Part shown: positions 1 through 64,000 of the stretch, in pieces
How the letters are laid out: each line of letters starts with the position of its first letter
Numbering within the stretch: position 1 is the first letter of the stretch
DNA from: Streptomyces sp. NBC_01294
Lineage (GTDB): Bacteria; Actinomycetota; Actinomycetes; Streptomycetales; Streptomycetaceae
Assembly: GCF_035917235.1 (NCBI RefSeq)
Contig: NZ_CP108423.1
Span: 1,054,001 to 1,118,000, forward strand
Length of the DNA: 64,000 nt
Direction of reading: 5' to 3'
The notes under the pieces: model-generated
What the model saw: only the letters and a program-made list of their open reading frames with translations
Told to the model about the DNA's origin: nothing
Database searches by the model: none
Translations under genes and position numbers: made by a program

Positions 1-1
1 G

Positions 2-2176
2 GCACAGGCACTCGTGATCGCCACCGTGGTCGGAATGGGCGGCGTCGGCAAGACGGCGCTGGCACTGCACGTGGCGCACCGCGTCCGGGACACCTACCCG
101 GACGGCCAGCTGTACGCGGACCTGCGCGGCTCCGACCCGGTGCCGGCCGATCCGGAGGCGGTGCTCAGCAGCTTCCTGGTGGCGCTCGGGGTGCCCGGCG
201 ACGCGGTGCCGGACGGGCTGGACGCGCGCTCGGCGCTGTTCCGGTCCGTGGTGGACGGGCGGCGGCTGCTGCTGGTGCTCGACAACGCCAAGGACGCGGC
301 GCAGATCCGGCCGCTGCTGCCCGGGGCGGTCGGCTGCGCGGTCCTCACCACCGGGCGCACCCGGCCGGCCGGGCTGCCGGCCACCGTCCAGGTCGACCTG
401 GACGTGTTCCAGCCGTCCGAGGCGCTGGACCTGCTCGGCCGCACGATCGGCGCGGAGCGGCTGACCGCCGAACGGGAGGCGGCGCTGGAGCTGGTGGTGG
501 CCTGCGGGTACCTGCCGCTGGCGGTCCGGATCGTGGCGGCCCGCCTCGCGGCCCGGCCTGGCTGGACGGTGCAGACGCTCAGCCGCCGGCTCCAGGTGGA
601 GCGGCGGCGGATCGACGAGCTGCGGATCGGCGACCTCGCGGTGGCGGCGGCCTTCGAACTGAGCTATCGCCAGCTGACCCCCGATCAGGCCCGGGCGTTC
701 CGGCTGGTCGCCTCGGTGGACGGGCCGGACATCGGCCTGTCGGCGGCCGCGGCCCTGCTCGACCTCGACGAGTACGACGCCGAGGACCTGCTGGAGGCGC
801 TGGTGGACGTGGCGATGGTGGAGTCGCCGTTCCCGGGGCGCTACCGGTACCACGACCTGCTGCGGGCGTTCGCCCGGCGGCGTCCGGTGGAGGGGGCCGA
901 CGCGGGAGGCCCCACTTCGGCGGCCGGTGGCGCGGCGGAGAGCGGGGAGGCGCTGGCGGCCCGGGACCGGCTGCTGGACCACCTGCTGGCCACGGCCTGC
1001 ACCGCCTTCCAGCACGCGGTGCCGGGCGACCCGGCGGCGGGCGCGCTGGGTCCGGCCCGCTCCCCCGGTGTGGCGCTGTCGGGATGGGACGCGGCCCGGG
1101 AGTGGACGGCGGCGGAGCGTGCTGGCGCGGTGGCGCTGGCGGCCCAGGTCGCCGCGGACGCGGGAGCGGGCACGGCGGGCGGTACGGCGGGCGGCACCGG
1201 AGACGGTACCGCGGGCCGTGCGGCAGGCAGTACGGCGGGCGGCGCGGTGCTGCCGGACGGCGTGCAGGGGACCGCGCTGCGGGCCGCGATCGATCTGCTG
1301 ATCGCGCTCACCCCCTTCGTCCTCACCCCGCCGAGCCGTCAACTCGCCACCACCGCCGACGCGCTGGCCGAGGCGGCGGTGCGGCACGGCGACGTCCGGG
1401 CCGCCGGACGTGCGCACTTCCTGCGCGGGAACGTCGCCCTGGCGGCGACCCGGCTGGACGCGGCCGAGGCCGCGGCCCGGCAGGCGGTGGACGCGGCGCG
1501 AACCGCCGGCGACACGGTGATCCTGCGCCAGGCGCTCAACGACCTGGGCCTGATCTGCCAGTTCCTCAGCCGCTTCGACGAGGCGGTGGACCACTACGAC
1601 CAGGCCCTGCTGCTGGCCAACGCGCTGGGGCACCGCTCCGGCGCCTTGGTGACCACCGTGAACGCCGCGCTGGCACGGGTGCGCAGCGGGCGGGCGGAGG
1701 AGGCGGTGGAGATCTGTCACGAGGTGCTCGTCGAGCTGCGGACCCGGCAGGACGACCCCGGGCGTGCGTACACCTTGTACGTACTGGGCCTGGCGCTGCA
1801 CGGGCTCGGGCGGCACGAGGAGGCGGTGACCTGGTTCCGGGAGTGTCTGGCGGTGGCGACGGGAGCCGGTCTGCGGGACCGGGCCGCGCACGCGCGCTAC
1901 CGGATGGCGGACAGTCTGCGCTCGCTCGGCCGGGCCGACGAGGCGCTCGACCACGCCGGGCAGGCGCTGGTGCTCTGCGAGGAGCTGGGGGCCGAGCGGG
2001 ACCAGGCGCAGGCGCTGCTGGTGCTGGGCCGCTCGCTGGCGGACCTCGGGCGCGGGGCCGAGGCGGGGGCGCGGTTGCGGCAGGCGTACGAGATCTTCTG
2101 CCGCCTGGGGCTTCCGGAGGCTGCCGAGGTGGCCGTCCTGCTGGAGGAGCCGGCGTTGGCGCTGGTCGATCCCTGA
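2..2176 (+). CDS. NB-ARC/TPR regulator, 5' truncated by window edge
   Basis: The reading frame is open to the first base of the window, so the true start lies outside; the GTG at 14 is internal. The visible part begins with a Walker A P-loop (GMGGVGKT) and runs through an NB-ARC-type ATPase (Walker B-like LLLVLDN; YLPLAVR in place of the usual GLPLA). A low-complexity Gly/Ala/Thr linker (about nt 1150-1250) follows, then a C-terminal array of TPR-like helical repeats with A-x-x-x-G and EEAVxxxxxAL patterns. This is the architecture of the AfsR/SARP or HTH-NB-ARC-TPR regulators common at Streptomyces clusters; the DNA-binding part is not visible. It converges on the small exported-peptide gene and probably controls the NRPS genes, which is inference. 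Without its N-terminus, SARP and XRE types cannot be told apart. Confidence 0.85.
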   Translation, partial: AQALVIATVVGMGGVGKTALALHVAHRVRDTYPDGQLYADLRGSDPVPADPEAVLSSFLVALGVPGDAVPDGLDARSALFRSVVDGRRLLLVLDNAKDAAQIRPLLPGAVGCAVLTTGRTRPAGLPATVQVDLDVFQPSEALDLLGRTIGAERLTAEREAALELVVACGYLPLAVRIVAARLAARPGWTVQTLSRRLQVERRRIDELRIGDLAVAAAFELSYRQLTPDQARAFRLVASVDGPDIGLSAAAALLDLDEYDAEDLLEALVDVAMVESPFPGRYRYHDLLRAFARRRPVEGADAGGPTSAAGGAAESGEALAARDRLLDHLLATACTAFQHAVPGDPAAGALGPARSPGVALSGWDAAREWTAAERAGAVALAAQVAADAGAGTAGGTAGGTGDGTAGRAAGSTAGGAVLPDGVQGTALRAAIDLLIALTPFVLTPPSRQLATTADALAEAAVRHGDVRAAGRAHFLRGNVALAATRLDAAEAAARQAVDAARTAGDTVILRQALNDLGLICQFLSRFDEAVDHYDQALLLANALGHRSGALVTTVNAALARVRSGRAEEAVEICHEVLVELRTRQDDPGRAYTLYVLGLALHGLGRHEEAVTWFRECLAVATGAGLRDRAAHARYRMADSLRSLGRADEALDHAGQALVLCEELGAERDQAQALLVLGRSLADLGRGAEAGARLRQAYEIFCRLGLPEAAEVAVLLEEPALALVDP

Positions 2177-2247
2177 GGGTCGGAGGCTTGTGGGTGCGGC
2201 GGCCGTGGAGAAACGGTCCTGCTCATCGCGCCGCTCACCCGCACGGC

Positions 2248-2469
2248 TCAGGAGCCGGTGCTGTTCCAGTCCTTGTCGTCGGTCGGGGTGGGGGTCGGGG
2301 TCGGCACGGTGGCCTGCGTGGCGCCGACGCCCCCGCCCTGCCCGGTGCCGTCGGCGCCGTCGGCCAGCGCCACTCCGGCCCCGCCGAGGGCGATCACCGC
2401 ACCGAGGCCGAGGCCCGCGACGGCCAGGCGGATCCGAGCGGCACCGGAGGTGTTCGACTGCTTCGCCAT
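2248..2469 (-). CDS. Small exported peptide (73 aa)
   Basis: The ATG at 2469 has an AGGGAG-type ribosome binding site. Residues 1-36 look like a Sec signal: basic start, a hydrophobic Leu/Ala/Gly/Val stretch (about residues 14-33) and an Ala-Leu-Ala-Asp cleavage-type site. The mature part is about 37 residues, rich in Gly, Thr and Pro, with a (PT)n tract and an acidic/aromatic tail ending DKDWNSTGS. There is no lipobox, cysteine pair or enzyme motif. It sits tail-to-tail with the NB-ARC/TPR regulator, and the GTTGAYC repeat array lies upstream of it. Function is unknown; a secreted signal or cell-surface peptide linked to the neighbouring regulator is possible but not shown. Confidence 0.65.
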   Translation of the reverse strand: MAKQSNTSGAARIRLAVAGLGLGAVIALGGAGVALADGADGTGQGGGVGATQATVPTPTPTPTDDKDWNSTGS

Positions 2470-2568
2470 GACTGCTCCCTAGGACGTCTTCCCTGGTGGG
2501 AAGGGGTTTTCCGGGACTTCCCGGAGTGTTCCGGGCTGATGGGATGAGCATGGCAAGGGGCGTTCAAC

Positions 2569-2605
2569 CGCGGATCAACGCACGAGCACCGTGCGTTGAT
2601 CCGCG
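2569..2605 (-). terminator. Perfect 16-bp hairpin downstream of the dimethylargininase gene
   Basis: Arms 2569-2584 and 2590-2605 are perfect reverse complements around a 5-nt loop. No clear T-run follows. The hairpin lies between the 3' end of the dimethylargininase gene and the start of the small exported-peptide gene, so it could terminate the NRPS operon transcript. Its stem contains the GATCAAC/GTTGATC word of the adjacent repeat array, so it may instead be an operator. Confidence 0.6.
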
Positions 2606-2676
2606 TCGTTGATCGGGGCGTTGACCGGCGCCGTTGACCGGGACGTTGACCGGGACGTTGACCGGCGTCGTTGACC
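2595..2676. repeat. Seven GTTGAYC direct repeats at 12-13 bp spacing
   Basis: The heptamer GTTGATC or GTTGACC starts at 2595, 2608, 2620, 2633, 2645, 2657 and 2670. An inverted copy (GATCAAC) sits at 2573-2579 inside the hairpin. Spacing averages about 12.5 bp, so alternate copies fall about 25 bp apart. The array lies in the 249-nt gap that must carry the promoter of the small exported-peptide gene. Regularly spaced heptamers resemble a regulator-binding array; the spacing differs from the 11-bp repeats usual for SARP proteins. Confidence 0.8.
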
Positions 2677-2718
2677 GGGGTGGCGACCGACGCCCGCGGG
2701 GCGTTCATCCGGTGTGGC

Positions 2719-3534
2719 TCAGGCCGCCGCCTCGCGGATCTCCAAAGTGCAGCACTTCACGCTGCCGCCGCCCTTGAACAGCTCGGAGAGGTCCACCCCG
2801 ACCGGCCGGAAGCCGCGCTCGCGCAGCCGGGCCGCCACCCCGGTCGCCGCCTCCGGCAGCACCACGTTCAGGCCGTCGCTCATCAGGTTGAGGCCGAACA
2901 CTTCAGCGTCCTCCTCCTCGACCAGCACCGCGTCCGGGAAGAGCCGCCGCAGCACCGCCCGGCTGCCCGCCGAGAACGCGCCGGGGTAGTACACGACCTG
3001 GTCGGCGTCGAGCACGCCGAGCGCGGTGTCGAGGTGGTAGAAGCGCGGGTCGACGAGGTCGAGCCCGATCACCGGGCGGCCGAGGAACTCCTGCGCCTCC
3101 GCGTGACCCTCGCTCACGCTGCGGAAGCCGCGCCCGGCGAGCAGGTGACTGCCTGTCAGCAGCAGGTCGCCCTCGCCCTCGTTGACGTGGACCGGGTCGT
3201 GGGTGGCGAAGCCGTTGGCCCGGAACCACTCCAGGTAGGCGGGGCCTTCGGCGGCGCGCTCGGCGTTGCGGAACCGGGCGCCGAGCACCCTGCCGTCGAC
3301 GACGGTGGCGCCGTTGGCCGCGTAGACCATGTCGGGCAGGCCGGGGATCGGGTCGATCAGGTCGACGCGGTGGCCGAGTTCGACGTACAGGGCGTACAGC
3401 CGCTCCCACTGGGCGACGGCGAGGCCGGTGTCGACCGGCTTGGCCGGGTCCATCCAGGGGTTGATCGCGTAGCTGACCTCGAAGTGGGTCGGACGGCACA
3501 TCAGGAAGCGGCGCCGGCGGGCGGTGCGGGTCAT
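2719..3534 (-). CDS. ddaH: Dimethylargininase-like amidinohydrolase
   Basis: At 271 aa it matches the single-domain DDAH/arginine deiminase (pentein) fold. Family-typical features are an early RPTHFEV segment, the NEGEGDLLLTG segment (117-128), the catalytic His in FYHLD (H167) and the nucleophile Cys near the C-terminus in GGGSVKCCT (C261). DDAH hydrolyses N-omega-methylated arginines to citrulline plus methylamines; some relatives act on other guanidines. It is the last gene of the NRPS strand, separated from the exporter by a 150-nt spacer with tandem repeats, so it may be a neighbour rather than a pathway enzyme. A role with a guanidine amino acid is speculative, though one A domain of NRPS-C has an acidic pocket. 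ATG at 3534 has GGAG upstream. Confidence 0.85.
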   Translation of the reverse strand: MTRTARRRRFLMCRPTHFEVSYAINPWMDPAKPVDTGLAVAQWERLYALYVELGHRVDLIDPIPGLPDMVYAANGATVVDGRVLGARFRNAERAAEGPAYLEWFRANGFATHDPVHVNEGEGDLLLTGSHLLAGRGFRSVSEGHAEAQEFLGRPVIGLDLVDPRFYHLDTALGVLDADQVVYYPGAFSAGSRAVLRRLFPDAVLVEEEDAEVFGLNLMSDGLNVVLPEAATGVAARLRERGFRPVGVDLSELFKGGGSVKCCTLEIREAAA

Positions 3535-3584
3535 GGAGGGCTCCGGGAGAAGTGAGGGTGCGGCCGCGAAGATCCGGACGGCAG

Positions 3585-3655
3585 GAAGAACCGGACAGCG
3601 GGGGGAACCGGACAGCGGGAAGAACCGGACAGCGGGGGGAACCGGACGTGCGGGG
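3585..3655. repeat. About four tandem copies of a ~17-bp unit
   Basis: Units built on GAACCGGACAGCGGG recur back to back in the spacer between the exporter and dimethylargininase genes, alternating AGAACC and GGAACC starts. The last copy is degenerate (GGACGTGCGGG). The array would lie in the 5' leader of the dimethylargininase transcript. Confidence 0.75.
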
Positions 3656-3684
3656 AGGGGCGGGGTCAGGGCGACGCTGGGCGG

Positions 3685-4989
3685 TCAGGACTCCGCGGGA
3701 CGCTCGGGGAAGCTCCGCAGGCCGCGGAGCGGGCTGGCCAGCAGCACCGCTCCGGCCGACAGCAGCACGCTCGCCATGATCCAGAGGGTGGTGCGGGCGC
3801 CGAGCACCTCGCCCATCCAGCCGCCGAGGAGGGCGCCCACCGGAATGGCGCTGAAGTTGACGGTCGAGGCGCTGGCCCGGATGCGGCCGATCATCGCGGG
3901 CGGGCAGTACGCCTGGTAGAAGCTGCCGGCGATGACGTTCCCGGCGACCACGCCGCAGACCGCGACCGACCAGGCCACCGTGCTCACCGCCAGCGGCAGC
4001 CGGTCGCCGGCCATCGGCAGCAGGAGGATGAACGGCGCCCCCACCAGCTCGCAGAGCAGCAGCCCGCGCGCCGTCCCGAACCGGCGGGCGATCCGTCCGG
4101 CGAGCGCCGCCCCGGCGAGGCCGCCGATCGACACCACCGCGAACACCGCCCCGACGCCACCGGGGGTCACTCCCACGCTGCGGATCAGGAAGATGGTCTG
4201 CACGGCCTGGATGCCGTTGAGGCCGAGGTTGCCAACGGCCGCGAAGCTCGCCAGCGTGCGCAGGTACGGGTCACGCGCCAGGAACCGGACCCCCTCGCCG
4301 ATCTCGCGCAGGATCCCGCGCCGTTCGGAGACCGGCGGCGGCTTCTCCTCGGCCCGGATGGTGCCGACGCAGATCGCCGCCACCAGGTAGGTGACCGCGT
4401 CGGCGAGCAGACCGCTGACCGCGCCGAACGCCTGGGAGAGCAGGCCGGCCAGGCCGGGGCCGGCGATCTCCGCCGCCGCGTCGCCGGAGCGCAGTTTGAC
4501 GTTGGCCTCCAGCAGGTCCTGCTTGGCGACCAGAACGGGCAGGACGGCGCCGTTCGCGGTGGACAGGAACACCTTGACCGCGCCGGCCAGCAGCGCCACC
4601 ACCACCAGTTGGGCCATGGTCAGCAGGCCCAGCCAGCCGGCCACCGGCACGCTGCCGAACAGCAACAGCAGCAGGAGGTCGCAGACCAGCATCACCTTCA
4701 GCCGGGGCCAGCGGTCCACCCAGGCACCGGCCAGCAGGCCGAGGAAGAGCCAGGGCACCCACGCGGAGGCGGTCAGCAGGCCGACCATGAACGGCGAGGC
4801 CTCCAGGGTGACGACGGCCACCAGGGCGAGGGCGACGTTGCCGACGGCGGTGCCGAGGCCGCTGGTCGTCTCACCGATCCAGAGCTTGCGGAAGTTGGCC
4901 TGCGCCCAGAGGCCCCAGCGGCTCCTTCGCGGCGGGTCCGGCGCCGGGGGCGACGGCGGGAACGGCGGTTTGACGGAGGCTGTGGTCAT
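3685..4989 (-). CDS. MFS exporter, EntS/MFS_3-like
   Basis: The 434-aa protein has a Pro-rich cytoplasmic N-terminus (about residues 1-25), then FRKLWIGETTSGLGTAV, the typical opening of the MFS_3 (enterobactin exporter-like) group, and about 12 hydrophobic segments. An A-motif-like GAWVDRWPRLKV loop follows TM2. The ATG lies only 6 nt after the NRPS-C stop, so the two are almost certainly co-transcribed. The likely role is export of the finished peptide and self-protection; the substrate is inferred from position only. Confidence 0.85.
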   Translation of the reverse strand: MTTASVKPPFPPSPPAPDPPRRSRWGLWAQANFRKLWIGETTSGLGTAVGNVALALVAVVTLEASPFMVGLLTASAWVPWLFLGLLAGAWVDRWPRLKVMLVCDLLLLLLFGSVPVAGWLGLLTMAQLVVVALLAGAVKVFLSTANGAVLPVLVAKQDLLEANVKLRSGDAAAEIAGPGLAGLLSQAFGAVSGLLADAVTYLVAAICVGTIRAEEKPPPVSERRGILREIGEGVRFLARDPYLRTLASFAAVGNLGLNGIQAVQTIFLIRSVGVTPGGVGAVFAVVSIGGLAGAALAGRIARRFGTARGLLLCELVGAPFILLLPMAGDRLPLAVSTVAWSVAVCGVVAGNVIAGSFYQAYCPPAMIGRIRASASTVNFSAIPVGALLGGWMGEVLGARTTLWIMASVLLSAGAVLLASPLRGLRSFPERPAES

Positions 4990-4995
4990 GGCGGG

Positions 4996-7900
4996 TCACG
5001 CTCCAAGCTTCTCGGCGAGCACTGCGGCGATCCGTGCGACGGGCTCCGGCCGCGTCATGGCGCCGTGTGTGCAGGTGATGCGGTGCTCCTCGACGCGGCC
5101 GTCGACGTACGGGTGCCAGGCCGCCGCGTAGGGCCAGTCGGCGGGCTTGTCGAGGGTGGCGCCGAAGAAGACGGCGTCGCCCCGGTAGCGGTCCGGTACG
5201 TGCTCGGCCATCAGCTTGCGGTGCAGCTCGAACACGTCGGGCAGGACGCCGGCGGCCTCGCCGAGGAGTGCGGTGAGGTCGGCCTGGCCGCGTCCGTCGG
5301 CCGGGTCGTAGCCGAGCGAGGCGAGGAGCTCGGCGAGGGTGTCGACCGGGTCGTCCGAGGACGGGGCGGCGCCGGCGGCGGCGTACCGGGCGGGGTCGGC
5401 GGGCAGGGCGTCGAGGAGGGCGAGCAGGGCGATGTCCTGGCCCTCCGCCTGGAGGGCGACGGCCATCGCCTGGGCGACCACCCCGCCGAAGGACCAGCCG
5501 AGCAGGTGGTACGGCCCCTCCGGCTGGACTGCGCGGATCTGCCGTACGTAGTCCTCGGCGATCTCGGTGACGGAGGACGGGGAGCCTCCGCGCAGACCGC
5601 GCGCCTGGAGGCCGTGGACCGGGCGGTCCGGGTCGAGGTGGCGCAGCAGTCCGGAGTAGACCCAGCTGATGCCCGCGGCGGGGTGGACGCAGAACAGCGG
5701 GGCTCTGGCGCCGCCGGCGCGCAGCGGGAGGAGGACGTCGAGGGCGCTGTCGGCGTCGGCGGCTGCCGCGCCGCCCCGGTCGAGATCGAGGTCCCGGCCT
5801 GCGTTCCGTTCGGAGTCCCGTTCGGAGTCCCGGGTGAGGCGATGGCCCAGGGCGGCGACGGTGGGGGCTTCGAAGAGCGCCCGCATGCCGAGGTCGGCGC
5901 CGAGCGCGGTCCGGATCCGGCCGAGCAGCTTCATCGCCAGGAGGGAATGGCCGCCGAGGTCGAAGAAGCCGTCGTCGATGGAGACCGGGCCCGGGAGGCC
6001 GAGGACCTCGGCGAAGAGGCCGCAGAGCAGCTCCTCGTGCGGTGTCCGGGGTGCGCGGCCGGTGGGCGAGGAGAGGAAGTCGGGGGCGGGGAGCGCGCGC
6101 CGGTCGACCTTGCCGCTGGCGGTCAGGGGCAGCGCGTCGAGAGGGACGACGGCGGCCGGGAGCATGTGGCCCGGCAGCGACTCCGCGGCGAAGGCGCGCA
6201 GTTCGGCGTGGTCGAGCGGGCCGTCCACCACGACGTGGGCGACCAGCCGGGGACCGGCGGCGCCGTCCTCGTGGACCGTCACGGTGGCGGCGTGGACCCG
6301 GGGGTGGCGCGTCAGCACGTGCTCGATCTCGCCGGGTTCGATCCGGAAGCCGCGGATCTTGACCTGGTGGTCGGTGCGTCCCAGGTAGTCGAGGTTGCCG
6401 TCCCGGGTGCGGCGCACCAGGTCGCCGGTGCGGTACATCCGTTCCCCCGGCGCGAACGGGTCGGCCACGAAGCGCTCGGCGGTGAGCGCCGGACGCCCGA
6501 GGTAGCCGCGGGCCAGGCCGGCGCCCGCCAGGTACAGCTCGCCCGGGACGCCGGGCGGTACGGGGTTCAGGTGCGCGTCGAGGACGTGGGCGCGGGTACC
6601 GAAGACGGTGCGGCCGAGGGCGGGGCGTTCGGTGGCGGCGAACGGCTGGGTGAGTGCGTCGACGGTGGATTCGGTGGGGCCGTAGAGGTTGTGTGCGGTG
6701 GTCGCGGGTGCCTCGCGCAGGCGGGTCCACAGGGACTGGCCGACGGCCTCGCCGCCGAGCAGCACCACGCGCGGCGCGGGCGCGTCCAGCAGTCCCTCGT
6801 CGAGGAGTTGTTCGGCGTAGGAGGGGGTGATCTCAAGGACGTCGACGGACTCCGTCCGGAGGTGCCGGACGAGCGCGGCGGCGTCGCGGCGGACCTCGTC
6901 GCCGATCAGGTGCAGTTCGTGGCCGGCGATCAGCCAGAGCAGGCCGTCCCAGGAGGCGTCGAAGCAGAGCGAGGCGGTGAGTGCGACGCGCCGACGGCCG
7001 TACTGGCGCTCGGTGGCGCCGATCGGGCCGGTGGCTGAGCGGTGCGAGGCGAGCAGTGCGGCGATCGAACCGTGGCTGACCACGACGCCCTTGGGGCGGC
7101 CGGTGGAGCCGGAGGTGTAGATGACGTAGGCGGCGTCGCGGGCGACGGCGCGGGGCGGCGGGTTGTCGGCGACGTCGCGGGCGACGGCGTGGTGGTCGGT
7201 TTCGTCCGCCGAGGCCGCCGGTGCCGCCGCCAGGACGGGCAGGCCGGCGAGCAGTTCGGGCAGCGGCCAGCCGTCGCCGGTCACGGCCAGCGCGGGCGCG
7301 GCGTCGGCCAGCATGGCGGCGGTCCGGTCGGCCGGGTACTCGGCGTCCAGCGGGAGCGAGGCGGCTCCGGCCTTGAGGACGGCGATCAGGGCGATCACAG
7401 TCTCCGCGGAGCGCGGCAGGGCCAGGGCGACCACCGAGTCCGGGCCGGCGCCCGCGGCCGTGAGGCGGTGGGCGAGCCGGTTGGCGCGGGTGTTCAGCTC
7501 GGCCCAGCTGAGCCGGGTGTCCCCGGCGACCAGGGCGGTCGCGTCCGGGGTGCGGGCCGCTTGGGCCTCGAAGGCGGCGGGCAGCAGCGGAACGTCCGCC
7601 GGCAACGCGTCGCCATGGCCGCGGAGTTCCGCGCGCTCGGCGGCGGAGAGCAGCTCGACCCCGCCGATCGGCCGATCGGGGCGGGCGGCCACCGCCGTCA
7701 GGAGGCGGCCCAGCCGGACCGCCAGGGACTCGACGGTCTCCCGGTCGAACAGGTCGGTGGCGAAGTCGATCGCGCATTCCAGCCCGGCGGGCGCGCCGTC
7801 GGCGTCGAAGGACTCGCCCATGGCGATGGAGAGGTCGAACTTGGCGACGTACCCGCCGACCGGTTCGACGGTGGCCGCCAGGCCCGCCAGGTCGAGCGGC

Positions 7901-10900
7901 GCCTCGCCGGAACCGCCCGGCGTGCCGGTACCGCCCCCGCCCTGGAGCAGCAGCATCACCTGGAAGAGCGGGTGCCGGGCCAGTGAGCGGGCCGGGTTGA
8001 GTTCCTCGACCAGCCGCTCGAAGGGCACGTCCTGGTGGGCGTGGGCGTCGAGTTGGGTCTCCCGGACGCGGTGGAGCAGATCGGTGAAGGTCGGGTCGCC
8101 GGAGGTGTCGGTGCGCAGGACGAGGGTGTTGACGAAGAAGCCGACCAGGTCCTCCAGCGCCTCGTCCGAGCGGCCGGCGACGACCGACCCGATCGGTACG
8201 TCGGTACCGGCCCCGAGCCGGGTGAGGAGCGCGGCGAGCCCGGCCTGCAGGGTCATGAACATCGTGACCCGGTGCTCACGCGACACGTCGACCAGCGACC
8301 GGTGCAGTGCGGCACCGAGCGGGAGGACGACGCGGTCGCCGCGGTGGCTGCTGTCCGCCCGCCGGGGGCGGTCCACCGGGAGCGACAGCTCCTCGGGGAG
8401 CCCGGCCAGGGCGTCCCGCCAGTAGCCGAGCTGGCGGGAGACCAGGCTCTCCTGGTCCTCCTCGTCGCCGAGCAGCTCGCGCTGCCAGAGCGCGTAGTCG
8501 GCGTACTGCACCGGCAGCGGCTGCCACTGGGGCACCGATCCGTCGCGGCGGGCGGCGTAGGCGGCGGCCAGGTCGCGCAGCAGCGGGTCCATGGACCAGC
8601 CGTCGCCGGCGATGTGGTGCAGGACGAGGACGAGCAGGTGCTCGTCGGCACCGTGCTCGGCCGCGGCGACCTCGTCGGCACCGGACTCGTGGGCGGCGAG
8701 CTCGCCGGCGGCGAGCGGGAACAGGTGGGCGCGTACGGGGAGTTCGGAGGCGAGGTCGAAGGGGAGGGAGGTGCACTCGGCCAGGGCGGCCGCCGGGTCG
8801 GCGGGCGGGGTGGTGTGGCGTTCGAAGGGCACCCGGGCCTCGGCGGGATGGACGATCCGCTGCCGGGGCTCGCCGTCCTGCTCGGTGATCAGCGTGCGCA
8901 GGATCTCGTGCCGGGCGACCAGGTCGCCGAGGGCGAGTTCGAGGGCGGCCGGGTCGAGCGGGCCGGTGACGCGCAGGGCGAGCGGGAGGTTGTAGAGGGC
9001 GCTGGGGCCTTCCATCCGGTCGATCAGCCAGAGCCGCTGCTGGGCGAAGGACAGCGGAAGCCGTTCCGGGCGCTCGCCGGGCGTCAGTGCGAGCCGGCCC
9101 CCGGCGCCGTCCAGCCGCTGGGCCAGGCCGGCCACCGTCGGCGCCTCGAAGACGTCCCGGACGTCGATCTCGGCCGCGAACAGCGTGCGGACCCGGCTGA
9201 CCACCTTCATGGCGAGCAGCGAGTGGCCGCCGAGGGCGAAGAAGTCGTCGTCGACGGAGACCGGACCCGTCACGCCGAGCACCTCGCCGAACAGGCCGCA
9301 GAACAGTTCCTCGCGCGCCGTCCGGGCGGCCCGGCCGCCGGCGAAGAGCTGGAAGTCGGGGGCGGGCAGGGCGCGCCGGTCGACCTTGCCGCTGCCGGTC
9401 AGCGGCAGCGCGTCGAGGGTGACGACCGCCGCCGGGACCATGTAGGCGGGGAGGGTCTGCGCAACGAACCTCCGCAGTTCGACGGCGAGTTCGGGGCTGG
9501 GCGCGGTGACCGCGCAGTGGGCGACCAGGCGGCGGTCGCCGTCCGCGCTCTCGTGCGGGGTGACCACGGCTTGGCGGACGGCCGGGTGCCGGGTCAGCGC
9601 CTGCTCGATCTCGCCGGGTTCGATCCGGAAGCCGCGGATCTTGACCTGGTGGTCGGTGCGTCCCAGGTAATCGATCCGGCCGTCGCGGCCGCGGCGGACC
9701 AGGTCGCCGGTGCGATACATCCGCTCTCCCGGCGCGAACGGGTCGGCCACGAAGCGCTCGGCGGTGAGCGCCGGGCGGCCCAGGTAGCCGCGGGCCAGGC
9801 TGTCGCCGGCCAGGTACAGCTCGCCGGGGACGCCGGCGGGGACGGGGTTCAGGTGCTCGTCGAGGACGTAGGCGCGGGTGCCGAGGACGGTGTGACCCAT
9901 GGTGGGGCGCTCCGAGTCGCCGTACGCCTGGAGCAGGGTGTCGACGGTGCACTCGGTGGGCCCGTAGAGGTTGTGGCCGGTGGTGTCCGGGGCCTCGCGC
10001 AGGCGGGTCCACAGCGCCTGGCCGATCGGTTCGCCGCCGAGCAGCACCACGCGCGGCGCGGGCGCGTCCAACAGGCCCTCGGCAATGAGCTGTTCGGCGT
10101 AGGTGGGGGTGAACTGGACGGCGTCGACGCCCGCCGTGCGGATGTGCCGGACCAGGGCGGCCGGGTCACGGCGCAGGTCCTCGCCGATCAGGTGCAGCTC
10201 GTGGCCGGCGACCATCCACAGCAGGCTGTTCCAGGAGGCGTCGAAGCAGAGCGAGGCGGTCAGTGCGGCGCGCAGCCGGCCGTGCGTCCGCTCGGGCTCG
10301 CCGAAGGTCTCCGCCCGGTGGGCGGCCAGCAGGCCGGCGATCGCACCGTGGCTCACCACCACGCCCTTGGGGCGGCCGGTGGAGCCGGAGGTGTAGATGA
10401 CGTAGGCGGCGTGGGACGGGGTGACGCGGACGGGCGGGGTGTCGGCGGGCCTGTCGGCCCAGTTCTGTTCGCCGGCGTCCAGGACGGTGAGGCCGTCCAG
10501 CGCCTCGGGCAGCGGCCAGCCGGAGTGGGTGAGGACGGCCGCCGGGCGGGCGTCGGCCAGCATGTGGGCGGTGCGCTCCAGCGGGTACTCGGCGTCCAGC
10601 GGGAGGAAGGCCGCACCGGCCTTGAGCACGGCGAGCTGGGAGACCACCGTCTCCACCGAGCGGGGCAGGGCGAGCGCGACCACGTCCTCGGGTCCGATGC
10701 CGGCGGCCCGCAGGCCGTGGGCGAGGCGGTTCGCGCGGGCGTCCAGCTCGGCGTAGGTCAGCCGGGTCTCCCCGAAGACCAGGGCCGTGAGGTCCGGCGC
10801 GGCCGCCACCCGGTCCGCGAAGGCGGATGGGATCAGCGGGAGTTGGGCGGGAAGCGGCCGGTGGCCGCCGAGGAGTGCGGCGCGCTCGTCCTCGGCCAGC

Positions 10901-13900
10901 AGGTCGGCGCGGCCGATCCGCTGGTCGGCGCGGGCCGTCATGGCCGCCAGCAGCCGGCCGAAACGGGCGGCGATGGACTCGACGGTCTCCCGGTCGAACA
11001 GGTCGGTGGCGAAGTCGATCGCGCAGTCCAGACCGGCGGGCGCTCCGTCCGCGCCGAAGAACTCCTCCAGCGTGACGTTGAGGTCGAACTTGGCGACGCC
11101 GGTGTCCGCCGGCAGCGCCTCGGCCCGCAGGCCGGCCGGTTCCAGCTCGGCCCCGGCGTTGGACTGGAGGACCATCGCCACCTGGAAGAGCGGGTGGCGG
11201 GCCAGTGAGCGGGCCGGGTTGAGCTCCTCGACCAGCCGCTCGAACGGCACGTCCTGATGGGCGTAGGCGCCGAGACCGGTCTCCCGGACGCGGCCGAGGA
11301 GTTCGGCGAAGGTGGGGTCGCCGGAGGTGTCGGTGCGCAGGACGAGGGTGTTGACGAAGAAGCCGATCAGGTCGTCCAGTGCCTCGTCCGAGCGGCCGGC
11401 CACCACCGAGCCGATCGGCACGTCGGTGCCGGCCCCGAGCCGGGTGAGCAGCGCGGCGAGTGCGGCCTGGAAGGTCATGAACAGGGTGACCCGGTGCTCT
11501 CGGCTCAACTCGACCAGTGAGCGGTGCAGTTCGGCGTCGATGGCCAGGGCGATCCGGTCGCCCCGGTGGTCGGCGCGGGCTCCGCGCGGCCGGTCGACGG
11601 GGAGCGTGAGCTCCTCCGGGAGGTCGGCCAGGGTGTCGCGCCAGTAGGCGAGCTGGCGGGAGACCAGGCTGTCGGGGTCGGTCTCCGCACCGAGCAGTTC
11701 GCGCTGCCAGAGTGCGTAGTCCGCGTACTGGACGGGCAGCGCGTCCCACCCGGGCGCCGAGCCGCCCTGGCGGGCGGTGTAGGCGTCGGTGAGGTCGCGC
11801 AGCAGCGGGCCCATCGACCAGCCGTCGCCCACGATGTGGTGCAGCGCGACGACCAGCACGTGCTCCTCGGGGGCTACCCGGAGCAGGGTGACCCGGACGG
11901 GCGGTTCGGCGGCCAGGTCGAAGGGGCGGCGGGCGGCCCGGTCGACTTCGGCGTCCACCGACTCCGGTGCGCAGTCGAGCAGTTCGACCGGGGGTGTGGC
12001 GTCGGCGGGGGCGAGGACCAGCTGGTGGGGCTCGCCGTCGTGCTCGGCGATGACGGTGCGCAGGATCTCGTGGCGGGCGACCAGGTCGCCGAGGGCTCGT
12101 TCCAGGGCGGCCGGGTCGAGCGGGCCGGTGAGGCGCAGCGCGAGCGGCATGTTGTAGAGCGCGCTCGGTCCCTCCATCCGGTCGATCAGCCAGAGCCGCT
12201 GCTGGGCGGAGGAGAGCGGCAGGCGTTCGGGGCGCTCGCCCGCGGCCGGCGCGGGACGGGTCGTGGCGCCGTCCAGCCGCTGGGCCAGGCCGGCGACGGT
12301 CGGCGCCTCGAAGACGTCCCGGATGCCGAGTTCGGCGTCCAGCACCGAACGAACCCGACTGAGCAGCCTCGTGGCGAGCAGCGAGTGGCCGCCGAGGGCG
12401 AAGAAGTCGTCGTCGACGGAGACCGGCCCCGTCACGCCGAGCACCTCGCCGAACAGGCCGCAGAGGATCTCCTCGCGCGCCGTGCGGGCGGCCCGGCCGC
12501 CGGTGGCCGCCGCGAAGTCGGGGGCGGGCAGCGCGGCTCGGTCGAGCTTGCCGTTGACGCCCAGAGGCAGCGCGTCGAGCGTCGTGAAGGCGGCCGGGAC
12601 CATGTAGTCCGGCAGGGCGGCGGCCGCGTGGGCGCGCAGCGCGGCCGGGTCGAGCGGGGTGCGCGCCACGACGTAGGCGGCCAGCCGGGTTCCGGCCGCG
12701 CCGTCCGTACTGTCCTCATGGGGCAGCACCGCGGCCTGGAGGACGTCGGGGTGCGCGGTCAGGACGGTCTCGATCTCGCCCGGTTCGATCCGGAAGCCGC
12801 GGACCTTGACCTGGTGGTCGGTGCGGCCCAGGTACTCGACCCGGCCGTCCGGGCGGCGCCGGGCGAGGTCGCCGGTGCGGTACATCCGCTCCCCCGGCGC
12901 GAACGGGTCGGCCACGAAGCGCTCGGCGGTCAGCGCGGGGCGGCCCAGGTAGCCGCGGGCCAGGCCGGCGCCGCTCAGGTACAGCTCGCCGGGTACGCCG
13001 GGCGGGACGGGCCGCAGGCCGGCGTCCAGGACGTGCGCGCGCAGGTTGGGCAGCGGGCGGCCGATGAGCGGGCGCGGGTCGCCGGAGAGCCGGTGGTACA
13101 GCGCGTCGACGGTGCACTCGGTGGGGCCGTACATGTTGAGCACGACGGTGTCGGCGGCCGCGGTGAGGGCGGCCGAGAGGGTCTGGCCGAGGGCCTCGCC
13201 GCCGACCATCAGCAGGGCCGGCGGGCAGCGGTCGAGCAGGCCCTCCTCGACCAGCCGCTCGGCCTGGCCGGGGGTGACGTCGAGGACGTCGGCGCCGGTC
13301 CGCTCGGCGTGGCGGACGATCGCGGCGGCGTCGCGGCGCAGGTCGTCGTCGAGCAGGTGGAGTTCGTGGCCGTTGACCATCCACAGCAGCGCCTCGAGGG
13401 CCGTGTCGAAGGAGAGCGAGGCGGCTTGGGCGAACGTGAACCTGCGCCCCGGGCGGGCCTGTCGGGCGGCGGCGATGGTTTCGTCGCGGTGGAAGGCGAG
13501 CAGGTTGGCGAGGCCGCCGTGGCGGACCACCACGCCCTTGGGGCGGCCGGTGGAGCCCGACGTGTAGATCACGTACGCGGCGTGGGACGGAGTGACGCGG
13601 ACGGGCGGGGCCTCGGCGGGCCGCTCGGCCCAGGTCCGCTCGTCGGCGTCCAGGACGGCGAGGCCGTCCAGCACCTCGGGCAGCGGCCAGCCGGCGCCGG
13701 TGAGGACGGCCGCCGGGCGGGCGTCGGCCAGCATGTGGACGATCCGGTCGCGGGGGTACTCGGCGTCCAGCGGGAGGAAGGCCGCGCCGGCCTTGAGCAC
13801 GGCGAGGACCGCGACGAGCGACTCGGCGGAACGCGGCAGGGCGAGCGCGACCACGTCCTCCGGGCCGGCGCCGGCGGCGATCAGGCCGTGGGCGAGGCGG

Positions 13901-16900
13901 CTCGACCGGGCGTCCAGCTCGGCATAGGTCAGCCGGGTCTCCCCGAAGACCAGGGCGGTGTCGTCCGGGGTCGCGGCAGCCTGGGCGGCGAAGGCCTCCG
14001 GTACGAGGACATCCGCGCCGGGCCGGGCGGTGTCGTGCCACGCGGCCAGCGCGGCCCGGCCGGCGTCGCCCAGCACGTCCAGTTCGGCGACCGGGCGGTG
14101 CGGGTCGTCGGCGGCCTGGGCGAGCAGGCGCAGCAGGGCCTCGGCGAGCCGTTCGGCGGTGGTCCGCTCGAACAGGTCGGTCGCGAACTCCAGGCCGCCT
14201 TCCAGGCCGGCCGGGGTGCCGTCCGGGTGGTGGCGCTCGGAGAGGTTGAGGGTGAGGTCGAAAGCGGTGGCGGGCAGGCCTAGCGGTTCGTAGGCGGTGC
14301 GGGTGCCGGGGAACTCGGGGCCACCGCCCGCGGTGTTGTCGAAGGCGATCATCACCTGGAAGAGCGGGTGACGGGCCAGCGTGCGGGCCGGGTTGAGCTC
14401 CTCGACCAGCCGCTCGAACGGCACGTCCTGGTGCGCGTAGGCCGCCAGGTCGGCCTCCCGGACGCGGGTCAGCAGCTCGGCGAAGGTGGGCCGGCCGGTG
14501 AGGTCGGTGCGCAGGACCAGGGTGTTGGCGAAGAAGCCGACCAGCTCGTCGAGGGCCGGGTCGAGGCGGCCGGCCAGCGGGGTGCCGATCGGCAGGTCGT
14601 CGCCGGCGCCGAAGCGGTGCAGCAGGGTGGCGTAGGCGGCCTGGAGCACCATGAAGAGGGTGGCGCCGTGCCCGGCGGCCAGCTCGGCGAGCCGCACGTG
14701 CAGGTCCGCGTCCAGCTCCAGCGGGACGACGTCGCCCCGGTGGCCGGCGACCGCCGGGCGGGGGCGGTCCAGCGGGAGCGGCAGCTCGTCCGGCAGGCCG
14801 GCCAGCGTCTGCCTCCAGTGGTCGAGCTGGCGGGTGAGCTGGGACTGCGGGTCGGTGTCCGCGCCGAGCAGCCGGTACTGCCAGAGGGTGTAGTCGGCGT
14901 ACTGGACCGGCAGCGGCTCCCACACCGGCAGCTCACCGCCGAGCCGGGCGGTGTAGGCGTCGGCGAGGTCGCGGAAGAGCGGCCGCAGCGACCAACCGTC
15001 GCTTGCGATGTGGTGCATCACCAGGAGCAGGACGTGCTCGTCGGGGGACTCGGGGCGCAGGTAGGCGTGCAGCGGTACGTCGACGGCCAGGTCGAAGGTG
15101 TGGCCGGTCAGTTCCTGCACGGGGCGGTCGGTGACGGTGAGCAGCGGGGCCGGGGGCGCGGGCAGGACCCGCTGGTACGGGACGCCGTCGTGTTCGCCGA
15201 AGACCGTACGGAGCGTCTCGTGGCGGGCGACGACGTCGCCGAGGGCGCGTTCCAGGGCGTCCGCGTCCAGGGGGCCGGTGAGCCGGAGGGCGAGGGTGAC
15301 GTTGTAGGTGGCGGAGGGTCCCTCGGCCTGGCCGAGGAACCACAGCCGGCGCTGCGCGAAGGAGACCGGCAGACGATCGGGCCGGGGCTCGGGGCGCAGG
15401 GCGGGCCGGGCCGGCTTGGTGGCGAGCCGGGCGGCGAGGTCGGCGACGGTCGGGGCCTGGAAGAGGTCGCTGATGGCGAGTTCGGCGCCGAGCTCGGTGC
15501 GTGCCCGGCCGACCAGGCGGGTCGCCAGCAGGGAGTGCCCGCCGAGTTCGAAGAAGTCGTCGTCGATGGTGATGTCGTCGATGCCGAGGATCTCCCCGAA
15601 GAGCGTGCACAGGGCTTGCTCGCGCTCGTCGCGCGGGGCGCGGCCGGCGGTGTCGGCGGCCTGCTCGGGGGCGGGCAGTGCGCGCCGGTCGACCTTGCCG
15701 TTGGCGTTGAGCGGCAGCGCGGGCAGGACGACCACGGCCGAGGGGACCATGTAGCCGGGGAGGGTCTCGGCGGCGAACCGCTTGATCTCGGCGGCGAGTT
15801 CGGGGTGCTCGTCGAGGGTGGGGCCGAGCACCGAGCAGTAGCCGACCAGCCGGGTGTCGCCGGGGCGGTCCTCGCGGGGGATCACGATGACCTGGCGGAC
15901 GGCGGGGTGGCGGGAGAGCACGGCCTCGATCTCGCCGAGCTCGATCCGGAAGCCGCGCAGCTTGACCTGGCCGTCGATCCTGCCGAGGAACTCGATCGCG
16001 CCGTCGGCCCGGCGGCGGACCAGGTCGCCGGTGCGGTACATCCGTTCCCCCGGCGCGTACGGGTCGGCGACGAAGCGCTCGGCGGTCAGCGCGGGCCGGT
16101 GCCAGTAGCCGCGGGCCAGGCCGGCTCCCGCCACGTACAGCTCGCCGGGGACGCCGGGCGGGACGGGCTGCAGCCGGGCGTCGAGGACGTGGGCGCGCAT
16201 GTTGTCGAGCGGGGCGCCGATCGGCGGCCGGGGGCCGGCCAGGTCGGCGGGGGCGAGGGGGTGGTGGGTCGCGAAGGTGGTGGCCTCGGTGGGCCCGTAG
16301 ACGTGGGCGAGCAGCAGGTCGGGGCAGTGGTCGAGGACGCGCCGCATGAGGGTGGCGGAGGCGGCCTCGCCGCCGGTGCAGACGGTCCGCAGGGCGCGGA
16401 AGGTCTCCGGGGCCTGCTCGGCGACCAGGTCGAAGAGCGCCTTGGTGAGGAAGACGGCGGTGACCCGGTGCCGGGTGGCGACGGCGTGCAGGGCGGCGGC
16501 GTCCAGGTTCCCGGGCGGGGCGACGACCACCGTGCCGCCGGACAGCAGCGGCGTCCACAGCTCGTAGGTGGCGGCGTCGAAGGCGTGCGGGGAGTGCAGC
16601 AGGATCCGCTGGTGCCGGCCGTCCTGCCAGCGGCGGTCGGCGGCGAGGTCGACCACGTCGCGGTGGCGGACGGCGACGCCCTTGGGGGTGCCGGTGGAGC
16701 CGGAGGTGAACATCACGTACGCGAGCCGGTCGGGGTGGACCGGGATGCCGGGGTCGTGCGCCGGGGCGGCCGTCTCGTCGCCGGGGCGGACCACGACGGC
16801 GGTGTGCGGGAAGCCCGGGTCGGCGCGGTCGGTGAGCAGGACGGGGGCGGCGGTGTCGGCGAGCAGCGCGGCCATCCGCTCCGGCGGCAGGCTCGCGTGC

Positions 16901-18573
16901 ATGGGGACGTAGCAGCCTCCGGCCTTGAGCACGGCCAGGGTGGCGACGACCAGGTCGGCCGAGCGCTCCATCAGCAGGGCGACCGGGGACTCCGGGCCGA
17001 CGCCGCGGGCGATCAGGTGGTGGGCCAGCCGGTTGGCGCGGGTGTTGAGTTCGGCGTAACCGACGGCGCCGCCGTCGTGGGCGAGCGCGACCGCGTCGGG
17101 GGTGCGGGCGGCCTGGGCCTCGAACAGCTCGGGCAGCGAGCCGGACGGGACGGGCGCGGCGGTGGCGTTCCACTCGTCGCGCAGGCGGCGGCGCTCCTCG
17201 GGGGCGAGGACGTCGAGGGCGCCGATCGGCGCCTCGGGGTCGGCGGCCGCGGCGGCCAGCAGCCGGCCCAGGCGCTCGAACAGGGTGGTGACGGTGGCGC
17301 GGTCGTAGAGGTCGGCCGCGTACTCGACCGACCCGGTGAGGCCGGCGGGGGCGCCGTCGGGGGCGTGGCGCTCGGTGATGCCGATGTTGAGGTCGAACTT
17401 GGCGACCCGCAGGCCGAGCGGCTCGGGCGCCGACTCCAGCCCCGGCAGCCCGAGTTCGCCCTCCTCGTGGTTCTGCAGGACGAGCAGGGTCTGGAACAGC
17501 GGGTGGCGGCCGAGGGCGCGGGCCGGGTTGACCTCCTCGACCAGCCGCTCGAACGGCACGTCCTGGTGGGCGAAGGCGTCGAGCTGGGACTCCCGGACGC
17601 GGCCGAGGAGTTCGGCGAAGGACGGGTCTCCCGAGGTGTCGGTGCGCAGCACCAGGGTGTTGACGAAGAAGCCGACCAGGTCGTTCAGCGCCTCGTCGGA
17701 GCGGCCGGCCACCCCGGTTCCGAGCGGGATGTCGGTGCCGGCGCCGAGCCGGGTGAACAACGCGGCGAGGCCGGCCTGGAGGACGGAGAACAGGGTGGCG
17801 CGGTGCCGGCGGGCCAGGCCGGTCAGCGCGGCGTGCAGGCCGGGGCCGTAGCCGAAGGCCACGGCGTCGGCGGCCCCGGTCGGGGCGGGCGGCCGGGGGC
17901 GGTCCACCGGCAGCTCCAGCTCCTCCGGCAGGCCCGGCAGCACTCCTCTCCAGTAGTCGAGCTGGCGGCTCATCAGGCTGTCGGGGTCGGACTCCTCGCC
18001 GAGCACCTCGCGCTGCCAGAGCGCGTAGTCGGCGTACTGGACCGGCAGCGGCTCCCAGTCGGGGGCGCGGCCGCCCTGGCGGGCGGCGTAGGCGGTGGCG
18101 AGGTCGCGCAGCAGCGGGCCGAGCGACCAGCCGTCGCCCGCGATGTGGTGGAGCACGACGAGCAGCACGTGCTCGGAGGACGGCTCGCCGGTGGCGGGGG
18201 TGGTGGGGCTGACGGTGGGGGTGAGTGAGAAGACCGTGACCCTGATGGGCAGTTCGCAGCTCAGATCGAAGGTGTGCGAGGCGGCCCGGTCCCGCAGGGC
18301 GGGGTAGTCGCCCGGTGCGCAGTCCACCGTGTCGAAGGCGATCTCCGCCTCCGCGGACGGCAGGATCCGCTGCACCGGGACTCCCCCGACCACCGGGAAC
18401 ACCGTGCGCAGGGCCTCGTGCCGGGCCACCACATCCGCCGTCGCGGCGCACAGGGCGGCCGCGTCGAGCGTGCCGCGCAGGCGGACCGCGAACGGCAGGT
18501 TGTAGAGCGCGGTCGGCCCTTCGATCTGGTCGATCAGCCAGAGACGCTGTTGTGCGTACGAAACCGGGATCAC
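4996..18573 (-). CDS. NRPS-C: four-module synthetase, (C-A-T)x4-TE
   Basis: This 4,525-aa protein is the terminating synthetase. Domains by motif: C1 (HHIAGDG ~142), A1 (TSGSTG ~622), T1 (GGHSL ~1011); C2 (HHIASDG ~1187), A2 (~1670), T2 (~2059); C3 (HHIVGDG ~2245), A3 (~2727), T3 (~3114); C4 (HHIAGDG ~3319), A4 (~3821), T4 (~4205); thioesterase with GWSFGG (~4359). No epimerization domain is visible. Manually extracted GrsA-numbered codes are DAYFCGVTF (A1, Ile/Val-like), DTEDMGMVD (A2, acidic pocket, perhaps a basic residue), DANQLGLVD (A3) and DADELGLVD (A4); the last two are unassigned. A2-A4 modules are very similar to each other, suggesting duplication. The GTG at 18573 was chosen because AGAGGA lies about 7 nt upstream; the frame stays open further upstream but that overlaps the hydroxylase gene. 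GTG 18591 is an in-frame alternative. Confidence 0.93.
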   Translation of the reverse strand: MIPVSYAQQRLWLIDQIEGPTALYNLPFAVRLRGTLDAAALCAATADVVARHEALRTVFPVVGGVPVQRILPSAEAEIAFDTVDCAPGDYPALRDRAASHTFDLSCELPIRVTVFSLTPTVSPTTPATGEPSSEHVLLVVLHHIAGDGWSLGPLLRDLATAYAARQGGRAPDWEPLPVQYADYALWQREVLGEESDPDSLMSRQLDYWRGVLPGLPEELELPVDRPRPPAPTGAADAVAFGYGPGLHAALTGLARRHRATLFSVLQAGLAALFTRLGAGTDIPLGTGVAGRSDEALNDLVGFFVNTLVLRTDTSGDPSFAELLGRVRESQLDAFAHQDVPFERLVEEVNPARALGRHPLFQTLLVLQNHEEGELGLPGLESAPEPLGLRVAKFDLNIGITERHAPDGAPAGLTGSVEYAADLYDRATVTTLFERLGRLLAAAAADPEAPIGALDVLAPEERRRLRDEWNATAAPVPSGSLPELFEAQAARTPDAVALAHDGGAVGYAELNTRANRLAHHLIARGVGPESPVALLMERSADLVVATLAVLKAGGCYVPMHASLPPERMAALLADTAAPVLLTDRADPGFPHTAVVVRPGDETAAPAHDPGIPVHPDRLAYVMFTSGSTGTPKGVAVRHRDVVDLAADRRWQDGRHQRILLHSPHAFDAATYELWTPLLSGGTVVVAPPGNLDAAALHAVATRHRVTAVFLTKALFDLVAEQAPETFRALRTVCTGGEAASATLMRRVLDHCPDLLLAHVYGPTEATTFATHHPLAPADLAGPRPPIGAPLDNMRAHVLDARLQPVPPGVPGELYVAGAGLARGYWHRPALTAERFVADPYAPGERMYRTGDLVRRRADGAIEFLGRIDGQVKLRGFRIELGEIEAVLSRHPAVRQVIVIPREDRPGDTRLVGYCSVLGPTLDEHPELAAEIKRFAAETLPGYMVPSAVVVLPALPLNANGKVDRRALPAPEQAADTAGRAPRDEREQALCTLFGEILGIDDITIDDDFFELGGHSLLATRLVGRARTELGAELAISDLFQAPTVADLAARLATKPARPALRPEPRPDRLPVSFAQRRLWFLGQAEGPSATYNVTLALRLTGPLDADALERALGDVVARHETLRTVFGEHDGVPYQRVLPAPPAPLLTVTDRPVQELTGHTFDLAVDVPLHAYLRPESPDEHVLLLVMHHIASDGWSLRPLFRDLADAYTARLGGELPVWEPLPVQYADYTLWQYRLLGADTDPQSQLTRQLDHWRQTLAGLPDELPLPLDRPRPAVAGHRGDVVPLELDADLHVRLAELAAGHGATLFMVLQAAYATLLHRFGAGDDLPIGTPLAGRLDPALDELVGFFANTLVLRTDLTGRPTFAELLTRVREADLAAYAHQDVPFERLVEELNPARTLARHPLFQVMIAFDNTAGGGPEFPGTRTAYEPLGLPATAFDLTLNLSERHHPDGTPAGLEGGLEFATDLFERTTAERLAEALLRLLAQAADDPHRPVAELDVLGDAGRAALAAWHDTARPGADVLVPEAFAAQAAATPDDTALVFGETRLTYAELDARSSRLAHGLIAAGAGPEDVVALALPRSAESLVAVLAVLKAGAAFLPLDAEYPRDRIVHMLADARPAAVLTGAGWPLPEVLDGLAVLDADERTWAERPAEAPPVRVTPSHAAYVIYTSGSTGRPKGVVVRHGGLANLLAFHRDETIAAARQARPGRRFTFAQAASLSFDTALEALLWMVNGHELHLLDDDLRRDAAAIVRHAERTGADVLDVTPGQAERLVEEGLLDRCPPALLMVGGEALGQTLSAALTAAADTVVLNMYGPTECTVDALYHRLSGDPRPLIGRPLPNLRAHVLDAGLRPVPPGVPGELYLSGAGLARGYLGRPALTAERFVADPFAPGERMYRTGDLARRRPDGRVEYLGRTDHQVKVRGFRIEPGEIETVLTAHPDVLQAAVLPHEDSTDGAAGTRLAAYVVARTPLDPAALRAHAAAALPDYMVPAAFTTLDALPLGVNGKLDRAALPAPDFAAATGGRAARTAREEILCGLFGEVLGVTGPVSVDDDFFALGGHSLLATRLLSRVRSVLDAELGIRDVFEAPTVAGLAQRLDGATTRPAPAAGERPERLPLSSAQQRLWLIDRMEGPSALYNMPLALRLTGPLDPAALERALGDLVARHEILRTVIAEHDGEPHQLVLAPADATPPVELLDCAPESVDAEVDRAARRPFDLAAEPPVRVTLLRVAPEEHVLVVALHHIVGDGWSMGPLLRDLTDAYTARQGGSAPGWDALPVQYADYALWQRELLGAETDPDSLVSRQLAYWRDTLADLPEELTLPVDRPRGARADHRGDRIALAIDAELHRSLVELSREHRVTLFMTFQAALAALLTRLGAGTDVPIGSVVAGRSDEALDDLIGFFVNTLVLRTDTSGDPTFAELLGRVRETGLGAYAHQDVPFERLVEELNPARSLARHPLFQVAMVLQSNAGAELEPAGLRAEALPADTGVAKFDLNVTLEEFFGADGAPAGLDCAIDFATDLFDRETVESIAARFGRLLAAMTARADQRIGRADLLAEDERAALLGGHRPLPAQLPLIPSAFADRVAAAPDLTALVFGETRLTYAELDARANRLAHGLRAAGIGPEDVVALALPRSVETVVSQLAVLKAGAAFLPLDAEYPLERTAHMLADARPAAVLTHSGWPLPEALDGLTVLDAGEQNWADRPADTPPVRVTPSHAAYVIYTSGSTGRPKGVVVSHGAIAGLLAAHRAETFGEPERTHGRLRAALTASLCFDASWNSLLWMVAGHELHLIGEDLRRDPAALVRHIRTAGVDAVQFTPTYAEQLIAEGLLDAPAPRVVLLGGEPIGQALWTRLREAPDTTGHNLYGPTECTVDTLLQAYGDSERPTMGHTVLGTRAYVLDEHLNPVPAGVPGELYLAGDSLARGYLGRPALTAERFVADPFAPGERMYRTGDLVRRGRDGRIDYLGRTDHQVKIRGFRIEPGEIEQALTRHPAVRQAVVTPHESADGDRRLVAHCAVTAPSPELAVELRRFVAQTLPAYMVPAAVVTLDALPLTGSGKVDRRALPAPDFQLFAGGRAARTAREELFCGLFGEVLGVTGPVSVDDDFFALGGHSLLAMKVVSRVRTLFAAEIDVRDVFEAPTVAGLAQRLDGAGGRLALTPGERPERLPLSFAQQRLWLIDRMEGPSALYNLPLALRVTGPLDPAALELALGDLVARHEILRTLITEQDGEPRQRIVHPAEARVPFERHTTPPADPAAALAECTSLPFDLASELPVRAHLFPLAAGELAAHESGADEVAAAEHGADEHLLVLVLHHIAGDGWSMDPLLRDLAAAYAARRDGSVPQWQPLPVQYADYALWQRELLGDEEDQESLVSRQLGYWRDALAGLPEELSLPVDRPRRADSSHRGDRVVLPLGAALHRSLVDVSREHRVTMFMTLQAGLAALLTRLGAGTDVPIGSVVAGRSDEALEDLVGFFVNTLVLRTDTSGDPTFTDLLHRVRETQLDAHAHQDVPFERLVEELNPARSLARHPLFQVMLLLQGGGGTGTPGGSGEAPLDLAGLAATVEPVGGYVAKFDLSIAMGESFDADGAPAGLECAIDFATDLFDRETVESLAVRLGRLLTAVAARPDRPIGGVELLSAAERAELRGHGDALPADVPLLPAAFEAQAARTPDATALVAGDTRLSWAELNTRANRLAHRLTAAGAGPDSVVALALPRSAETVIALIAVLKAGAASLPLDAEYPADRTAAMLADAAPALAVTGDGWPLPELLAGLPVLAAAPAASADETDHHAVARDVADNPPPRAVARDAAYVIYTSGSTGRPKGVVVSHGSIAALLASHRSATGPIGATERQYGRRRVALTASLCFDASWDGLLWLIAGHELHLIGDEVRRDAAALVRHLRTESVDVLEITPSYAEQLLDEGLLDAPAPRVVLLGGEAVGQSLWTRLREAPATTAHNLYGPTESTVDALTQPFAATERPALGRTVFGTRAHVLDAHLNPVPPGVPGELYLAGAGLARGYLGRPALTAERFVADPFAPGERMYRTGDLVRRTRDGNLDYLGRTDHQVKIRGFRIEPGEIEHVLTRHPRVHAATVTVHEDGAAGPRLVAHVVVDGPLDHAELRAFAAESLPGHMLPAAVVPLDALPLTASGKVDRRALPAPDFLSSPTGRAPRTPHEELLCGLFAEVLGLPGPVSIDDGFFDLGGHSLLAMKLLGRIRTALGADLGMRALFEAPTVAALGHRLTRDSERDSERNAGRDLDLDRGGAAAADADSALDVLLPLRAGGARAPLFCVHPAAGISWVYSGLLRHLDPDRPVHGLQARGLRGGSPSSVTEIAEDYVRQIRAVQPEGPYHLLGWSFGGVVAQAMAVALQAEGQDIALLALLDALPADPARYAAAGAAPSSDDPVDTLAELLASLGYDPADGRGQADLTALLGEAAGVLPDVFELHRKLMAEHVPDRYRGDAVFFGATLDKPADWPYAAAWHPYVDGRVEEHRITCTHGAMTRPEPVARIAAVLAEKLGA

Positions 18574-18620
18574 GGTGCTTCCTCTGCTCACGTCACGGCG
18601 TGGATGGTGTTCGGGGTGCC

Positions 18621-19631
18621 TCAGGCGGGGACTGCGGCGGTCGGGTGCACCGTGGGCCGGCAGTCCAGGAGGTCGACGGGGCGGCCCATCGCGACGGCGA
18701 TCTTGCGGTCGCCGCCGAACGGGTCGCGGCCGTGCGCGCACAGCATGTTGTCGACCAGCATCACGTCGCCGACCTGCCAGGGCTCGCGGACGGTGGCGGC
18801 CTCGTAGGCCGCGTTGAGGGCGTCCACGTCCTCCCGGGAGAGCGGTTCGCCGTCGCCGAAGCCGGTGTTGAACGGCAGGCCGTCCGGGCCGAACTCGTCG
18901 ACCATGGCCTCCCGGATGTCCGGGTCGAGCGACCACTCGTTCCAGAAGGCCAGGTGGTTGAACCAGACCTCCTCGCCGGTGTGCGGGTGGTGGATGGTGG
19001 CCGAACGCAGCTGGCTGGTGCGCAGGTTGCCGTCCGGCTGCCACTCCCAGGCGATGCCGTTCTCCCGGCAGTACCGCTCGACGTCGGCGCGCTCCTCGGT
19101 GCCGAAGGCGGTGCGCCAGCCGAGCGAGATGTAGTCCGAGTAGGCGCGGGTGAGCGTCCAGCCGGAGGACCGGCCCCGCTCCACCAGGTGGTCGGGGAGC
19201 CCGGCGAGGACCTTGCGGACATCGGCGGTCGGGGTGGCGCCGCCCGTCCCGGGGGCGGTCAGGCAGGCGAAGAGCAGCCGGCCGGGGAAGGTCAGGGTGT
19301 AGCTGTTCTCGTTGTGCATCCGGATCGACTGGGCGGGCGGCAGGTCGGTGGAGGAGAAGACGCCGTTGCCGAAGTCGCTGCGCGGGGTGGCCTTCTCCCG
19401 GTACGGGGTGGGCTCGGGGATCAGCACGTCGCGGACGGCGGCGACGTCGGCGCTCTGCGCCACCGGCAGTCCGCGCAGGAAGATCGTGCCGTGCTCGTGC
19501 AGGGCGGCGGTCAGCGCGGCCTCGTTCTCCCGCAGCCACGCGCAGGCCTCGGCGAGGTCGGCGGTGGCCGGCACGTGGGCGAGGGCGGGACGGCCGGGGT
19601 TCAGCTCCCAGGTCGGCATGGCGGCGCTCAC
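18621..19631 (-). CDS. SyrP-like Fe(II)/2-oxoglutarate amino-acid beta-hydroxylase (TauD family)
   Basis: The 336-aa TauD/TfdA-fold protein has the iron motif HxE in MHNEN (H106, E108), a distal His in CAHGRDPFGG (H300) and the 2-oxoglutarate Arg at about R309. The segments around 86-140 (FGNGVFSSTDLPPA, TGGATPTADVRKVL) are typical of SyrP-like enzymes, which hydroxylate carrier-bound Asp or related residues in NRPS pathways. The GTG at 19631 overlaps the MbtH stop by 4 nt (GTGA), a coupling seen repeatedly here; ATG 19619 is an alternative. It lies directly upstream of NRPS-C, so one of that protein's carrier-bound residues is the likely substrate. The exact residue cannot be told. Confidence 0.87.
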   Translation of the reverse strand: MSAAMPTWELNPGRPALAHVPATADLAEACAWLRENEAALTAALHEHGTIFLRGLPVAQSADVAAVRDVLIPEPTPYREKATPRSDFGNGVFSSTDLPPAQSIRMHNENSYTLTFPGRLLFACLTAPGTGGATPTADVRKVLAGLPDHLVERGRSSGWTLTRAYSDYISLGWRTAFGTEERADVERYCRENGIAWEWQPDGNLRTSQLRSATIHHPHTGEEVWFNHLAFWNEWSLDPDIREAMVDEFGPDGLPFNTGFGDGEPLSREDVDALNAAYEAATVREPWQVGDVMLVDNMLCAHGRDPFGGDRKIAVAMGRPVDLLDCRPTVHPTAAVPA

Positions 19632-19840
19632 CGCTGGTCGAGGGTGGCGAGCAGGCTCGCCGGGCGGATGTCGGCCCAGTTGACCTCGATCCAGTCGAGG
19701 CACTCCTGGCGGGTGGCCTCGCCGTGGACGGTGGTCCAGCCGGCCGGCACGTCGATCCAGACCGGCCAGAGCGAGTGCTGGTTCTCGTCGTTGACCAGGA
19801 CCAGGTAGCCGGAGTTGTCGTCCTCGAACGGGTTGCTCAT
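19628..19840 (-). CDS. mbtH: MbtH-like protein
   Basis: The 70-aa protein shows the family pattern: MSNPFEDD start, YLVLVNDENQHSLWP, IDVPAGW, and a C-terminal ECLDWIEVNWADIRP with the conserved Trp residues. MbtH proteins bind A domains and support their folding or activity. It follows the P450 after a 173-nt gap, so it may start a separate transcript MbtH-hydroxylase-NRPS-C-exporter. Confidence 0.97.
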   Translation of the reverse strand: MSNPFEDDNSGYLVLVNDENQHSLWPVWIDVPAGWTTVHGEATRQECLDWIEVNWADIRPASLLATLDQR

Positions 19841-20013
19841 GGTGTTCTCCGTAGGTGAGAGAAGCTCTGGGGTGTGATTCGAAGGTAGGAGCGCCGGGCG
19901 GGCGCGAGCGGCACAAGCTCCGGCAGCTGGGCGGCAGTTACGGCGCTGCCGGGGGGCTCAGCGGGGGCCCAGGAGGGGGTCTCAGCGGGGGGCAGCGGGG
20001 GGAGCGGGGGATC
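19841..20013 (-). promoter_or_regulatory. Gap upstream of mbtH with inverted repeat
   Basis: This is the only sizeable gap between the P450 and MbtH genes. It contains CGGCAGC (19921-19927) facing GCTGCCG (19945-19951), and a GGCAGTT word between them that recurs in the NRPS-A upstream region. The P450-proximal part (about 19957-20025) has repeated CTCAGCGGGG words. It may hold a promoter for mbtH and downstream genes; no clear -10/-35 was recognised. Confidence 0.35.
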
Positions 20014-21237
20014 TCAGCGGGGAGTGAGGCGGACCGGGAAGTGGTCCAGGCCGAAGTTGATGATCGAGCGGTTGTAGGTGACGGGCCCGGTCGGCTCGAT
20101 GAGGGCCGCCTTCTCCAGGGCGGCCGAGTACAGCGCGCTCAGCTCCGCCTTGGCGAGCGGGGCACCGATGCAGTAGTGGGCGCCCAGGCCCAGCGCGAGG
20201 TGCTTGTTGGGCGAGCGGTCGAGGCGGATCTCCTCGGGCTGCTCGAAGGCCTCCGGGTCCCGGTCCGCGGACCACACCCAGACCGCGACCCGGTCGCCGC
20301 GGCGGATCTGCCGACCGCCGAGCTCGACGTCCCGGGTGGCGGTGCGCAGCGTGTGCAGGCCCACCGAGGTCCAGCGCAGCAGCTCGTCCACGGCGGAGTC
20401 CATGGACACCTCGCCCTGCTGCAGCTTCCGCCACAGATCCGGCCGTTGGACCAACGTGTGCAACCCCATGGCGGCCGTGTGGCGGACGGTCTGGACACCG
20501 CCGACCACGATGTTGTCCAGGTTGAGCACCACGTCCTCGATCGGCAGCAGTCGCCCGCCGACCTTGTACGTGGCCATCATCGAGATCAGGTCGTCGCGCG
20601 GGTCGGATCGGCGCAGCATCACCTGGTGGAGCAGGTAGGGGATCAACTGCTGGTGTCCGGCCCGGCGTTCCTCCGGAGTACGGCCGAGGAAGGCCACGTC
20701 GCAGACCCGGACCACCATCTCGCGGTCCTTCTCGGGCACGTCCAGCAGGTCGCACATGACCGCGAGCGGGAGGGCGGAGACCACGTCGACGAGGTCCACG
20801 TCGCCCTGCTCTACGGCCCGGTCGAAGAGCTCGCCGGCCCGTTCGGCGATGGAGCGGGCGGCGCCGCGCACGCCGCCCTTGGAGAAGAACGGGTTGGCGG
20901 GGGCGCGCAGGTCGCGGTGGCGGGGCGGGTCGGTGAGGGCCATCATCCGGCCCGAGCCGACCGGCACCTTGCCCTCCCCCGAGCCGAGCAGCGAGCCGGA
21001 CTCCGAGCTGTACACGGCCGCGTTGCGCAGTACCTCCGCCGACTCCCGGTAGGTGAGCACGGACCAGACCGGGCCGTCGTCGACGGTGTCGGTCAGGTGG
21101 ACGGGCGCCTCGCGGCGCATGTCGGCGACCAGGGCGGGGGTGTCGGGCCGGGCCCACAGGCCGGGGTCGGTGAGGTCGACGGCAGTGCTGGTGGCGGTGC
21201 CGGTCGTGGTGGCGGTGGCGGTGGCGGTGGTCAGCAT
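20014..21237 (-). CDS. Cytochrome P450, probable PCP-bound glutamine beta-hydroxylase
   Basis: The 407-aa protein has the heme Cys in LGLGAHYCIGAP (C356; the usual leading Phe is Leu), an ExxR helix and an RHT-containing I-helix. Context is decisive: it overlaps the type II thioesterase gene by 7 nt, which overlaps the A-PCP gene, the cassette used for beta-hydroxylation of carrier-bound amino acids (NovH/NovI and NikP1/NikQ types). The I-helix reads GGVQT at 246-250 where such P450s usually have GGNET, so the acid of the acid-alcohol pair is Gln. The N-terminus has a Thr/Ala simple repeat. The ATG at 21237 has AGGGAGCAGG upstream. Substrate is inferred from the Gln-like code of the partner A domain. 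Confidence 0.9.
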   Translation of the reverse strand: MLTTATATATTTGTATSTAVDLTDPGLWARPDTPALVADMRREAPVHLTDTVDDGPVWSVLTYRESAEVLRNAAVYSSESGSLLGSGEGKVPVGSGRMMALTDPPRHRDLRAPANPFFSKGGVRGAARSIAERAGELFDRAVEQGDVDLVDVVSALPLAVMCDLLDVPEKDREMVVRVCDVAFLGRTPEERRAGHQQLIPYLLHQVMLRRSDPRDDLISMMATYKVGGRLLPIEDVVLNLDNIVVGGVQTVRHTAAMGLHTLVQRPDLWRKLQQGEVSMDSAVDELLRWTSVGLHTLRTATRDVELGGRQIRRGDRVAVWVWSADRDPEAFEQPEEIRLDRSPNKHLALGLGAHYCIGAPLAKAELSALYSAALEKAALIEPTGPVTYNRSIINFGLDHFPVRLTPR

Positions 21238-22103
21238 TCCTGCTCCCTGGGGACGGCGGTACGGGACGGGACGGATACCTGGCGGTCCGCCAGAAGCGAG
21301 GCCAGGAGGTCGACCGGGCCGGGCCGGTCGACGGTGGCGAGCAGGTGCCCGCCGGGGACGACGCGGTGGCCGAAGGCCCCGCGGGTGTGGGCGGCCCAGC
21401 CGCCGAGGCCGGTGGTGGCGAGCATCGGGTCGTCCGCCCCGGCCAGTGCGTGGAGGGCGGAACCGATCGGCGCGTGCGGACGGTGCCGGTAGGTGGCGCT
21501 GACGGCGAGGTCGGTGCGGATGGCGCCGAGGGCGAGCTCGGCCAGGTCCGGATCGGCCCGGACCATCTCCTCCAGGCCGGTGAGCCGCAGGAGTTCGGAC
21601 GCGTCCAGGTCCTTGGACCCACGCTCGGCCCACTCGGCGGGGCTGGGCGCGCCGGCCACGACCACCACCTCGGGGCGGCGGTCTGCGGGCAGCGCGCGGG
21701 CGACCTCGTAGGCGAGCAGGGCGCCGAAGCTCTGTCCGTAGAAACCGAACCGGCCGCCGTCGCCGCCGCCCAGGTGCGGGGTCAGTGCCTCGGCGACGGC
21801 TGCCACCAGGGCGTCGAAGTCGGGCGGCATCGGGTGCCGGCTGCGGCCGCCGCGGGCCGGCGGGCGCAGCGCCCAGACCTCGGCGACGGGGGCCAGGGCG
21901 CGGGCCAGCGGGGTGTAGGCGGTGGCGTCGCCGCCGGCGTGCGGGAAGCAGAACAGCCGGACGGGGCGGTGCGGTTGGGGCGCGGGGACGAGCAGCCAGT
22001 CGCCCTCGACCCGGGGGCGGGCGGTGCGTGCGGCGGGGGTGCCGAGCGTGGCGGTGACGCTGGTCGTGGTGGTCGCGGCGGCCGCGGGGGTCATGGTGGT
22101 CAT
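21231..22103 (-). CDS. Type II thioesterase
   Basis: The 290-aa alpha/beta hydrolase has the type II TE hallmarks LFCFPHAGGDATAY (about 50-63), nucleophile elbow GQSFG (S125; GHSMG is commoner) and a C-terminal GGHLLA His. The first 30 residues are a Thr/Ala-rich extension. The ATG at 22103 overlaps the A-PCP stop in an ATGA. It could hydrolyse mis-primed carriers, or release hydroxylated glutamine from the A-PCP, as NikP2-type thioesterases do. The sequence does not decide between these. Confidence 0.88.
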   Translation of the reverse strand: MTTMTPAAAATTTTSVTATLGTPAARTARPRVEGDWLLVPAPQPHRPVRLFCFPHAGGDATAYTPLARALAPVAEVWALRPPARGGRSRHPMPPDFDALVAAVAEALTPHLGGGDGGRFGFYGQSFGALLAYEVARALPADRRPEVVVVAGAPSPAEWAERGSKDLDASELLRLTGLEEMVRADPDLAELALGAIRTDLAVSATYRHRPHAPIGSALHALAGADDPMLATTGLGGWAAHTRGAFGHRVVPGGHLLATVDRPGPVDLLASLLADRQVSVPSRTAVPREQEC

Positions 22104-23878
22104 CGGACGGCCTCGCGGCGGGCGGTGAGGGCGGGGCGGACGGCGGCCGGACCGGCCTCGGCGGCGCGCCGGACGGCGGCGGTGAAGCCGGCCAGGTCGG
22201 CGGCGTCCAGCAGGTCGCGGAGCTGGAGCTCGACGTTGAGCTTGCGGCGCAGCAGGTGGACGACGCGCAGGGCGGCGAGCGAGTGGCCGCCGAGGGAGAG
22301 GAAGTCGTCGGTCGGTTCGACGCCGGGCACACCGAGCACGGTGCGCCAGACCTCGGCGACCTGCTCGTCGACTCCGCCTTCCGCGGCCGGCGCCGCGGCC
22401 GGCGCCGCCGGGGCGGGCAGGGCACGGTGGTCGACCTTGCCGTTCGGGGTGAGCGGCAGGGCGTCCAGCACGGTCACGGTGGACGGCACCAGGTGGGCGG
22501 GCAGGGTGCGGCGCAGCTCGGCGAGCAGGTCGGCGGGGCGGACGGCCGCGCCGGTGACGTAGCCGGCCAGCCGGTGGTCCCCGGGCGCGGCCTCGTGGAC
22601 GGTGACCGCGGCGGCGCTCACGCCGGCCAGGGCGCCCAGCGCGTGCTCGACCTCGCCCGGCTCGATCCGGAAGCCGCGCAGCTTGACCTGGCGGTCCACC
22701 CGGCCCACGTACTCCAGCAGGCCCTCGGTGGAGCGGCGGGCCTGGTCTCCGGTGCGGTACATCCGGGCGCCCGGCTCCGGTGCGAACGGGTCCGCGACGA
22801 ACCGGCCCGCGGTCAGGCCCGGGTGGCCCGGGTAGCCGTGCGCCAGGCCGGGCCCGGCCAGGTACAGCTCGCCGACCGCGCCGACCGCCGTGACGGGGGC
22901 GAGCCGGTCGTCCAGGAGGTGGGCGCGGACGCCGGGCAGCGGTTCGCCCAGGTGCGGGCCGGGGCCGGTGATCGGTGTGGTGATGGCGTCGACGGTGCAC
23001 TCGGTGGGCCCGTACAGGTTGAGCGCGTCGATGCGTGCGTCGGCCAGTTCGCGCCAGGTCCGGGCGGGCACGGGCTCGCCGCCCATGAACAGCCGCAGGA
23101 CACGGGCGCCGGCCAGCGGCTCGCGGAGCAGCTGCCAGTGCGAGGGGGTCAGGTCGAGGTCGGTGACGCCGTGCTCGGCGAGCAGCTGCGCGAGGCGGGC
23201 CGGGTCGGCCCGCTGCGTGTCGTCGATCACCACCAGGGTGTCGCCCCGGCAGATCCGGATCCACTGCTGGACGGAGGCGTCGAAGGAGACGCTGGCGTTC
23301 CAGGCGACGACGCCCGGCTCCGGGCGGTAGGCACCACTGAGTTCGAGGGCGGCGGCGAGGTCGGCGACGGCGCCGTGCGGGACCTCCACGCCCTTGGGGC
23401 GACCGGTGGAGCCGGAGGTGTGGATGACGTAGGCGGAGTCGAGCGGGTGCGGGATGAAGTCGGCCGCCGCCGGGCCGTCGGCGTCCGGGCGGAGCACCGG
23501 GACGCCGGCCGGGACGGGCGGCGCGGCGTCGGCGCTGACCACGGCGGCGAGGCGGGCGTCGGCGGCCATGAAGGCGATCCGCTCGGCCGGGTAGGCCGGG
23601 TCGAGCGGGACGTACGCGGCGCCGGCCCGCCAGGCGGCGAGCAGGGCGACCGGCAGGTCGCAGGTGCGGGCGAGGTGGATCCCGACCCGGTCGCCGCGCC
23701 GGACGCCGTTTGCCCGCAGGGCGCGGGCCAGGGCGGCGGTGCGGCGGTCCAGGGCGGCGAAGTCGAGACTGCCGTCTGCGGCGTGCACGGCGGCCCGCCC
23801 GGGGTGGGCGGCGACGGCGACGCGCAGCCGGGACAGCAGGTCGCTGGTGACGGTGGACGGCTCGGCGAAGGTGGTCAT
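22100..23878 (-). CDS. Free-standing A-PCP didomain, glutamine-type code
   Basis: The 592-aa protein has one adenylation domain ([10 protein letters not shown] near residue 153, YGPTE core, YRTGD) and one carrier domain (LGGHSL near 528), with no C domain. The manually read specificity code is DAQDFGLVD; the published glutamine code is DAQDLGVVD, so L-Gln is the likely substrate. Together with the overlapping TE and P450 genes it forms a beta-hydroxyamino-acid cassette. The ATG at 23878 was preferred over GTG 23887 because GAGGAG lies 8 nt upstream. A 1-kb repeat-rich gap precedes it, so it may have its own promoter. The protein could also pair with the orphan C domain at the end of NRPS-B. 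Confidence 0.92.
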   Translation of the reverse strand: MTTFAEPSTVTSDLLSRLRVAVAAHPGRAAVHAADGSLDFAALDRRTAALARALRANGVRRGDRVGIHLARTCDLPVALLAAWRAGAAYVPLDPAYPAERIAFMAADARLAAVVSADAAPPVPAGVPVLRPDADGPAAADFIPHPLDSAYVIHTSGSTGRPKGVEVPHGAVADLAAALELSGAYRPEPGVVAWNASVSFDASVQQWIRICRGDTLVVIDDTQRADPARLAQLLAEHGVTDLDLTPSHWQLLREPLAGARVLRLFMGGEPVPARTWRELADARIDALNLYGPTECTVDAITTPITGPGPHLGEPLPGVRAHLLDDRLAPVTAVGAVGELYLAGPGLAHGYPGHPGLTAGRFVADPFAPEPGARMYRTGDQARRSTEGLLEYVGRVDRQVKLRGFRIEPGEVEHALGALAGVSAAAVTVHEAAPGDHRLAGYVTGAAVRPADLLAELRRTLPAHLVPSTVTVLDALPLTPNGKVDHRALPAPAAPAAAPAAEGGVDEQVAEVWRTVLGVPGVEPTDDFLSLGGHSLAALRVVHLLRRKLNVELQLRDLLDAADLAGFTAAVRRAAEAGPAAVRPALTARREAVR

Positions 23879-24906
23879 GCGAGGCACTCCTCGGTTGTCG
23901 GGTGGTACGGGATGGGTGGATCACGATGGGCGGGTACGCCGTCCGCCGCGGCCGGCGGCAACTGCCGTGCGGGACGGGCGTGGCCCGGCGGTAGTACGGG
24001 CGCCGCTTCGGCCCGGGCGTGCGGCATCCGACGTGCGGGACGGGCTCCGCCCCTGTCCGGACGGGCCCGGACCGGCGTGACCCGCATTAGTACGGGCTCC
24101 ACTTCGGCCCGGTCGGCCCGCGGTAACTGCCGTGCGGGACGGGCTCCGCCCGTATCCAGGCGGGCCCGGACAGGCGTGGACCGCAGCGGTACGAGCTCCA
24201 CTTCGGCCCGGCGGCCAACGACCCGCGCCTTGCGGCCCGGACGGCACCGTCAGAACGCGGCCCCGCGCCCGGCGGCAGCCGGCCTCCGGTACGGGCTCCG
24301 CCCGGGCCTGCCGGACGGGTCCGGCGTCACCCGCCGACGGCGGGTGACGGCTGGTACCGGCTCCGCGCCCCGGGACCGGCCGAACGGCCCACGACCCCCG
24401 ACCGGCAGGGCCAGTTCGGCTCTGCCCTACGGGCGTGCCCCCGGTGAGAACCACCGGTCGTACAGGACCGGCGGCACGTGGCTCGTGCCCCGGACGGCCC
24501 GCGACCTGCAGAGCTGCCCCGGTCCCGCCTGGCCGGCGGAACCAGACCGGCAGGTCTGACCCCGACGCGGGACCGGCGGCGCGTAGCCCCGGTACGAACT
24601 CCGCGCCCCCCGGCCCGGCCGGACCGCCGGCGCCAGTCCGGTTCCCCGGGGCCGGCGGGCCCGCGACCGCCAGGATCCGGCCCCGGGGCCGCCGTACCGC
24701 TGACGGCCCGCGACCGGCGGCACCTACCGCCGGCAGGTGACCAGCGGCGCGAAGCCGGGCGTACGGGGGCCGGACCGGCCGGACCGTTGGCGCCCCTGCA
24801 CCGGCGGGACGCAATCGGGCGGACGGGACCGCCAGGTCCGGCCCCGGGCCGGGCCGGCCGTACTGGGTCCGCACCCGCCCCGCCGCAGGCGGTCGGCGGC
24901 ACCGCG
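23879..24906. repeat. 1-kb GC-rich degenerate repeat spacer, no convincing gene
   Basis: From about 23945 to 24240 a unit of about 99 bp recurs: GTGCGGGACGGGC starts at 23967, 24033 and 24132, and TACGGGC/TACGAGC...CTTCGGCCC at about 23995, 24091 and 24190. The remainder to 24906 is built of shorter GGACCGG/GGCCCGCGAC-type palindromic words. Open frames cross it on both strands, but their translations are Arg/Pro/Ala/Gly repeats without domain content. It separates NRPS-B from the A-PCP gene, where the rest of the cluster is tightly packed. Confidence 0.7.
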
Positions 24907-27900
24907 TCAGGCGTCGGTCGCCAGGCGGGAGAGGGCCTCCGCGTAGGCGTCCATGAAGGCCTCGGCCGTGGCGTCGTCCACCAGCGCGCGCTGGTGGTCC
25001 ACGGCCAGCAGCACGCGCTGCGAGACCGGGTCCTGGATCAGCGAGGCGCCGAAGGCGAAGCTGTTGGGCTCGTGTCGCAGGGTCGGCTCGCTGCCGATCC
25101 GGCCGTCCTCGATCCGGGCCGCGCTGAGCCGGCCCAGCGCATGGAACCGCAGGTAGCCGAACTGGCTGTCGAGCGCGGTGTCGGCCATCATCCGGGCCAG
25201 CCGGGCGAACGGCACCCGGCGGTGCGGCATCATGTCCAGCTCCTCCCGGTGCACGTGCCGCACCAGCGCGGCCAGGTCGTCCCCTTCCGGCTCGGCGACC
25301 AGCGGCACGGTGTTGAGGAACAGTCCGTACACCTCGGTGCCGCCGAGCCGTTCCAGCCGGCCGTTCATCGCCAGCCCGGTGGTGACCCGGCGGCGCCCGG
25401 TGATCCGGGCCAGAGCGTGCAGGTGGGCGGCGAGCGCGACCGATTTGACCGGGACGGCGAGCGCGTCGGCGACCGTGCGCAGCTGCCCGGGGGCGTCGGG
25501 CAGGACCCGCTCCACCGTGCGGGGCAGTTCGTGGACGTGCTCGCTGCCCGGCCAGAGCTGGCCGGTGGCCCCGTCGAGCCGCCGCTGCCAGTACGCCAGG
25601 GACTCCTGGTCGGCGGCGGCCGCGCGTTCCACCGCGACGAAGTCCCGGAAGGCGGTGCGCGGCGGCGGGGTGGGCGCGGAGGCCGGATCCGCGGCGAGCG
25701 CGGTGTGCCGTTCGAGGATCTCGGTGAGCAGCGAGGTGAAGCTCCAGCCGTCGAGGATGGCGTGGTGCTCGGAGACGGTGAGCTGGAAGGCGTCGTCGGC
25801 CAGCCGCTGGACGGTGATCCGGAAGAGCGGCGGTTCGGCGAGGTCGAAGGGCCGGTCCCGGTGGTGGTCGAAGACCGTACGGATCCGCTTCCCCTGCTCG
25901 TCCTCCGTCGCTCCCCGCAGGTCCGCGCACTCGATCGGCACGGGCAGCGTGCCGTGCACCAGTTGGAGCGGTTCGCCGTAGCCGGAGAGGTCGAGGCCGG
26001 TGCGCAGGACGGCGTGCCGGGTCATCGCCTCCTCGACCGAGCGCCGCAACGCGGTCTCGTCGAGGTCGCCGGTGATCCGGTAGGAATTGACGTTGTGGTA
26101 GCTGTCGGTGCCGCCGGCGACCTCCATGTGGAAGACCATGGAGAGCTGCATCGAGACCATCGGGTAGGCGTCGACGATCCCTGGCGGCAGCTCCGCCCGG
26201 TCCTCCTCGGCGATCAGCGCGAACGGCCGGTCCGCGGCGGGGTCAGCGGCCACCGGGCGGGCCAGCGGCAGCAGTTCGGCGACGGTGGGGGCGTTGAAGA
26301 CGTCCCGCAGGGTGACCTGCCAGCCCCGGTCGTGCAGGGCGCCGGCCAGCTGGACGGCGCGGATGGAGTCCCCGCCGAGGTGGAAGAAGTCGTCGTGGAC
26401 GCCGATCCCGCCGACTCCGAGCACGTCCGTCCAGACGCCGGCGAACAGCTCCTCCTCCGGCGTGCGCGGCTCGACGTGCCGGCCGGCGGCGGGGGTGGGC
26501 GCGGCCCGGTCGGGGGCGGGCAGCGCGGCCCGGTCGACCTTGCCGTTGACGGTGAGCGGCAGCGCGTCCAGCACGGTGACGCTCGCCGGGATCATGTACT
26601 CGGGCAGCGAGCGGCCGAGGAAGGCCCGCAGGTCCCCGGGCTCGTCCGGCGCGCGCCCGGTGACGTACGCGGCGAGCCGGTCCTCGTGCACGGTGACCAC
26701 GCAGGCGTCCACCTCGGGGTGGGCGGCGACGGCGTTCTCGATCTCGCCGAGCTCGATCCGGAAGCCGCGCAGCTTCACCTGGAAGTCCGCCCGGCCGACG
26801 TACTCCATCCCGCCGTCCGGCAGCCGCCTGGCGACGTCGCCGGTCCGGTAGAGCCGGGCGCCGGGCGGGCCGTACGGGTCGGCGACGAAGCGGCCGGCGG
26901 TGAGGCCGGGGCGGCCCCAGTAGCCGTGCGCGAGGCTGCCGCCGCCGATGTACAGCTCGCCGGGGACGCCGGGCGGGCAGGGGCGCAGCCAGTCGTCGAG
27001 GACGAGCGCGGTGAGGTGCGGCATGGGTTCGCCGACCAGGCTGCGCTCGAAGCCCGCGCCGCCCTGCGCGACGTCGTGGACGGTGACGTGGACGGTGGTC
27101 TCGGTGATGCCGTACAGGTTGCAGAGCCGGGCGGGCGGCAGCGGGTCGAGCTCGTGCCAGCGCTGGACCACGGCCGGGTCGAGCGCCTCGCCGCCGAGCA
27201 TGATCCACCGCAGTGCGGGCAGGGCTCGCGGGTGGCGGCGCAGCGCCGGTTCGAGCTGCCGCAGCGCCGAGGGGGTCAGGCAGAGGTGGGTGACCCGTTC
27301 CTCGTCGAGCAGGGCGGCGAACTCGTCGGGCGAGCGACTGGTGAGGTAGGGGACGACGACCAGGCGGGCGCCGTGCAGCAGGGCGCCCCAGAGCTCCCAG
27401 ACCGTCCAGTCGAAGGCGTAGCTGTGGAACAGCGTCCAGACCGTCTCCGGGCCGAAGCCGAAGTGGTCCCGGCCGGAGTCGAGGAGGCGGCTGACGTGCT
27501 CGTGGGCGACGCCGGCGCCCTTGGGCCGGCCGGTGGAGCCGGAGGTGAAGATGAGGTAGGCGAGGTCGCCGGGGCGGCCGGCGGCGGGGGGCCGGACGGC
27601 CGGGTGGGCGGCGATCTCCTCGGCCCGGGCGGCGAGGTCGAGGGTCTGCCAGGGACCGTCCGGGGCGCGGTCGGGCCGGTCGGTGAGGACCAGGGTGACG
27701 GCGGTGTCGCCGAAGACCAGGGCCGCCCGGTCGGCCGGGGCCGCGAGGTCGACCGGCACGTAGGCGGCGCCGGTCTTGAGCACGGCCAGGATCGCGACCG
27801 GCACGGAGGCGGTGCGCTCCAGCAGCAGGCCGACCCGGTCGCCGGGGCGCACCCCGCGGGCGAGCAGGGCGTGGGCCAACCGGTTGGCGCGGCGGTCGAG

Positions 27901-29436
27901 TTCGGCGTAGCCGAGGGTGCCGTCCTGGTCGCTCACGGCGGGCCGGTCGCCGTACGCGTCGGCGGCCCGCTCGAAGAGGTGGTGCAGGCAGTGGCCCGGG
28001 TCGAGCCGGGCGGGGCGGTGCGACTGCCCGGCGGAGGTGAGCCGCAGGACGGTGGCGTCCGGGTCGCTGAGGGCTGCGTCCAGCAGGTCGGCGTAGTCGG
28101 TGGCGAGCCGGCGCACGGTACCGGCGTCGAAGAGGTCGCTGCTGTACTCGGCCTCGCCGCGCAGTTCGCCTCCGTCGGCACTCTCGAAGACGGACCAGGT
28201 GAGGTCGAACTTGCTGGTGCCGTTGGAGCGGACGGTGCGCCGGGCGGTGGCGTCGCCGAGCGCCAGCGGCGTGCGGTCCTCGGCGTGGGCGCCGAACACC
28301 ACCTGGACCAGCGGCGGGTGCTGCGGGGTGCGGTCGGCGGCGAGCAGGTCGACCAGCTGGTCGAAGGGGACGTCGAGGTAGCCGAAGGCGTCGAAGGCGC
28401 CGTCCTGGAGGTCGGCGAGCAGCCCGCGGAAGGTGGCGCCGGGTGCGAGCCGGACGCGCAGCGGCAGCAGGTTGACGAAGTAGCCGAGCAGATCGGCGAC
28501 TTCGGGCCGGTTGCGGGTGGTGACCGGGGTGCCGACGAGCAGGTCGTCGGCGCCGGTCCAACGGCCCATCAGCAGGGCGAAGGCGGCGAGTTGGACGGTG
28601 TACGGGGTGACGCCCTCCTGTTCGGCGAGCTCCCGGACCCGGGCCGCGGTGCCGGGTGCGAGGTCGAACGGCTCGGTGGCGCCGAGCCGGCTGCTCTCGG
28701 CGGGCCGCGGCCGGTCGCCGGGCAGCTCCAGCAGGGTGGGGGCGCCGTCGAGGCTCTGCTTCCAGTGGGCGAGGTGTTCCTCGTACGAGGTGTGCTGCTC
28801 CTCCTCCGCCCAGTCGGCGTACTGGGTGGTGAGCGCCGGCAGCACGGGGGCCCGGTCCTCGATCGACGCGCTGTAGAGCTCGCCGAGTTCGCGGTCGAAG
28901 AGGTCGGCCGACCAGCCGTCCCAGACGATGTGGTGGACGACGAACAGCAGCGTGGTGCTGTCGTCGGCGAGGCGGAACGCCTCGGCGCGCAGCAGCGGGC
29001 CCTCGGTCAGGTCGAATGGTTCGGCGGCCCGTGCCGTCATCAACTCCTCGGCGCGGTCCGCCCGTCGGGGTTCGGGCAGCTCGCGGAGGTCGGTGACGGC
29101 GAGCGGCACGGCGAGGGTGCGGTGGACGTGCTGGCGCGGGCCGTCGGGGTGCAGGGCGAAGGTGGTGCGCAGCGCCTCGTGCCGGGCGACCACGCCGTCC
29201 AGCGCCCGCTGGAGCAGCGCGAGGTCGAGCGGGCCGGTGACCTCGTACGTCCAGGGGGTGGTGTAGGTGGCGGCCCGCGGGTTCCACCGGTCGAGGAACC
29301 AGAGGCCGCGCTGGAGGCCCGAGACGGGCGCGGTACGGACCGGGTCGACGGGTGGGGTGGCGGGTGGGGTGGCGGGCAGGGCGGCGGCCGTCGGGGCGGT
29401 CGGCGGCGCGGCGGGCAGGGCGGCGGACGGGCTCAC
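24907..29436 (-). CDS. NRPS-B: C-A-T-C synthetase
   Basis: The 1,509-aa protein opens with an Ala/Pro-rich leader of about 35 residues, then C1 (HHIVWDG near 168), A (TSGSTG near 630, YGITETTVH), T (LGGDSI near 1020) and a terminal C domain (EHHAILDG near 1224). The A-domain code reads DWWCMGLVH; the W239, G301 and VH ending resemble threonine-type pockets (DFWNIGMVH), but positions 236 and 278 differ, so Thr or another beta-hydroxy residue is only tentative. The protein ends in a C domain with no carrier after it, so its acceptor must be supplied in trans. GTG at 29436 follows NRPS-A by 61 nt. Confidence 0.92.
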   Translation of the reverse strand: MSPSAALPAAPPTAPTAAALPATPPATPPVDPVRTAPVSGLQRGLWFLDRWNPRAATYTTPWTYEVTGPLDLALLQRALDGVVARHEALRTTFALHPDGPRQHVHRTLAVPLAVTDLRELPEPRRADRAEELMTARAAEPFDLTEGPLLRAEAFRLADDSTTLLFVVHHIVWDGWSADLFDRELGELYSASIEDRAPVLPALTTQYADWAEEEQHTSYEEHLAHWKQSLDGAPTLLELPGDRPRPAESSRLGATEPFDLAPGTAARVRELAEQEGVTPYTVQLAAFALLMGRWTGADDLLVGTPVTTRNRPEVADLLGYFVNLLPLRVRLAPGATFRGLLADLQDGAFDAFGYLDVPFDQLVDLLAADRTPQHPPLVQVVFGAHAEDRTPLALGDATARRTVRSNGTSKFDLTWSVFESADGGELRGEAEYSSDLFDAGTVRRLATDYADLLDAALSDPDATVLRLTSAGQSHRPARLDPGHCLHHLFERAADAYGDRPAVSDQDGTLGYAELDRRANRLAHALLARGVRPGDRVGLLLERTASVPVAILAVLKTGAAYVPVDLAAPADRAALVFGDTAVTLVLTDRPDRAPDGPWQTLDLAARAEEIAAHPAVRPPAAGRPGDLAYLIFTSGSTGRPKGAGVAHEHVSRLLDSGRDHFGFGPETVWTLFHSYAFDWTVWELWGALLHGARLVVVPYLTSRSPDEFAALLDEERVTHLCLTPSALRQLEPALRRHPRALPALRWIMLGGEALDPAVVQRWHELDPLPPARLCNLYGITETTVHVTVHDVAQGGAGFERSLVGEPMPHLTALVLDDWLRPCPPGVPGELYIGGGSLAHGYWGRPGLTAGRFVADPYGPPGARLYRTGDVARRLPDGGMEYVGRADFQVKLRGFRIELGEIENAVAAHPEVDACVVTVHEDRLAAYVTGRAPDEPGDLRAFLGRSLPEYMIPASVTVLDALPLTVNGKVDRAALPAPDRAAPTPAAGRHVEPRTPEEELFAGVWTDVLGVGGIGVHDDFFHLGGDSIRAVQLAGALHDRGWQVTLRDVFNAPTVAELLPLARPVAADPAADRPFALIAEEDRAELPPGIVDAYPMVSMQLSMVFHMEVAGGTDSYHNVNSYRITGDLDETALRRSVEEAMTRHAVLRTGLDLSGYGEPLQLVHGTLPVPIECADLRGATEDEQGKRIRTVFDHHRDRPFDLAEPPLFRITVQRLADDAFQLTVSEHHAILDGWSFTSLLTEILERHTALAADPASAPTPPPRTAFRDFVAVERAAAADQESLAYWQRRLDGATGQLWPGSEHVHELPRTVERVLPDAPGQLRTVADALAVPVKSVALAAHLHALARITGRRRVTTGLAMNGRLERLGGTEVYGLFLNTVPLVAEPEGDDLAALVRHVHREELDMMPHRRVPFARLARMMADTALDSQFGYLRFHALGRLSAARIEDGRIGSEPTLRHEPNSFAFGASLIQDPVSQRVLLAVDHQRALVDDATAEAFMDAYAEALSRLATDA

Positions 29437-29497
29437 GGCCTCGTTCCCTTCGGTCGGATGGGTGGTCTGGCGGGCCGGCGGCGGGCCGGGTGACGCG

Positions 29498-32400
29498 TCA
29501 TCGCGAGGCCAGTCGTTCGGCGATGGCGCCGACCGTCCTGCCGCGGAAGACCACCTGCGGCGGGACCCGGGTGGCGGTCTCCTGGGAGAGCCGCATGGCG
29601 ACCCGCACGGCGGCCAGCGAGTTGCCCCCGATACGGAAGAAGTCGGCGTCGGGACCGGGGTCCTCGGCCAGCCTGAGGACCGCGCGGACGGCGTCGGCGA
29701 CCAGCCGCTGGTCCGGGGTCAGCGGGTCGGCCGGGGCGGCCTCGGGGCGCTCGGCCGGGGCGGGCAGGGCCCGGCGGTCGACCTTGCCGTTCTGGTTGAG
29801 CGGCAGCGCGTCCAGCACGTCGAGGGTGGCGGGCACCATGTGCTCGGGCAGCATCCCGGCCAGGTGGTCGAGCAGCGTGTCGGGGTCGGGCGCCGGCGCT
29901 CCGGCGGTGGTGGTGACGTACGCGGCGAGCCGGCGGTCGCCCGGGGCGGGCTCGTGGACGGTGACGGCGGCCTCCCGCACGGACGGGTGGCGGGTGAGCG
30001 CGTCCTCGATCTCGCCGGGCTCCACCCGGAAGCCGCGGATCTTCACCTGGTCGTCGATCCGGCCGGTGATCTCCAGCACGCCCTCCGCCGTCCGGTGGCC
30101 GAGGTCGCCGGTGCGGTAGAGCCGTTCGCCGGACGCGCCGAACGGGGAGGCGACGAACCGCTCTGCGGTCAGCCCGGGCCTGCCCACGTACCCGAGGGCC
30201 AGCCCGGCGCCGGCCGCGTACAGCTCACCGGTGGTGCCGTCCGGGACGGGACGCAGCCGCTCGTCGAGGACGTGGATCGCCTTGCCGTGCAGCGGGTGGC
30301 CGATCGGGATGGAGGCGCCGGCGGCGTCCTGCGGGGTGGCGCGGTGGCAGGTGGTGAGGCCGAGGCTCTCGACCGGGCCGTAGCCGTTGGCGACGACCAG
30401 GTCCGGGTACTGGTCGAGCGCCTTGCCGACATGGGTGACGGAGGCCCGCTCGCCGGCGGTGAAGGCGACCTTGAGGCCGTCGTAGGTCTCCGGGAACTCC
30501 TCCAGGAGGAAGTTGAACAGGCTGGCGGACAGCTGGAGTTGGGTCACGCCGTGGCGGCGGGTGAGTTCGGCGACGGCCTGCGGGTCGGGCCGCTGGCCGG
30601 CCTGGAGCACGCACACCCCGCCGAAGGCCAGCGCGCCGTACAGCTCCAGGGCGAAGGCGTCCCAGGAGACCGGGGAGCACTGGAGCCAGACCTCGTCGGG
30701 CCCGAAGCGGGCGTAGTCCTGGCCGAGGTAGGTGGTGGTGAGGGCGCGGTGCGGGACGGCGACGCCCTTGGGGCGGCCGGTGGAGCCGGAGGTGAACATC
30801 ACGCAGGCGAGGTCAGTGCCGGTGACCGGCATGCCCGGGTCGTGGCCGGGGCGGGCCGCGACGGAGGCGGCCTCGGCGTCCAGGTCGAGGTGGCGGGCGA
30901 CCGGGAAGGGCGGGCTCGCGTGGCGGTGGGTGACCAGCAGGGCGGCGCCGCTGTCGGCGACCGCGCCCGCCAGCCGTTCGGCCGGGAAGTCCGGGTCGAG
31001 CAGGGTGTAGGCGGCGCCGGCCTTCAGCGCGGCGAGGAGGGCGACCACCAGGTCCGGTCCGCGCTCGACCAGGACGGCGACGGTGTCGCCGCGGCCGATG
31101 TCCAGGGCGCCGAGGTGGTGGGCGAGGCGGTTGGCCCGCTCGTTCAGGGCGCCGTAGTCGAGGCGGTCCTCGCCGGAGACCAGGGCGAGGGCGTGCGGGT
31201 CACGGGCCGCCCGGTCCTCGAACAGGCTGTGCACGGGCGCGTCGACGGCGGCGGCGAGGGTGCCGAGCCAGGCCTCGCACAGCTCGGCCATGGTGGCGGG
31301 GTCGAAGAGGTCGGAGTCGTACTCGAAGCGGCCGGTGAAGTCCGTGCCGCGGTCGTCGACGGAGATCGACAGGTCGAAGCGGGAGACCGGGTTGGAGTGC
31401 AGCTCGCGGGTGACCTCGGTGCCGCCGATGGTCAGCGGGCGGGTGTCCAGCGGGTGCAGCTCCAGCAGCACCTGGCAGAGCGGGTTGCGGTCCTCGGTGC
31501 GGTCGTCGGGGCGCTCCTCCATGACGGCGCCCGCGATGGCGTCGAACGGCGCCTCCTGGTGGCGGTAGCCGTCGATCGCCACCTCACGGACGTGCCGGAC
31601 CAGGTCGCGGAAGTCCATCCCCTCGTCGAGCCGGACGCGCAGCGGCAGCAGGTTGACGAAGTAGCCGATCAGCGCGTCGAGTTCGGCCCGGCCGCGGACG
31701 CTCACCGGGGAGCCGAGCACCAGGTCGCGCCGGCCGGTCCGCCGGTGCAGGGTGAGCGCGAGCCCGGCGAGCAGCACCATGAACGGTGTCGCGTCCTCGC
31801 TGCGGGCCAGCGCCCGGACGGCCTCGGCGACCGGGCGGGGCATCGTGAAGCGGTGGAACGCGCCGCGGAAGGCCTGCAGTTCGGGGCGGGGGTGGTCGGT
31901 GGGGAGCACAGGCTCGGCGGGCGCGTCGCGCAGGTGCTCGCGCCAGTGGTCGAGCTGCCGCTCGGCCGTGCCGTCCTCGCGCTGCCAGGTGCTGTAGTCG
32001 GCGTACTGGACCGCGAGTTCGGGCAGATCGGCGGGACGGCCGGTGGCCAGGGAGTCGTACAGGGCGGCCAGTTCGGCCTCCAGGACGGGGAGCGACCCCT
32101 CGTCCCAGACGATGTGGTGGCAGAGCAGCAGCAGGGTGGACGTCCCGCCGGTGCGGTAGAGGTGGGCGCGGACCAGCGGACCGCTCTCCAGGTCGAAGGG
32201 CGCCAGTGCGGCCTCGGCGAGCTGGTCGTCCAGGGCGGCGGAGGTGGTCTCCAGGACGGTGAACGGCAGCTCGACGGAGGGGTGGACGACCTGTCGGGGG
32301 CCGTCCTCGCCCAGCTCGAAGGTGGTGCGCAGCGCTTCGTGCCGGTCGACCACGCCGGCCAGGGCCCGGCGGAGCAGCTCCGGGTCGACGGGCCCGGCGA

Positions 32401-34360
32401 AGCGGAACACCCAGGGCACGATGTAGGTCGGGGCGCCCGGATTCCACTGGTCCAGGAACCAGAGCCCGCGCTGGAAGTTCGCGAGCGGCGCCTCGGTGGC
32501 ACCGGTCCGGGTCAGCGCCGGGCGCTCGCCGCCGTCCGAGGCCGCGGTGACCGCGGCGGCGAACTCGGCGAGGGTCGGCGCGTCGAAGATCGTGTACGGG
32601 GAGATCATGCCGAAGACGTCGAAGACCCGGCCGACCACGCGCACGGCGGTGAGCGAATCCCCGCCCAGGTGGAAGAAGTTGTCGTCGGCGCCGACCTCGG
32701 GCACCGCGAGCACGTCCGCCCAGACGGCGGCGATCAGCTGCTCGGCGGGGGTGCGCGGAGGGCGGCGGCCGGCGGCCGGTGCGGCGGGCGCGGCCTGGGG
32801 CTCGGGCAGCGCCGCCCGGTCCACCTTGCCGCCGGCGGTCAACGGGAAGGCGTCCAGAGTGGTGACGGTCGACGGGACCATGTGCTCGGGCAGCCGCTCG
32901 GCCAGGTAGGCGCGCAGCCCGGCCGCGTCGGGGGCGGTACGGGCCGCGTCAGGGGCGGCACCGGCCACGTCAGAGGTACTACCGGCCGCGTCCGGGGCCG
33001 TACGGGTCACGTAGGCGGCGAGCCGGCCCTCGTGCGCCACCACGACCGCTCCGGCGACGTCCGGGTGGCCGGCCAGCACCTGCTCGATCTCGCCGGGCTC
33101 GACCCGGAAGCCGCGGATCTTGACCTGGTGGTCCGCGCGGCCGACGAACTCCAGCGGAGCGTACGTACCGGACCGCCGGACCACGTCACCGGTGCGGTAC
33201 ATCCGGGCGCCCGGCTCCGGTGCGAAGGGGTCCGCGACGAACCGGCCGGCCGTCAGGCCCGGGCGTCCGTGGTAGCCGGAGGCCAGCAGCGAGCCACCGA
33301 GGTACAGCTCGCCGGGCACCCCGGGCGCCACCGGCCGCAGCCGCTCGTCCAGCACGTACGCGCGGCGGTCGCCGAGCGGGCGGCCGATCGGGACCGTGTC
33401 GCCCTCCCCCACCGTCGGACCCGCCGGCTCGTGGACGGTGGCGGTGACGACGGTCTCGGTCGGCCCGTAGGCGTTGAGCAGCGGCACGCCGGTGGCGGCC
33501 CACCAGCCGGCCGCGGCGTCCGGGTAGAGCCGGTCGCTGCCGGAGATCATCAGCCGGAGGGTGCGCGGCGGGCGGCCGTCCGCGCGCAGCGCGGCCACCA
33601 CCTCCTGGAAGTAGCCGGCGGCGAGGTTGGCCACGGTGACACCCTCGGCGTCCAGCAGGTCCAACAGGGCGGCAGGAGCGAGGAGTTGTTCCTCTGGCAC
33701 GACGATGCACGCGCCGGCCGAGAGGGCGGTGAGAACCTGCTCGACGGCCACGTCCACGGTCGGGCGGGCGAAGTGCAGCACCACGTCGTCCTCGGTGAGG
33801 CCGAAGCAGTCGACGGCGGCGGCCAGGTGGCCGGCCAGCGCGGCGAGCGGGACGTGCACGCCCTTGGGGCGACCGGTGGTGCCGGAGGTGTAGACAAGGT
33901 AGCCCGCGGCGGACTCGCGGCCGCGCCGGCCCGGGTCCGGGTCCGGGTCCGGGTCCGGGTCCGGCGCGGCCGCGAGTGCGACGGGGCCGGCGGGGCCGGC
34001 GGGGCCGGCGGGGCCATCGGCCTCGGCCTTGGCCTCGACCTCGACCAGCTCGCCGTCGGTGTAGGCGAGGGTGGCGCCGGCGTCCTCACGGATCCAGCGG
34101 TTGCGCTCCTCGGGCGCCTCCCGGTCCAGCGGCAGGTAGGTGGCGCCGGCCCGGAGGGCGGCGAGCAGGCCGACCACGTGATCGAGCCGATCCCAGCCGG
34201 TGACGGCCACCGTCCGCCCGGGGGCGATCCGGGCGGCGAGGGCGCCGCTCAGCTCGTCCAGCTCCCGGTAGGCAACGGTCCGGGCGCCGAGCCGTAGGGC
34301 CGTGCGGTCCGGGAACCGGCGTGCGACGGATATGAAGGGCAAACCGCGAGATTCCATCAT
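29498..34360 (-). CDS. NRPS-A: A-T-C-A-T loading and first extension synthetase
   Basis: The 1,620-aa protein begins directly with an adenylation domain, so it is the probable start of the line. Order: A1 ([10 protein letters not shown] near 158), T1 (GGDSL near 565), C (HHIVWDE near 748), A2 (TSGSTG near 1188), T2 (GGNSL near 1577). Codes read DVENMSAVT (A1) and DALQFAGGL (A2); neither matches a code I can assign. The C-domain active site has HHxxxDE instead of HHxxxDG. A1 carries an expanded linker of Pro-Asp and Gly-Pro-Ala repeats before its A3 core. The ATG at 34360 (or 34357) has a weak GGGG upstream. Being first, A1 may take the non-standard amino acid made by the upstream mutase cassette. 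Confidence 0.92.
33931..34016. repeat. In-frame microsatellites inside the first A domain
   Basis: Positions 33931-33964 are about five copies of the hexamer CCGGGT (Asp-Pro repeats in the protein). Positions 33982-34016 are about four copies of a 9-mer GCCGGCGGG (Gly-Pro-Ala). Both unit lengths are multiples of three, so copy changes keep the reading frame and alter only linker length between A-domain cores A2 and A3. Confidence 0.85.
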
Positions 34361-34451
34361 CCAACCCCGATGAATTAACGACGCTGCGGGTAGTGGTCTC
34401 GACGATAGGGCGGCATTTCCGGGCCGATCGGCAGATTGTTCGGAAGTCCAT

Positions 34452-34469
34452 CGGCAGTTTCAACTGCCG
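34452..34469. promoter_or_regulatory. Candidate operator upstream of NRPS-A
   Basis: CGGCAGTT and AACTGCCG form a perfect 8-bp inverted repeat around TC, 92 nt upstream of the NRPS-A start. The GGCAGTT half also occurs in the gap before mbtH. The binding protein is unknown; the flanking NB-ARC regulators are candidates. Confidence 0.4.
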
Positions 34470-34497
34470 CCTGACCTGGAGGCTCGATGCGAACAAG

Positions 34498-34537
34498 GCA
34501 GCCCGCCGAGGCGCGCACGGGCGCCTCGGCGGGCTGC
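34498..34537 (-). terminator. 17-bp perfect hairpin terminating the mutase cassette
   Basis: Arms 34498-34514 and 34521-34537 are perfect complements with a 6-nt loop, 17 nt beyond the stop of the GltS-like gene. On the minus strand a short TTGTTC follows. It probably ends the mutase-cassette transcript and isolates the NRPS-A promoter. Confidence 0.8.
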
Positions 34538-34553
34538 GGGAAAAGCGTTTCGA

Positions 34554-35828
34554 TTATCCGGTGACAGGAATTCCGGGGAAATCCGGGGACCATACGTCGT
34601 CCCGGTCCAGGGCGGCCGGCGCGTATTTCCCGAGCGCGCTGATCAGCAAGCGGAGTTCGAGCGCGAGGCACTCCGCGAAGCGGACCAGACCGGACTGCGG
34701 GTCCTCGGCCGTGGCGAGCAGGGCCGCCCGGCCCAGGCCCACCGCGCGGGCGCCGAGCGCCATGCTCTTCACCGCCCGGCCGCCCTCCCACATCCGCCCG
34801 GACACCAGAAGACAGGGCGGTGGACCGGCGGCCGCGAGCCGGCGCAGGCACTCCGCCAGCGGCAGGCCGACCTGCGCCGGGAAGGCCCCCGGCGCCCAGC
34901 CGGTGCCGCCCTCCGCGCCGTCCACCGTGACGGCGTCCGCCCCCGCGTCGGCGGCCACCCTGGCCGCCTCGGCGACGTCCCGGCCGGGGTGCAGCTTCAC
35001 CCAGACGCGGACCCGGGGGAAGTTGTTGCGCATCATCCGGATCTGCTGGCGCAGGATCTCCGCCGTGAAGGTGCCGGGGGTACTGGAGCGCAGCACCCGG
35101 CCGTCGCCGAACACGTCGTCCAGCCCGTACCGGTCGCCGAGCCGGGCGGCCGCGTCGGCGTCCAGCACGGTCATCCCGCCGAGGCCCGGCTTGGCCCCCT
35201 GCCCGACCTTCAACTCGAAGGCCAGACGCCCGGATTCGAGCAGGGGCAGAGCGGCCGGGTCGCTGTGGACGAGGTTCCACACCTCGGCGTCGGCGTCCTC
35301 GGTGGACTGCTGGACGGCGACCCCGCCCTGCCCGTCCGGCAGTTCCTCGGTGTAGGCCCGGAGGCGGCCGAGGAGCGCCCGGTCCGCCGACTCGCCGAGC
35401 CGGCCGTAGCCGTTCACCGGGACGACGTTCTCGCCGATCACCATGGGCAGGCCCAGCGCGCCCGCCTGCCGGCTGAGCGCGAGGCCGAGATCACCGCCGG
35501 CCGCCCGGGTGGATCCGAGCGCGGACACGTACGCCGGCAGGGAGGAGGTGAACCCGCCGATGGTGGTGGTCAGCTCGACGTCCCGGTAGTCCGGCTCGCG
35601 ACCGAGGTCGATCAGCCGGGCGAGCCGCTGCGGCACGAAGACCGGCGGCGCGATCCGCAGCGCGTCGAGCGGATCCCGCTCACCGCCCGGGTACAGGTCG
35701 CCCCGGTGCTCCGCGCCGAACAGGACCCGGCCGTACTCGCCGGGCGGCGGGAAGGCCGCCGCCACGCCGGCCCGGGCGCGCCGGCGGACCTCCTCCTCGG
35801 GGAAGCCGGGCGCCGAGAGGTCGCTCAC
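34554..35828 (-). CDS. GltS-like FMN protein (glutamate synthase domain 2 family)
   Basis: The 424-aa protein matches the FMN-binding TIM-barrel region of glutamate synthase large subunit: GQGAKPGLGG (cf. QGAKPGEGG), VDGAEGGTGWAP (cf. the GGTG motif) and a C-terminal SGRMWEGGRAVKSMALGA phosphate-binding region. It lacks the N-terminal glutamine amidotransferase and the Cys cluster that binds the 3Fe-4S centre, so it is not a complete glutamate synthase. Stand-alone relatives include the FMN subunit of N-methylglutamate synthase. GTG at 35828 overlaps the preceding stop in a GTGA. In this cassette it may catalyse an FMN-dependent redox or amination step on a Glu/Asp-like compound; this is inference. 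Confidence 0.8.
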   Translation of the reverse strand: MSDLSAPGFPEEEVRRRARAGVAAAFPPPGEYGRVLFGAEHRGDLYPGGERDPLDALRIAPPVFVPQRLARLIDLGREPDYRDVELTTTIGGFTSSLPAYVSALGSTRAAGGDLGLALSRQAGALGLPMVIGENVVPVNGYGRLGESADRALLGRLRAYTEELPDGQGGVAVQQSTEDADAEVWNLVHSDPAALPLLESGRLAFELKVGQGAKPGLGGMTVLDADAAARLGDRYGLDDVFGDGRVLRSSTPGTFTAEILRQQIRMMRNNFPRVRVWVKLHPGRDVAEAARVAADAGADAVTVDGAEGGTGWAPGAFPAQVGLPLAECLRRLAAAGPPPCLLVSGRMWEGGRAVKSMALGARAVGLGRAALLATAEDPQSGLVRFAECLALELRLLISALGKYAPAALDRDDVWSPDFPGIPVTG

Positions 35829-36826
35829 GGCGACACCACCCCGGGCACCTTCGGGAAGGCCGCGGCCTGCCATACCGCGTCCAGCCCGGCGACGTAGCGG
35901 GTCAGCCGCTCGACGCCGATGCCGAAGCCGGCGCTGCCGGGCACGCCCTCGCGGACCAGGTCCAGGTACCAGCGGTACTTCTGCGGGTTCTCGCCGCTCT
36001 CCCGCATCCGGGTGACGATCTCCGCGTAGTCGTTGGTGCGCTGGCTTCCGCTGCACAGCTCGCCGTAGCCCTCGGCCGCGATCAGGTCGAAGTTCCGGAG
36101 CGTGCCCGGCTGTTCGGGGTCCTCCCGGTCGTAGAACCCGCGCGAGCCCTTCGGGTAGTCGGTGACGAAGAACGGACGGTCCCGCCGGGCCGAGAGGAAC
36201 GCCTCTCCGGCCCAGTCGAGTTCGGCGTCCGGGCTCTGCGGGTGGCCGAGCCCCTGGAGCTCGGCGACCGCCTCCGCGTGCCGCATCCGGCCGAAGGAGC
36301 CCTTCAGCAGCTCGGTGAACGCGCCGATGTCCCGGCCGAGTTCGGCGAACTCCTTGGGCAGCTCACGGACCACGCTGTCGACCATGTGCACCACCAGCGC
36401 CTCGACCAGCCGCACGGCGTCGTCCCGGGTCGCACCCGCGACCTCCACGTCGAGCTGGTGGAACTCGGCCAGGTGGCGGCTGGTCCCGGCGGTCTCCAGC
36501 GGCTCCAGGCGGACGTTGGGGGCGATGCAGAAGATCTTGTCGAAGGCGAGCAGCGAGGCCTGCTTGTAGAGGATGGCGCTCGTCATCAGCTTGTAGCGGT
36601 GACCGTAGAAGTCGACGTCGACCTGCTTGGAACCGCGCGAGCCGGGGTCCGTGACCGGTCCGATGATCGGCGGGAGCAACTCGGTGAAGCCCTGCCCGCG
36701 CAGGAACTCGCGGGCGGCGAAGAGGAGCTGGTGCTGGATCCGGAGCGCGCTGCGAGTGGTCGGGGCGGTCAGGTGGCGGCCGGGGTCCGGAATCGGTGCG
36801 GGGGCCGTGAGCCCGTCGGTGGTCAT
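35825..36826 (-). CDS. Class II aaRS-like ligase, AsnA/AsnRS-related, without anticodon domain
   Basis: At 333 aa it contains only the class II catalytic core: a motif-2-like region (NVRLEP at 104-109, TSRHLAEFHQLDVE at 115-128) and motif 3 GFGIGVERL (about 300-308). Only about 20 residues precede the core, so the N-terminal OB-fold of aspartyl- or asparaginyl-tRNA synthetases is absent. That matches the AsnA-type paralogues, which activate the beta-carboxylate of Asp with ATP for amidation. The ATG at 36826 overlaps the mutase E stop (ATGA). Downstream of a glutamate mutase, amidation or activation of 3-methylaspartate is an attractive but untested role. Confidence 0.8.
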   Translation of the reverse strand: MTTDGLTAPAPIPDPGRHLTAPTTRSALRIQHQLLFAAREFLRGQGFTELLPPIIGPVTDPGSRGSKQVDVDFYGHRYKLMTSAILYKQASLLAFDKIFCIAPNVRLEPLETAGTSRHLAEFHQLDVEVAGATRDDAVRLVEALVVHMVDSVVRELPKEFAELGRDIGAFTELLKGSFGRMRHAEAVAELQGLGHPQSPDAELDWAGEAFLSARRDRPFFVTDYPKGSRGFYDREDPEQPGTLRNFDLIAAEGYGELCSGSQRTNDYAEIVTRMRESGENPQKYRWYLDLVREGVPGSAGFGIGVERLTRYVAGLDAVWQAAAFPKVPGVVSP

Positions 36827-38328
36827 GGTGTGGTGAGTCCCAACTCTCGTCGTGGCGTGGACGTCGTGCGGGGCGGTACGGGTACGGGCATGCGGGGCGG
36901 TACGGCCGTGCGGGGCGGGTCGGCGGCGGCGCCGAGGGGCGAGCGGGCGGCGGCGCGGGCGTCGTAGGTCCGTTGGACGTGGGAGAGCGCCGAGATCAGC
37001 CCGGCCGAGCCGAGGATCGGCGCGCGCGGGCCCCCGTCCGCCAGGCCGGCGATCGGCATCGACCCGATGCTCGACCAGTGCAGCCGGCCGTCGGGCCCGA
37101 GCGAGGTGCGGGTCCGGCCGGCGTTGTCGGGGTGCAGGCAGTAGGGGACGTCCAGGTAGCCGGCGGCGAAGGCCCGCACCAGCGCTCGGCCGATGTCGGC
37201 GTCCAGCTCCAGCACGGCGCCGATCAGCGCCCGCGCCTCCGCCTCGATGCCGGTGTCGTCGATGCCGGTGCTCGCGATGCCGGTGTCCTCGATGTTCGTG
37301 TCCGGGCCGGCGGTCCGCGGTCGGCGGGCGCGCTCGTCGGCGGCGGCCGCTGCTGCGCCCTCCAGCGCCAGGACGTTCTCGCCCACGGTCGGGATCCGGT
37401 GCGCCTCGGCGGTGGTCTTGACGATCAGCCGGGCCGCGCCGGCCCGCACCGCCAGCCGGGCCGCGTCCTCCAGCAGTAGCCGGGCCCCGCCGGGCGAGCG
37501 CGGGAAGACGCCCATGTAGGCGTAGAGGACGAGGTGGTGGTCCACGTCCGGCAGCAGTTCGCCGGCCAGCCGCCCGAGCACGGTGAGCGCCTCCTCGTCC
37601 TGGCGCGGATCGGCCTGCTGGGCATAGCTGAGGGAGATGGAGCGCAGCCCGTGCTGCCGGAAGAAGAGCGCCTCCAGCGCGCTGACCGCGATGAGCAGGC
37701 TCGGCGGGCAGAGCTGGCCCATCAGGCAGCCGCCGAAAGTCTCCAGGTGCGGTTCGGCACCGAACTCCGCCGCTGAGGCCAGCAGTTCGCAGCTGCGCCG
37801 CCAGGCGGTGACCGCCTCGCGCAGCGGCGTCCGGCTGTACGGCAGGCAGTACGAGACCGGACCGCCCTCGGTGGCGTCGAGGCCGATCGACAGCAGCGCG
37901 CGGACGATGTGTTCCGGCATCGCCGAACCGTGCCGGACCTGCACCGGGAAGCGCGCGTCCGCTACGCCCCGCAGCACGGCACGGGTGGTGTCCGCGGGGT
38001 GGGTGACGATCGGATAGCCGTTCAGACCGACCCCGTCGGCGAGGGCGCGCCGGGCCGCCGCGAGGTCGCCGGTGCGGGTGTAGCTGTCGAGCGTGATGGT
38101 GCCGACGGTGACGGCGTCCGCGTCCCGGGTGGCCAGCAGGCCGTCGCGCATCCGCAGCGGATCGGCCATGCCCATCCTGGGCTGGACCACGAGGGCGCCG
38201 GCCGCCCGGGCGCGGGAGACGAAGGCGCCGAAGCCGGACGCCTGGACGGCGGGGGCGGGGACCGGCACGGCGGGGGCCTTCGGGCACGCGGTGAAGGCGT
38301 CGATCGCGTCGCCCCCGGAGCCGGTCAC
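36823..38328 (-). CDS. glmE: Glutamate (methylaspartate) mutase E subunit
   Basis: The 501-aa protein resembles the catalytic TIM-barrel subunit of B12-dependent glutamate mutase, which interconverts L-glutamate and (2S,3S)-3-methylaspartate. Recognisable parts are VQPRMGMAD, NGYPIVTHPADTTRAVLRG, PVQVRHGSAMPE, the glutamate-binding TEGGPVSYCLPYSRTPL and the C-terminal LDVPYCLHPDN. An acidic variable segment with DTGI repeats lies near residues 330-350, and an Arg/Pro tail extends the end. The GTG at 38328 overlaps the S subunit stop by 4 nt. Such mutases supply beta-methylaspartate units in friulimicin- and vicenistatin-type pathways. Confidence 0.93.
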   Translation of the reverse strand: MTGSGGDAIDAFTACPKAPAVPVPAPAVQASGFGAFVSRARAAGALVVQPRMGMADPLRMRDGLLATRDADAVTVGTITLDSYTRTGDLAAARRALADGVGLNGYPIVTHPADTTRAVLRGVADARFPVQVRHGSAMPEHIVRALLSIGLDATEGGPVSYCLPYSRTPLREAVTAWRRSCELLASAAEFGAEPHLETFGGCLMGQLCPPSLLIAVSALEALFFRQHGLRSISLSYAQQADPRQDEEALTVLGRLAGELLPDVDHHLVLYAYMGVFPRSPGGARLLLEDAARLAVRAGAARLIVKTTAEAHRIPTVGENVLALEGAAAAAADERARRPRTAGPDTNIEDTGIASTGIDDTGIEAEARALIGAVLELDADIGRALVRAFAAGYLDVPYCLHPDNAGRTRTSLGPDGRLHWSSIGSMPIAGLADGGPRAPILGSAGLISALSHVQRTYDARAAARSPLGAAADPPRTAVPPRMPVPVPPRTTSTPRRELGLTTP

Positions 38329-38864
38329 AGCAGAGCCCCGGTCCTGGCAGGCTGCCCCCCGGACCCGGCGGGCAGCGCCCCGGTCCTGGCGGGCAGCGCC
38401 CTGGATCCGGCGGACAGCGAGCCGACGAAGGACTGGAAGTCCAGCACAGAGCCGCCCTCTTCGAAGACCCCGTCGAAGCCTGCCGTCAGCAGCGTCCGCT
38501 GCCGGGCCGGGGTGCCGGTGCCAGTGCCGTCGATCCCGAGCTTCCCGCCGATCACGGTCGGCGTCCGGGCCAGCTCGGGGCGGGCGCGCAGCGCCGCGAT
38601 CACCCGCAGTCCGTCGTGGAAACCGTGCCCGTTGACGCTGCTCAACACGATCAGGTCCGGCTCGATCCGGCAGCACTCGGCGACCAGCAGCTCGTCCGGC
38701 ACGCACGCGCCCAGGTTGGTGACCCGGTGACCGAGCTCCTCCAGCAGCAGCTGGAGGAAGACCAGGTTCCAGGTGTGCGAGTCCGAGGCCATGGTCGTCA
38801 CGACGACCTCCAGACCGGCCGGCTCGGCCTTTCCGTGCTGCTCCACGGCATGCTGCTGCTCCAC
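38325..38864 (-). CDS. glmS: Glutamate mutase S subunit (B12-binding)
   Basis: The 179-aa protein is the cobalamin-binding partner. It shows SDSHTWN in place of the canonical DxHxxG loop (the cobalt-ligand His is kept, the Gly is Asn), then SSVNGHG and VIGGKLG for the SxL and GG elements. A C-terminal tail repeats LPAR/GSG-type residues. The GTG at 38864 has AGAGGG 8 nt upstream; GTG 38846 is in frame but without a good RBS. It leads a four-gene run in which every gene overlaps the next by 4 nt, so equal expression is likely. Here glmS means mutase S, not glucosamine-6-phosphate synthase. Confidence 0.9.
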   Translation of the reverse strand: MEQQHAVEQHGKAEPAGLEVVVTTMASDSHTWNLVFLQLLLEELGHRVTNLGACVPDELLVAECCRIEPDLIVLSSVNGHGFHDGLRVIAALRARPELARTPTVIGGKLGIDGTGTGTPARQRTLLTAGFDGVFEEGGSVLDFQSFVGSLSAGSRALPARTGALPAGSGGQPARTGALL

Positions 38865-39102
38865 GGCGCAAACCCTCTGTGTCGGTAGGTGGTGGGGAGT
38901 CCCGGGGGTGGTGGGCCTCCTGCGGGTCCGGGACGACACGGCCTCCGGGTCTCCGGGGTCCGGGTCTCCGGGGGGGCACGGTGTCCGGTTCGCCCGGCCA
39001 TGGACAGAACGCTAGGGAGGATCCGGGCGCCGGACCGGCAGGTCGCCCGGCAGGATGCGGGCAGTATCGGCCGGTGCCTGGGCCGGAGCCTTCGGCCGGG
39101 GC
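38865..39102 (-). promoter_or_regulatory. Upstream region of the mutase cassette
   Basis: The 238-nt gap between the XRE/NB-ARC regulator and glmS must carry the cassette promoter unless there is readthrough. It contains GGGTCTCCGGGG-type direct repeats at about 38946-38978. No cobalamin-riboswitch B12 box and no clear promoter hexamers were recognised. Confidence 0.35.
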
Positions 39103-40362
39103 TCAGCTCGCCGCCGCCAGCTCCGGGTACGCGCCGGTCCCGCACAGGCGCCGGCAGAGGTTCAGCACGGTGAACCGGACGCCGTCGCGGGCCGGGACGC
39201 TGCGGATCAGCCCGCTCGCCAGCAGTTCGTGCACGGCCGCCAGGCACTCCTGCGGCGGTCTGCCGCTCAGCTCGACGGCGTCGTCGCCCGACCAGTCCCC
39301 CGGTCTCGCCGCGAGCCGTTCCAGCAGGTCCCGCTGGCCGAGCGTCAGCCGGTCCAGCGCGGCCCCCAGCGCCGCACCCACGTCGGCCCTGCCGCCGCCG
39401 AACCCGGCCGGCGGCGGCGCCAGGTGGAACGGACCGTCCGCCAGCCGCGCCACCAGTTGGCGCGGGGACAGCACCGTCGACCAGCCCGCCACGAGCTCCA
39501 ACGCCCCGGGCAGGCCGTCCAACTGGCGGCAGAGCGCGGCGACGGCGGGCGCCTCCTCGGGCTCCAGGCGGTAACCGGGGCGCAGCCGCCGCAGGTGCGA
39601 GAGCAGCAGTCGGACGGCGCCCACCTCGGCGAGTGCGCCCGGGTCGTGGTCGAGTTCCGTCCCGGGTGTGGGCAGCGGGGCGAGCGGGATCACCTGGCCG
39701 CCGGGCAGCGGCTGCGGGACGCGGGCGGTGATCAGTACCCGCAGGCCGGGGCAGCGCTGGAACAGTTCGTCCAGCAGGGCCGTGTCCACGCCGGCGTCGG
39801 CGCCGTCCAGGACCAGCAGCGTGGGCCGCTCCCCGATCGTCCGGGCGAGGTCCGCGCGGCGTTCGAGTCCGGCGGCCGGCAGCCGGCCGCAGTCGATCCA
39901 GCGCACCGACCACCGGGACACGAGGTACAGACGTCGCGCGACCTCCAGGACCAGCCGGGTCTTGCCGACCCCGCCCAGGCCGGCCACCGTGACCAGCCGG
40001 TCGCCGTGCACGGCGAGCGCGTCGGTCAGCACCTCGACCTCCAGATCCCGGCCGACGATGGCGCCCCGGGCGACCGGCGGCGCGGTCGGCTCGTCGCGCG
40101 GCTCCTCGACGAGCGCCTGCCGGCGCGCGGCCGCCTCGAAGTTCGACCGGTTGCGGCCCTCCAGCCGGAGCGCGTCGGCCAGCAGCCGGACCGTCTCCTG
40201 CCGGGGGCGCTGCACCCGCCCGCTCTCCATGTCACGGATCGCCCGGACGCTCAGGGTCGCGTGATCGGCGAGCACCTGCTGGGTCAGGCCGACCCGTTCA
40301 CGCCGGATCCTGAGCAGCTCTCCGAAGCCCGCCGCCGACTGCAACGACTGAACAGCGTCCAT
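39103..40362 (-). CDS. XRE-type HTH plus NB-ARC ATPase regulator
   Basis: The 419-aa protein starts with a Cro/CI-type helix-turn-helix (residues about 12-70, GLTQQVLADHATLSVRAIRD) followed by an NB-ARC-like ATPase with Walker A GLGGVGKTR and Walker B-like LLVLDGAD. LDGLPGALEL corresponds to the GLPLA motif. It ends soon after a short winged-helix-like region, without the TPR array seen in longer relatives. The ATG at 40362 was chosen over the longer open frame because AAGGTGG lies upstream and the HTH begins 12 residues in. It is the likely pathway-specific regulator of the NRPS side. Confidence 0.88.
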   Translation of the reverse strand: MDAVQSLQSAAGFGELLRIRRERVGLTQQVLADHATLSVRAIRDMESGRVQRPRQETVRLLADALRLEGRNRSNFEAAARRQALVEEPRDEPTAPPVARGAIVGRDLEVEVLTDALAVHGDRLVTVAGLGGVGKTRLVLEVARRLYLVSRWSVRWIDCGRLPAAGLERRADLARTIGERPTLLVLDGADAGVDTALLDELFQRCPGLRVLITARVPQPLPGGQVIPLAPLPTPGTELDHDPGALAEVGAVRLLLSHLRRLRPGYRLEPEEAPAVAALCRQLDGLPGALELVAGWSTVLSPRQLVARLADGPFHLAPPPAGFGGGRADVGAALGAALDRLTLGQRDLLERLAARPGDWSGDDAVELSGRPPQECLAAVHELLASGLIRSVPARDGVRFTVLNLCRRLCGTGAYPELAAAS

Positions 40363-40666
40363 GCCTCGTCCACCTTCCGTGGGTTGGCCAAGTACCGGGG
40401 ACCGGGGGGCCAGGGCGCCGTACGGCACGCCGAGGACGGCGGCGACCGGTGGTGACCGTCGAGCCGTGTTCCCCCCTGCCGCCGATGGTCCACGGCACGG
40501 CTCTACGGTCGATCAACGGCCGATCACCACACGCTCACGCAGTCTCCACACCGCCTGCCAACTCCGCGGCGGGGGCAGTGATCCACGGGTGCACGCCGGG
40601 TGCGGTTACGGCCAATCGGAGGGGCACGCGCCGATCACAGGGCACCGGTAGACGAAGAACGCCGAG
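40363..40666. other. Regulator upstream gap
   Basis: This 304-nt gap contains one GATCAAC (40511-40517), the reverse of the GTTGATC word repeated at 2.6 kb. No gene or clear promoter hexamer was recognised. Confidence 0.3.
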
Positions 40667-41081
40667 ATGGCCGAGCCGAAGCGCTACCAGGCCGGCAGGG
40701 CGTACCAGGAGACGTTCAACACCGGCGTCTTCGGCCCGCTTCCGGGCGGGAAGTCGGGTGTCGTCCGCACCGCACCCCACCCGGCCACGGGCGAGCGGCA
40801 GCTCGTAGGCGCCCTGCCGCTGTTCGCCGACGGCAAGGGCCACGCGGGTTTCTCGGCTACACCTCGGCCACGTCGACGCTGTACCGCAACGGCGTCAAGG
40901 TCGCCGCGGCCTCCACCCGCATCGACACCGGCTTCACCTTCCGCTCCAAGCCCGTCACGGCCACCACGGCGCTGCCGAAGAACCCGGCGAGGGACAGGGC
41001 CGTCTCGTCCTCGCCGATGTCACGGACAAGCAGGGCAACCACGCGCAACTGACGATCCACAACGCGTACTACGGCAAGTGA
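40667..41081 (+). pseudogene. Broken C-terminal fragment of a secreted subtilisin-like (S8) protease
   Basis: Similarity to the C-terminal jelly-roll region of Streptomyces S8 secreted proteases is spread over three frames: YQAGRAYQETFNTGVFGP and ALPLFADGKGHAGF in the first, YTSATSTLYRNGVKVA in the second, and ADVTDKQGNHAQLTIHNAYYG before a stop at 41079-41081 in the third. The catalytic domain is absent. It is either a decayed remnant or a gene with two sequencing frameshifts; lack of the N-terminal part favours decay. Confidence 0.7.
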
Positions 41082-41115
41082 CGTCGCCCCGGTGACGCGC
41101 GTCGCGTGACGACGA

Positions 41116-41151
41116 TGTGCTGGAAAGCGTTCGAGGACGCTTTCCAGCACA
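41116..41151. terminator. 15-bp perfect bidirectional hairpin
   Basis: Arms 41116-41130 and 41137-41151 are perfect complements with a 6-nt loop and a TTCGTTC flank. The hairpin lies 35 nt beyond the Dabb gene stop (minus) and 35 nt beyond the protease remnant (plus), so it can end transcription from both sides and marks the border between the NRPS and bac-like regions. Confidence 0.85.
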
Positions 41152-41185
41152 TTCGTTCAGGCGACGGACGGGAAGGCCCCGGTGT

Positions 41186-41479
41186 CTACGCCTCGACGTC
41201 GACCATGACCCAGTCGCTGATGTCCCGCCACTGCGTGATCGCGTCCTGGTGGAAGGGGTGGACGAGGTACCGGCCGACCGCGTCCATGTCGTCCAGGAGT
41301 CCTTCGACGAGGAAGTCGTAGGCGATGGGGCGGTCCGAGATGTTGCGGCCGTGGCGCCATTCGTGGAGTTCGGGCACCTCGTCGCCGACCCGGGCCGCGG
41401 TGCGCTCCGCCGCCTGGGCGCGCGGATCGCTCCAGTCGATTCCCGACTTGAATTTGAAGAGTACGACGTGGCGTATCAC
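41186..41479 (-). CDS. Dabb-domain (stress-responsive A/B barrel) protein
   Basis: The 97-aa protein opens MIRHVVLFKFK, the Dabb signature, and contains the DFLVEGLLDDMDAVGRYLVHPFHQ segment of this dimeric alpha/beta-barrel family. Relatives include olivetolic acid cyclase and proteins of unknown function. It closes the bac-like operon, 22 nt after the chorismate mutase gene. A small-molecule binding or isomerase role is possible; nothing in the sequence assigns one. Confidence 0.85.
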   Translation of the reverse strand: MIRHVVLFKFKSGIDWSDPRAQAAERTAARVGDEVPELHEWRHGRNISDRPIAYDFLVEGLLDDMDAVGRYLVHPFHQDAITQWRDISDWVMVDVEA

Positions 41480-41501
41480 AGCGGTTCTCCTGTGGATCGT
41501 T

Positions 41502-41801
41502 TCAGGGGCGGTCTTGGGTGAGGGTGAGCTGGGCGTCGGTGGGGACGACGCCGCGGCAGAGCCGCAGGACGCTCATGGCGATCGGTGTCCCCTTGGGGCC
41601 GAGGCCGTCCTGGTAGCGGCTCAGCACCTCCGCCTCGCGGGCCAGGACCGTCCGCGGCCCACCGGAGCCGATGCGGTTCTTCTGGATGCGGTCCGATATG
41701 TGGGAGCGCTGGGCGAGCAGTTCGATGATGCGCGCGTCGAGTCCGTCGATCGCCCGGCGGTCCCCCTCGATGCGGTCCTTGACATCGATGTGGTCGTTCA
41801 T
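41502..41801 (-). CDS. Chorismate mutase, AroQ type
   Basis: The 99-aa all-helical protein has the AroQ pattern: an Arg followed by LDARIIELLAQRSHISDRIQKNR in helix 1 and AREAEVLSRYQDG later. It converts chorismate to prephenate. The ATG at 41801 has AAAGGA 8-9 nt upstream. In an operon whose first gene resembles a prephenate decarboxylase, a dedicated prephenate supply is the natural role. Confidence 0.87.
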   Translation of the reverse strand: MNDHIDVKDRIEGDRRAIDGLDARIIELLAQRSHISDRIQKNRIGSGGPRTVLAREAEVLSRYQDGLGPKGTPIAMSVLRLCRGVVPTDAQLTLTQDRP

Positions 41802-41883
41802 GGTCGAGTTCCTTTCCAAGCCCGGTGTGTCTCTGATCCGTGTGCTCCGCGCCGGGCGGCCGCGACGGTGGGGTCGGTGTGCG

Positions 41884-43101
41884 CTACCGGGTTCCCGCGG
41901 AGCGCGCGGGTGGCCTTCCGTACGTGCCCCGGGTGTAGGCGTGGCGGAAGTCGGCCATGCGGGCGACCGCTTCCCGGAGCCTGTCCTCCGGCGCCAGCAG
42001 GCTCACGCGTACGTATCCCTCGCCGTGCTCGCCGAACCAACGGCCGGGAGCCACCGCCACCTTGGCCCGGTGGAGCAGCTCGTCGGCGAACGCGACGGAG
42101 TCCGCCCCTTCGGGCAGGGGCAACCAGGCGAAGATCGAGCCGGGAACGTCGAGTTGCCAGCCGGCTTCCCGTAGTCCGGCGACGAACACGTCCCTGCGGC
42201 GTGCGTAGATCCCCGAGAGCTCGTGGACGCAGTCCTGGGGGCCGGTCAGCGCCGTGACGGCGGCGCGCTGGATGAACGGCGGGAGCGAGACGTAGTAGTG
42301 CTCCTGGATGAGGTTGACGGCGGCGATGACGTCGCGGTTGCCGACGACGGCACCGATCCGCCAGCCCGCCATGTTGAACATCTTCGACAGCGAGATGAAC
42401 TCGACCCCCACGTCCTTCGCCCCGGCCGTCGCCAGGAAGGAGACCGGGGCCTCACCGCCCAGGCTCAGCCCCCCGTAGGCGAAGTCGGACGCCACGATGA
42501 CCTCGTGCTCGGCCGCGAACCGTACGGTGCGTTCGTAGAACTCCGGCGGAGCGGTCACCGAGGTCGGGTTGTTGGGATAGTTCAGGAACATCAGCTTGGA
42601 CTCGTCGGCCACGGCCGGGTCGACTGCCCCGTAGTCGGGAAGGAAGCCGTTGCCCTCCAGGAGCGGGAGGGGGTGCATGCGCGCCCTGGCGAGTACCACC
42701 CCCGCCCAGTAGTCCGGGAAGGCGGGGTCCGGCATCAGGCACACGTCGCCCGGGTTCAGGAAGCACTGGCTGATCTCCACCAGGCCGGCCTTCGCGCCGA
42801 ACAGGATCGCGACCTCGGTCTCGGGGTCCAGCTCGACCCGGTGGTTCACCGCATACCACCGGGCGATGGCGGTCTTGAGTTCGAGCAGGCCGGAGAATGC
42901 CGGGTAGCGGTGGGTGGCGGGGTCGAGCACCTCGCGGCGCAAGGCCTCGACGATGTGGGGCGGCGTGGGGAGGTCGGGGTTTCCCTGGCACAGGTTGACC
43001 ACGTCCTCGCCCGTCCCGACGAGGTGGGCGATGCTGCCCGCCATCGTCGCGAAGGAGCTTCTGGGCAGGTCCAGGAGGCGTCGTGCCGGTTCAGTTCTCA
43101 C
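41884..43101 (-). CDS. bacF: PLP aminotransferase, BacF-like
   Basis: The 405-aa class I/II aminotransferase has NPDLPTPPHI (41-50), NYPNNPT (174-180), DFAYG (206-210) and the PLP lysine in SLSKMFNMAGWR (K240). BacF transaminates tetrahydro-4-hydroxyphenylpyruvate to tetrahydrotyrosine in bacilysin biosynthesis. The GTG at 43101 overlaps the exporter gene by 11 nt. The BacF assignment relies on operon company; by itself it could be an alanine/tyrosine-type aminotransferase. Confidence 0.85.
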   Translation of the reverse strand: MRTEPARRLLDLPRSSFATMAGSIAHLVGTGEDVVNLCQGNPDLPTPPHIVEALRREVLDPATHRYPAFSGLLELKTAIARWYAVNHRVELDPETEVAILFGAKAGLVEISQCFLNPGDVCLMPDPAFPDYWAGVVLARARMHPLPLLEGNGFLPDYGAVDPAVADESKLMFLNYPNNPTSVTAPPEFYERTVRFAAEHEVIVASDFAYGGLSLGGEAPVSFLATAGAKDVGVEFISLSKMFNMAGWRIGAVVGNRDVIAAVNLIQEHYYVSLPPFIQRAAVTALTGPQDCVHELSGIYARRRDVFVAGLREAGWQLDVPGSIFAWLPLPEGADSVAFADELLHRAKVAVAPGRWFGEHGEGYVRVSLLAPEDRLREAVARMADFRHAYTRGTYGRPPARSAGTR

Positions 43102-44383
43102 CTGCCACCGCCTTGGTGCCGAGACGCCCGGCCGGAGCGTCGTCGGGGGTCGCCGTCCGCCCGGCGCCGCGCAGCCGGGCCCAGCCGCTGAGGGCGAAGG
43201 CGACCAGCGTGACGCCGGCGCAGACCCAGCCCACCGCGGAGAAGCCGTACGCGGTGAACAGGGGACCGAGCAGCGCCGCCCCGAGGGCGACGGCGAGGTT
43301 GGTGGCGAGGCTGTAGAAGGCGAGGATGGTCCCCCGGTGCGTCTGCGAGGTCTCGCTCAGCAGCGTGCTGAGCAGGGTGACGACCAGGCTCTGCATCGCG
43401 CCCCAGAGGAACAGGCAGACCACCAGCAGCGCCGTCCAGCGGCTCACCTGCGGGATCAGCGCCAGGGCGGGGACCAGACCGGCCAGCAGCGCGATGAGGA
43501 CCCGCTCCTTGCCGAGCCGGTCGGCCCACCTGCCGGTGACGAAGCTCGTCGCGAACCCCAGGCCGTACAGAAGGATCATGACGCCGGTCATGGAGCTGCC
43601 GTCGCCGAACCGGTCCTGCAGCGCGGTGCCGAGGTAGGTGTACATCCCGTAGAAGCCGAGCATGTTCAGGAAGGTCGCCAGTACGTACAGGGCCACCTTG
43701 GGCGCCAGGAAGGCCCGGGCCGCCGACCGTACCCACCCGTCCGAGGGTGCCGGGGTGTCGTCCTGCGCCTGCTGGGGAGCGTCCTCGTGGTCCGGGCCGG
43801 CGCCGCTCTTCGTGAACAGCATCACGAAGGTCACGAAGACGCCCAGGACCGACAGCAGCCCGAAGGTCCACCGCCAGCCGACCGACTGGCCGACGAACGA
43901 TCCCAGCGGCACGCCCACCACCAGCGAGATCGACCAGCTCGACACCAGGATGCCCATGGCCCTGCCCCGGTGCTGGTACGGAATCTGGTCGCCGACGAAC
44001 GCGTAGGCCGTCGGGACGAATGCACCCGTGGCCAGACCGGCCAGGGCCCGTCCGGTGAAGAACACTCCGGGCCCGGCGGCGAACGCGCACATCAGAGTGC
44101 CCAGGACGAACGCGCCCATGCCGATCGTCAGGGCGAGACGGCGTGAGAAGCGGTCGCCGAGCGGGGCGAAGAGCAGCGCGCCCACCGCCGTCGCGATGCC
44201 GTAGGTGCTGACGGACAGCGCCATCACGGCCACCGACGTGTCGAACGACCCGGCCATGTCCGCGAGCAGCGGGGAGACCACCAACTCCTCCGAGCCGACG
44301 GCGAAGATGCCCGCCATCAGTGCGAGGACCGTCAACACGGGGAACCCGGCAGCGCGTTGTTCGCCGCCCAATCGGTCCGACAC
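43091..44383 (-). CDS. bacE: MFS efflux protein, BacE-like
   Basis: The 430-aa transporter has about 12 hydrophobic segments, an A-motif-like LGDRFSRRLALT after TM2 and GRALAGLATGAFVPTAYAFVGD in TM4-5, placing it in the drug-proton antiporter group. The GTG at 44383 was chosen because AAAGG lies 9 nt upstream; a TTG at 44392 is in frame. In Bacillus, BacE exports bacilysin and gives self-resistance; here the likely cargo is the product of this operon. Confidence 0.87.
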   Translation of the reverse strand: MSDRLGGEQRAAGFPVLTVLALMAGIFAVGSEELVVSPLLADMAGSFDTSVAVMALSVSTYGIATAVGALLFAPLGDRFSRRLALTIGMGAFVLGTLMCAFAAGPGVFFTGRALAGLATGAFVPTAYAFVGDQIPYQHRGRAMGILVSSWSISLVVGVPLGSFVGQSVGWRWTFGLLSVLGVFVTFVMLFTKSGAGPDHEDAPQQAQDDTPAPSDGWVRSAARAFLAPKVALYVLATFLNMLGFYGMYTYLGTALQDRFGDGSSMTGVMILLYGLGFATSFVTGRWADRLGKERVLIALLAGLVPALALIPQVSRWTALLVVCLFLWGAMQSLVVTLLSTLLSETSQTHRGTILAFYSLATNLAVALGAALLGPLFTAYGFSAVGWVCAGVTLVAFALSGWARLRGAGRTATPDDAPAGRLGTKAVAGEN

Positions 44384-44459
44384 TCCAACCAACCTTTCCT
44401 TGATGTGACTACGGGAGAACTGCCGGCTGACGGGCCGGCGCCGGCGCCGGGCCGGGCCG

Positions 44460-45209
44460 CTAGATGGCCGTGTAGCCGCCGTCGACGGTGAGCGCGGCGC
44501 CCGTGATGAACGACGACTTCTCCGAGGCGAGGAAGAGGATCGCGTTCGCCACGTCCTCGGGCGTTCCCAGGCGCCCGATCGGATTCAGCTTCGCCTTCTC
44601 CTCCTTGACCGACGCGTCGTGGCCGATGGACGTGTCGGTCATGGGCGTGTCGATGATGCTGGGGCAGACGCAGTTGGCCCGGATGTTGTACTGCGCGTAG
44701 TCGACGGCCAGCGACTTCGTCAGCATCATGACGCCGCCCTTGGTGGCGTTGTACGCGGCGATGCCGGGCCAGGCCACCAGCCCGCTGACCGAGCAGACGT
44801 TCACGATGACCCCGCTGTTGGCCTCGACCATCGTGCGCAGCGCGTGCTTCGAGCACAGGAACATGCTCTTCAGGTTGGTGTCGACCAGCCTGTCCCACTC
44901 CTGCTCGGACATCTCGTGCAGGGGCGTGGATATCTCGATGCCCGCGTTGTTGACGAGGACGTCGACCGTGCCGTACGTCTCGGCGGCGGTGGTGATGAGG
45001 TGGCGGCAGTCCGCCTCACTGGTGAGGTCCGTCCTGATGAAGATCGCGTCGTGGCCGTCGCGCGTGAGGTCGGCCACCACGGCGGTGCCGGACGTCTCGT
45101 CGATGTCCGCGACGACGACCTTCGCGGCCTGCCGGGCGAATTCGATCGCGGTCTGCTTCCCGATGCCGGACGCGGCACCGGTGACCACGACCACAGTGTC
45201 CTTGAACAC
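44460..45209 (-). CDS. bacC: SDR oxidoreductase, BacC-like
   Basis: The 249-aa classical short-chain dehydrogenase has TGAASGIG (11-18), NNAG, a Ser in CSVSG and a complete YNATK catalytic motif. The acidic DIDE after the second strand suggests NAD preference. BacC oxidises the C7 alcohol of dihydroanticapsin to anticapsin. GTG at 45209 follows GGAGGAG. It lies 50 nt after the BacG-like gene. Confidence 0.85.
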   Translation of the reverse strand: MFKDTVVVVTGAASGIGKQTAIEFARQAAKVVVADIDETSGTAVVADLTRDGHDAIFIRTDLTSEADCRHLITTAAETYGTVDVLVNNAGIEISTPLHEMSEQEWDRLVDTNLKSMFLCSKHALRTMVEANSGVIVNVCSVSGLVAWPGIAAYNATKGGVMMLTKSLAVDYAQYNIRANCVCPSIIDTPMTDTSIGHDASVKEEKAKLNPIGRLGTPEDVANAILFLASEKSSFITGAALTVDGGYTAI

Positions 45210-45259
45210 GGACTCGTCTCCTCCTGTACTTCCTGTACGGGTTGAACTTCCAATGAGGC

Positions 45260-46027
45260 CTACACGCAGGCCAGTTGCCCGCCGTCGACCGAGATCTGCT
45301 GCCCGGTCAGGTACGAGGCTTCGTCGGACACCAGGAATCCGATGAGGGCGGCGACCTCGTCGGTGCTCCCCGGCCGGGCCATGGGGATGGCCGTCCGCAA
45401 CCGGTCCTCAGCCTCGGTCGGCGTGATTCCGCCGGCCCGGCTGATGTGCTCCACGGCCCGGTCGTAGCGCTGGGTCCGGATGGTCCCCGGGTGCACGCAA
45501 TTCACGGTCACGTTGTCCTTGGCGTACTGGCTCGCCAGATATTTACTCGCGTTCGACACCGCCGCGTTGACCAACCCCGAAAGGAACATGCCGGAGGCCG
45601 GCTCCTTTCCCATGTTCCCGACGATGTTGACGATCCGCCCGAATTCATTGCGGGTCATCACCGGAGCCACGGACTTGATCAGGTCCAGATACGGCACGAG
45701 CTTCCGCTCCATGGCGGAGGTCACGTCCGCGGGATCCGTATGGTCGAACGATCCGGGCGCCGGACCGGGCGCATTGTTGATCAGCACGTCGATCCTGCCG
45801 AATCGCCGCTCGGCGGCGGCGACCAGTTCGGCGCGGAACGATTGCGACGTGATGTCCCCCGGAACGACGAACACGTCCTGTCCGCAGCCGGATTCCCGTG
45901 CGACGTCTTCCAGCGCGCTCCGCGTGCGTGCACTCAGTACCGTCGCGTATCCCTTGGCCCGCAGATGCAGTGCCGTGGCGCGCCCGATTCCTTCACTGGC
46001 CCCCAGGACCATGGCCACCCGTGTCAC
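45260..46027 (-). CDS. bacG: SDR-fold reductase, BacG-like, without the catalytic Tyr
   Basis: The 255-aa SDR-fold protein has LGASEGIG (8-15), an SART segment that suggests NADPH, and NNAPG. At the usual YxxxK site the sequence is SNASK, so the Tyr is Ser while Lys remains. BacG reduces dihydro-hydroxyphenylpyruvate by conjugate hydride addition, a reaction that may not need the SDR Tyr. The GTG at 46027 overlaps the cupin stop (GTGA), with AGGAAA upstream. Confidence 0.83.
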   Translation of the reverse strand: MTRVAMVLGASEGIGRATALHLRAKGYATVLSARTRSALEDVARESGCGQDVFVVPGDITSQSFRAELVAAAERRFGRIDVLINNAPGPAPGSFDHTDPADVTSAMERKLVPYLDLIKSVAPVMTRNEFGRIVNIVGNMGKEPASGMFLSGLVNAAVSNASKYLASQYAKDNVTVNCVHPGTIRTQRYDRAVEHISRAGGITPTEAEDRLRTAIPMARPGSTDEVAALIGFLVSDEASYLTGQQISVDGGQLACV

Positions 46028-46725
46028 GGGGTTTCCTGCTCCGTCTCCGGCTTGGGCACCCGGTGGTACCGCGGCGGGATGAATATGTTGAGGGAACGCG
46101 CCAATGCGGTGTGGGGATTCTCGGCACTGTGCCCCTCCTGGCTCGCGCAGAAGTAGGTCCCACCGAACCGGAGCTCATGACTGGTTTCCTCCACCGTCAT
46201 GTCGTAGCGCCCGTCCAGGCATATCCCGATCTGCTCGTGGGAATGCTTGTGGTAAGGCATGTGGCCGCCGCCGGGAATGTCGGCGACCATCAGCTCGATC
46301 CAGTCGGCGAGGAAGAACGTCACGTCCATCTTGACGAACTTGCGGGACTCCAGCGGTTCGAGGAAGTAGCCGTCCGGCGCGGGGTACTTCTCCCCCGGCT
46401 TGCTGCGCGTGATCTCGAGCAGGACGGTCTCCTCCGAGGACGGATTCACGGCGGTGAGCCCGACGTGCGGCGGGACGACGTAGACGTCGTGCTCCGGCCG
46501 CATCAGCTTCGTCACCCCGTCGACCGTCACGGAGAGCTCGCCGCGCACGACCATTCCCACCTGCGCTTCCGTACGGAACCCGTTGATCGCCACCACGCCG
46601 GGAGGGACGAAGGTGACACGGACTTCCGTGTCGTCACGCCGGTAGGACTCATGACGGACACCGTTGTCATGGAGCACCACGTCGGGCGCCGGGAAGTAGC
46701 GTCGTTCGTGCGTCTGTGTGGTCAT
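46024..46725 (-). CDS. bacB: Bicupin isomerase, BacB-like
   Basis: The 233-aa protein contains two cupin halves; the second has the metal-binding pattern PYHKHSHEQ followed by GRYDM, the first is anchored by VRGELSVTVDG. BacB isomerises the exocyclic dihydro-hydroxyphenylpyruvate formed by BacA. The ATG at 46725 forms an ATGA with the BacA-like stop and was preferred to the longer frame. Confidence 0.87.
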   Translation of the reverse strand: MTTQTHERRYFPAPDVVLHDNGVRHESYRRDDTEVRVTFVPPGVVAINGFRTEAQVGMVVRGELSVTVDGVTKLMRPEHDVYVVPPHVGLTAVNPSSEETVLLEITRSKPGEKYPAPDGYFLEPLESRKFVKMDVTFFLADWIELMVADIPGGGHMPYHKHSHEQIGICLDGRYDMTVEETSHELRFGGTYFCASQEGHSAENPHTALARSLNIFIPPRYHRVPKPETEQETP

Positions 46726-47336
46726 CGGTCCGCCCTTCGCGAGAACACGGTCCATGTCATCGGGATCCGTGAGAACTTGTAGACGAATTTCAGGTTGTGC
46801 TGCCGCACTGCCTGCTCGTTCGTGATGGCGATGTCGTAGCGCCCGTCGGCGACATCACAGGCGGCCTGGCTCGTCGAATTCGAGGTGTCCACTTGCACGG
46901 CCTGGTCGAAGTGGTACCGCAACAGCGGAACGGGGGCCGGGTGGGACACGATGGTCTCCTTGAAGAGCATCTCTTCACGGAATTCGAAGTCGGACCGCGT
47001 GGCCAGGCCGTACTCGGGGGTGTGCCCGCGGAACACGATCGCCGGCTCGAGCCGGGGATTCATGTAGAAGGCGTTGATCTTCTGGTAGGCGTGGGCCACC
47101 AGTGCGAGATCGGCCTGTCCTTCTGAGAGCGCTTCCATACACGCCTCATAGGTGTCCTCCAGGACGATCTGAAGGGGTCCCCGGTCGCGAAGAATGCGGG
47201 ACATCGACTGCGCGACGTACTCACTGCTGGTCCCTCTCGGACCCAACGTCGCCAGCCTTAAGGATTTCTCCGGGTCGGCGGGTACGAGCGCGTCAAACGC
47301 CCGCCATTCCATATCGGGCAACTGCAGTATCTCCAC
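46722..47336 (-). CDS. bacA: Prephenate decarboxylase, BacA-like
   Basis: The 204-aa protein has a prephenate-dehydratase-like fold: LATLGPRGTSSEYVAQ (28-43), ALSEGQADLALVAHAYQKIN, and STSQAACDVADGRYDIAITNEQA. BacA family members decarboxylate prephenate without aromatisation, the committed step to anticapsin, tetrahydrotyrosine and (via relatives such as SalX) cyclohexenylalanine. GTG at 47336 has GAGGAG 6-7 nt upstream and heads the operon, so its promoter should lie just above 47340. Confidence 0.88.
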   Translation of the reverse strand: MEILQLPDMEWRAFDALVPADPEKSLRLATLGPRGTSSEYVAQSMSRILRDRGPLQIVLEDTYEACMEALSEGQADLALVAHAYQKINAFYMNPRLEPAIVFRGHTPEYGLATRSDFEFREEMLFKETIVSHPAPVPLLRYHFDQAVQVDTSNSTSQAACDVADGRYDIAITNEQAVRQHNLKFVYKFSRIPMTWTVFSRRADR

Positions 47337-48098
47337 GCTTCACTCCTCTCTGAGGCTACCTTCACGGATGCGTTGATCCCGGCGTCGGTTCCATGGAATG
47401 CGCGACGGGTTCCGGCGTCCGGCCGGCCGTAGATGCCGGCGTCACCGGCGAATTCAGCGCAGCCTCTTCACGGCCGAAGACCGGCAGGCGACCACCCTGT
47501 CTCCCTGCCCAAGTGTTGATCTTGGGGAATTGAACATACAGGGAGCGATGAACGGCATCAAGACACGTCGAAGCTTGTCCGAAAATGCATCACTCCAGGT
47601 CCGGACCTTCACCCGTCGCGCCTCTGCGGGCAAAGTTACGGCTCTGTTTCCAACCGATGGAGATGAATCGCGCACCCAATAGGCCGGGCCGTCGGCACGC
47701 TCGCCGACGGCCCGGCGGGACAGACCGATCGGCGGATCGCGTGGGGGCAGGGACGCACTTGGGGCGGCGGCCTCCGGCGGGCAGGAGCGCCTTCGTCCCG
47801 CGTCGGCCGGGCACCGCGATCCGTGCCGCCACTCGACCGCGGGGCCGGTCGAGCGACCGTCCAGTCCCTGAGACGGCCCGCGGCTCCAACCAATGCGCCG
47901 GCCACGCCGCGACGTCACCGCGGCGGCAGGTCCAGGAAGGGTTCGGTGTGTTTCGGTCGTTCAGCACCGACGCAGGCGCCCGTCCCGGCCATCCGCACCG
48001 CTCACGTGACGGCGCCCATGCTCACGTGGCGGGCTCGGGCCAGGCTCCGCGGGGCCACCGGCCGAGCAGGAGGGGGGAAATGATCCCCACAACGATCA
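47337..48098. other. Intergenic region, no convincing gene
   Basis: About 0.76 kb between the bacA-like start and a tRNA-type terminator. Open frames on both strands translate to Arg/Pro-rich sequence without domains or good start sites. The first 250 nt beside bacA are less GC-rich and must hold its promoter; no confident hexamers were called. Confidence 0.4.
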
Positions 48099-48159
48099 AG
48101 GCCGTATCGGATGCTTCCGATACGGCCTGCGACCTGCGACTTCGAAGTGTCGGGACGAC
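48099..48159 (-). other. Terminator plus tRNA-Pro acceptor-end remnant (possible att scar)
   Basis: A 13-bp perfect hairpin (48099-48111 / 48116-48128, 4-nt loop) is followed on the plus strand by CTGCGACTTCGAAGTG and TCGGGACGAC (48150-48159). The same order (hairpin, CTGCGACT...TCGAG, TCGGGACGAC) occurs at 53529-53590, where it ends a tRNA-Pro fragment. Here only the last 10 nt of the acceptor end remain. Confidence 0.55.
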
Positions 48160-48163
48160 TGGG

Positions 48164-48317
48164 TCACGCAGTACCCAGCGTGCGCGCTGCCTCTCGGAGC
48201 ACCTCCAGGACCTCCTGGCGCGCTGCGGGCCTCGAAGCGCTGCGTGAGGGCTGCTTCGCCAAGGACCTGGTTGCACAGGCCAACCACGTACGCTTCGTCG
48301 CTGTCGTCTCTGCTCAT
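48164..48317 (-). pseudogene. Possible small frameshifted ORF
   Basis: An ATG at 48317 reads MSRDDSDEAYVVGLCNQVLG, protein-like and similar in style to the N-terminus of conserved Streptomyces hypotheticals. After about 30 codons, plausible protein (RQEVLEVLREAARTLGTA, stop 48164-48166) continues in another frame, as if one base were inserted near 48205. No family is assigned. Confidence 0.3.
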
Positions 48318-48491
48318 GTCCCGGGAATGATGGCACCTTCCAGTGATACGGCCCAAGGGATCTGAGATCTCAGCGTCTTTGGCCGGGCCTTGCGGCAGGT
48401 CACCGGGGCGGTCAACGACACCGTCAAGCCCCCCTCGGGGAATGAGGACTTTCGCCATGCCGTCGATGAGCCGCGTGCAAGGATGTCGCCC

Positions 48492-50027
48492 GTGACCAGA
48501 TCGTCCTCCTCGCCTGTCGCCGAGGGCACGCCCCACGAATCCGGCCTGGGTCCCCGTACCGCTGCCGTGCTCGTGTTCGGGTCGTCGGCCGCGGTCCTGG
48601 TGGTGGAGATCGTCGCTTTGCGGCTGCTGGCTCCCTACCTCGGCCTCACCCTCGAGACCAGCACCATGGTGATCGGCATCGCCCTCACCGCGATCGCCGT
48701 CGGCTCCTGGCTGGGTGGGCGCATCGCCGACCAGGTCAATCCACGCCGGCTCATCGGCCCTGCGCTCGGGGTGTCGGGAGCGGTCGTGGCGCTCACCCCC
48801 GCCGTGCTGCGCACCACTGCGGAGTGGGCACCAGCGCTGCTCCTGCTGATCGCGTCTCTGACCATCCTCGTGCCGGGCGCGCTGCTCTCCGCGGTGACGC
48901 CCATCGTGACCAAGTTGCGTCTGACCAGCCTCGCCCAGACCGGAACGGTCGTCGGCCGGCTGTCCGGCGTCGGCACCGTCGGCGCCATCGTCGGCACGCT
49001 CCTCACCGGCTTCGTCCTCATCGCGCGGTTGCCGGTCAGCGGCATCCTGATCGGCCTCGGAACACTGCTGGTGGTCGGCTCGGCGCTGGTCGAGTGGCGA
49101 ACGCGCGGGTGGAGAGGCACCCCTGCCCTCGCACTCGTGGTCGTCGCCGGCGGCCTCGCCACCATCGTCGCGCCCGGTGGCTGCGACGCGGAGACCAGGT
49201 ACCACTGCGCACGGGTGGTCGCGGACCCCGACCGGGGCAGCGGCCGCACACTCGTTCTGGACGGCGTGCGGCACTCCTACGTCGACATCGACGAACCGAC
49301 CTCGCTCAAGTTCGGGTACGTGCGCGCCATCGCGTCGGTGGTCGATGCCGCCTTTCCCCAAGGTGAGCCCCTTGCCGCCCATCACCTGGGCGGCGGCGGG
49401 CTCACCTTTCCCCGTTACCTCGCGGCCACGCGGCCCGGGACGCGCAGCCTTGTGTCCGAAATCGACAGCGGGGTCGTACGCATCGACCGCGACCAACTGG
49501 GTCTGAGGCCAGAGGGCGGTATCGACGTACGCGTGGAGGACGGCAGGCTCGGCCTGCGACGCCTGGACGCCGGCAGTCGTGACCTCGTCGTCGGCGACGC
49601 CTTCGGGGGCGTCAGCGTGCCGTGGCACCTCACCACGGTGGAAGCGATGACGGACGTACGGCGGGTGCTCAACGAAGACGGCCTGTACGTCGCCAACCTC
49701 ATCGATCACGGTGGTCTGGCCTTCGCGCGAGCCGAAGTAGCCACCATCAGCGAAACCTTCGAGCACGTTGCCCTCGTCGGCAAACCCGCCGACATCGGCC
49801 TCGACCCGACCTCCACCCCCGAGGGCGGCAATCTGGTGGTGCTCGCCTCCAACCGGCCCGTCGACCTCCGCGCGACCCAGGAAGCGCTGGACGTCCGGCA
49901 CACCGGCTGGAAGATCGCCACCGATGACGCCCTCACGTCCTGGATCGGCGATGCCCAACTGCTCACCGACGACCACGCACCCGTCGACCAGCTCCTCCAG
50001 CCCTACAGCCCACGGAGCGGCCGGTGA
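48492..50027 (+). CDS. Membrane-anchored spermidine synthase-like protein
   Basis: The 511-aa protein has an N-terminal membrane half (about seven hydrophobic segments, to about residue 225) and a C-terminal Rossmann methyltransferase-like half. The latter has GGGGLTFPRY as the nucleotide-binding Gly loop, an acidic SEID at the next strand, and LVVGDAFGG. This matches the fused membrane/spermidine-synthase group, whose substrates are mostly unknown. The GTG at 48492 has AAGGA 8 nt upstream; ATG 48483 is also in frame. It begins the plus-strand segment bracketed by tRNA-end remnants. Confidence 0.82.
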   Translation: MTRSSSSPVAEGTPHESGLGPRTAAVLVFGSSAAVLVVEIVALRLLAPYLGLTLETSTMVIGIALTAIAVGSWLGGRIADQVNPRRLIGPALGVSGAVVALTPAVLRTTAEWAPALLLLIASLTILVPGALLSAVTPIVTKLRLTSLAQTGTVVGRLSGVGTVGAIVGTLLTGFVLIARLPVSGILIGLGTLLVVGSALVEWRTRGWRGTPALALVVVAGGLATIVAPGGCDAETRYHCARVVADPDRGSGRTLVLDGVRHSYVDIDEPTSLKFGYVRAIASVVDAAFPQGEPLAAHHLGGGGLTFPRYLAATRPGTRSLVSEIDSGVVRIDRDQLGLRPEGGIDVRVEDGRLGLRRLDAGSRDLVVGDAFGGVSVPWHLTTVEAMTDVRRVLNEDGLYVANLIDHGGLAFARAEVATISETFEHVALVGKPADIGLDPTSTPEGGNLVVLASNRPVDLRATQEALDVRHTGWKIATDDALTSWIGDAQLLTDDHAPVDQLLQPYSPRSGR

Positions 50028-50228
50028 CCGGACACACGTCCACGCAGGACACGCAGGACACGCCTGATCAGAGTCGACCGCCCACCGCGGATTCCTGACG
50101 TGGGGGCGGTGCCCCTGCGACTGGGTCGCCTGCACCCCGGGCCCACTCTTTCGAAGGCGGCTTAGAGCGAAGGTTCGGATACACCGGCCTTCTCATTCCA
50201 CGGCGCCGCACGCACCGCGTCGCCGAGT

Positions 50229-50888
50229 ATGGGTCCGGTCATGGTGGCGTGCTCCTTCTTCCTCCCCTCACCTCTTCTTCCCCGTTTCGTTTCGACGTCC
50301 GGAAGAGGAGTGACGCGGGCTGCCTCCTTCGCCGTCATGGCGACGGCGCTGGCAGCCGCAGGACACCACTTGATCTCCGCCGGCACGCTGGCGGCAAGCA
50401 CCTGTCTGATGGCCGTACTGGGACTGTTCGCCGCAGCCTTGCCGCGAGCCGGCAGGCGGGGCTCGCTGACCAACGACCTGAGCGCCATGGCCGCCGCCCA
50501 GGCGGCCACCTGCTGGTGGTTCGGTCACCTGGGAGATGTCCCCACATCTGCGCCGTCCTCTGCCCACGACGGCCCGTGGGGCTTGTCCTACCTCGCCCTG
50601 ACGCTCGCCGTCGGCTGGACACTGCACACCGCCGACACCGCCTGCTCACGGCTCGGGAACGCAGTGCAAGGGGAGCTGGGCTCCCTGGCCGTGCGCCTGC
50701 GCGCTCTCTTCGTCCCCTGGATCACACCGACCGGTTCGCTGGACCCGAGACCGTTCGTCGGCTCTCCAAGCAGCCGGACGGGCGCGCCCCCTTACGAAGC
50801 CCTCCTCGCCGACGCGGTGGTGCGCCGAGGTCCGCCTCGGCGGCGCCGCCTGCGGCTGCCCGACGCTTCGGCAGTCGTCAAGCCATAG
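50229..50888 (+). CDS. Hypothetical membrane protein
   Basis: A 219-aa protein with about four hydrophobic segments (residues near 33-45, 52-70, 86-98 and 122-133) and a basic cytoplasmic-type tail. No family motif was recognised. ATG 50241 is an alternative start; neither has a strong ribosome binding site. Coding is supported by typical composition and by hydrophobic periodicity. Confidence 0.55.
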   Translation: MGPVMVACSFFLPSPLLPRFVSTSGRGVTRAASFAVMATALAAAGHHLISAGTLAASTCLMAVLGLFAAALPRAGRRGSLTNDLSAMAAAQAATCWWFGHLGDVPTSAPSSAHDGPWGLSYLALTLAVGWTLHTADTACSRLGNAVQGELGSLAVRLRALFVPWITPTGSLDPRPFVGSPSSRTGAPPYEALLADAVVRRGPPRRRRLRLPDASAVVKP

Positions 50889-51112
50889 GCGCCCGCGCAT
50901 CCCGACGCCGCCTCGCCCTCGAGCGGGGCCGCCGGAGACGGCCCCTCCCGGGCCGCTGACGCCTGCCTGTGCCTGCCAGTACTGCAGTACTTGCCTGTGC
51001 CTGCCCGTGCCTGCCTGTGCGCCCGCTGTCCCCGGCCTGGCCGCAACCCGCTGCCCGTGTGGCGGCAGTTCGGCCACGGCCCCGCGAGCCATCCGATGAA
51101 CCAGGAGCCGAC
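50889..51112. other. Spacer with CTGCCTGTGC-type repeats
   Basis: Between about 50965 and 51030 the words TGCCTGTGCC and CTGCCCGTGCC recur several times, with a small palindrome AGTACTGCAGTACT. The 3' part carries the AGGAG site of the next gene. Confidence 0.5.
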
Positions 51113-52204
51113 GTGCCCACTCAACGCATCGACGTGATGCACCCTGCCGACATGAGCCCGACAGACCTGCAGTCGTGGAACGCGCTGCGGGCCAGGACGG
51201 CGCCCGTCGCCAATCCCTTCATGAGCCCCGAGTTCTGCCAGGCCGTCGGCCGCGTCCGGCCGGGTGCCAGGGTCGCGGTCGTGCGCGAGGACGGCGAGGC
51301 CGCCGGCTTCTTCTCCTACGAGCGGGGCCGGTGGGGCCGCGGCCGCGCGATCGGCCTGGGCGTTTCCGACTGCCAAGGCGCCGTCCTGCACCCCGACGTA
51401 CGCGTGGATCCGCACCAGCTCCTGCGCGCCAGTTCCCTGAGCGTCTGGGAGTTCAACCATCTCGAAAGCGGCCAGGACCTGTTCCTGCCGTTCGCAACAG
51501 GGCGATTCGCCTCGCCCGTCATCGATCTCGGCAGCGGCTACGCCCACTACGAGAACCTGCTCCGAACACGCTCCCGCAAGTTCCTGAAGTCGGCCCTGGC
51601 GCAGAACCGCCGGCTGGGACGCCGGGTCGGGCCTCTGAGGTTCGTGTTCGACGAACGAGACCCGGGGGCCCTGCAGACGTTGATGGCATGGAAATCTGCC
51701 CAGTACCGCCGAACGGGCCGACGCGACCGGTTCACCCAGGAATGGATCAGCCAGCTGGTCCGCATCCTTGCCGACACGGCCACACCCGGCTGTTCGGGCC
51801 TGCTGTCGGTGCTCTACGCAGGCGACAGGCTTGTCGCCGCGCACTTCGGACTGCGCTCACGCACCGTGCTGTCGTACTGGTTTCCCGCCTACGACCGGGG
51901 TTTCGCGCAATTCTCCCCCGGTCTCGTTCTCCATCTCCGCATGATCGAGGCGGCCGCTGCCGCCGGCATCGAATTGCTCGACCTCGGCAGAGGTGACGCC
52001 GCCTACAAGGATTCCCTCAAGACACGAGAGCTGACGGTTCATGAAGGCGCCCTCCTGCGGCGCAGTCCCGGTGCGGTCCTCCACTGGTTCAGCCGCGAGC
52101 CCGCACGCGCCGCCCGCCGCTTCGTGAGGGAGCAGCCCCAGCTCAAGACCGCAGCCGTGCACACGCTGAAAGCAGTCGGCAAGGTGCGCGACCGGCGCCC
52201 GTGA
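51113..52204 (+). CDS. FemAB/CelD-like GNAT-fold acyltransferase
   Basis: The 363-aa protein has the two-lobed GNAT organisation of the BioF2-like/CelD family: an N-terminal lobe with PFMSPEFCQAVGRVRPGARVAVV and a C-terminal lobe with LLSVLYAGDRLVAAHFGLRS, YWFPAYD and LLDLGRGDAAYK. Relatives are associated with exopolysaccharide or peptidoglycan-linked acyl transfer; the substrate is unknown. The GTG at 51113 follows AGGAG; a longer open frame upstream is repeat-derived. Confidence 0.8.
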   Translation: MPTQRIDVMHPADMSPTDLQSWNALRARTAPVANPFMSPEFCQAVGRVRPGARVAVVREDGEAAGFFSYERGRWGRGRAIGLGVSDCQGAVLHPDVRVDPHQLLRASSLSVWEFNHLESGQDLFLPFATGRFASPVIDLGSGYAHYENLLRTRSRKFLKSALAQNRRLGRRVGPLRFVFDERDPGALQTLMAWKSAQYRRTGRRDRFTQEWISQLVRILADTATPGCSGLLSVLYAGDRLVAAHFGLRSRTVLSYWFPAYDRGFAQFSPGLVLHLRMIEAAAAAGIELLDLGRGDAAYKDSLKTRELTVHEGALLRRSPGAVLHWFSREPARAARRFVREQPQLKTAAVHTLKAVGKVRDRRP

Positions 52205-52419
52205 GCAGGCAGCCGCTCGACCTTCGCAGTGCCCTCGCCGCAGTGCCCTCGCCGGGGCCGGGCAGCACTCCGACGGTCGCCAACGGCAGCCCGGCGGGCC
52301 GAACCTTGCCGAAGTCCGGCATGAACGCGTCACGCCCGAACGGTCTATCGTGGGCATCCGCGCCAGAGACCCTCCACCCGCTTGAAGTCGCAGGTCAAAG
52401 GGTGGACAAGGGGGGTTTG

Positions 52420-52809
52420 ATGCCGGAGAAGTCCTCTCCGCTGTGGTGGCTGTTCGCCGCGATCAGTGTGGCGGTGTATCTCGCCGCGATGTTCCCCGGG
52501 ACGGTGAACCGGCGGCAAAGGATCTGGGTGTCATGCGGTCCCGTGGCAGGGTTCCTGGCGCTCACGGCCTTCAGCGCCACCTACGACTCATCTCTGAACG
52601 AGATGCTTCCTGTCTACTGCGGGATCATGCTGGGCCTCGCCCTAGGTGTCGTGGGCCATGGGAAGGCGCTGCGCGCATTCATGACGTGGCGGGCGGAAAA
52701 CCCGGGAAAGCCCGATGACGAGGGGCCGGGTATTCCCTGGATGCTGCAGATCGCGTTCACTCTTCCGATTTGCCTCGGCGGCGCGATCTGGTACATGAAC
52801 AACCACTGA
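52420..52809 (+). CDS. Hypothetical membrane protein (129 aa)
   Basis: Four hydrophobic segments are visible (starting near residues 7, 30, 51 and 108), with a basic loop RRQR after the first. The ATG at 52420 has AAGGGGGG about 5 nt upstream, deciding the start over a longer frame. No family recognised. Confidence 0.6.
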   Translation: MPEKSSPLWWLFAAISVAVYLAAMFPGTVNRRQRIWVSCGPVAGFLALTAFSATYDSSLNEMLPVYCGIMLGLALGVVGHGKALRAFMTWRAENPGKPDDEGPGIPWMLQIAFTLPICLGGAIWYMNNH

Positions 52810-52922
52810 CAGGGGATCTGGACCTGGCTGTGACCGGGACGGGGATGGACGGGGCGAGGCCGTAGGGGCCCGCGCGGTGTGATGAACTGCCGTGCGTTCA
52901 CCGTTGTCCAAGAGAGGGAGAC

Positions 52923-53315
52923 ATGACTGCCGACGCGCCGGCCCGCCATACGCCCGATTCCGCAGACGCCTCAGAGGCACATGCCGAACAAGAGCGTCGG
53001 CAAGCACGCCGTATCGAGGGGTGGTCGATCGCGTGGATGCTCCTGTCCCTGGTGATCTGGGGATGGTTCGCGTTCCTGATGCTCGCCGACTACGGCCCCG
53101 AGTTCGGGGACAGGGCCATCTGCCGAGGCCCGCTGGTCGACCTGTCGTCCGAGGACGTCGAGTGCCGGGACCCGCTGCGCCAGTGGCCCGCGCTGCTGGG
53201 CATCCTCGCGCTGGCGGTCATGGTGACCGTGTCCGCGGCGGCGACCATGGTGTACGCCAAGGTCCTTTCGCGCCTGGCACACCGCGACAGGCCCGGAGTG
53301 CGGCCGCAGGACTGA
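52923..53315 (+). CDS. Hypothetical two-TM membrane protein (130 aa)
   Basis: A charged N-terminus of 33 residues precedes TM1 (about 35-56); an extracytoplasmic loop with two Cys (near 67 and 80) and TM2 (about 90-112) follow. The ATG has AGAGAGGGAG directly upstream. The Cys pair could form a disulfide. No family recognised. Confidence 0.65.
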   Translation: MTADAPARHTPDSADASEAHAEQERRQARRIEGWSIAWMLLSLVIWGWFAFLMLADYGPEFGDRAICRGPLVDLSSEDVECRDPLRQWPALLGILALAVMVTVSAAATMVYAKVLSRLAHRDRPGVRPQD

Positions 53316-53528
53316 GCCTCCGGCAGTTTGGGGACGTCGGGGAGTCGGAGCCGTTGCGCCATCGGATGGACCTGGTGGCCGTGGCCCGCCGACTCCTGCC
53401 ACGCAGTCGAGAGCCCTGGCCGCGTGCTGCACTGGCTCTGCCCGACCGGGAGACGCTCACAGAGCCGGCCGAAGCCCCTGGCTGCCGAGTCGGCCGCGCG
53501 TCCCCCACATGGTCCCGAAAATGACCAA

Positions 53529-53560
53529 GGGGCCGTTTCAGATTGCTCTGAAACGGCCCC
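53529..53560 (-). terminator. 14-bp perfect hairpin downstream of tRNA-Pro remnant
   Basis: Arms 53529-53542 and 53547-53560 are perfect complements with a TTGC loop, 20 nt beyond the tRNA 3' end in its minus-strand orientation. This is the original tRNA terminator. Confidence 0.8.
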
Positions 53561-53580
53561 TGATCTGCGACTCTTTCGAG

Positions 53581-53622
53581 TCGGGACGACAGGATTTGAA
53601 CCTGCGACCCCTTGACCCCCAG
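53581..53622 (-). tRNA. 3' fragment of tRNA-Pro(GGG)
   Basis: Read on the minus strand, the 42 nt run from the anticodon loop (CTGGGGG) through the 3' anticodon stem (TCAAG), the T-arm (GCAGG-TTCAAAT-CCTGT) and the acceptor 3' strand TCGTCCCGA. The 5' half is missing: the sequence departs right after the anticodon loop, although GCTGCGCCA, a D-arm-like word, follows at 53626-53634. A tRNA 3' half with its terminator is the usual footprint of an integrative element. Confidence 0.75.
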
Positions 53623-53953
53623 ATGGCTGCGCCAGGCCCATAATCAGGACATGTGGCGCTATTTGAGGGCGAGGAACGTGTGCCAATGCGCGTGCCGTGC
53701 ACCTGCGTGCAGCGGCACTGGTCCCCAACTGGTCCCCAACCAGTCGTCACCCCAAGGCTCCACTCGGGAGGTTCGGACGGATTGGGCGGGCCGCGCACGC
53801 CCTGGGCTTTCAGCCCACTCCCCCAGCCGAGCCGGACTCCCACTCCTCTCAATTGTGACGCTTCTCACTCCCACGGGCGACCTGAGAGGACGTTCCGCTT
53901 AAAGAAGCGGTAGTTCATGGTTTGTGCCAGGCTATGACTGTTTCACCAGTAGC
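53623..53953. other. Non-coding spacer between tRNA remnant and IS
   Basis: About 330 nt of lower-GC sequence with a short direct repeat CTGGTCCCCAAC/CTGGTCCCCAAC at about 53728-53750. No gene recognised. It may be residual mobile-element DNA. Confidence 0.35.
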
Positions 53954-54760
53954 TCATCTCGCGAGGTTGGAGATCATCGCGAGACGGATCATGCTTTCGG
54001 AGTGAGCGGGCTTGGTCTCGTAGTCGCGGGCGAGGCGACGGTGCATCATGATCCACCCGAAGCTTCGCTCTACGACCCACCGCCTCGGGATCACCGAGAA
54101 GCCCTTGACCTGCGAGTTTCGCGGGACGACGTCGACGTCGATGCCGAGCGTGGCGCCGTGTTCGATCGCCTTCTTCTTGTAGCCGGTGTCGACCCAAGCC
54201 TTGCTGATGGTGGGGTGGTCGGAGGCGACGCGGGTGAGGAGCTGCATGCCGGCCTCGTTGTCCGAGACGCTGGCGGCGGTCACCATGACCAGCAATAACA
54301 GGCCGAGAGTGTCCACGACGATGCTGCGCTTGCGCCCGACGATCTTCTTGCCGACGTCGGCGCCCTGGGTGTCGGCGGGCACGCTGGGAGCGGTCTTGAC
54401 GGACTGGGCGTCGATGACGCATGCGGTGGGCTCGGCGGCACGTCCTTCCTGCTCACGGACCATTCGATGCAGGTGGACGCCGAGTTTCTCGATCGTGCCG
54501 TCGGCGGTCCAGGCGCTGAAGTACCCGAAGACCGTGGTGTGCGGCGGGAAGTCGTGGGGCAGGTAGCGCCAAGGCACCCCGGTCCGGTTGAGGAAGAGAA
54601 TCGCGTTCATGACTTCCCGCAGGTCAGCGACTTTACCTCCAAGGTTGAGCGAGGTCTTCTGCCGCTCGGCCCGCCATGCGGTCAAGGTCTGCTCCATCAG
54701 CGCCCAGCGGGCATCGGACAGATCACTGGGGTAGGGCAGGCGGGGCGATCGCGAGGTCAT
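53954..54760 (-). mobile_element. IS5-family transposase, apparently intact
   Basis: The 268-aa DDE transposase starts LPYPSDLSDARWALM, typical of the IS5-family proteins abundant in Streptomyces. It has a first Asp in VIDAQSVKT, a second in WVDTGYKKKAI and the Glu in VVERSFGWI(M)MHRRLARDYE, so the catalytic triad is complete. The ATG at 54760 was preferred to GTG 54787 by homology of the N-terminus. Terminal inverted repeats were not convincingly identified. Confidence 0.88.
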
Positions 54761-54975
54761 GGAGACACTGACGCACGCGCCTCGCACGGCCGCTATCGCT
54801 CGATCGGGCGAGGCAAAATGGAATATTGGCCCATCTTCGAACCGGACAGGAGCTATCGCTAAATTCGGGGTGAACGGGATCGTCGACCCCTCTTCAAGAG
54901 CGGGGCAATTTCAACAAAAGCCCTATATGGCGGCGAGTCCGGCATGCGGCAAACTCACCTATATCGGCGCATTAA

Positions 54976-55128
54976 CGATGCGAACGTCCTCTGAAGTGCG
55001 TCTGCATGGCCGTCATGAGCTTGGACCCCACCGGCCAGGGCCGAAAGCGCTGGACCCCACGCTGGAAAGCCGCTCTGAACGCCTTCGACATCACCTTCGA
55101 CGGCCGACTCCCAGCCGCCCGCCGCTGA
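54976..55128 (+). pseudogene. C-terminal fragment of an IS256-family transposase
   Basis: About 50 codons read ERPLKCVCMAVMSLDPTGQG and then RWTPRWKAALNAFDITFDGR before the stop at 55128, the characteristic IS256-family C-terminus. Nothing of the catalytic region is present upstream, where a stop occurs at 54973-54975. The GTTAACTTTACAGA sequence about 25 nt beyond may be an IS end. Confidence 0.75.
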
Positions 55129-55259
55129 ACCCCCCGACAACTCCAGAACCACCGTTAACTTTACAGACCCGCCGGCCGAGGCGTATCCGAGGGCCGGTCC
55201 TGAGAAGTGGAGGTGGAGGTTAGTCCCTGCTTCTCACGGGTTGGCGCCGTTTCCCAGGC

Positions 55260-55494
55260 TCATGTGCTGTGGATGTGCCCTCGTGCGCCCGGGTTCTGGG
55301 CGGGCCGGGGCGCCAAACGTTCTGCCCAGGGTGGGTCTGCACCGGGGACGGAGCAGGTGAGGGCGGCGACGCGGGCGGCGAAGGAGCAGGCGTCGGTGGT
55401 GCCTTCGAGGGTCAGGGCATCACAGGGCGGGGTCGGTGAAGGCGTCGGCGACGCACTCGCCGAGGACGGTGACGCTGCTGGTGGGGATGTTCAT
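55260..55494 (-). pseudogene. PfkB-family sugar kinase remnant with internal deletion
   Basis: From ATG 55494 the frame reads MNIPTSSVTVLGECVADAFT, the start of PfkB/ribokinase-type sugar kinases, and stops after 24 codons. In another frame directly after it, FAARVAALTCSVPGADPPWA matches the C-terminal end of the same family, reaching a stop at 55260-55262. About 230-250 internal residues are missing. It follows the two sugar permease genes, where a kinase would be expected. Confidence 0.72.
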
Positions 55495-55577
55495 GGGCTG
55501 TCTCTCTGTAAAAGCGCAGTGCGGGGGGCTCGGTCGTAGCGTTCGTCCTTGACCTTGCGGATGGACACGCGCCGGAC

Positions 55578-56420
55578 TCAGCCCTTGACCGCAGAGCTGG
55601 CCACGCCTTGGACGAACCACCGCTGGAAGAACGCGAAGACGATCAGCACCGGTAGGACCAGCAGGACGCCGAAGGCGAGGATCTGGCCCCAGTCCGGGGG
55701 CTGCTGGCCCTGGAAGACGCTCATCTCCAGCGGCAGCGGGCGGACCGACGGGTCGGAGACCATCAGCACCGGCCACAGGAACGAGCCCCACTGGATAAGG
55801 AAGGTCAGGATCGCCACTGAGGCGAAGGCCGGCTTGCTCATCGGGACGATGATCGCGAAGAAGGTGCGCCAGGGGCCCGCGCCGTCGATCCGGGCAGCTT
55901 CCTCGATGCTCGGTGGGATCGAGCGGAAGAACGTGTGGAACTGATAGACCGAGAAGGCGTTGGCGATGAAGGGGAGCGCCAGGATGTAGAGGGTGTTGCG
56001 CTGGTCGTTGAACATGTAGAAGAGCGGGACGGCCACCGACTCGAACGGGACCAACATCAGCAGCAGAATGAGCGTGAAGACGGCTTCGCGTCCGCGCCAC
56101 TTCAGCCGTGACAGCCCGTACGCGGCCATCGAGTTGACGAACAGGCCGCCCGTCACGACCACGAACGCCAGCAGCAGCGAGATGCCCATGAAGCGCCAGA
56201 AATAGCCGGTGCTGTCGGAGTTGAGGCTGCTCAGGACGGCGGAGTAGTTGTCGAAGGACAGGTCGGTCGGGAGGAAGCCGGAGAGACCGTTCAGGATCTC
56301 GTCGGACGGCTTGAGGCTGCCCAGGAACAGGTAGATCACCGGTAGCACGAAGACGGAGGCCAGCACGCTGAGTACGGCGTAGTCCATGAAGCGGCGCAGG
56401 GGCGTAGGGGTCGTGCCCAT
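55578..56420 (-). CDS. Sugar ABC transporter permease (MalG-like)
   Basis: The 280-aa inner-membrane permease has about six TM segments and the cytoplasmic EAA loop EEAARIDGAGPWRTFFAIIVP (with one contiguous EAA-x3-G core) that contacts the ATPase. It lies 3 nt after the other permease gene. No ATPase gene is present; Streptomyces sugar importers of this type often share the MsiK ATPase. Confidence 0.92.
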   Translation of the reverse strand: MGTTPTPLRRFMDYAVLSVLASVFVLPVIYLFLGSLKPSDEILNGLSGFLPTDLSFDNYSAVLSSLNSDSTGYFWRFMGISLLLAFVVVTGGLFVNSMAAYGLSRLKWRGREAVFTLILLLMLVPFESVAVPLFYMFNDQRNTLYILALPFIANAFSVYQFHTFFRSIPPSIEEAARIDGAGPWRTFFAIIVPMSKPAFASVAILTFLIQWGSFLWPVLMVSDPSVRPLPLEMSVFQGQQPPDWGQILAFGVLLVLPVLIVFAFFQRWFVQGVASSAVKG

Positions 56421-56423
56421 GAG

Positions 56424-57488
56424 TCAGTCCTCGTTTCCGGGCCGGACGACGCGGCGCTGGATGAGGGTCAGGACGACGACGATCAGGAAGAAGACGACGG
56501 TGATCGCGGACGCCTGGCCGATGTTGTTCTGGTCGAAGGCGGTGGTGACGGCCTGGTACATCACGGTGCGGGTGGCGTCCTCATCCAGACCGCCCCCGCG
56601 GACGAGGACGTACACCTGGTCGAAGACCCGGAAGGAGAGCACCGAGGTGAGCATCGCAACGAAGACGAGGGTGGAGTGGATGCCGGGCAGGGTGACGTGG
56701 CGGAACTGCTGCCAACGACTGGCGCGGTCGAGTTCGGCGGCCTCGTAGAGCTCACCCGGGATCTGCTGGAGGCCGGCGAGCAGGATGACCATCTGGAAGC
56801 CGACGCCCTGCCAGATGGACAGCACGACGATCGAGGCCATCGCGGTGGCGGAGTCGCCGAGCCAGTCGAAGGCGCCCCAGTTGCCGAAACTCACCGCGTC
56901 CAGCGCGGAGTTGAGCATGCCCTGGTCACTGCGGGCCAGTATGAGTCGCCAGATCACGGCGACCAGCGCCATGGGGAAGACGACCGGCATGAAGAAGAGC
57001 GACCGAAACAATCCGATGGCCTTGAGCTTGCGGTTGAGCAGGATCGCCAGGGCCAGTGCCAGGGCCGTCTGCACGGGTACGACGAACACGGCGAAGGTCA
57101 GGTTGTTGAGCAGGGCCCGCAGGAACGGGCCGGACAGGTCGGGGTCGGTGAACAGCCTCCGGTATTGCTCCAAGCCGAAGAAGCTGGGCTCCAGCGGGGA
57201 GCCGAGGCGGACGTTGTAGAAGGAGAGCACCACGGCGTAGCCGAACGGCACACCGACGAAGACGATCAGTCCGACGACGGCCGGGGCGGACATGAGTAGT
57301 CCGTGCAGCCAGTCACGGTTCTTGCGGCCCGGCCGCGCTGATCGCGTCGATCGCGCGGATGTCACGGATGTCACAGATGAGGCCTGCTCCGGGCCGGGCG
57401 GCGCGGCGTGCGCGGGTTCCACGGATGTCACGGATGAGGCCTGCTCCGGGCCGGGCGGCGCGGCGTGCGCGGGTTCCACGGATGTCAC
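56424..57488 (-). CDS. Sugar ABC transporter permease (MalF-like)
   Basis: The 354-aa permease has an N-terminal soluble extension of about 65 residues, then RDWLHGLLMSAPAVVGLIVFVGVPFGYAVVLSFYN and about six TM segments. Its EAA loop includes YEAAELDRASRWQQFRHVTLP. The N-terminal extension contains a perfect 19-residue tandem repeat. The GTG at 57488 is preferred because AGGA lies 7 nt upstream; the repeat also creates in-frame GTGs at 57431 and 57374. Confidence 0.88.
   Translation of the reverse strand: MTSVEPAHAAPPGPEQASSVTSVEPAHAAPPGPEQASSVTSVTSARSTRSARPGRKNRDWLHGLLMSAPAVVGLIVFVGVPFGYAVVLSFYNVRLGSPLEPSFFGLEQYRRLFTDPDLSGPFLRALLNNLTFAVFVVPVQTALALALAILLNRKLKAIGLFRSLFFMPVVFPMALVAVIWRLILARSDQGMLNSALDAVSFGNWGAFDWLGDSATAMASIVVLSIWQGVGFQMVILLAGLQQIPGELYEAAELDRASRWQQFRHVTLPGIHSTLVFVAMLTSVLSFRVFDQVYVLVRGGGLDEDATRTVMYQAVTTAFDQNNIGQASAITVVFFLIVVVLTLIQRRVVRPGNED
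57364..57488. repeat. 57-bp in-frame tandem duplication in the permease gene
   Basis: Units 57364-57420 and 57421-57477 differ at one base (ACAG versus ACGG after GATGTC), and a third copy continues for 11 bp to 57488. Each encodes the same 19 residues (VTSVEPAHAAPPGPEQASS). The near-identity indicates recent slippage or duplication. Confidence 0.95.
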
Positions 57489-57549
57489 GGGAGGGTCCTG
57501 TTCCTGGCGGGGTGGGCGCGGCAGCCGCGGCCGCCCGGGCCGATGGGTC

Positions 57550-58893
57550 CTACGGGATCTTGTAGCCGTCGTTGTCGGAGAAGTCCTGGTCGATGGCGCG
57601 GGCGGCCTTTTGCAGAGCGCTCTCGGGGTCGGCGCCACCGTAGATGGAGTTCAGGGCCTCGCTGAACTTCGAGGTGACCAGGGGGTAGCCGGCGGTCACC
57701 GGGCGGGTGACGGCGACGCAGGACTTGGTGATGTCCTTGTCGCCGCAGGGCTTGGCGAGCTGGTCGGCGTAGAGCTGGAGCGGGCCGCCCTGCTTGTAGA
57801 GCTCGCTCTTGTCGAGCGCGGTCTTGGTGGCGGGCACCGCCCCGTTGGCCGTCGTCATGGCGGTGATGTTGGCGTCGTTCAGGAGGGTGTCCAGGAACGT
57901 GCCGGCGGCCTTGGCGTTCTTGCTGTCGGCGCCGATGCCCCAGGCCCAGGAGCCCTGGCCGGTCTTGGGGCCGTTGCCGAAGTCGGGCAGCGGCAGTACG
58001 ACGAGGTCGTCGCCGAGGGCCTCGCTGTAGGCGGGGTACATCCAGTGGCCGACCCAGCTCAGGGCGACGCGGCCCTTGGCGAAGGCGTTGCCGTCGGTGT
58101 TGGGGTCGACATACGTCTTCCAGGACTGGAAGGTCTTCATGGCCGAGATCACGGCCGGGGTGTCGAGGGCGCCTTCCGCCTTGCCGTCCTTGAGGAGGGA
58201 ACCTCCCGCGGACCAGACGACCGGGGCGAAACCGTAGGTGCCCCACTCGTTGGCGTAGCCGCCGGTCTCCTGGAGGTCGAGGGTCTTGCCGTCGGTGTCC
58301 ATGGCCTTCAGCGCCCCCAGCGCGGCGGTGAACTCCGTCGCCGTCCAGTCATTGGACAGGCTGGTCGGGTACTTCACCCCGGCCGCGTCGAGCAGCTTCT
58401 TGTTGCCGTAGATCCCCAGGCCGGAGTCGAACATGCCCAGGCCGTAGTGCTTGCCGCCGACCTCGCCCTGCGCCTTGCTCGCGTCGGTGGCGTTGTCCAT
58501 GGTCTCGGTGGAGACGTGCGTGTCGATGGGGGCGAGCTTCTTGTTGTAGACGAAGTTCGCCATGGTCGGGCCGTCGAACTCCATCACGTCCGGCAGCTTG
58601 GAGGCGTCGGTGGCCGTGATGGTCTTGGTGTAGTCGGCCTCGGGGATCAGCTTCAAGTCGACCTTGATGTCGCCCTGCGAGGAGTTGAAGGACTTCACCG
58701 CGTTCTGCAGCGCACTGGCCTCGTTCTTCTGGCCCTGGTGGGCCCAGACGCTGATGGTGCCCTTGCCGCTTCCGGCCTCGGCGGAGGCATCGGTGCCGCC
58801 GCCCGAGCCGCAGGCGGCCAGCGCCACCACGGGGAGAGCGAGGGCCAGGCCCGTACGGACGGTACGGCGGTACTTTCTGTTGGTCGAGCTCAT
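57550..58893 (-). CDS. Sugar-binding lipoprotein of ABC importer
   Basis: The 447-aa extracytoplasmic binding protein starts with a lipoprotein signal: basic N-terminus, hydrophobic stretch and lipobox LAAC (Cys about 28) followed by GSGGG. The body has family-1 solute-binding features (GTISVWAHQGQ, LPDVMEFDGP, NAFAKGRVALSWVGHW). It delivers an oligo- or fructose-type sugar to the two permeases; substrate inferred from the divergent GH32-like gene. Confidence 0.92.
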   Translation of the reverse strand: MSSTNRKYRRTVRTGLALALPVVALAACGSGGGTDASAEAGSGKGTISVWAHQGQKNEASALQNAVKSFNSSQGDIKVDLKLIPEADYTKTITATDASKLPDVMEFDGPTMANFVYNKKLAPIDTHVSTETMDNATDASKAQGEVGGKHYGLGMFDSGLGIYGNKKLLDAAGVKYPTSLSNDWTATEFTAALGALKAMDTDGKTLDLQETGGYANEWGTYGFAPVVWSAGGSLLKDGKAEGALDTPAVISAMKTFQSWKTYVDPNTDGNAFAKGRVALSWVGHWMYPAYSEALGDDLVVLPLPDFGNGPKTGQGSWAWGIGADSKNAKAAGTFLDTLLNDANITAMTTANGAVPATKTALDKSELYKQGGPLQLYADQLAKPCGDKDITKSCVAVTRPVTAGYPLVTSKFSEALNSIYGGADPESALQKAARAIDQDFSDNDGYKIP

Positions 58894-58973
58894 GGTTTGT
58901 GCCTCCGTGCTGTGGCGAGGGTTCGAAGTGCGGGGGGAGCTTTCCGGGGCGTGGGGGTGCGGCGCTCGGGGGG

Positions 58974-59993
58974 TTACCTCGGGCCGCGCAGGCGCGGCGG
59001 GGCGGTGGTCTCGCGCAGGACGAGACGGATGGGCATCTGCACCTGCCCCGGCGGCTCGGCGTCGGGTTCGTCCAGTTGCCGCAGCAGCAGCCGGGCGGCC
59101 TCGGCGCCCTGGTCGGCAACCGGCTGGGCGACGGTGGTCAGTCCGACCACGTCGGCGAGTTCGTGGTCGTCGAAGCCGACGACGGACACGTCGTCCGGCA
59201 CCTTCAGCCGGTGGCGGCGCAGGGCGCGCAGTGCGCCCATCGCCATCTCATCCGACTGCGCGAACACGGCAGTCGGCGGGCGGGAGACAGCCAGCAGCTC
59301 GGTCATGGCCCGCTCACCGCCCTCGACGGTGTAGTCGCCGTCCGCTTCCAGGGCCGCATCGTGCTCTATCCCCGCATCGGTCAGGACGTCCAGGTAGGCG
59401 CTGCGCCTTTCGACGGGGGTGGTCCAGTGCAGCGGCCCACTGGACCCGCTGATCATCCCGATCCGTCGGTGACCGAGGTTCACCAGGTGGCGTACGGCGC
59501 TCTCCGTTCCGGCCCGGTCGTCGATGCCGACGACGGTGAAGCCGGGCCGGGCTCCGCCGACCGTGGTGGCCAGCGGCACCCCGAGTGAACGCAGTGCAGC
59601 CGACTCCTCCTCGTCAGGGATGAGGAGCGACAGCACGGCGTCCACCCGCTTGCGGACCGGCAGCTTGGTGAAGAAACGCTTGCGTGTCTCCGGCGATCCC
59701 AGGTTGTACAGCAGCACGTCGTACCCGGCGGCGCTGAAGACCTGCTCGGCGGCGTCCAGCACGGTGCCGAAGAACCAGCGGCCCACGTACGGGACCACGA
59801 CCCCGATGGTGAAGGTGCGCCCGCTGGCCAGGCTCGACGCGGAACGCGAGGCGGTGTAGCCGAGCTGGGCGGCGAGGGCCGCGATCTGCGTCCGCACCTC
59901 CTCGGACACGCCCGGCCGTCCGCGCAGCGCGCGGGACACGGTGGACGTCGAGACTCCGGCGGCGCGGGCGACATCGGTGATGCTGGCCGTCAC
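58974..59993 (-). CDS. LacI-family transcriptional regulator
   Basis: The 339-aa protein has an N-terminal LacI HTH (ITDVARAAGVSTSTVSRALRG, hinge near 45-60) and a periplasmic-binding-protein-like sensor (IGVVVPYVGRWFFGTVLDAAE; VVGIDDRAGTESAVRHL; VVGFDDHELADVVGL). The GTG at 59993 has GGAGGG about 10 nt upstream. It heads the sugar operon and is divergent from the hydrolase; the palindromes at 60.07 and 60.14 kb are its likely operators. Confidence 0.93.
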   Translation of the reverse strand: MTASITDVARAAGVSTSTVSRALRGRPGVSEEVRTQIAALAAQLGYTASRSASSLASGRTFTIGVVVPYVGRWFFGTVLDAAEQVFSAAGYDVLLYNLGSPETRKRFFTKLPVRKRVDAVLSLLIPDEEESAALRSLGVPLATTVGGARPGFTVVGIDDRAGTESAVRHLVNLGHRRIGMISGSSGPLHWTTPVERRSAYLDVLTDAGIEHDAALEADGDYTVEGGERAMTELLAVSRPPTAVFAQSDEMAMGALRALRRHRLKVPDDVSVVGFDDHELADVVGLTTVAQPVADQGAEAARLLLRQLDEPDAEPPGQVQMPIRLVLRETTAPPRLRGPR

Positions 59994-60067
59994 GGCGCAT
60001 TCCCTCCCGTTGGTTTCACGTCGATGTGATCTGCAGGTGACGTGACCGTAAACCCGCCCTCGTTGTT

Positions 60068-60083
60068 GCGCAAGCGTTTGCGT
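60068..60083. promoter_or_regulatory. LacI-type operator
   Basis: GCGCAAGCGTTTGCG is a near-perfect palindrome centred on the CG at 60075/60076, matching the GCAARCG(Y)TTGC style of LacI-family operators. It sits in the divergent promoter region between the lacI-like and GH32-like genes. Confidence 0.75.
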
Positions 60084-60132
60084 TCGGATTTACTTGGGCT
60101 GATCCTTGAGAGACCTTTTTGTTATCAAGCAT

Positions 60133-60154
60133 CAGCGCATACGTTTGGGCGCTG
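60133..60154. promoter_or_regulatory. Second inverted repeat, possible operator
   Basis: CAGCGC (60133-60138) faces GCGCTG (60149-60154) across a centre containing ACGTTT. It lies 20 nt before the hydrolase start, where a bound repressor would block transcription. Confidence 0.45.
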
Positions 60155-60173
60155 TGAGCCGACAGGAATGTGC

Positions 60174-61520
60174 ATGCGATACGCCCCGCCCGGCCTCTGC
60201 GTGAACGACTTCGCCCTCCTGCGGGACGAGGACGGCACATACGCGGTGCTGCACCTGCAGGGGCCCTGGACAACGGAGTTCGATCATCTGCGGATGGAGA
60301 CCTCCTACGGCCGGGCAACCTCCACCGACCTGGTCCACTGGCAGCCCCAGGGCACCGCCTTCGGCAACGGCCTGCCCGGCCGCTTCGACCAGCAGGCCGT
60401 GTGGACCATGCACCCCATCCGGCACGGCGACGCAATGACGATGTTCTACACCGGCGTCTTCGGTCTCACACCGGGCGGCTGGCCGGTCCAGTCGGTCGGA
60501 CTGGCGTACTCGGACCGCACGGACGGCACCGGTTGGCGCCGCCATGGCACCAGGCCGGTCGTCGAGGCGGACCCGCGCTGGTACCGCACCAGCGAGAAGA
60601 TGGCCTGGCGTGACCCGTTCGTCGTACGCGATGACGCGTCGGACGGCTGGGTCATGGTCGTCTGCGCCAGCGACGCCTCCCTCCCGGTGGAGGTCAGCGG
60701 CTGTGTCGCCCTGGCCACCTCGGCGGACCTGGAGCACTGGACCGTCCATCCGCCGCTCATCTCCCCCGGTGACGTCGATGAACTGGAGTGCCCGGTCCTG
60801 GAACGCCTCGACGACGGAAGCTGGCTGCTGCTCGGCTCCATCGGCGCGACCCGCGGCTTCGAGTCGTGGACCGCCCCCAGCCTGCGCGGGCCCTGGACCC
60901 GCCGCGGTCCCCTCGGCCCGGCCGGCGCCTACGCCCCGCGCGTCATCGTCGCGCCCGATGGCTCCCGCGTCGTGCTGCACACTACGCCTCGCCGGGTCGG
61001 CCTCACTGACTCCGGCGAGACCTGCCGCGGGATGCTCGCCCAGCCCAAGTCCCTTGTCATGCTGGACGGTTCGACGCCCCGCCTGGAATGGTGGCCCGGC
61101 CTGGACGTCTGGCTCGGCGAGGAAACGGAGCACCCCGCCCCGCACGCAGTCGGCGACATCGGCCTCACCGGGCCCGTCGACGTTATTCTCCGCACCGATT
61201 CCCCGGACGGCAGCCCCGCCCTCGTTGTCGGCTGCGACGGCAAGAACCTCTGGGTCACCGGCCCCGAGGGGACCCGGCTCGGCGAGACCGTCCTGACCGA
61301 ACCCGCCGCCACGCTGCGCATCCTCACCATTGGCGAGTACGTCGAGGTCTACGCCGACGGCCTCTTCGTCCTGACCACCCTGTGCTACTCCGGGCACCCC
61401 GCCCCGTGGACGGCCGCCACCGAAGGCCGCGAACGCACCATCCCTGTCCGCCCGATCCGGCTGCCCGACCCGCACCGCGACGACGCCTCGGCCATCTGGC
61501 CAGGCTCCACAACACCCTGA
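60174..61520 (+). CDS. GH32-like beta-fructosidase/five-blade propeller hydrolase
   Basis: The 448-aa protein has the three GH32-type landmarks: an N-terminal VNDF (N11-D12, usually NDPN), WRDPFV (RDP at 146-148) and ELECPVLE (ECP at 205-207, E205 the acid/base). There is no signal peptide, so it should act in the cytoplasm on an imported fructoside or related sugar. A short C-terminal beta-sandwich-like region follows the propeller. ATG 60174 has AGGAA 6 nt upstream; the longer frame runs into the operator region. It is divergent from the LacI-ABC operon. Confidence 0.83.
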   Translation: MRYAPPGLCVNDFALLRDEDGTYAVLHLQGPWTTEFDHLRMETSYGRATSTDLVHWQPQGTAFGNGLPGRFDQQAVWTMHPIRHGDAMTMFYTGVFGLTPGGWPVQSVGLAYSDRTDGTGWRRHGTRPVVEADPRWYRTSEKMAWRDPFVVRDDASDGWVMVVCASDASLPVEVSGCVALATSADLEHWTVHPPLISPGDVDELECPVLERLDDGSWLLLGSIGATRGFESWTAPSLRGPWTRRGPLGPAGAYAPRVIVAPDGSRVVLHTTPRRVGLTDSGETCRGMLAQPKSLVMLDGSTPRLEWWPGLDVWLGEETEHPAPHAVGDIGLTGPVDVILRTDSPDGSPALVVGCDGKNLWVTGPEGTRLGETVLTEPAATLRILTIGEYVEVYADGLFVLTTLCYSGHPAPWTAATEGRERTIPVRPIRLPDPHRDDASAIWPGSTTP

Positions 61521-61542
61521 CGGGCGACAGCCCACGCCCGTC
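61519..61542 (+). terminator. Weak hairpin after the hydrolase gene
   Basis: GACGGGC (61519-61525) pairs with GCCCGTC (61536-61542) across a 10-nt loop, overlapping the stop codon. No T-run. Confidence 0.35.
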
Positions 61543-61620
61543 TGATCGTCACCCGGCACGACCCCGGAAAGGCTCAATCGGGTGTGCGAGGACATCGACC
61601 GCCCGCCAGGAACTGGCGAG

Positions 61621-61842
61621 TCAGCTCGAGCGCTCCACCGGGCGGAGTGCCAAGATCTTCCAGAGGGACACCTTGCTGTCCATGGCGTTGACGCGGGCCT
61701 GCGTCATGCCGACGGCAGCCGCGATGCGCGCCTGGCTGGCCCTGCTGTACTGCTGGCCGTGGCGGAACACGGTGCCGATATCGCGGGTGCGGAGGGCTTG
61801 GCGGACATCTGCGCGCTCCCATGCCCAGTCAGGCAGAGACGT
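61621..61842 (-). pseudogene. Fragment of an XRE-type regulator
   Basis: The minus strand reads DWAWERADVRQALRTRDIGT, FRHGQQYSRASQARIAAAVG and MTQARVNAM, the N-terminal HTH of a Streptomyces regulator family that normally continues for hundreds of residues. After MTQARVN the expected continuation is lost and the frame ends at 61621. No good start codon remains. Confidence 0.6.
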
Positions 61843-61844
61843 TG

Positions 61845-62179
61845 GTACGAGCGGTGTGGTCACGGTCCTCGACGACGACCTCGGCGCCACCGCGCTCGCC
61901 GCGCACGCGGGAGTCAGCGCGCGCCACCTGGCCCGGCTGTTCCTCGACCAGCTCGGACAGACACCTGCCCAGTTCGTACGGACCGCCCGAGCCGAGGCGG
62001 CCGCACAACTCCTCGTCTCCACGGCACTGCCGCTGGCCTCGATCGCCAGGCGCTGCGGGTTCAGCTCCGCCTAGACGATGAGGCAGGTGTTCCTGGAGCA
62101 CTACGGAACGACACCCAGCCAGCACCGCACCCTCCACAGCAGTTCCCGGGTCGCACCCTCCGAAGTGCCAGTGGCCTGA
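61845..62179 (+). pseudogene. AraC-family DNA-binding domain remnant with in-frame TAG
   Basis: The plus strand carries most of a GlxA/AraC-type C-terminal HTH pair: ATALAAHAGVSARHLARLF, QTPAQFVRTARAEAAAQLLV and IARRCGFSSA, then TAG (62072-62074) where Glu is usual, then TMRQVFLEHYGTTPSQHR in the same frame to a stop at 62179. The N-terminal sensor domain is missing. Confidence 0.75.
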
Positions 62180-62234
62180 CGGGTGGCTGGATGTTTCGAC
62201 TCGGACGGCGACGCATCGTGGCCTGCGGTCGCAC

Positions 62235-62684
62235 GTGGTCCACGAGCACGGGAGCGACACGGCCCGCAGCACCTCCGCGTGGTCCCACGGCGACTGGCGC
62301 CTGCTTGTGCCCGCCGAGTGGCAGGACGACACTGAACGCCGCATAAAAGCCGGCCTACCCGAAGAGGTCGGGCACCGGGAGAAATGGCGCCTGGCCCTGG
62401 ACCTCACTGACGAGGCGGTCGCCTGGGGCCTGGAGCCGATGGTGATCGTCGCCGACGCCGGCTACGGCCAGATCACCGCGTTCCGCCACGGCCTGGCGGA
62501 ACGCGGGCTGGACTACGTCGTCGCCGTCCGCTCGGACGAGTCCGCGCACCCGCAGGCGGCCGCGCCCAGCGCATCGCCGTGGAGCGGGAACGGCCACCAT
62601 CCCGCCACCGCCACCCCACCCTCCGCACCACGGCTGGCCACGGCCGGAGTGAGGAGCAGCGCCGGAGTCGCACGCGGCCGGTAA
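62235..62684 (+). pseudogene. IS701-like transposase fragment
   Basis: Codons between about 62310 and 62545 read WQDDTERRIKAGLPEEVGHR, KWRLALDLTDEAVAWGL, VIVADAGYGQITAFRHGL and RGLDYVVAVRSDESAHP, characteristic of the central DDE region of IS701-type transposases (VADAGYG holds a catalytic Asp). The N- and C-terminal thirds are missing. Confidence 0.7.
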
Positions 62685-62702
62685 GCCGACAGCGGACCCG
62701 TG

Positions 62703-64000
62703 TCAGGCCATAGCCGCGCCGGTTCCCGCGATCACCTCGGGCCGCAGCAGGGCGGCGAGCCTCTCGGCCGGCAGCAGGCCCCTCTCCAGGACCAGCTCGG
62801 CCACACCCCGGCCACTGGCGAGGGCTTCCTTGGCGATGTCGGTGGCGGCCGTGTACCCGATGTGCGGGTTCAGGGCGGTCACCAGGCCGATGGAGTTCTC
62901 TACGGTGGCGCGCAGCACCTCGGTGTTCGCGGTGATGCCGGCCACGCAGCGCTCGGCGAGGGTGAGGCAGGCCGCGCGCAGGTGGGTTATGGACTTCGAC
63001 AGAGAGTGCAGGATGACCGGCTCGAAGGCGTTGAGCTGGAGCTGTCCGGCTTCGGCGGCCATGGTGATGGTGATGTCGTTGCCGATCACCTCGAAGGCGA
63101 CCTGGTTGACGACCTCGGGGATCACCGGGTTGACCTTGCCGGGCATGATGCTCGAGCCCGCCTGCACCGGCGGCAGGTTGATCTCGCCGAAGCCCGCGCG
63201 CGGCCCGGAGGACAGCAGGCGCAGGTCGTTGCAGGTCTTGGACAGTTTGACGGCGATGCGCTTGAGGACGCCGGACATCTGGACGAACGCGCCGCAGTCC
63301 TGGGTGGCTTCGACCAGGTTGGCCGCGGTGACCAGGGGCAGCCCGGTGATGTCGGCAAGGTGGCGGCGGGCCGATTCGGCGTATCCGGCGGGGGCGTTGA
63401 GACCCGTGCCGATCGCGGTCGCGCCGAGGTTGATCTCAAGGATCAGCTCGACGGCCTCAGCGAGCCGGCTGCGGTCCTCGTCGAGCATGACGGCGAAGGC
63501 GGAGAACTCCTGCCCGAGCGTCATCGGCACGGCGTCCTGCAGCTGGGTGCGGCCCATCTTCAGCACGTCGCGGAACTCGGCGGCCTTGCGGGCGAACGTG
63601 TCCTGGAGGACGGCCATGGCGTCGAGCAGGCCGCGCACCGCGGAGACGGTCGCGATCCGAACGGCGGTCGGGTAGACGTCGTTGGTGGACTGGCCGAGGT
63701 TGACGTCCTCGTTGGGGTGCAGGTGCTGGTACTCGCCCCTGGCGTGGCCCAGCAGCTCCAGCGCCCGGTTGGCGATGACCTCGTTGGCGTTCATGTTGGT
63801 GGAGGTGCCGGCACCGCCCTGGATGACGTCGACGACGAACTGGTCGTGGAGCTTGCCGCCGCGTATCTCCTGGCAGGCGGCGACGATCACGGCGGCCTTC
63901 GCGGGCTCCAGCAGGCCGAGTTCCTCGTTGGCGAGGGCTGCGGCCTCCTTGACGGCGGCGAGGGCGTCGATCAGGTGCGGGTAGGCGGAGATGGGCGTGC
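62703..64000 (-). CDS. aspA: Aspartate ammonia-lyase, 5' end outside window
   Basis: The frame is open to the window edge, so the N-terminus is missing; the ATG-like start near 63890 is internal. About 430 residues are visible, including the fumarase/aspartase signature GSSIMPGKVNP, LGQSTNDVYPTA, GGAGTSTNMNANEV and NPHIGYTAA. The enzyme converts L-aspartate to fumarate plus ammonia; tetrameric and cytoplasmic in known members. TSTNMN and the LNPHIGY region favour aspartase over fumarase, though the two are close relatives. It is probably housekeeping and unrelated to the clusters. Confidence 0.9.
   Translation of the reverse strand, partial: TPISAYPHLIDALAAVKEAAALANEELGLLEPAKAAVIVAACQEIRGGKLHDQFVVDVIQGGAGTSTNMNANEVIANRALELLGHARGEYQHLHPNEDVNLGQSTNDVYPTAVRIATVSAVRGLLDAMAVLQDTFARKAAEFRDVLKMGRTQLQDAVPMTLGQEFSAFAVMLDEDRSRLAEAVELILEINLGATAIGTGLNAPAGYAESARRHLADITGLPLVTAANLVEATQDCGAFVQMSGVLKRIAVKLSKTCNDLRLLSSGPRAGFGEINLPPVQAGSSIMPGKVNPVIPEVVNQVAFEVIGNDITITMAAEAGQLQLNAFEPVILHSLSKSITHLRAACLTLAERCVAGITANTEVLRATVENSIGLVTALNPHIGYTAATDIAKEALASGRGVAELVLERGLLPAERLAALLRPEVIAGTGAAMA

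Follow-up and report, generated by a model that had tools for sequence, protein, structure and literature searches.

The window analysed here is a 64,000-nucleotide stretch of Streptomyces sp. NBC_01294 (NZ_CP108423.1, positions 1,054,001–1,118,000), in which a run of four open frames, S, E, N and G, is read from 38864 to 34554 on the minus strand. S (38325–38864, GTG start, 179 aa) is a cobalamin-binding small subunit of the glutamate-mutase type and E (36823–38328, 501 aa) the corresponding catalytic large subunit (methylaspartate mutase E). N (35825–36826, 333 aa) is an archaeal-type, AsnRS-related asparagine synthetase A without an anticodon-binding domain, and G (34554–35828, 424 aa) a glutamate-synthase-type FMN-binding domain without amidotransferase or Fe–S cysteines. 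Their respective Pfam families are B12-binding, Met_asp_mut_E, tRNA-synt_2 and Glu_synthase/FMN_dh. The initial annotation had described four genes chained by 4-nt overlaps, and this is borne out: each frame is open at these coordinates and consecutive genes share GTGA (S/E), ATGA (E/N) and GTGA (N/G).

The cassette is embedded in a nonribosomal peptide synthetase (NRPS) cluster, all of whose features given here lie on the same minus strand. Directly downstream is an A-T-C-A-T NRPS (29498–34360, Pfam domains), whose second A-domain (30041–31222; pocket DA(L)QFAGGL, WDAFALE motif) we propose as the loader of the cassette product. Beyond it lie an NRPS with C, A and T plus a further C-type domain (24907–29436, pocket DWWCMGLVH), a stand-alone A-T protein read by eye (22100–23878, pocket DA-DFGLVD) and an NRPS with four A domains and a carboxy-terminal thioesterase (4996–18573, domains scanned on the longer ORF 4996–19539). 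Accessory genes encode a TauD-family Fe/2-oxoglutarate oxygenase (18621–19631, PF02668 152.7 bits) with relatives at two of the compared loci (L023 and L081), an MbtH-like helper (19628–19840, PF03621 97.4 bits), a cytochrome P450 (20014–21237 by gene call, PF00067 on the longer ORF 20014–22425) and a type II thioesterase (21231–22103 by gene call, PF00975 on the longer ORF 21231–23924). Upstream of the cassette is an HTH/STAND-type regulator (39103–40344), with family members in 20 of 82 loci compared.

E scores 262.5 versus 26.6 bits for PF06368 and matches the glutamate mutase epsilon structure 6h9e (E 3.2e-30). We take the substrate residues of GlmE to be its arginine claw, E171, Y177, Y181, K326 and E330; the equivalents R85, R132, E154, Y160, Y164, K304 and E308 are invariant across 15 aligned E sequences, and the first arginine (QPR) is kept in all 13 whose gene call covers that stretch. 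S scores 47.9 bits for PF02310 and reads DSHTWN where the cobalamin-binding motif DxHxxG of S-type subunits is expected; N33 is invariant across 15 aligned sequences, and no fewer than 90% of them keep D28 and H30. Both subunits fall far below the NCBIfam methylaspartate mutase equivalog cut-offs (S, 34.3 versus 135.8 and 39.6 versus 110 bits; E, 144.6 versus 390.1 bits), so the substrate assignment rests on the conserved residues only. By these sequence measures the pair is a divergent branch of glutamate mutase.

The next gene, N, exceeds the curated cut-off of the NCBIfam model for asparagine synthetase A (NF005052, 453 versus 368 bits), also matches the archaeal AsnA structure 3p8t, and keeps the class II catalytic residues R106, E108 and R307 invariant in 21 aligned sequences. 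Its asparaginyl-tRNA synthetase scores are 167.5 versus 342.6 and 200.7 versus 414 bits, the anticodon-binding domain is absent, and it aligns to the catalytic part of AsnRS only (residues 124–432). Model scores and this catalytic-domain-only alignment rule out a tRNA synthetase, in agreement with the earlier call of an AsnA-type ligase lacking the tRNA-binding domain.

G carries the FMN domain of glutamate synthase (PF01645, 69.7 versus 20.4 bits) and scores 54.5 versus 24.9 bits for FMN_dh (PF01070), alongside a fold match, with its catalytic residues judged by eye. A Pfam scan of the 424-residue protein finds no amidotransferase family, and alignment with GltB of the same genome shows that the stretch bearing the C..C..C cysteines is missing; both absences had been noted at the outset, and with them a role as glutamate synthase is ruled out. 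Fold searching returns general FMN_dh and IPP isomerase barrels, which give no reaction-level clue; GltS structures do not appear among the 50 fold matches listed, which says nothing on membership.

Conservation of the four genes was followed in two samples, the best 80 of 209 confirmed related loci and 245 genomes of the order. The two overlap (genome G066 is that of locus L054), nor can the loci be counted as independent, since 15 (L003–L017) are close kin of the cluster in the window. N and G occur in an identical set of 30 of the 245 genomes, and 29 of these 30 have the mutase no more than about 5 kb away. Among the best 80 of 209 loci, all 80 have N, which immediately precedes G in 68; E is present in 70 and S in 67; the complete contiguous order S-E-N-G is found in 49. 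Where N abuts G, its stop overlaps a G start by 4 nt in 66 of 68 loci of this set, which together with the shared genomes shows that the arrangement is not due to chance. G–N also has the highest distance correlation of the six gene pairs (r 0.89, 63 loci). E and N are joined in one continuous frame at L061 (818 aa), as they are in a partial MAG protein (P0211).

NRPS sequence is present at 60 of these 80 loci. The pairing, the proximity of the mutase and this NRPS association mark S-E-N-G as a real, conserved and widespread sub-pathway, shared by many soil actinobacteria and mostly NRPS-linked, and the co-occurrence and NRPS setting anticipated by the initial annotation are both upheld. A role in primary metabolism is rejected, given the same NRPS association and a pair confined to 30 of the 245 genomes. 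It is likewise highly improbable that the cassette makes 3-methylaspartate only, with N and G as a separate cellular supply of asparagine or glutamate. Glutamate mutase by itself does serve other NRP and macrolactam pathways, and G is absent from 38 of 67 E-carrying genomes; set against this are the limited distribution of N–G, its contiguity with S–E, its frequent NRPS neighbours and the distinct A-domain pocket that goes with it, described below.

The examined stretch of the remaining 20 of the best 80 loci, some of them on short contigs, shows no NRPS; several of the others instead encode enzymes of the N-oxidising or hydrazine type, or ATP-grasp ligases. Such neighbours lend something to a different scheme in which N would join the activated beta-carboxylate to a hydroxylamine, hydrazine or amine prepared by G, giving a hydroxamate, hydrazide or N-substituted methylasparagine. 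N-oxidation or N–N enzymes do occur at some non-NRPS loci, among them a Lys/Orn monooxygenase in Kribbella (L022), a MetRS-like protein with a DAO and cupin-like protein, the latter read by eye (L041), and a flavin monooxygenase with a flavin reductase (L050). We nevertheless regard this scheme as quite improbable: in the window no such enzyme was found among the genes scanned, and N is nearest to ammonia-using AsnA. Eight loci on sufficiently long contigs have no S or E nearby, and five of the eight genomes lack any E homologue, so there N–G must draw on another substrate.

The A-domains near N–G were compared through their binding pockets, read by position numbers and reference codes, with position 239 set aside because alignment gaps drop it from many pocket strings. 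Two classes were defined: class 1 is a WD.. pocket with His or Gln at position 278, and class 2 combines Y278 with W299. Either pocket resembles that of a valine domain, except that one position is occupied by His, Gln or Tyr. A class 1 or 2 domain occurs in 55 of the 57 N–G loci for which A-domain entries exist, and none of their 144 entries has the DL..K pocket of Asp/Asn type. As a comparison we took all 49 mutase loci without N–G at sites of at least 49% identity, leaving out six at 35–37%; 35 have A-domain entries, of which one is of class 1 or 2, three have Lys or Arg at 278 and the other 31 are of neither kind. The R278 of one of these three, L125/L133, falls within the WD lineage. The one class 2 case, L140, ends at a contig end just past E, and its lack of N–G may only reflect where the assembly stops.

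Best-matching A-domains from 19 genomes without G gave no class 1 or 2 pocket in 30 entries; the entries came from 28 loci, L097 supplying three entries of which one was empty, and L086 and L106, both in the window, were excluded. Within the WD lineage, Y278 or N278 also turns up where G is lacking from the genome (8 of 10 sites), so a polar residue at 278 is by itself unspecific and only His or Gln is specific. A shortened A-domain pattern is found in 27 of the 245 genomes, a stricter first pattern in 1 of 245. Class 1 and 2 pockets, with His, Gln or Tyr, accompany N–G and are rare at mutase loci without it, three of which have Lys or Arg, and they fit 3-methylasparagine, an amidated methylaspartate, better than the free acid. 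The contrast with an acid-type pocket rests on those three loci.

We favour, at a probability of roughly 65%, a single cassette that converts glutamate to 3-methylasparagine, with G acting on the amide branch and an NRPS loading the product. The individual reactions are those predicted from protein families. S and E, as an adenosylcobalamin-dependent glutamate mutase, would convert L-glutamate to 3-methylaspartate; N would adenylate its beta-carboxylate and amidate it with ammonia; and in the window the product would pass to the second A-domain of the downstream NRPS. G would act with N, most likely in a step that leaves the redox state of the amidated amino acid unchanged, for example inversion at C2/C3 via an imine–enamine. 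Stereo-editing of the amide is a guess at G's role, as is ammonia supply, and any stereochemistry in the scheme is equally conjectural.

Were G the ammonia supplier, it would oxidise glutamate or another amino acid with its FMN and pass the ammonia to N, replacing an AsnB-type glutaminase domain, and the product would be plain 3-methylasparagine. The strict N–G pairing, closer than that of either with the mutase, and the GltS FMN barrel retained by G would suit this, and AsnA-type enzymes such as N's family use free ammonia. The chemistry would be wasteful, no electron acceptor partner was noticed among the genes scanned, and N and G are encoded on opposite strands, kilobases from each other, in four loci (L021, L054, L058 and L073), which counts against an obligate N–G complex; we consider this arrangement unlikely. 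Beyond the cassette as a whole, we tentatively entertain the possibility that N–G is a new two-enzyme module, in which N would convert a beta-branched aspartate to its amide and G would edit that amide, for instance by inversion of C3 or C2 via an imine–enamine. Such a module, fed by glutamate mutase or otherwise, might be widespread among actinobacteria as a source of stereodefined beta-branched asparagines for NRPSs and ATP-grasp peptide systems alike.

No product is known for any compared locus. Nyuzenamide and epoxinnamide, which may bear methylated Asx residues, were considered as products and set aside, methylated Asx terms being absent from the main text of each. Open-access full texts, supplements aside, yielded no described route from this gene combination to 3-methylasparagine, as the initial annotation had supposed. 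The further suggestion of a new building block such as 3-methylasparagine holds in part: the pockets fit the amidated residue, but the residue itself is not new, since the bacterial NRP omnipeptin is described as containing beta-methyl-asparagine (PMC6710260). The main text of that report does not use the word mutase, and its passages on the residue name no pathway to it. A defined beta-methyl-asparagine cassette would mark this residue for genome miners and supply a pocket signature predicting its loading site, and would add G, a flavoenzyme of well-known fold. It also raises a testable question, namely which four genes suffice for the residue reported in omnipeptin.

Among known systems, omnipeptin is likened to the cassette by its residue and not by gene cluster sequence (PMC6710260). 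The other parallels concern single proteins. The GlmS/GlmE glutamate mutases of NRPS and macrolactam clusters have the S and E subunits and the glutamate-binding residues in common with the cassette, whereas its S and E score low on the equivalog models, S has DxHxxN and the two genes form a cassette with N and G. Archaeal asparagine synthetase A (AS-AR, PDB 3p8t/1nnh) is, like N, an AsnRS-like catalytic domain alone, with shared TDP, QLD and SGGERE-type motifs and class II residues; unlike it, N sits in a specialised-metabolite cassette, is paired with G and has 3-methylaspartate as presumed substrate. Some homologues of G are named N-methylglutamate synthase subunit C by JGI. GltB shares with G the FMN barrel and the segments KxxQGAKPG, VKL and GGTG, but G has dispensed with the amidotransferase domain, the Fe–S cysteines and the SPPPHHD segment, and differs in its partner and presumed substrate.

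The cassette consists of four minus-strand open frames, S (38864–38325) and E (38328–36823) for the small and large glutamate-mutase-type subunits, N (36826–35825) for an asparagine synthetase A-type ligase and G (35828–34554) for a GltS-type FMN protein; these coordinates bear out the 4-nt overlap of each gene with the next described in the initial annotation. An HTH/STAND regulator lies upstream; downstream are an A-T-C-A-T NRPS gene (29498–34360, minus strand), more NRPS genes and genes for a TauD-family oxygenase, an MbtH protein, a P450, thioesterases and an MFS protein. In the reading best supported by the evidence, which we put at roughly 0.65, S and E would convert glutamate to 3-methylaspartate, N would amidate it, and the NRPS would then use the amide, 3-methylasparagine. 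Pfam places S in the B12-binding family and E in the methylaspartate mutase E family, with E matching the solved glutamate mutase epsilon subunit; both score under their NCBIfam equivalog cut-offs. The E equivalents of the glutamate-holding residues of GlmE are invariant in 15 aligned sequences, the first arginine being absent only in loci L022 and L046, where the gene calls used begin too late. N scores above the asparagine synthetase A cut-off of NCBIfam, has TDP, QLD and SGGERE-like motifs in common with archaeal AsnA structures and retains invariant class II catalytic residues (21 aligned sequences); its alignment with AsnRS covers just the catalytic domain, as expected of the AsnA-type ligase without a tRNA-binding domain proposed earlier.

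A G alignment searched against genome contigs gave 209 confirmed loci, of which the best 80 were kept. N is present in all 80 and adjoins G on the same strand in 68 (with a 4-nt overlap in 66 of these), E is found in 70 and S in 67, and contiguous S-E-N-G in 49, a conserved co-occurrence; NRPS sequence is present in 60 of the 80, so the cassette is not mostly found elsewhere. Neither S nor E is seen in ten, including L008 and L031, whose contigs start ~1.3 kb upstream of G. Among 245 genomes drawn from the order, a sample that overlaps with the 80 loci, G is present in 30 and N in the identical 30, at most 50 nt apart in 28 (the genes are on two contigs in genome G160, and ~7.6 kb apart on opposite strands in G066), and 29 have E no more than ~5 kb from G; every one of the 30 is from the window's genus, one of eight as grouped in this draw. 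A phylum draw has G in 2 of 296 genomes, counting the window's own. Two annotated plasmid records carry the four genes in the same order with NRPS genes near, and in L061 and one partial MAG protein N and E share a single uninterrupted frame. Pairwise-distance correlation (six pairs, 63 loci) is strongest for G-N (0.89), followed by E-S and N-S (both 0.85), G-S (0.84), G-E (0.78) and N-E (0.77).

G is an FMN barrel of the glutamate synthase type. Aligned with GltB of the same genome, it keeps the KxxQGAKPG, VKL and GGTG segments and is missing the Fe-S cysteine stretch, and Pfam finds no amidotransferase domain; both losses had been anticipated. Its AlphaFold model (pLDDT 73, pTM 0.75) matches barrels of FMN-dependent dehydrogenases and type 2 isomerases, and these fold matches do not specify the reaction. 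Because 38 of 67 genomes with E are without G (five of the 38 having only a distant E, 35–37% identity), methylaspartate formation presumably needs no G, and G presumably goes with the amide. Our first guess is stereo-editing, a flavin step that depends on the C3-H being more acidic in the amide; our second is ammonia supply and our third another nucleophile.

We used a profile derived from the window to read the pocket residues of 153 A-domain rows. Among the best 80 of 209 loci, 57 give A rows, and 55 of these carry class 1 (tryptophan before D235, H/Q at 278; 35 loci) or class 2 (Y278, W299; 20 loci), the exceptions being L008, a 4-kb contig, and L075, with Y278 in the WD lineage, the A-domain group that includes the window's proposed loader. 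The DL..K278 pocket, which we take to be of the Asp/Asn type, occurs in 0 of 144 A-domain rows. The WD-lineage motif pattern is found in 17 of 30 genomes with G versus 10 of 215 without (Fisher p 9e-12, a rough value since the genomes are related), and 16 of these 17 genomes have a copy within 20 kb of G on the same contig. In 19 genomes that lack G, the A-domains with the best match give 30 rows, none of class 1 or 2. Position 278 of the ten WD-lineage sites in G-less genomes is Y in seven and W, N or R in one each, never H or Q; all three such sites on separate contigs of G genomes have Q. The R278 site (L125) is ~13 kb from a mutase pair without N-G (L133). We compared all 49 mutase sites without N-G of at least 49% identity, nine of them second copies in G genomes: 35 give A rows, with class 1 or 2 in one (L140, at a contig end), K/R278 in three and neither in 31. 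W278 is seen in several control sites, and an odd pocket, WDY-PTTQRV/I, recurs in L135–L138, L142–L144 and other mutase loci without N-G. 3-Methylasparagine is valine with a carboxamide in place of one methyl, and, by general pocket rules, the H/Q class resembles a valine pocket whose tryptophan has been swapped for a neutral hydrogen-bonding residue. Against an amide reading of the pockets, Y278 and N278 also occur in the WD lineage without G, the acid-type contrast comprises three loci, and a pocket reading is a prediction rather than a measured specificity. In L034 (14609–20699) the pocket DA-HMGGIF is repeated in three successive NRPS modules, which suggests a peptide with three cassette-derived residues in a row.

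Several settings are found among the 20 loci that show no NRPS sequence. A Kribbella group (read in L022) has ATP-grasp, Lys/Orn monooxygenase and dimethylargininase-like proteins, the last, a relative of a dimethylargininase-like protein at the window's cluster edge (2719–3534, minus strand) that exceeds its NCBIfam cut-off, adjoining the cassette. The L050 group has two ATP-grasp ligases, a PP-loop ATPase (assigned from its motif by eye, and also in L019, L030 and L041), a luciferase-type monooxygenase and a flavin reductase; L046 has KASIII-like, ATP-grasp, decarboxylase, carrier-protein, acyl-CoA dehydrogenase and phosphopantetheinyl transferase genes. The L041 group has a MetRS-like protein, DAO and, read by eye, cupin-like and P450-like proteins. 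S-E-N-G lies near the MetRS-like, cupin-like and DAO proteins, a set of the kind known for hydrazine formation, in L041 (1582–7297), L019, L030 and L074, although S was not found in L019. Five loci (L021, L033, L054, L058 and L073) have N-G without adjoining S/E; in L058 (2423–9677) genes for a 2-isopropylmalate synthase-like protein (under cut-off; family members in all five), isopropylmalate isomerase and a branched-chain aminotransferase lie near N-G and may provide another way to make a 3-alkyl-aspartate or a different residue. Eight of the loci that lack S/E are on long contigs; three of their genomes have an E homologue elsewhere and five have none, so in some organisms N-G can do without the mutase.

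Within the window, a minus-strand operon (41884–47336) resembles bacilysin/anticapsin biosynthesis, encoding an aminotransferase, an MFS protein, two SDRs, a cupin and a prephenate-dehydratase-like protein; one SDR has anticapsin BacC as its best match, with a score under cut-off. This operon seems to be a separate cluster, because its aminotransferase, SDRs and cupin have no match at E 1e-5 among the 82 loci of the comparison. As for the proposed product itself, omnipeptin, obtained by expressing two related clusters from soil metagenomes in Streptomyces albus, contains a beta-methyl-asparagine that its authors call, to their knowledge, the first in a bacterial NRP (PMC6710260). Our search of open-access full texts found neither a biosynthetic route to this residue nor a description of the present gene set, which combines known enzyme families.
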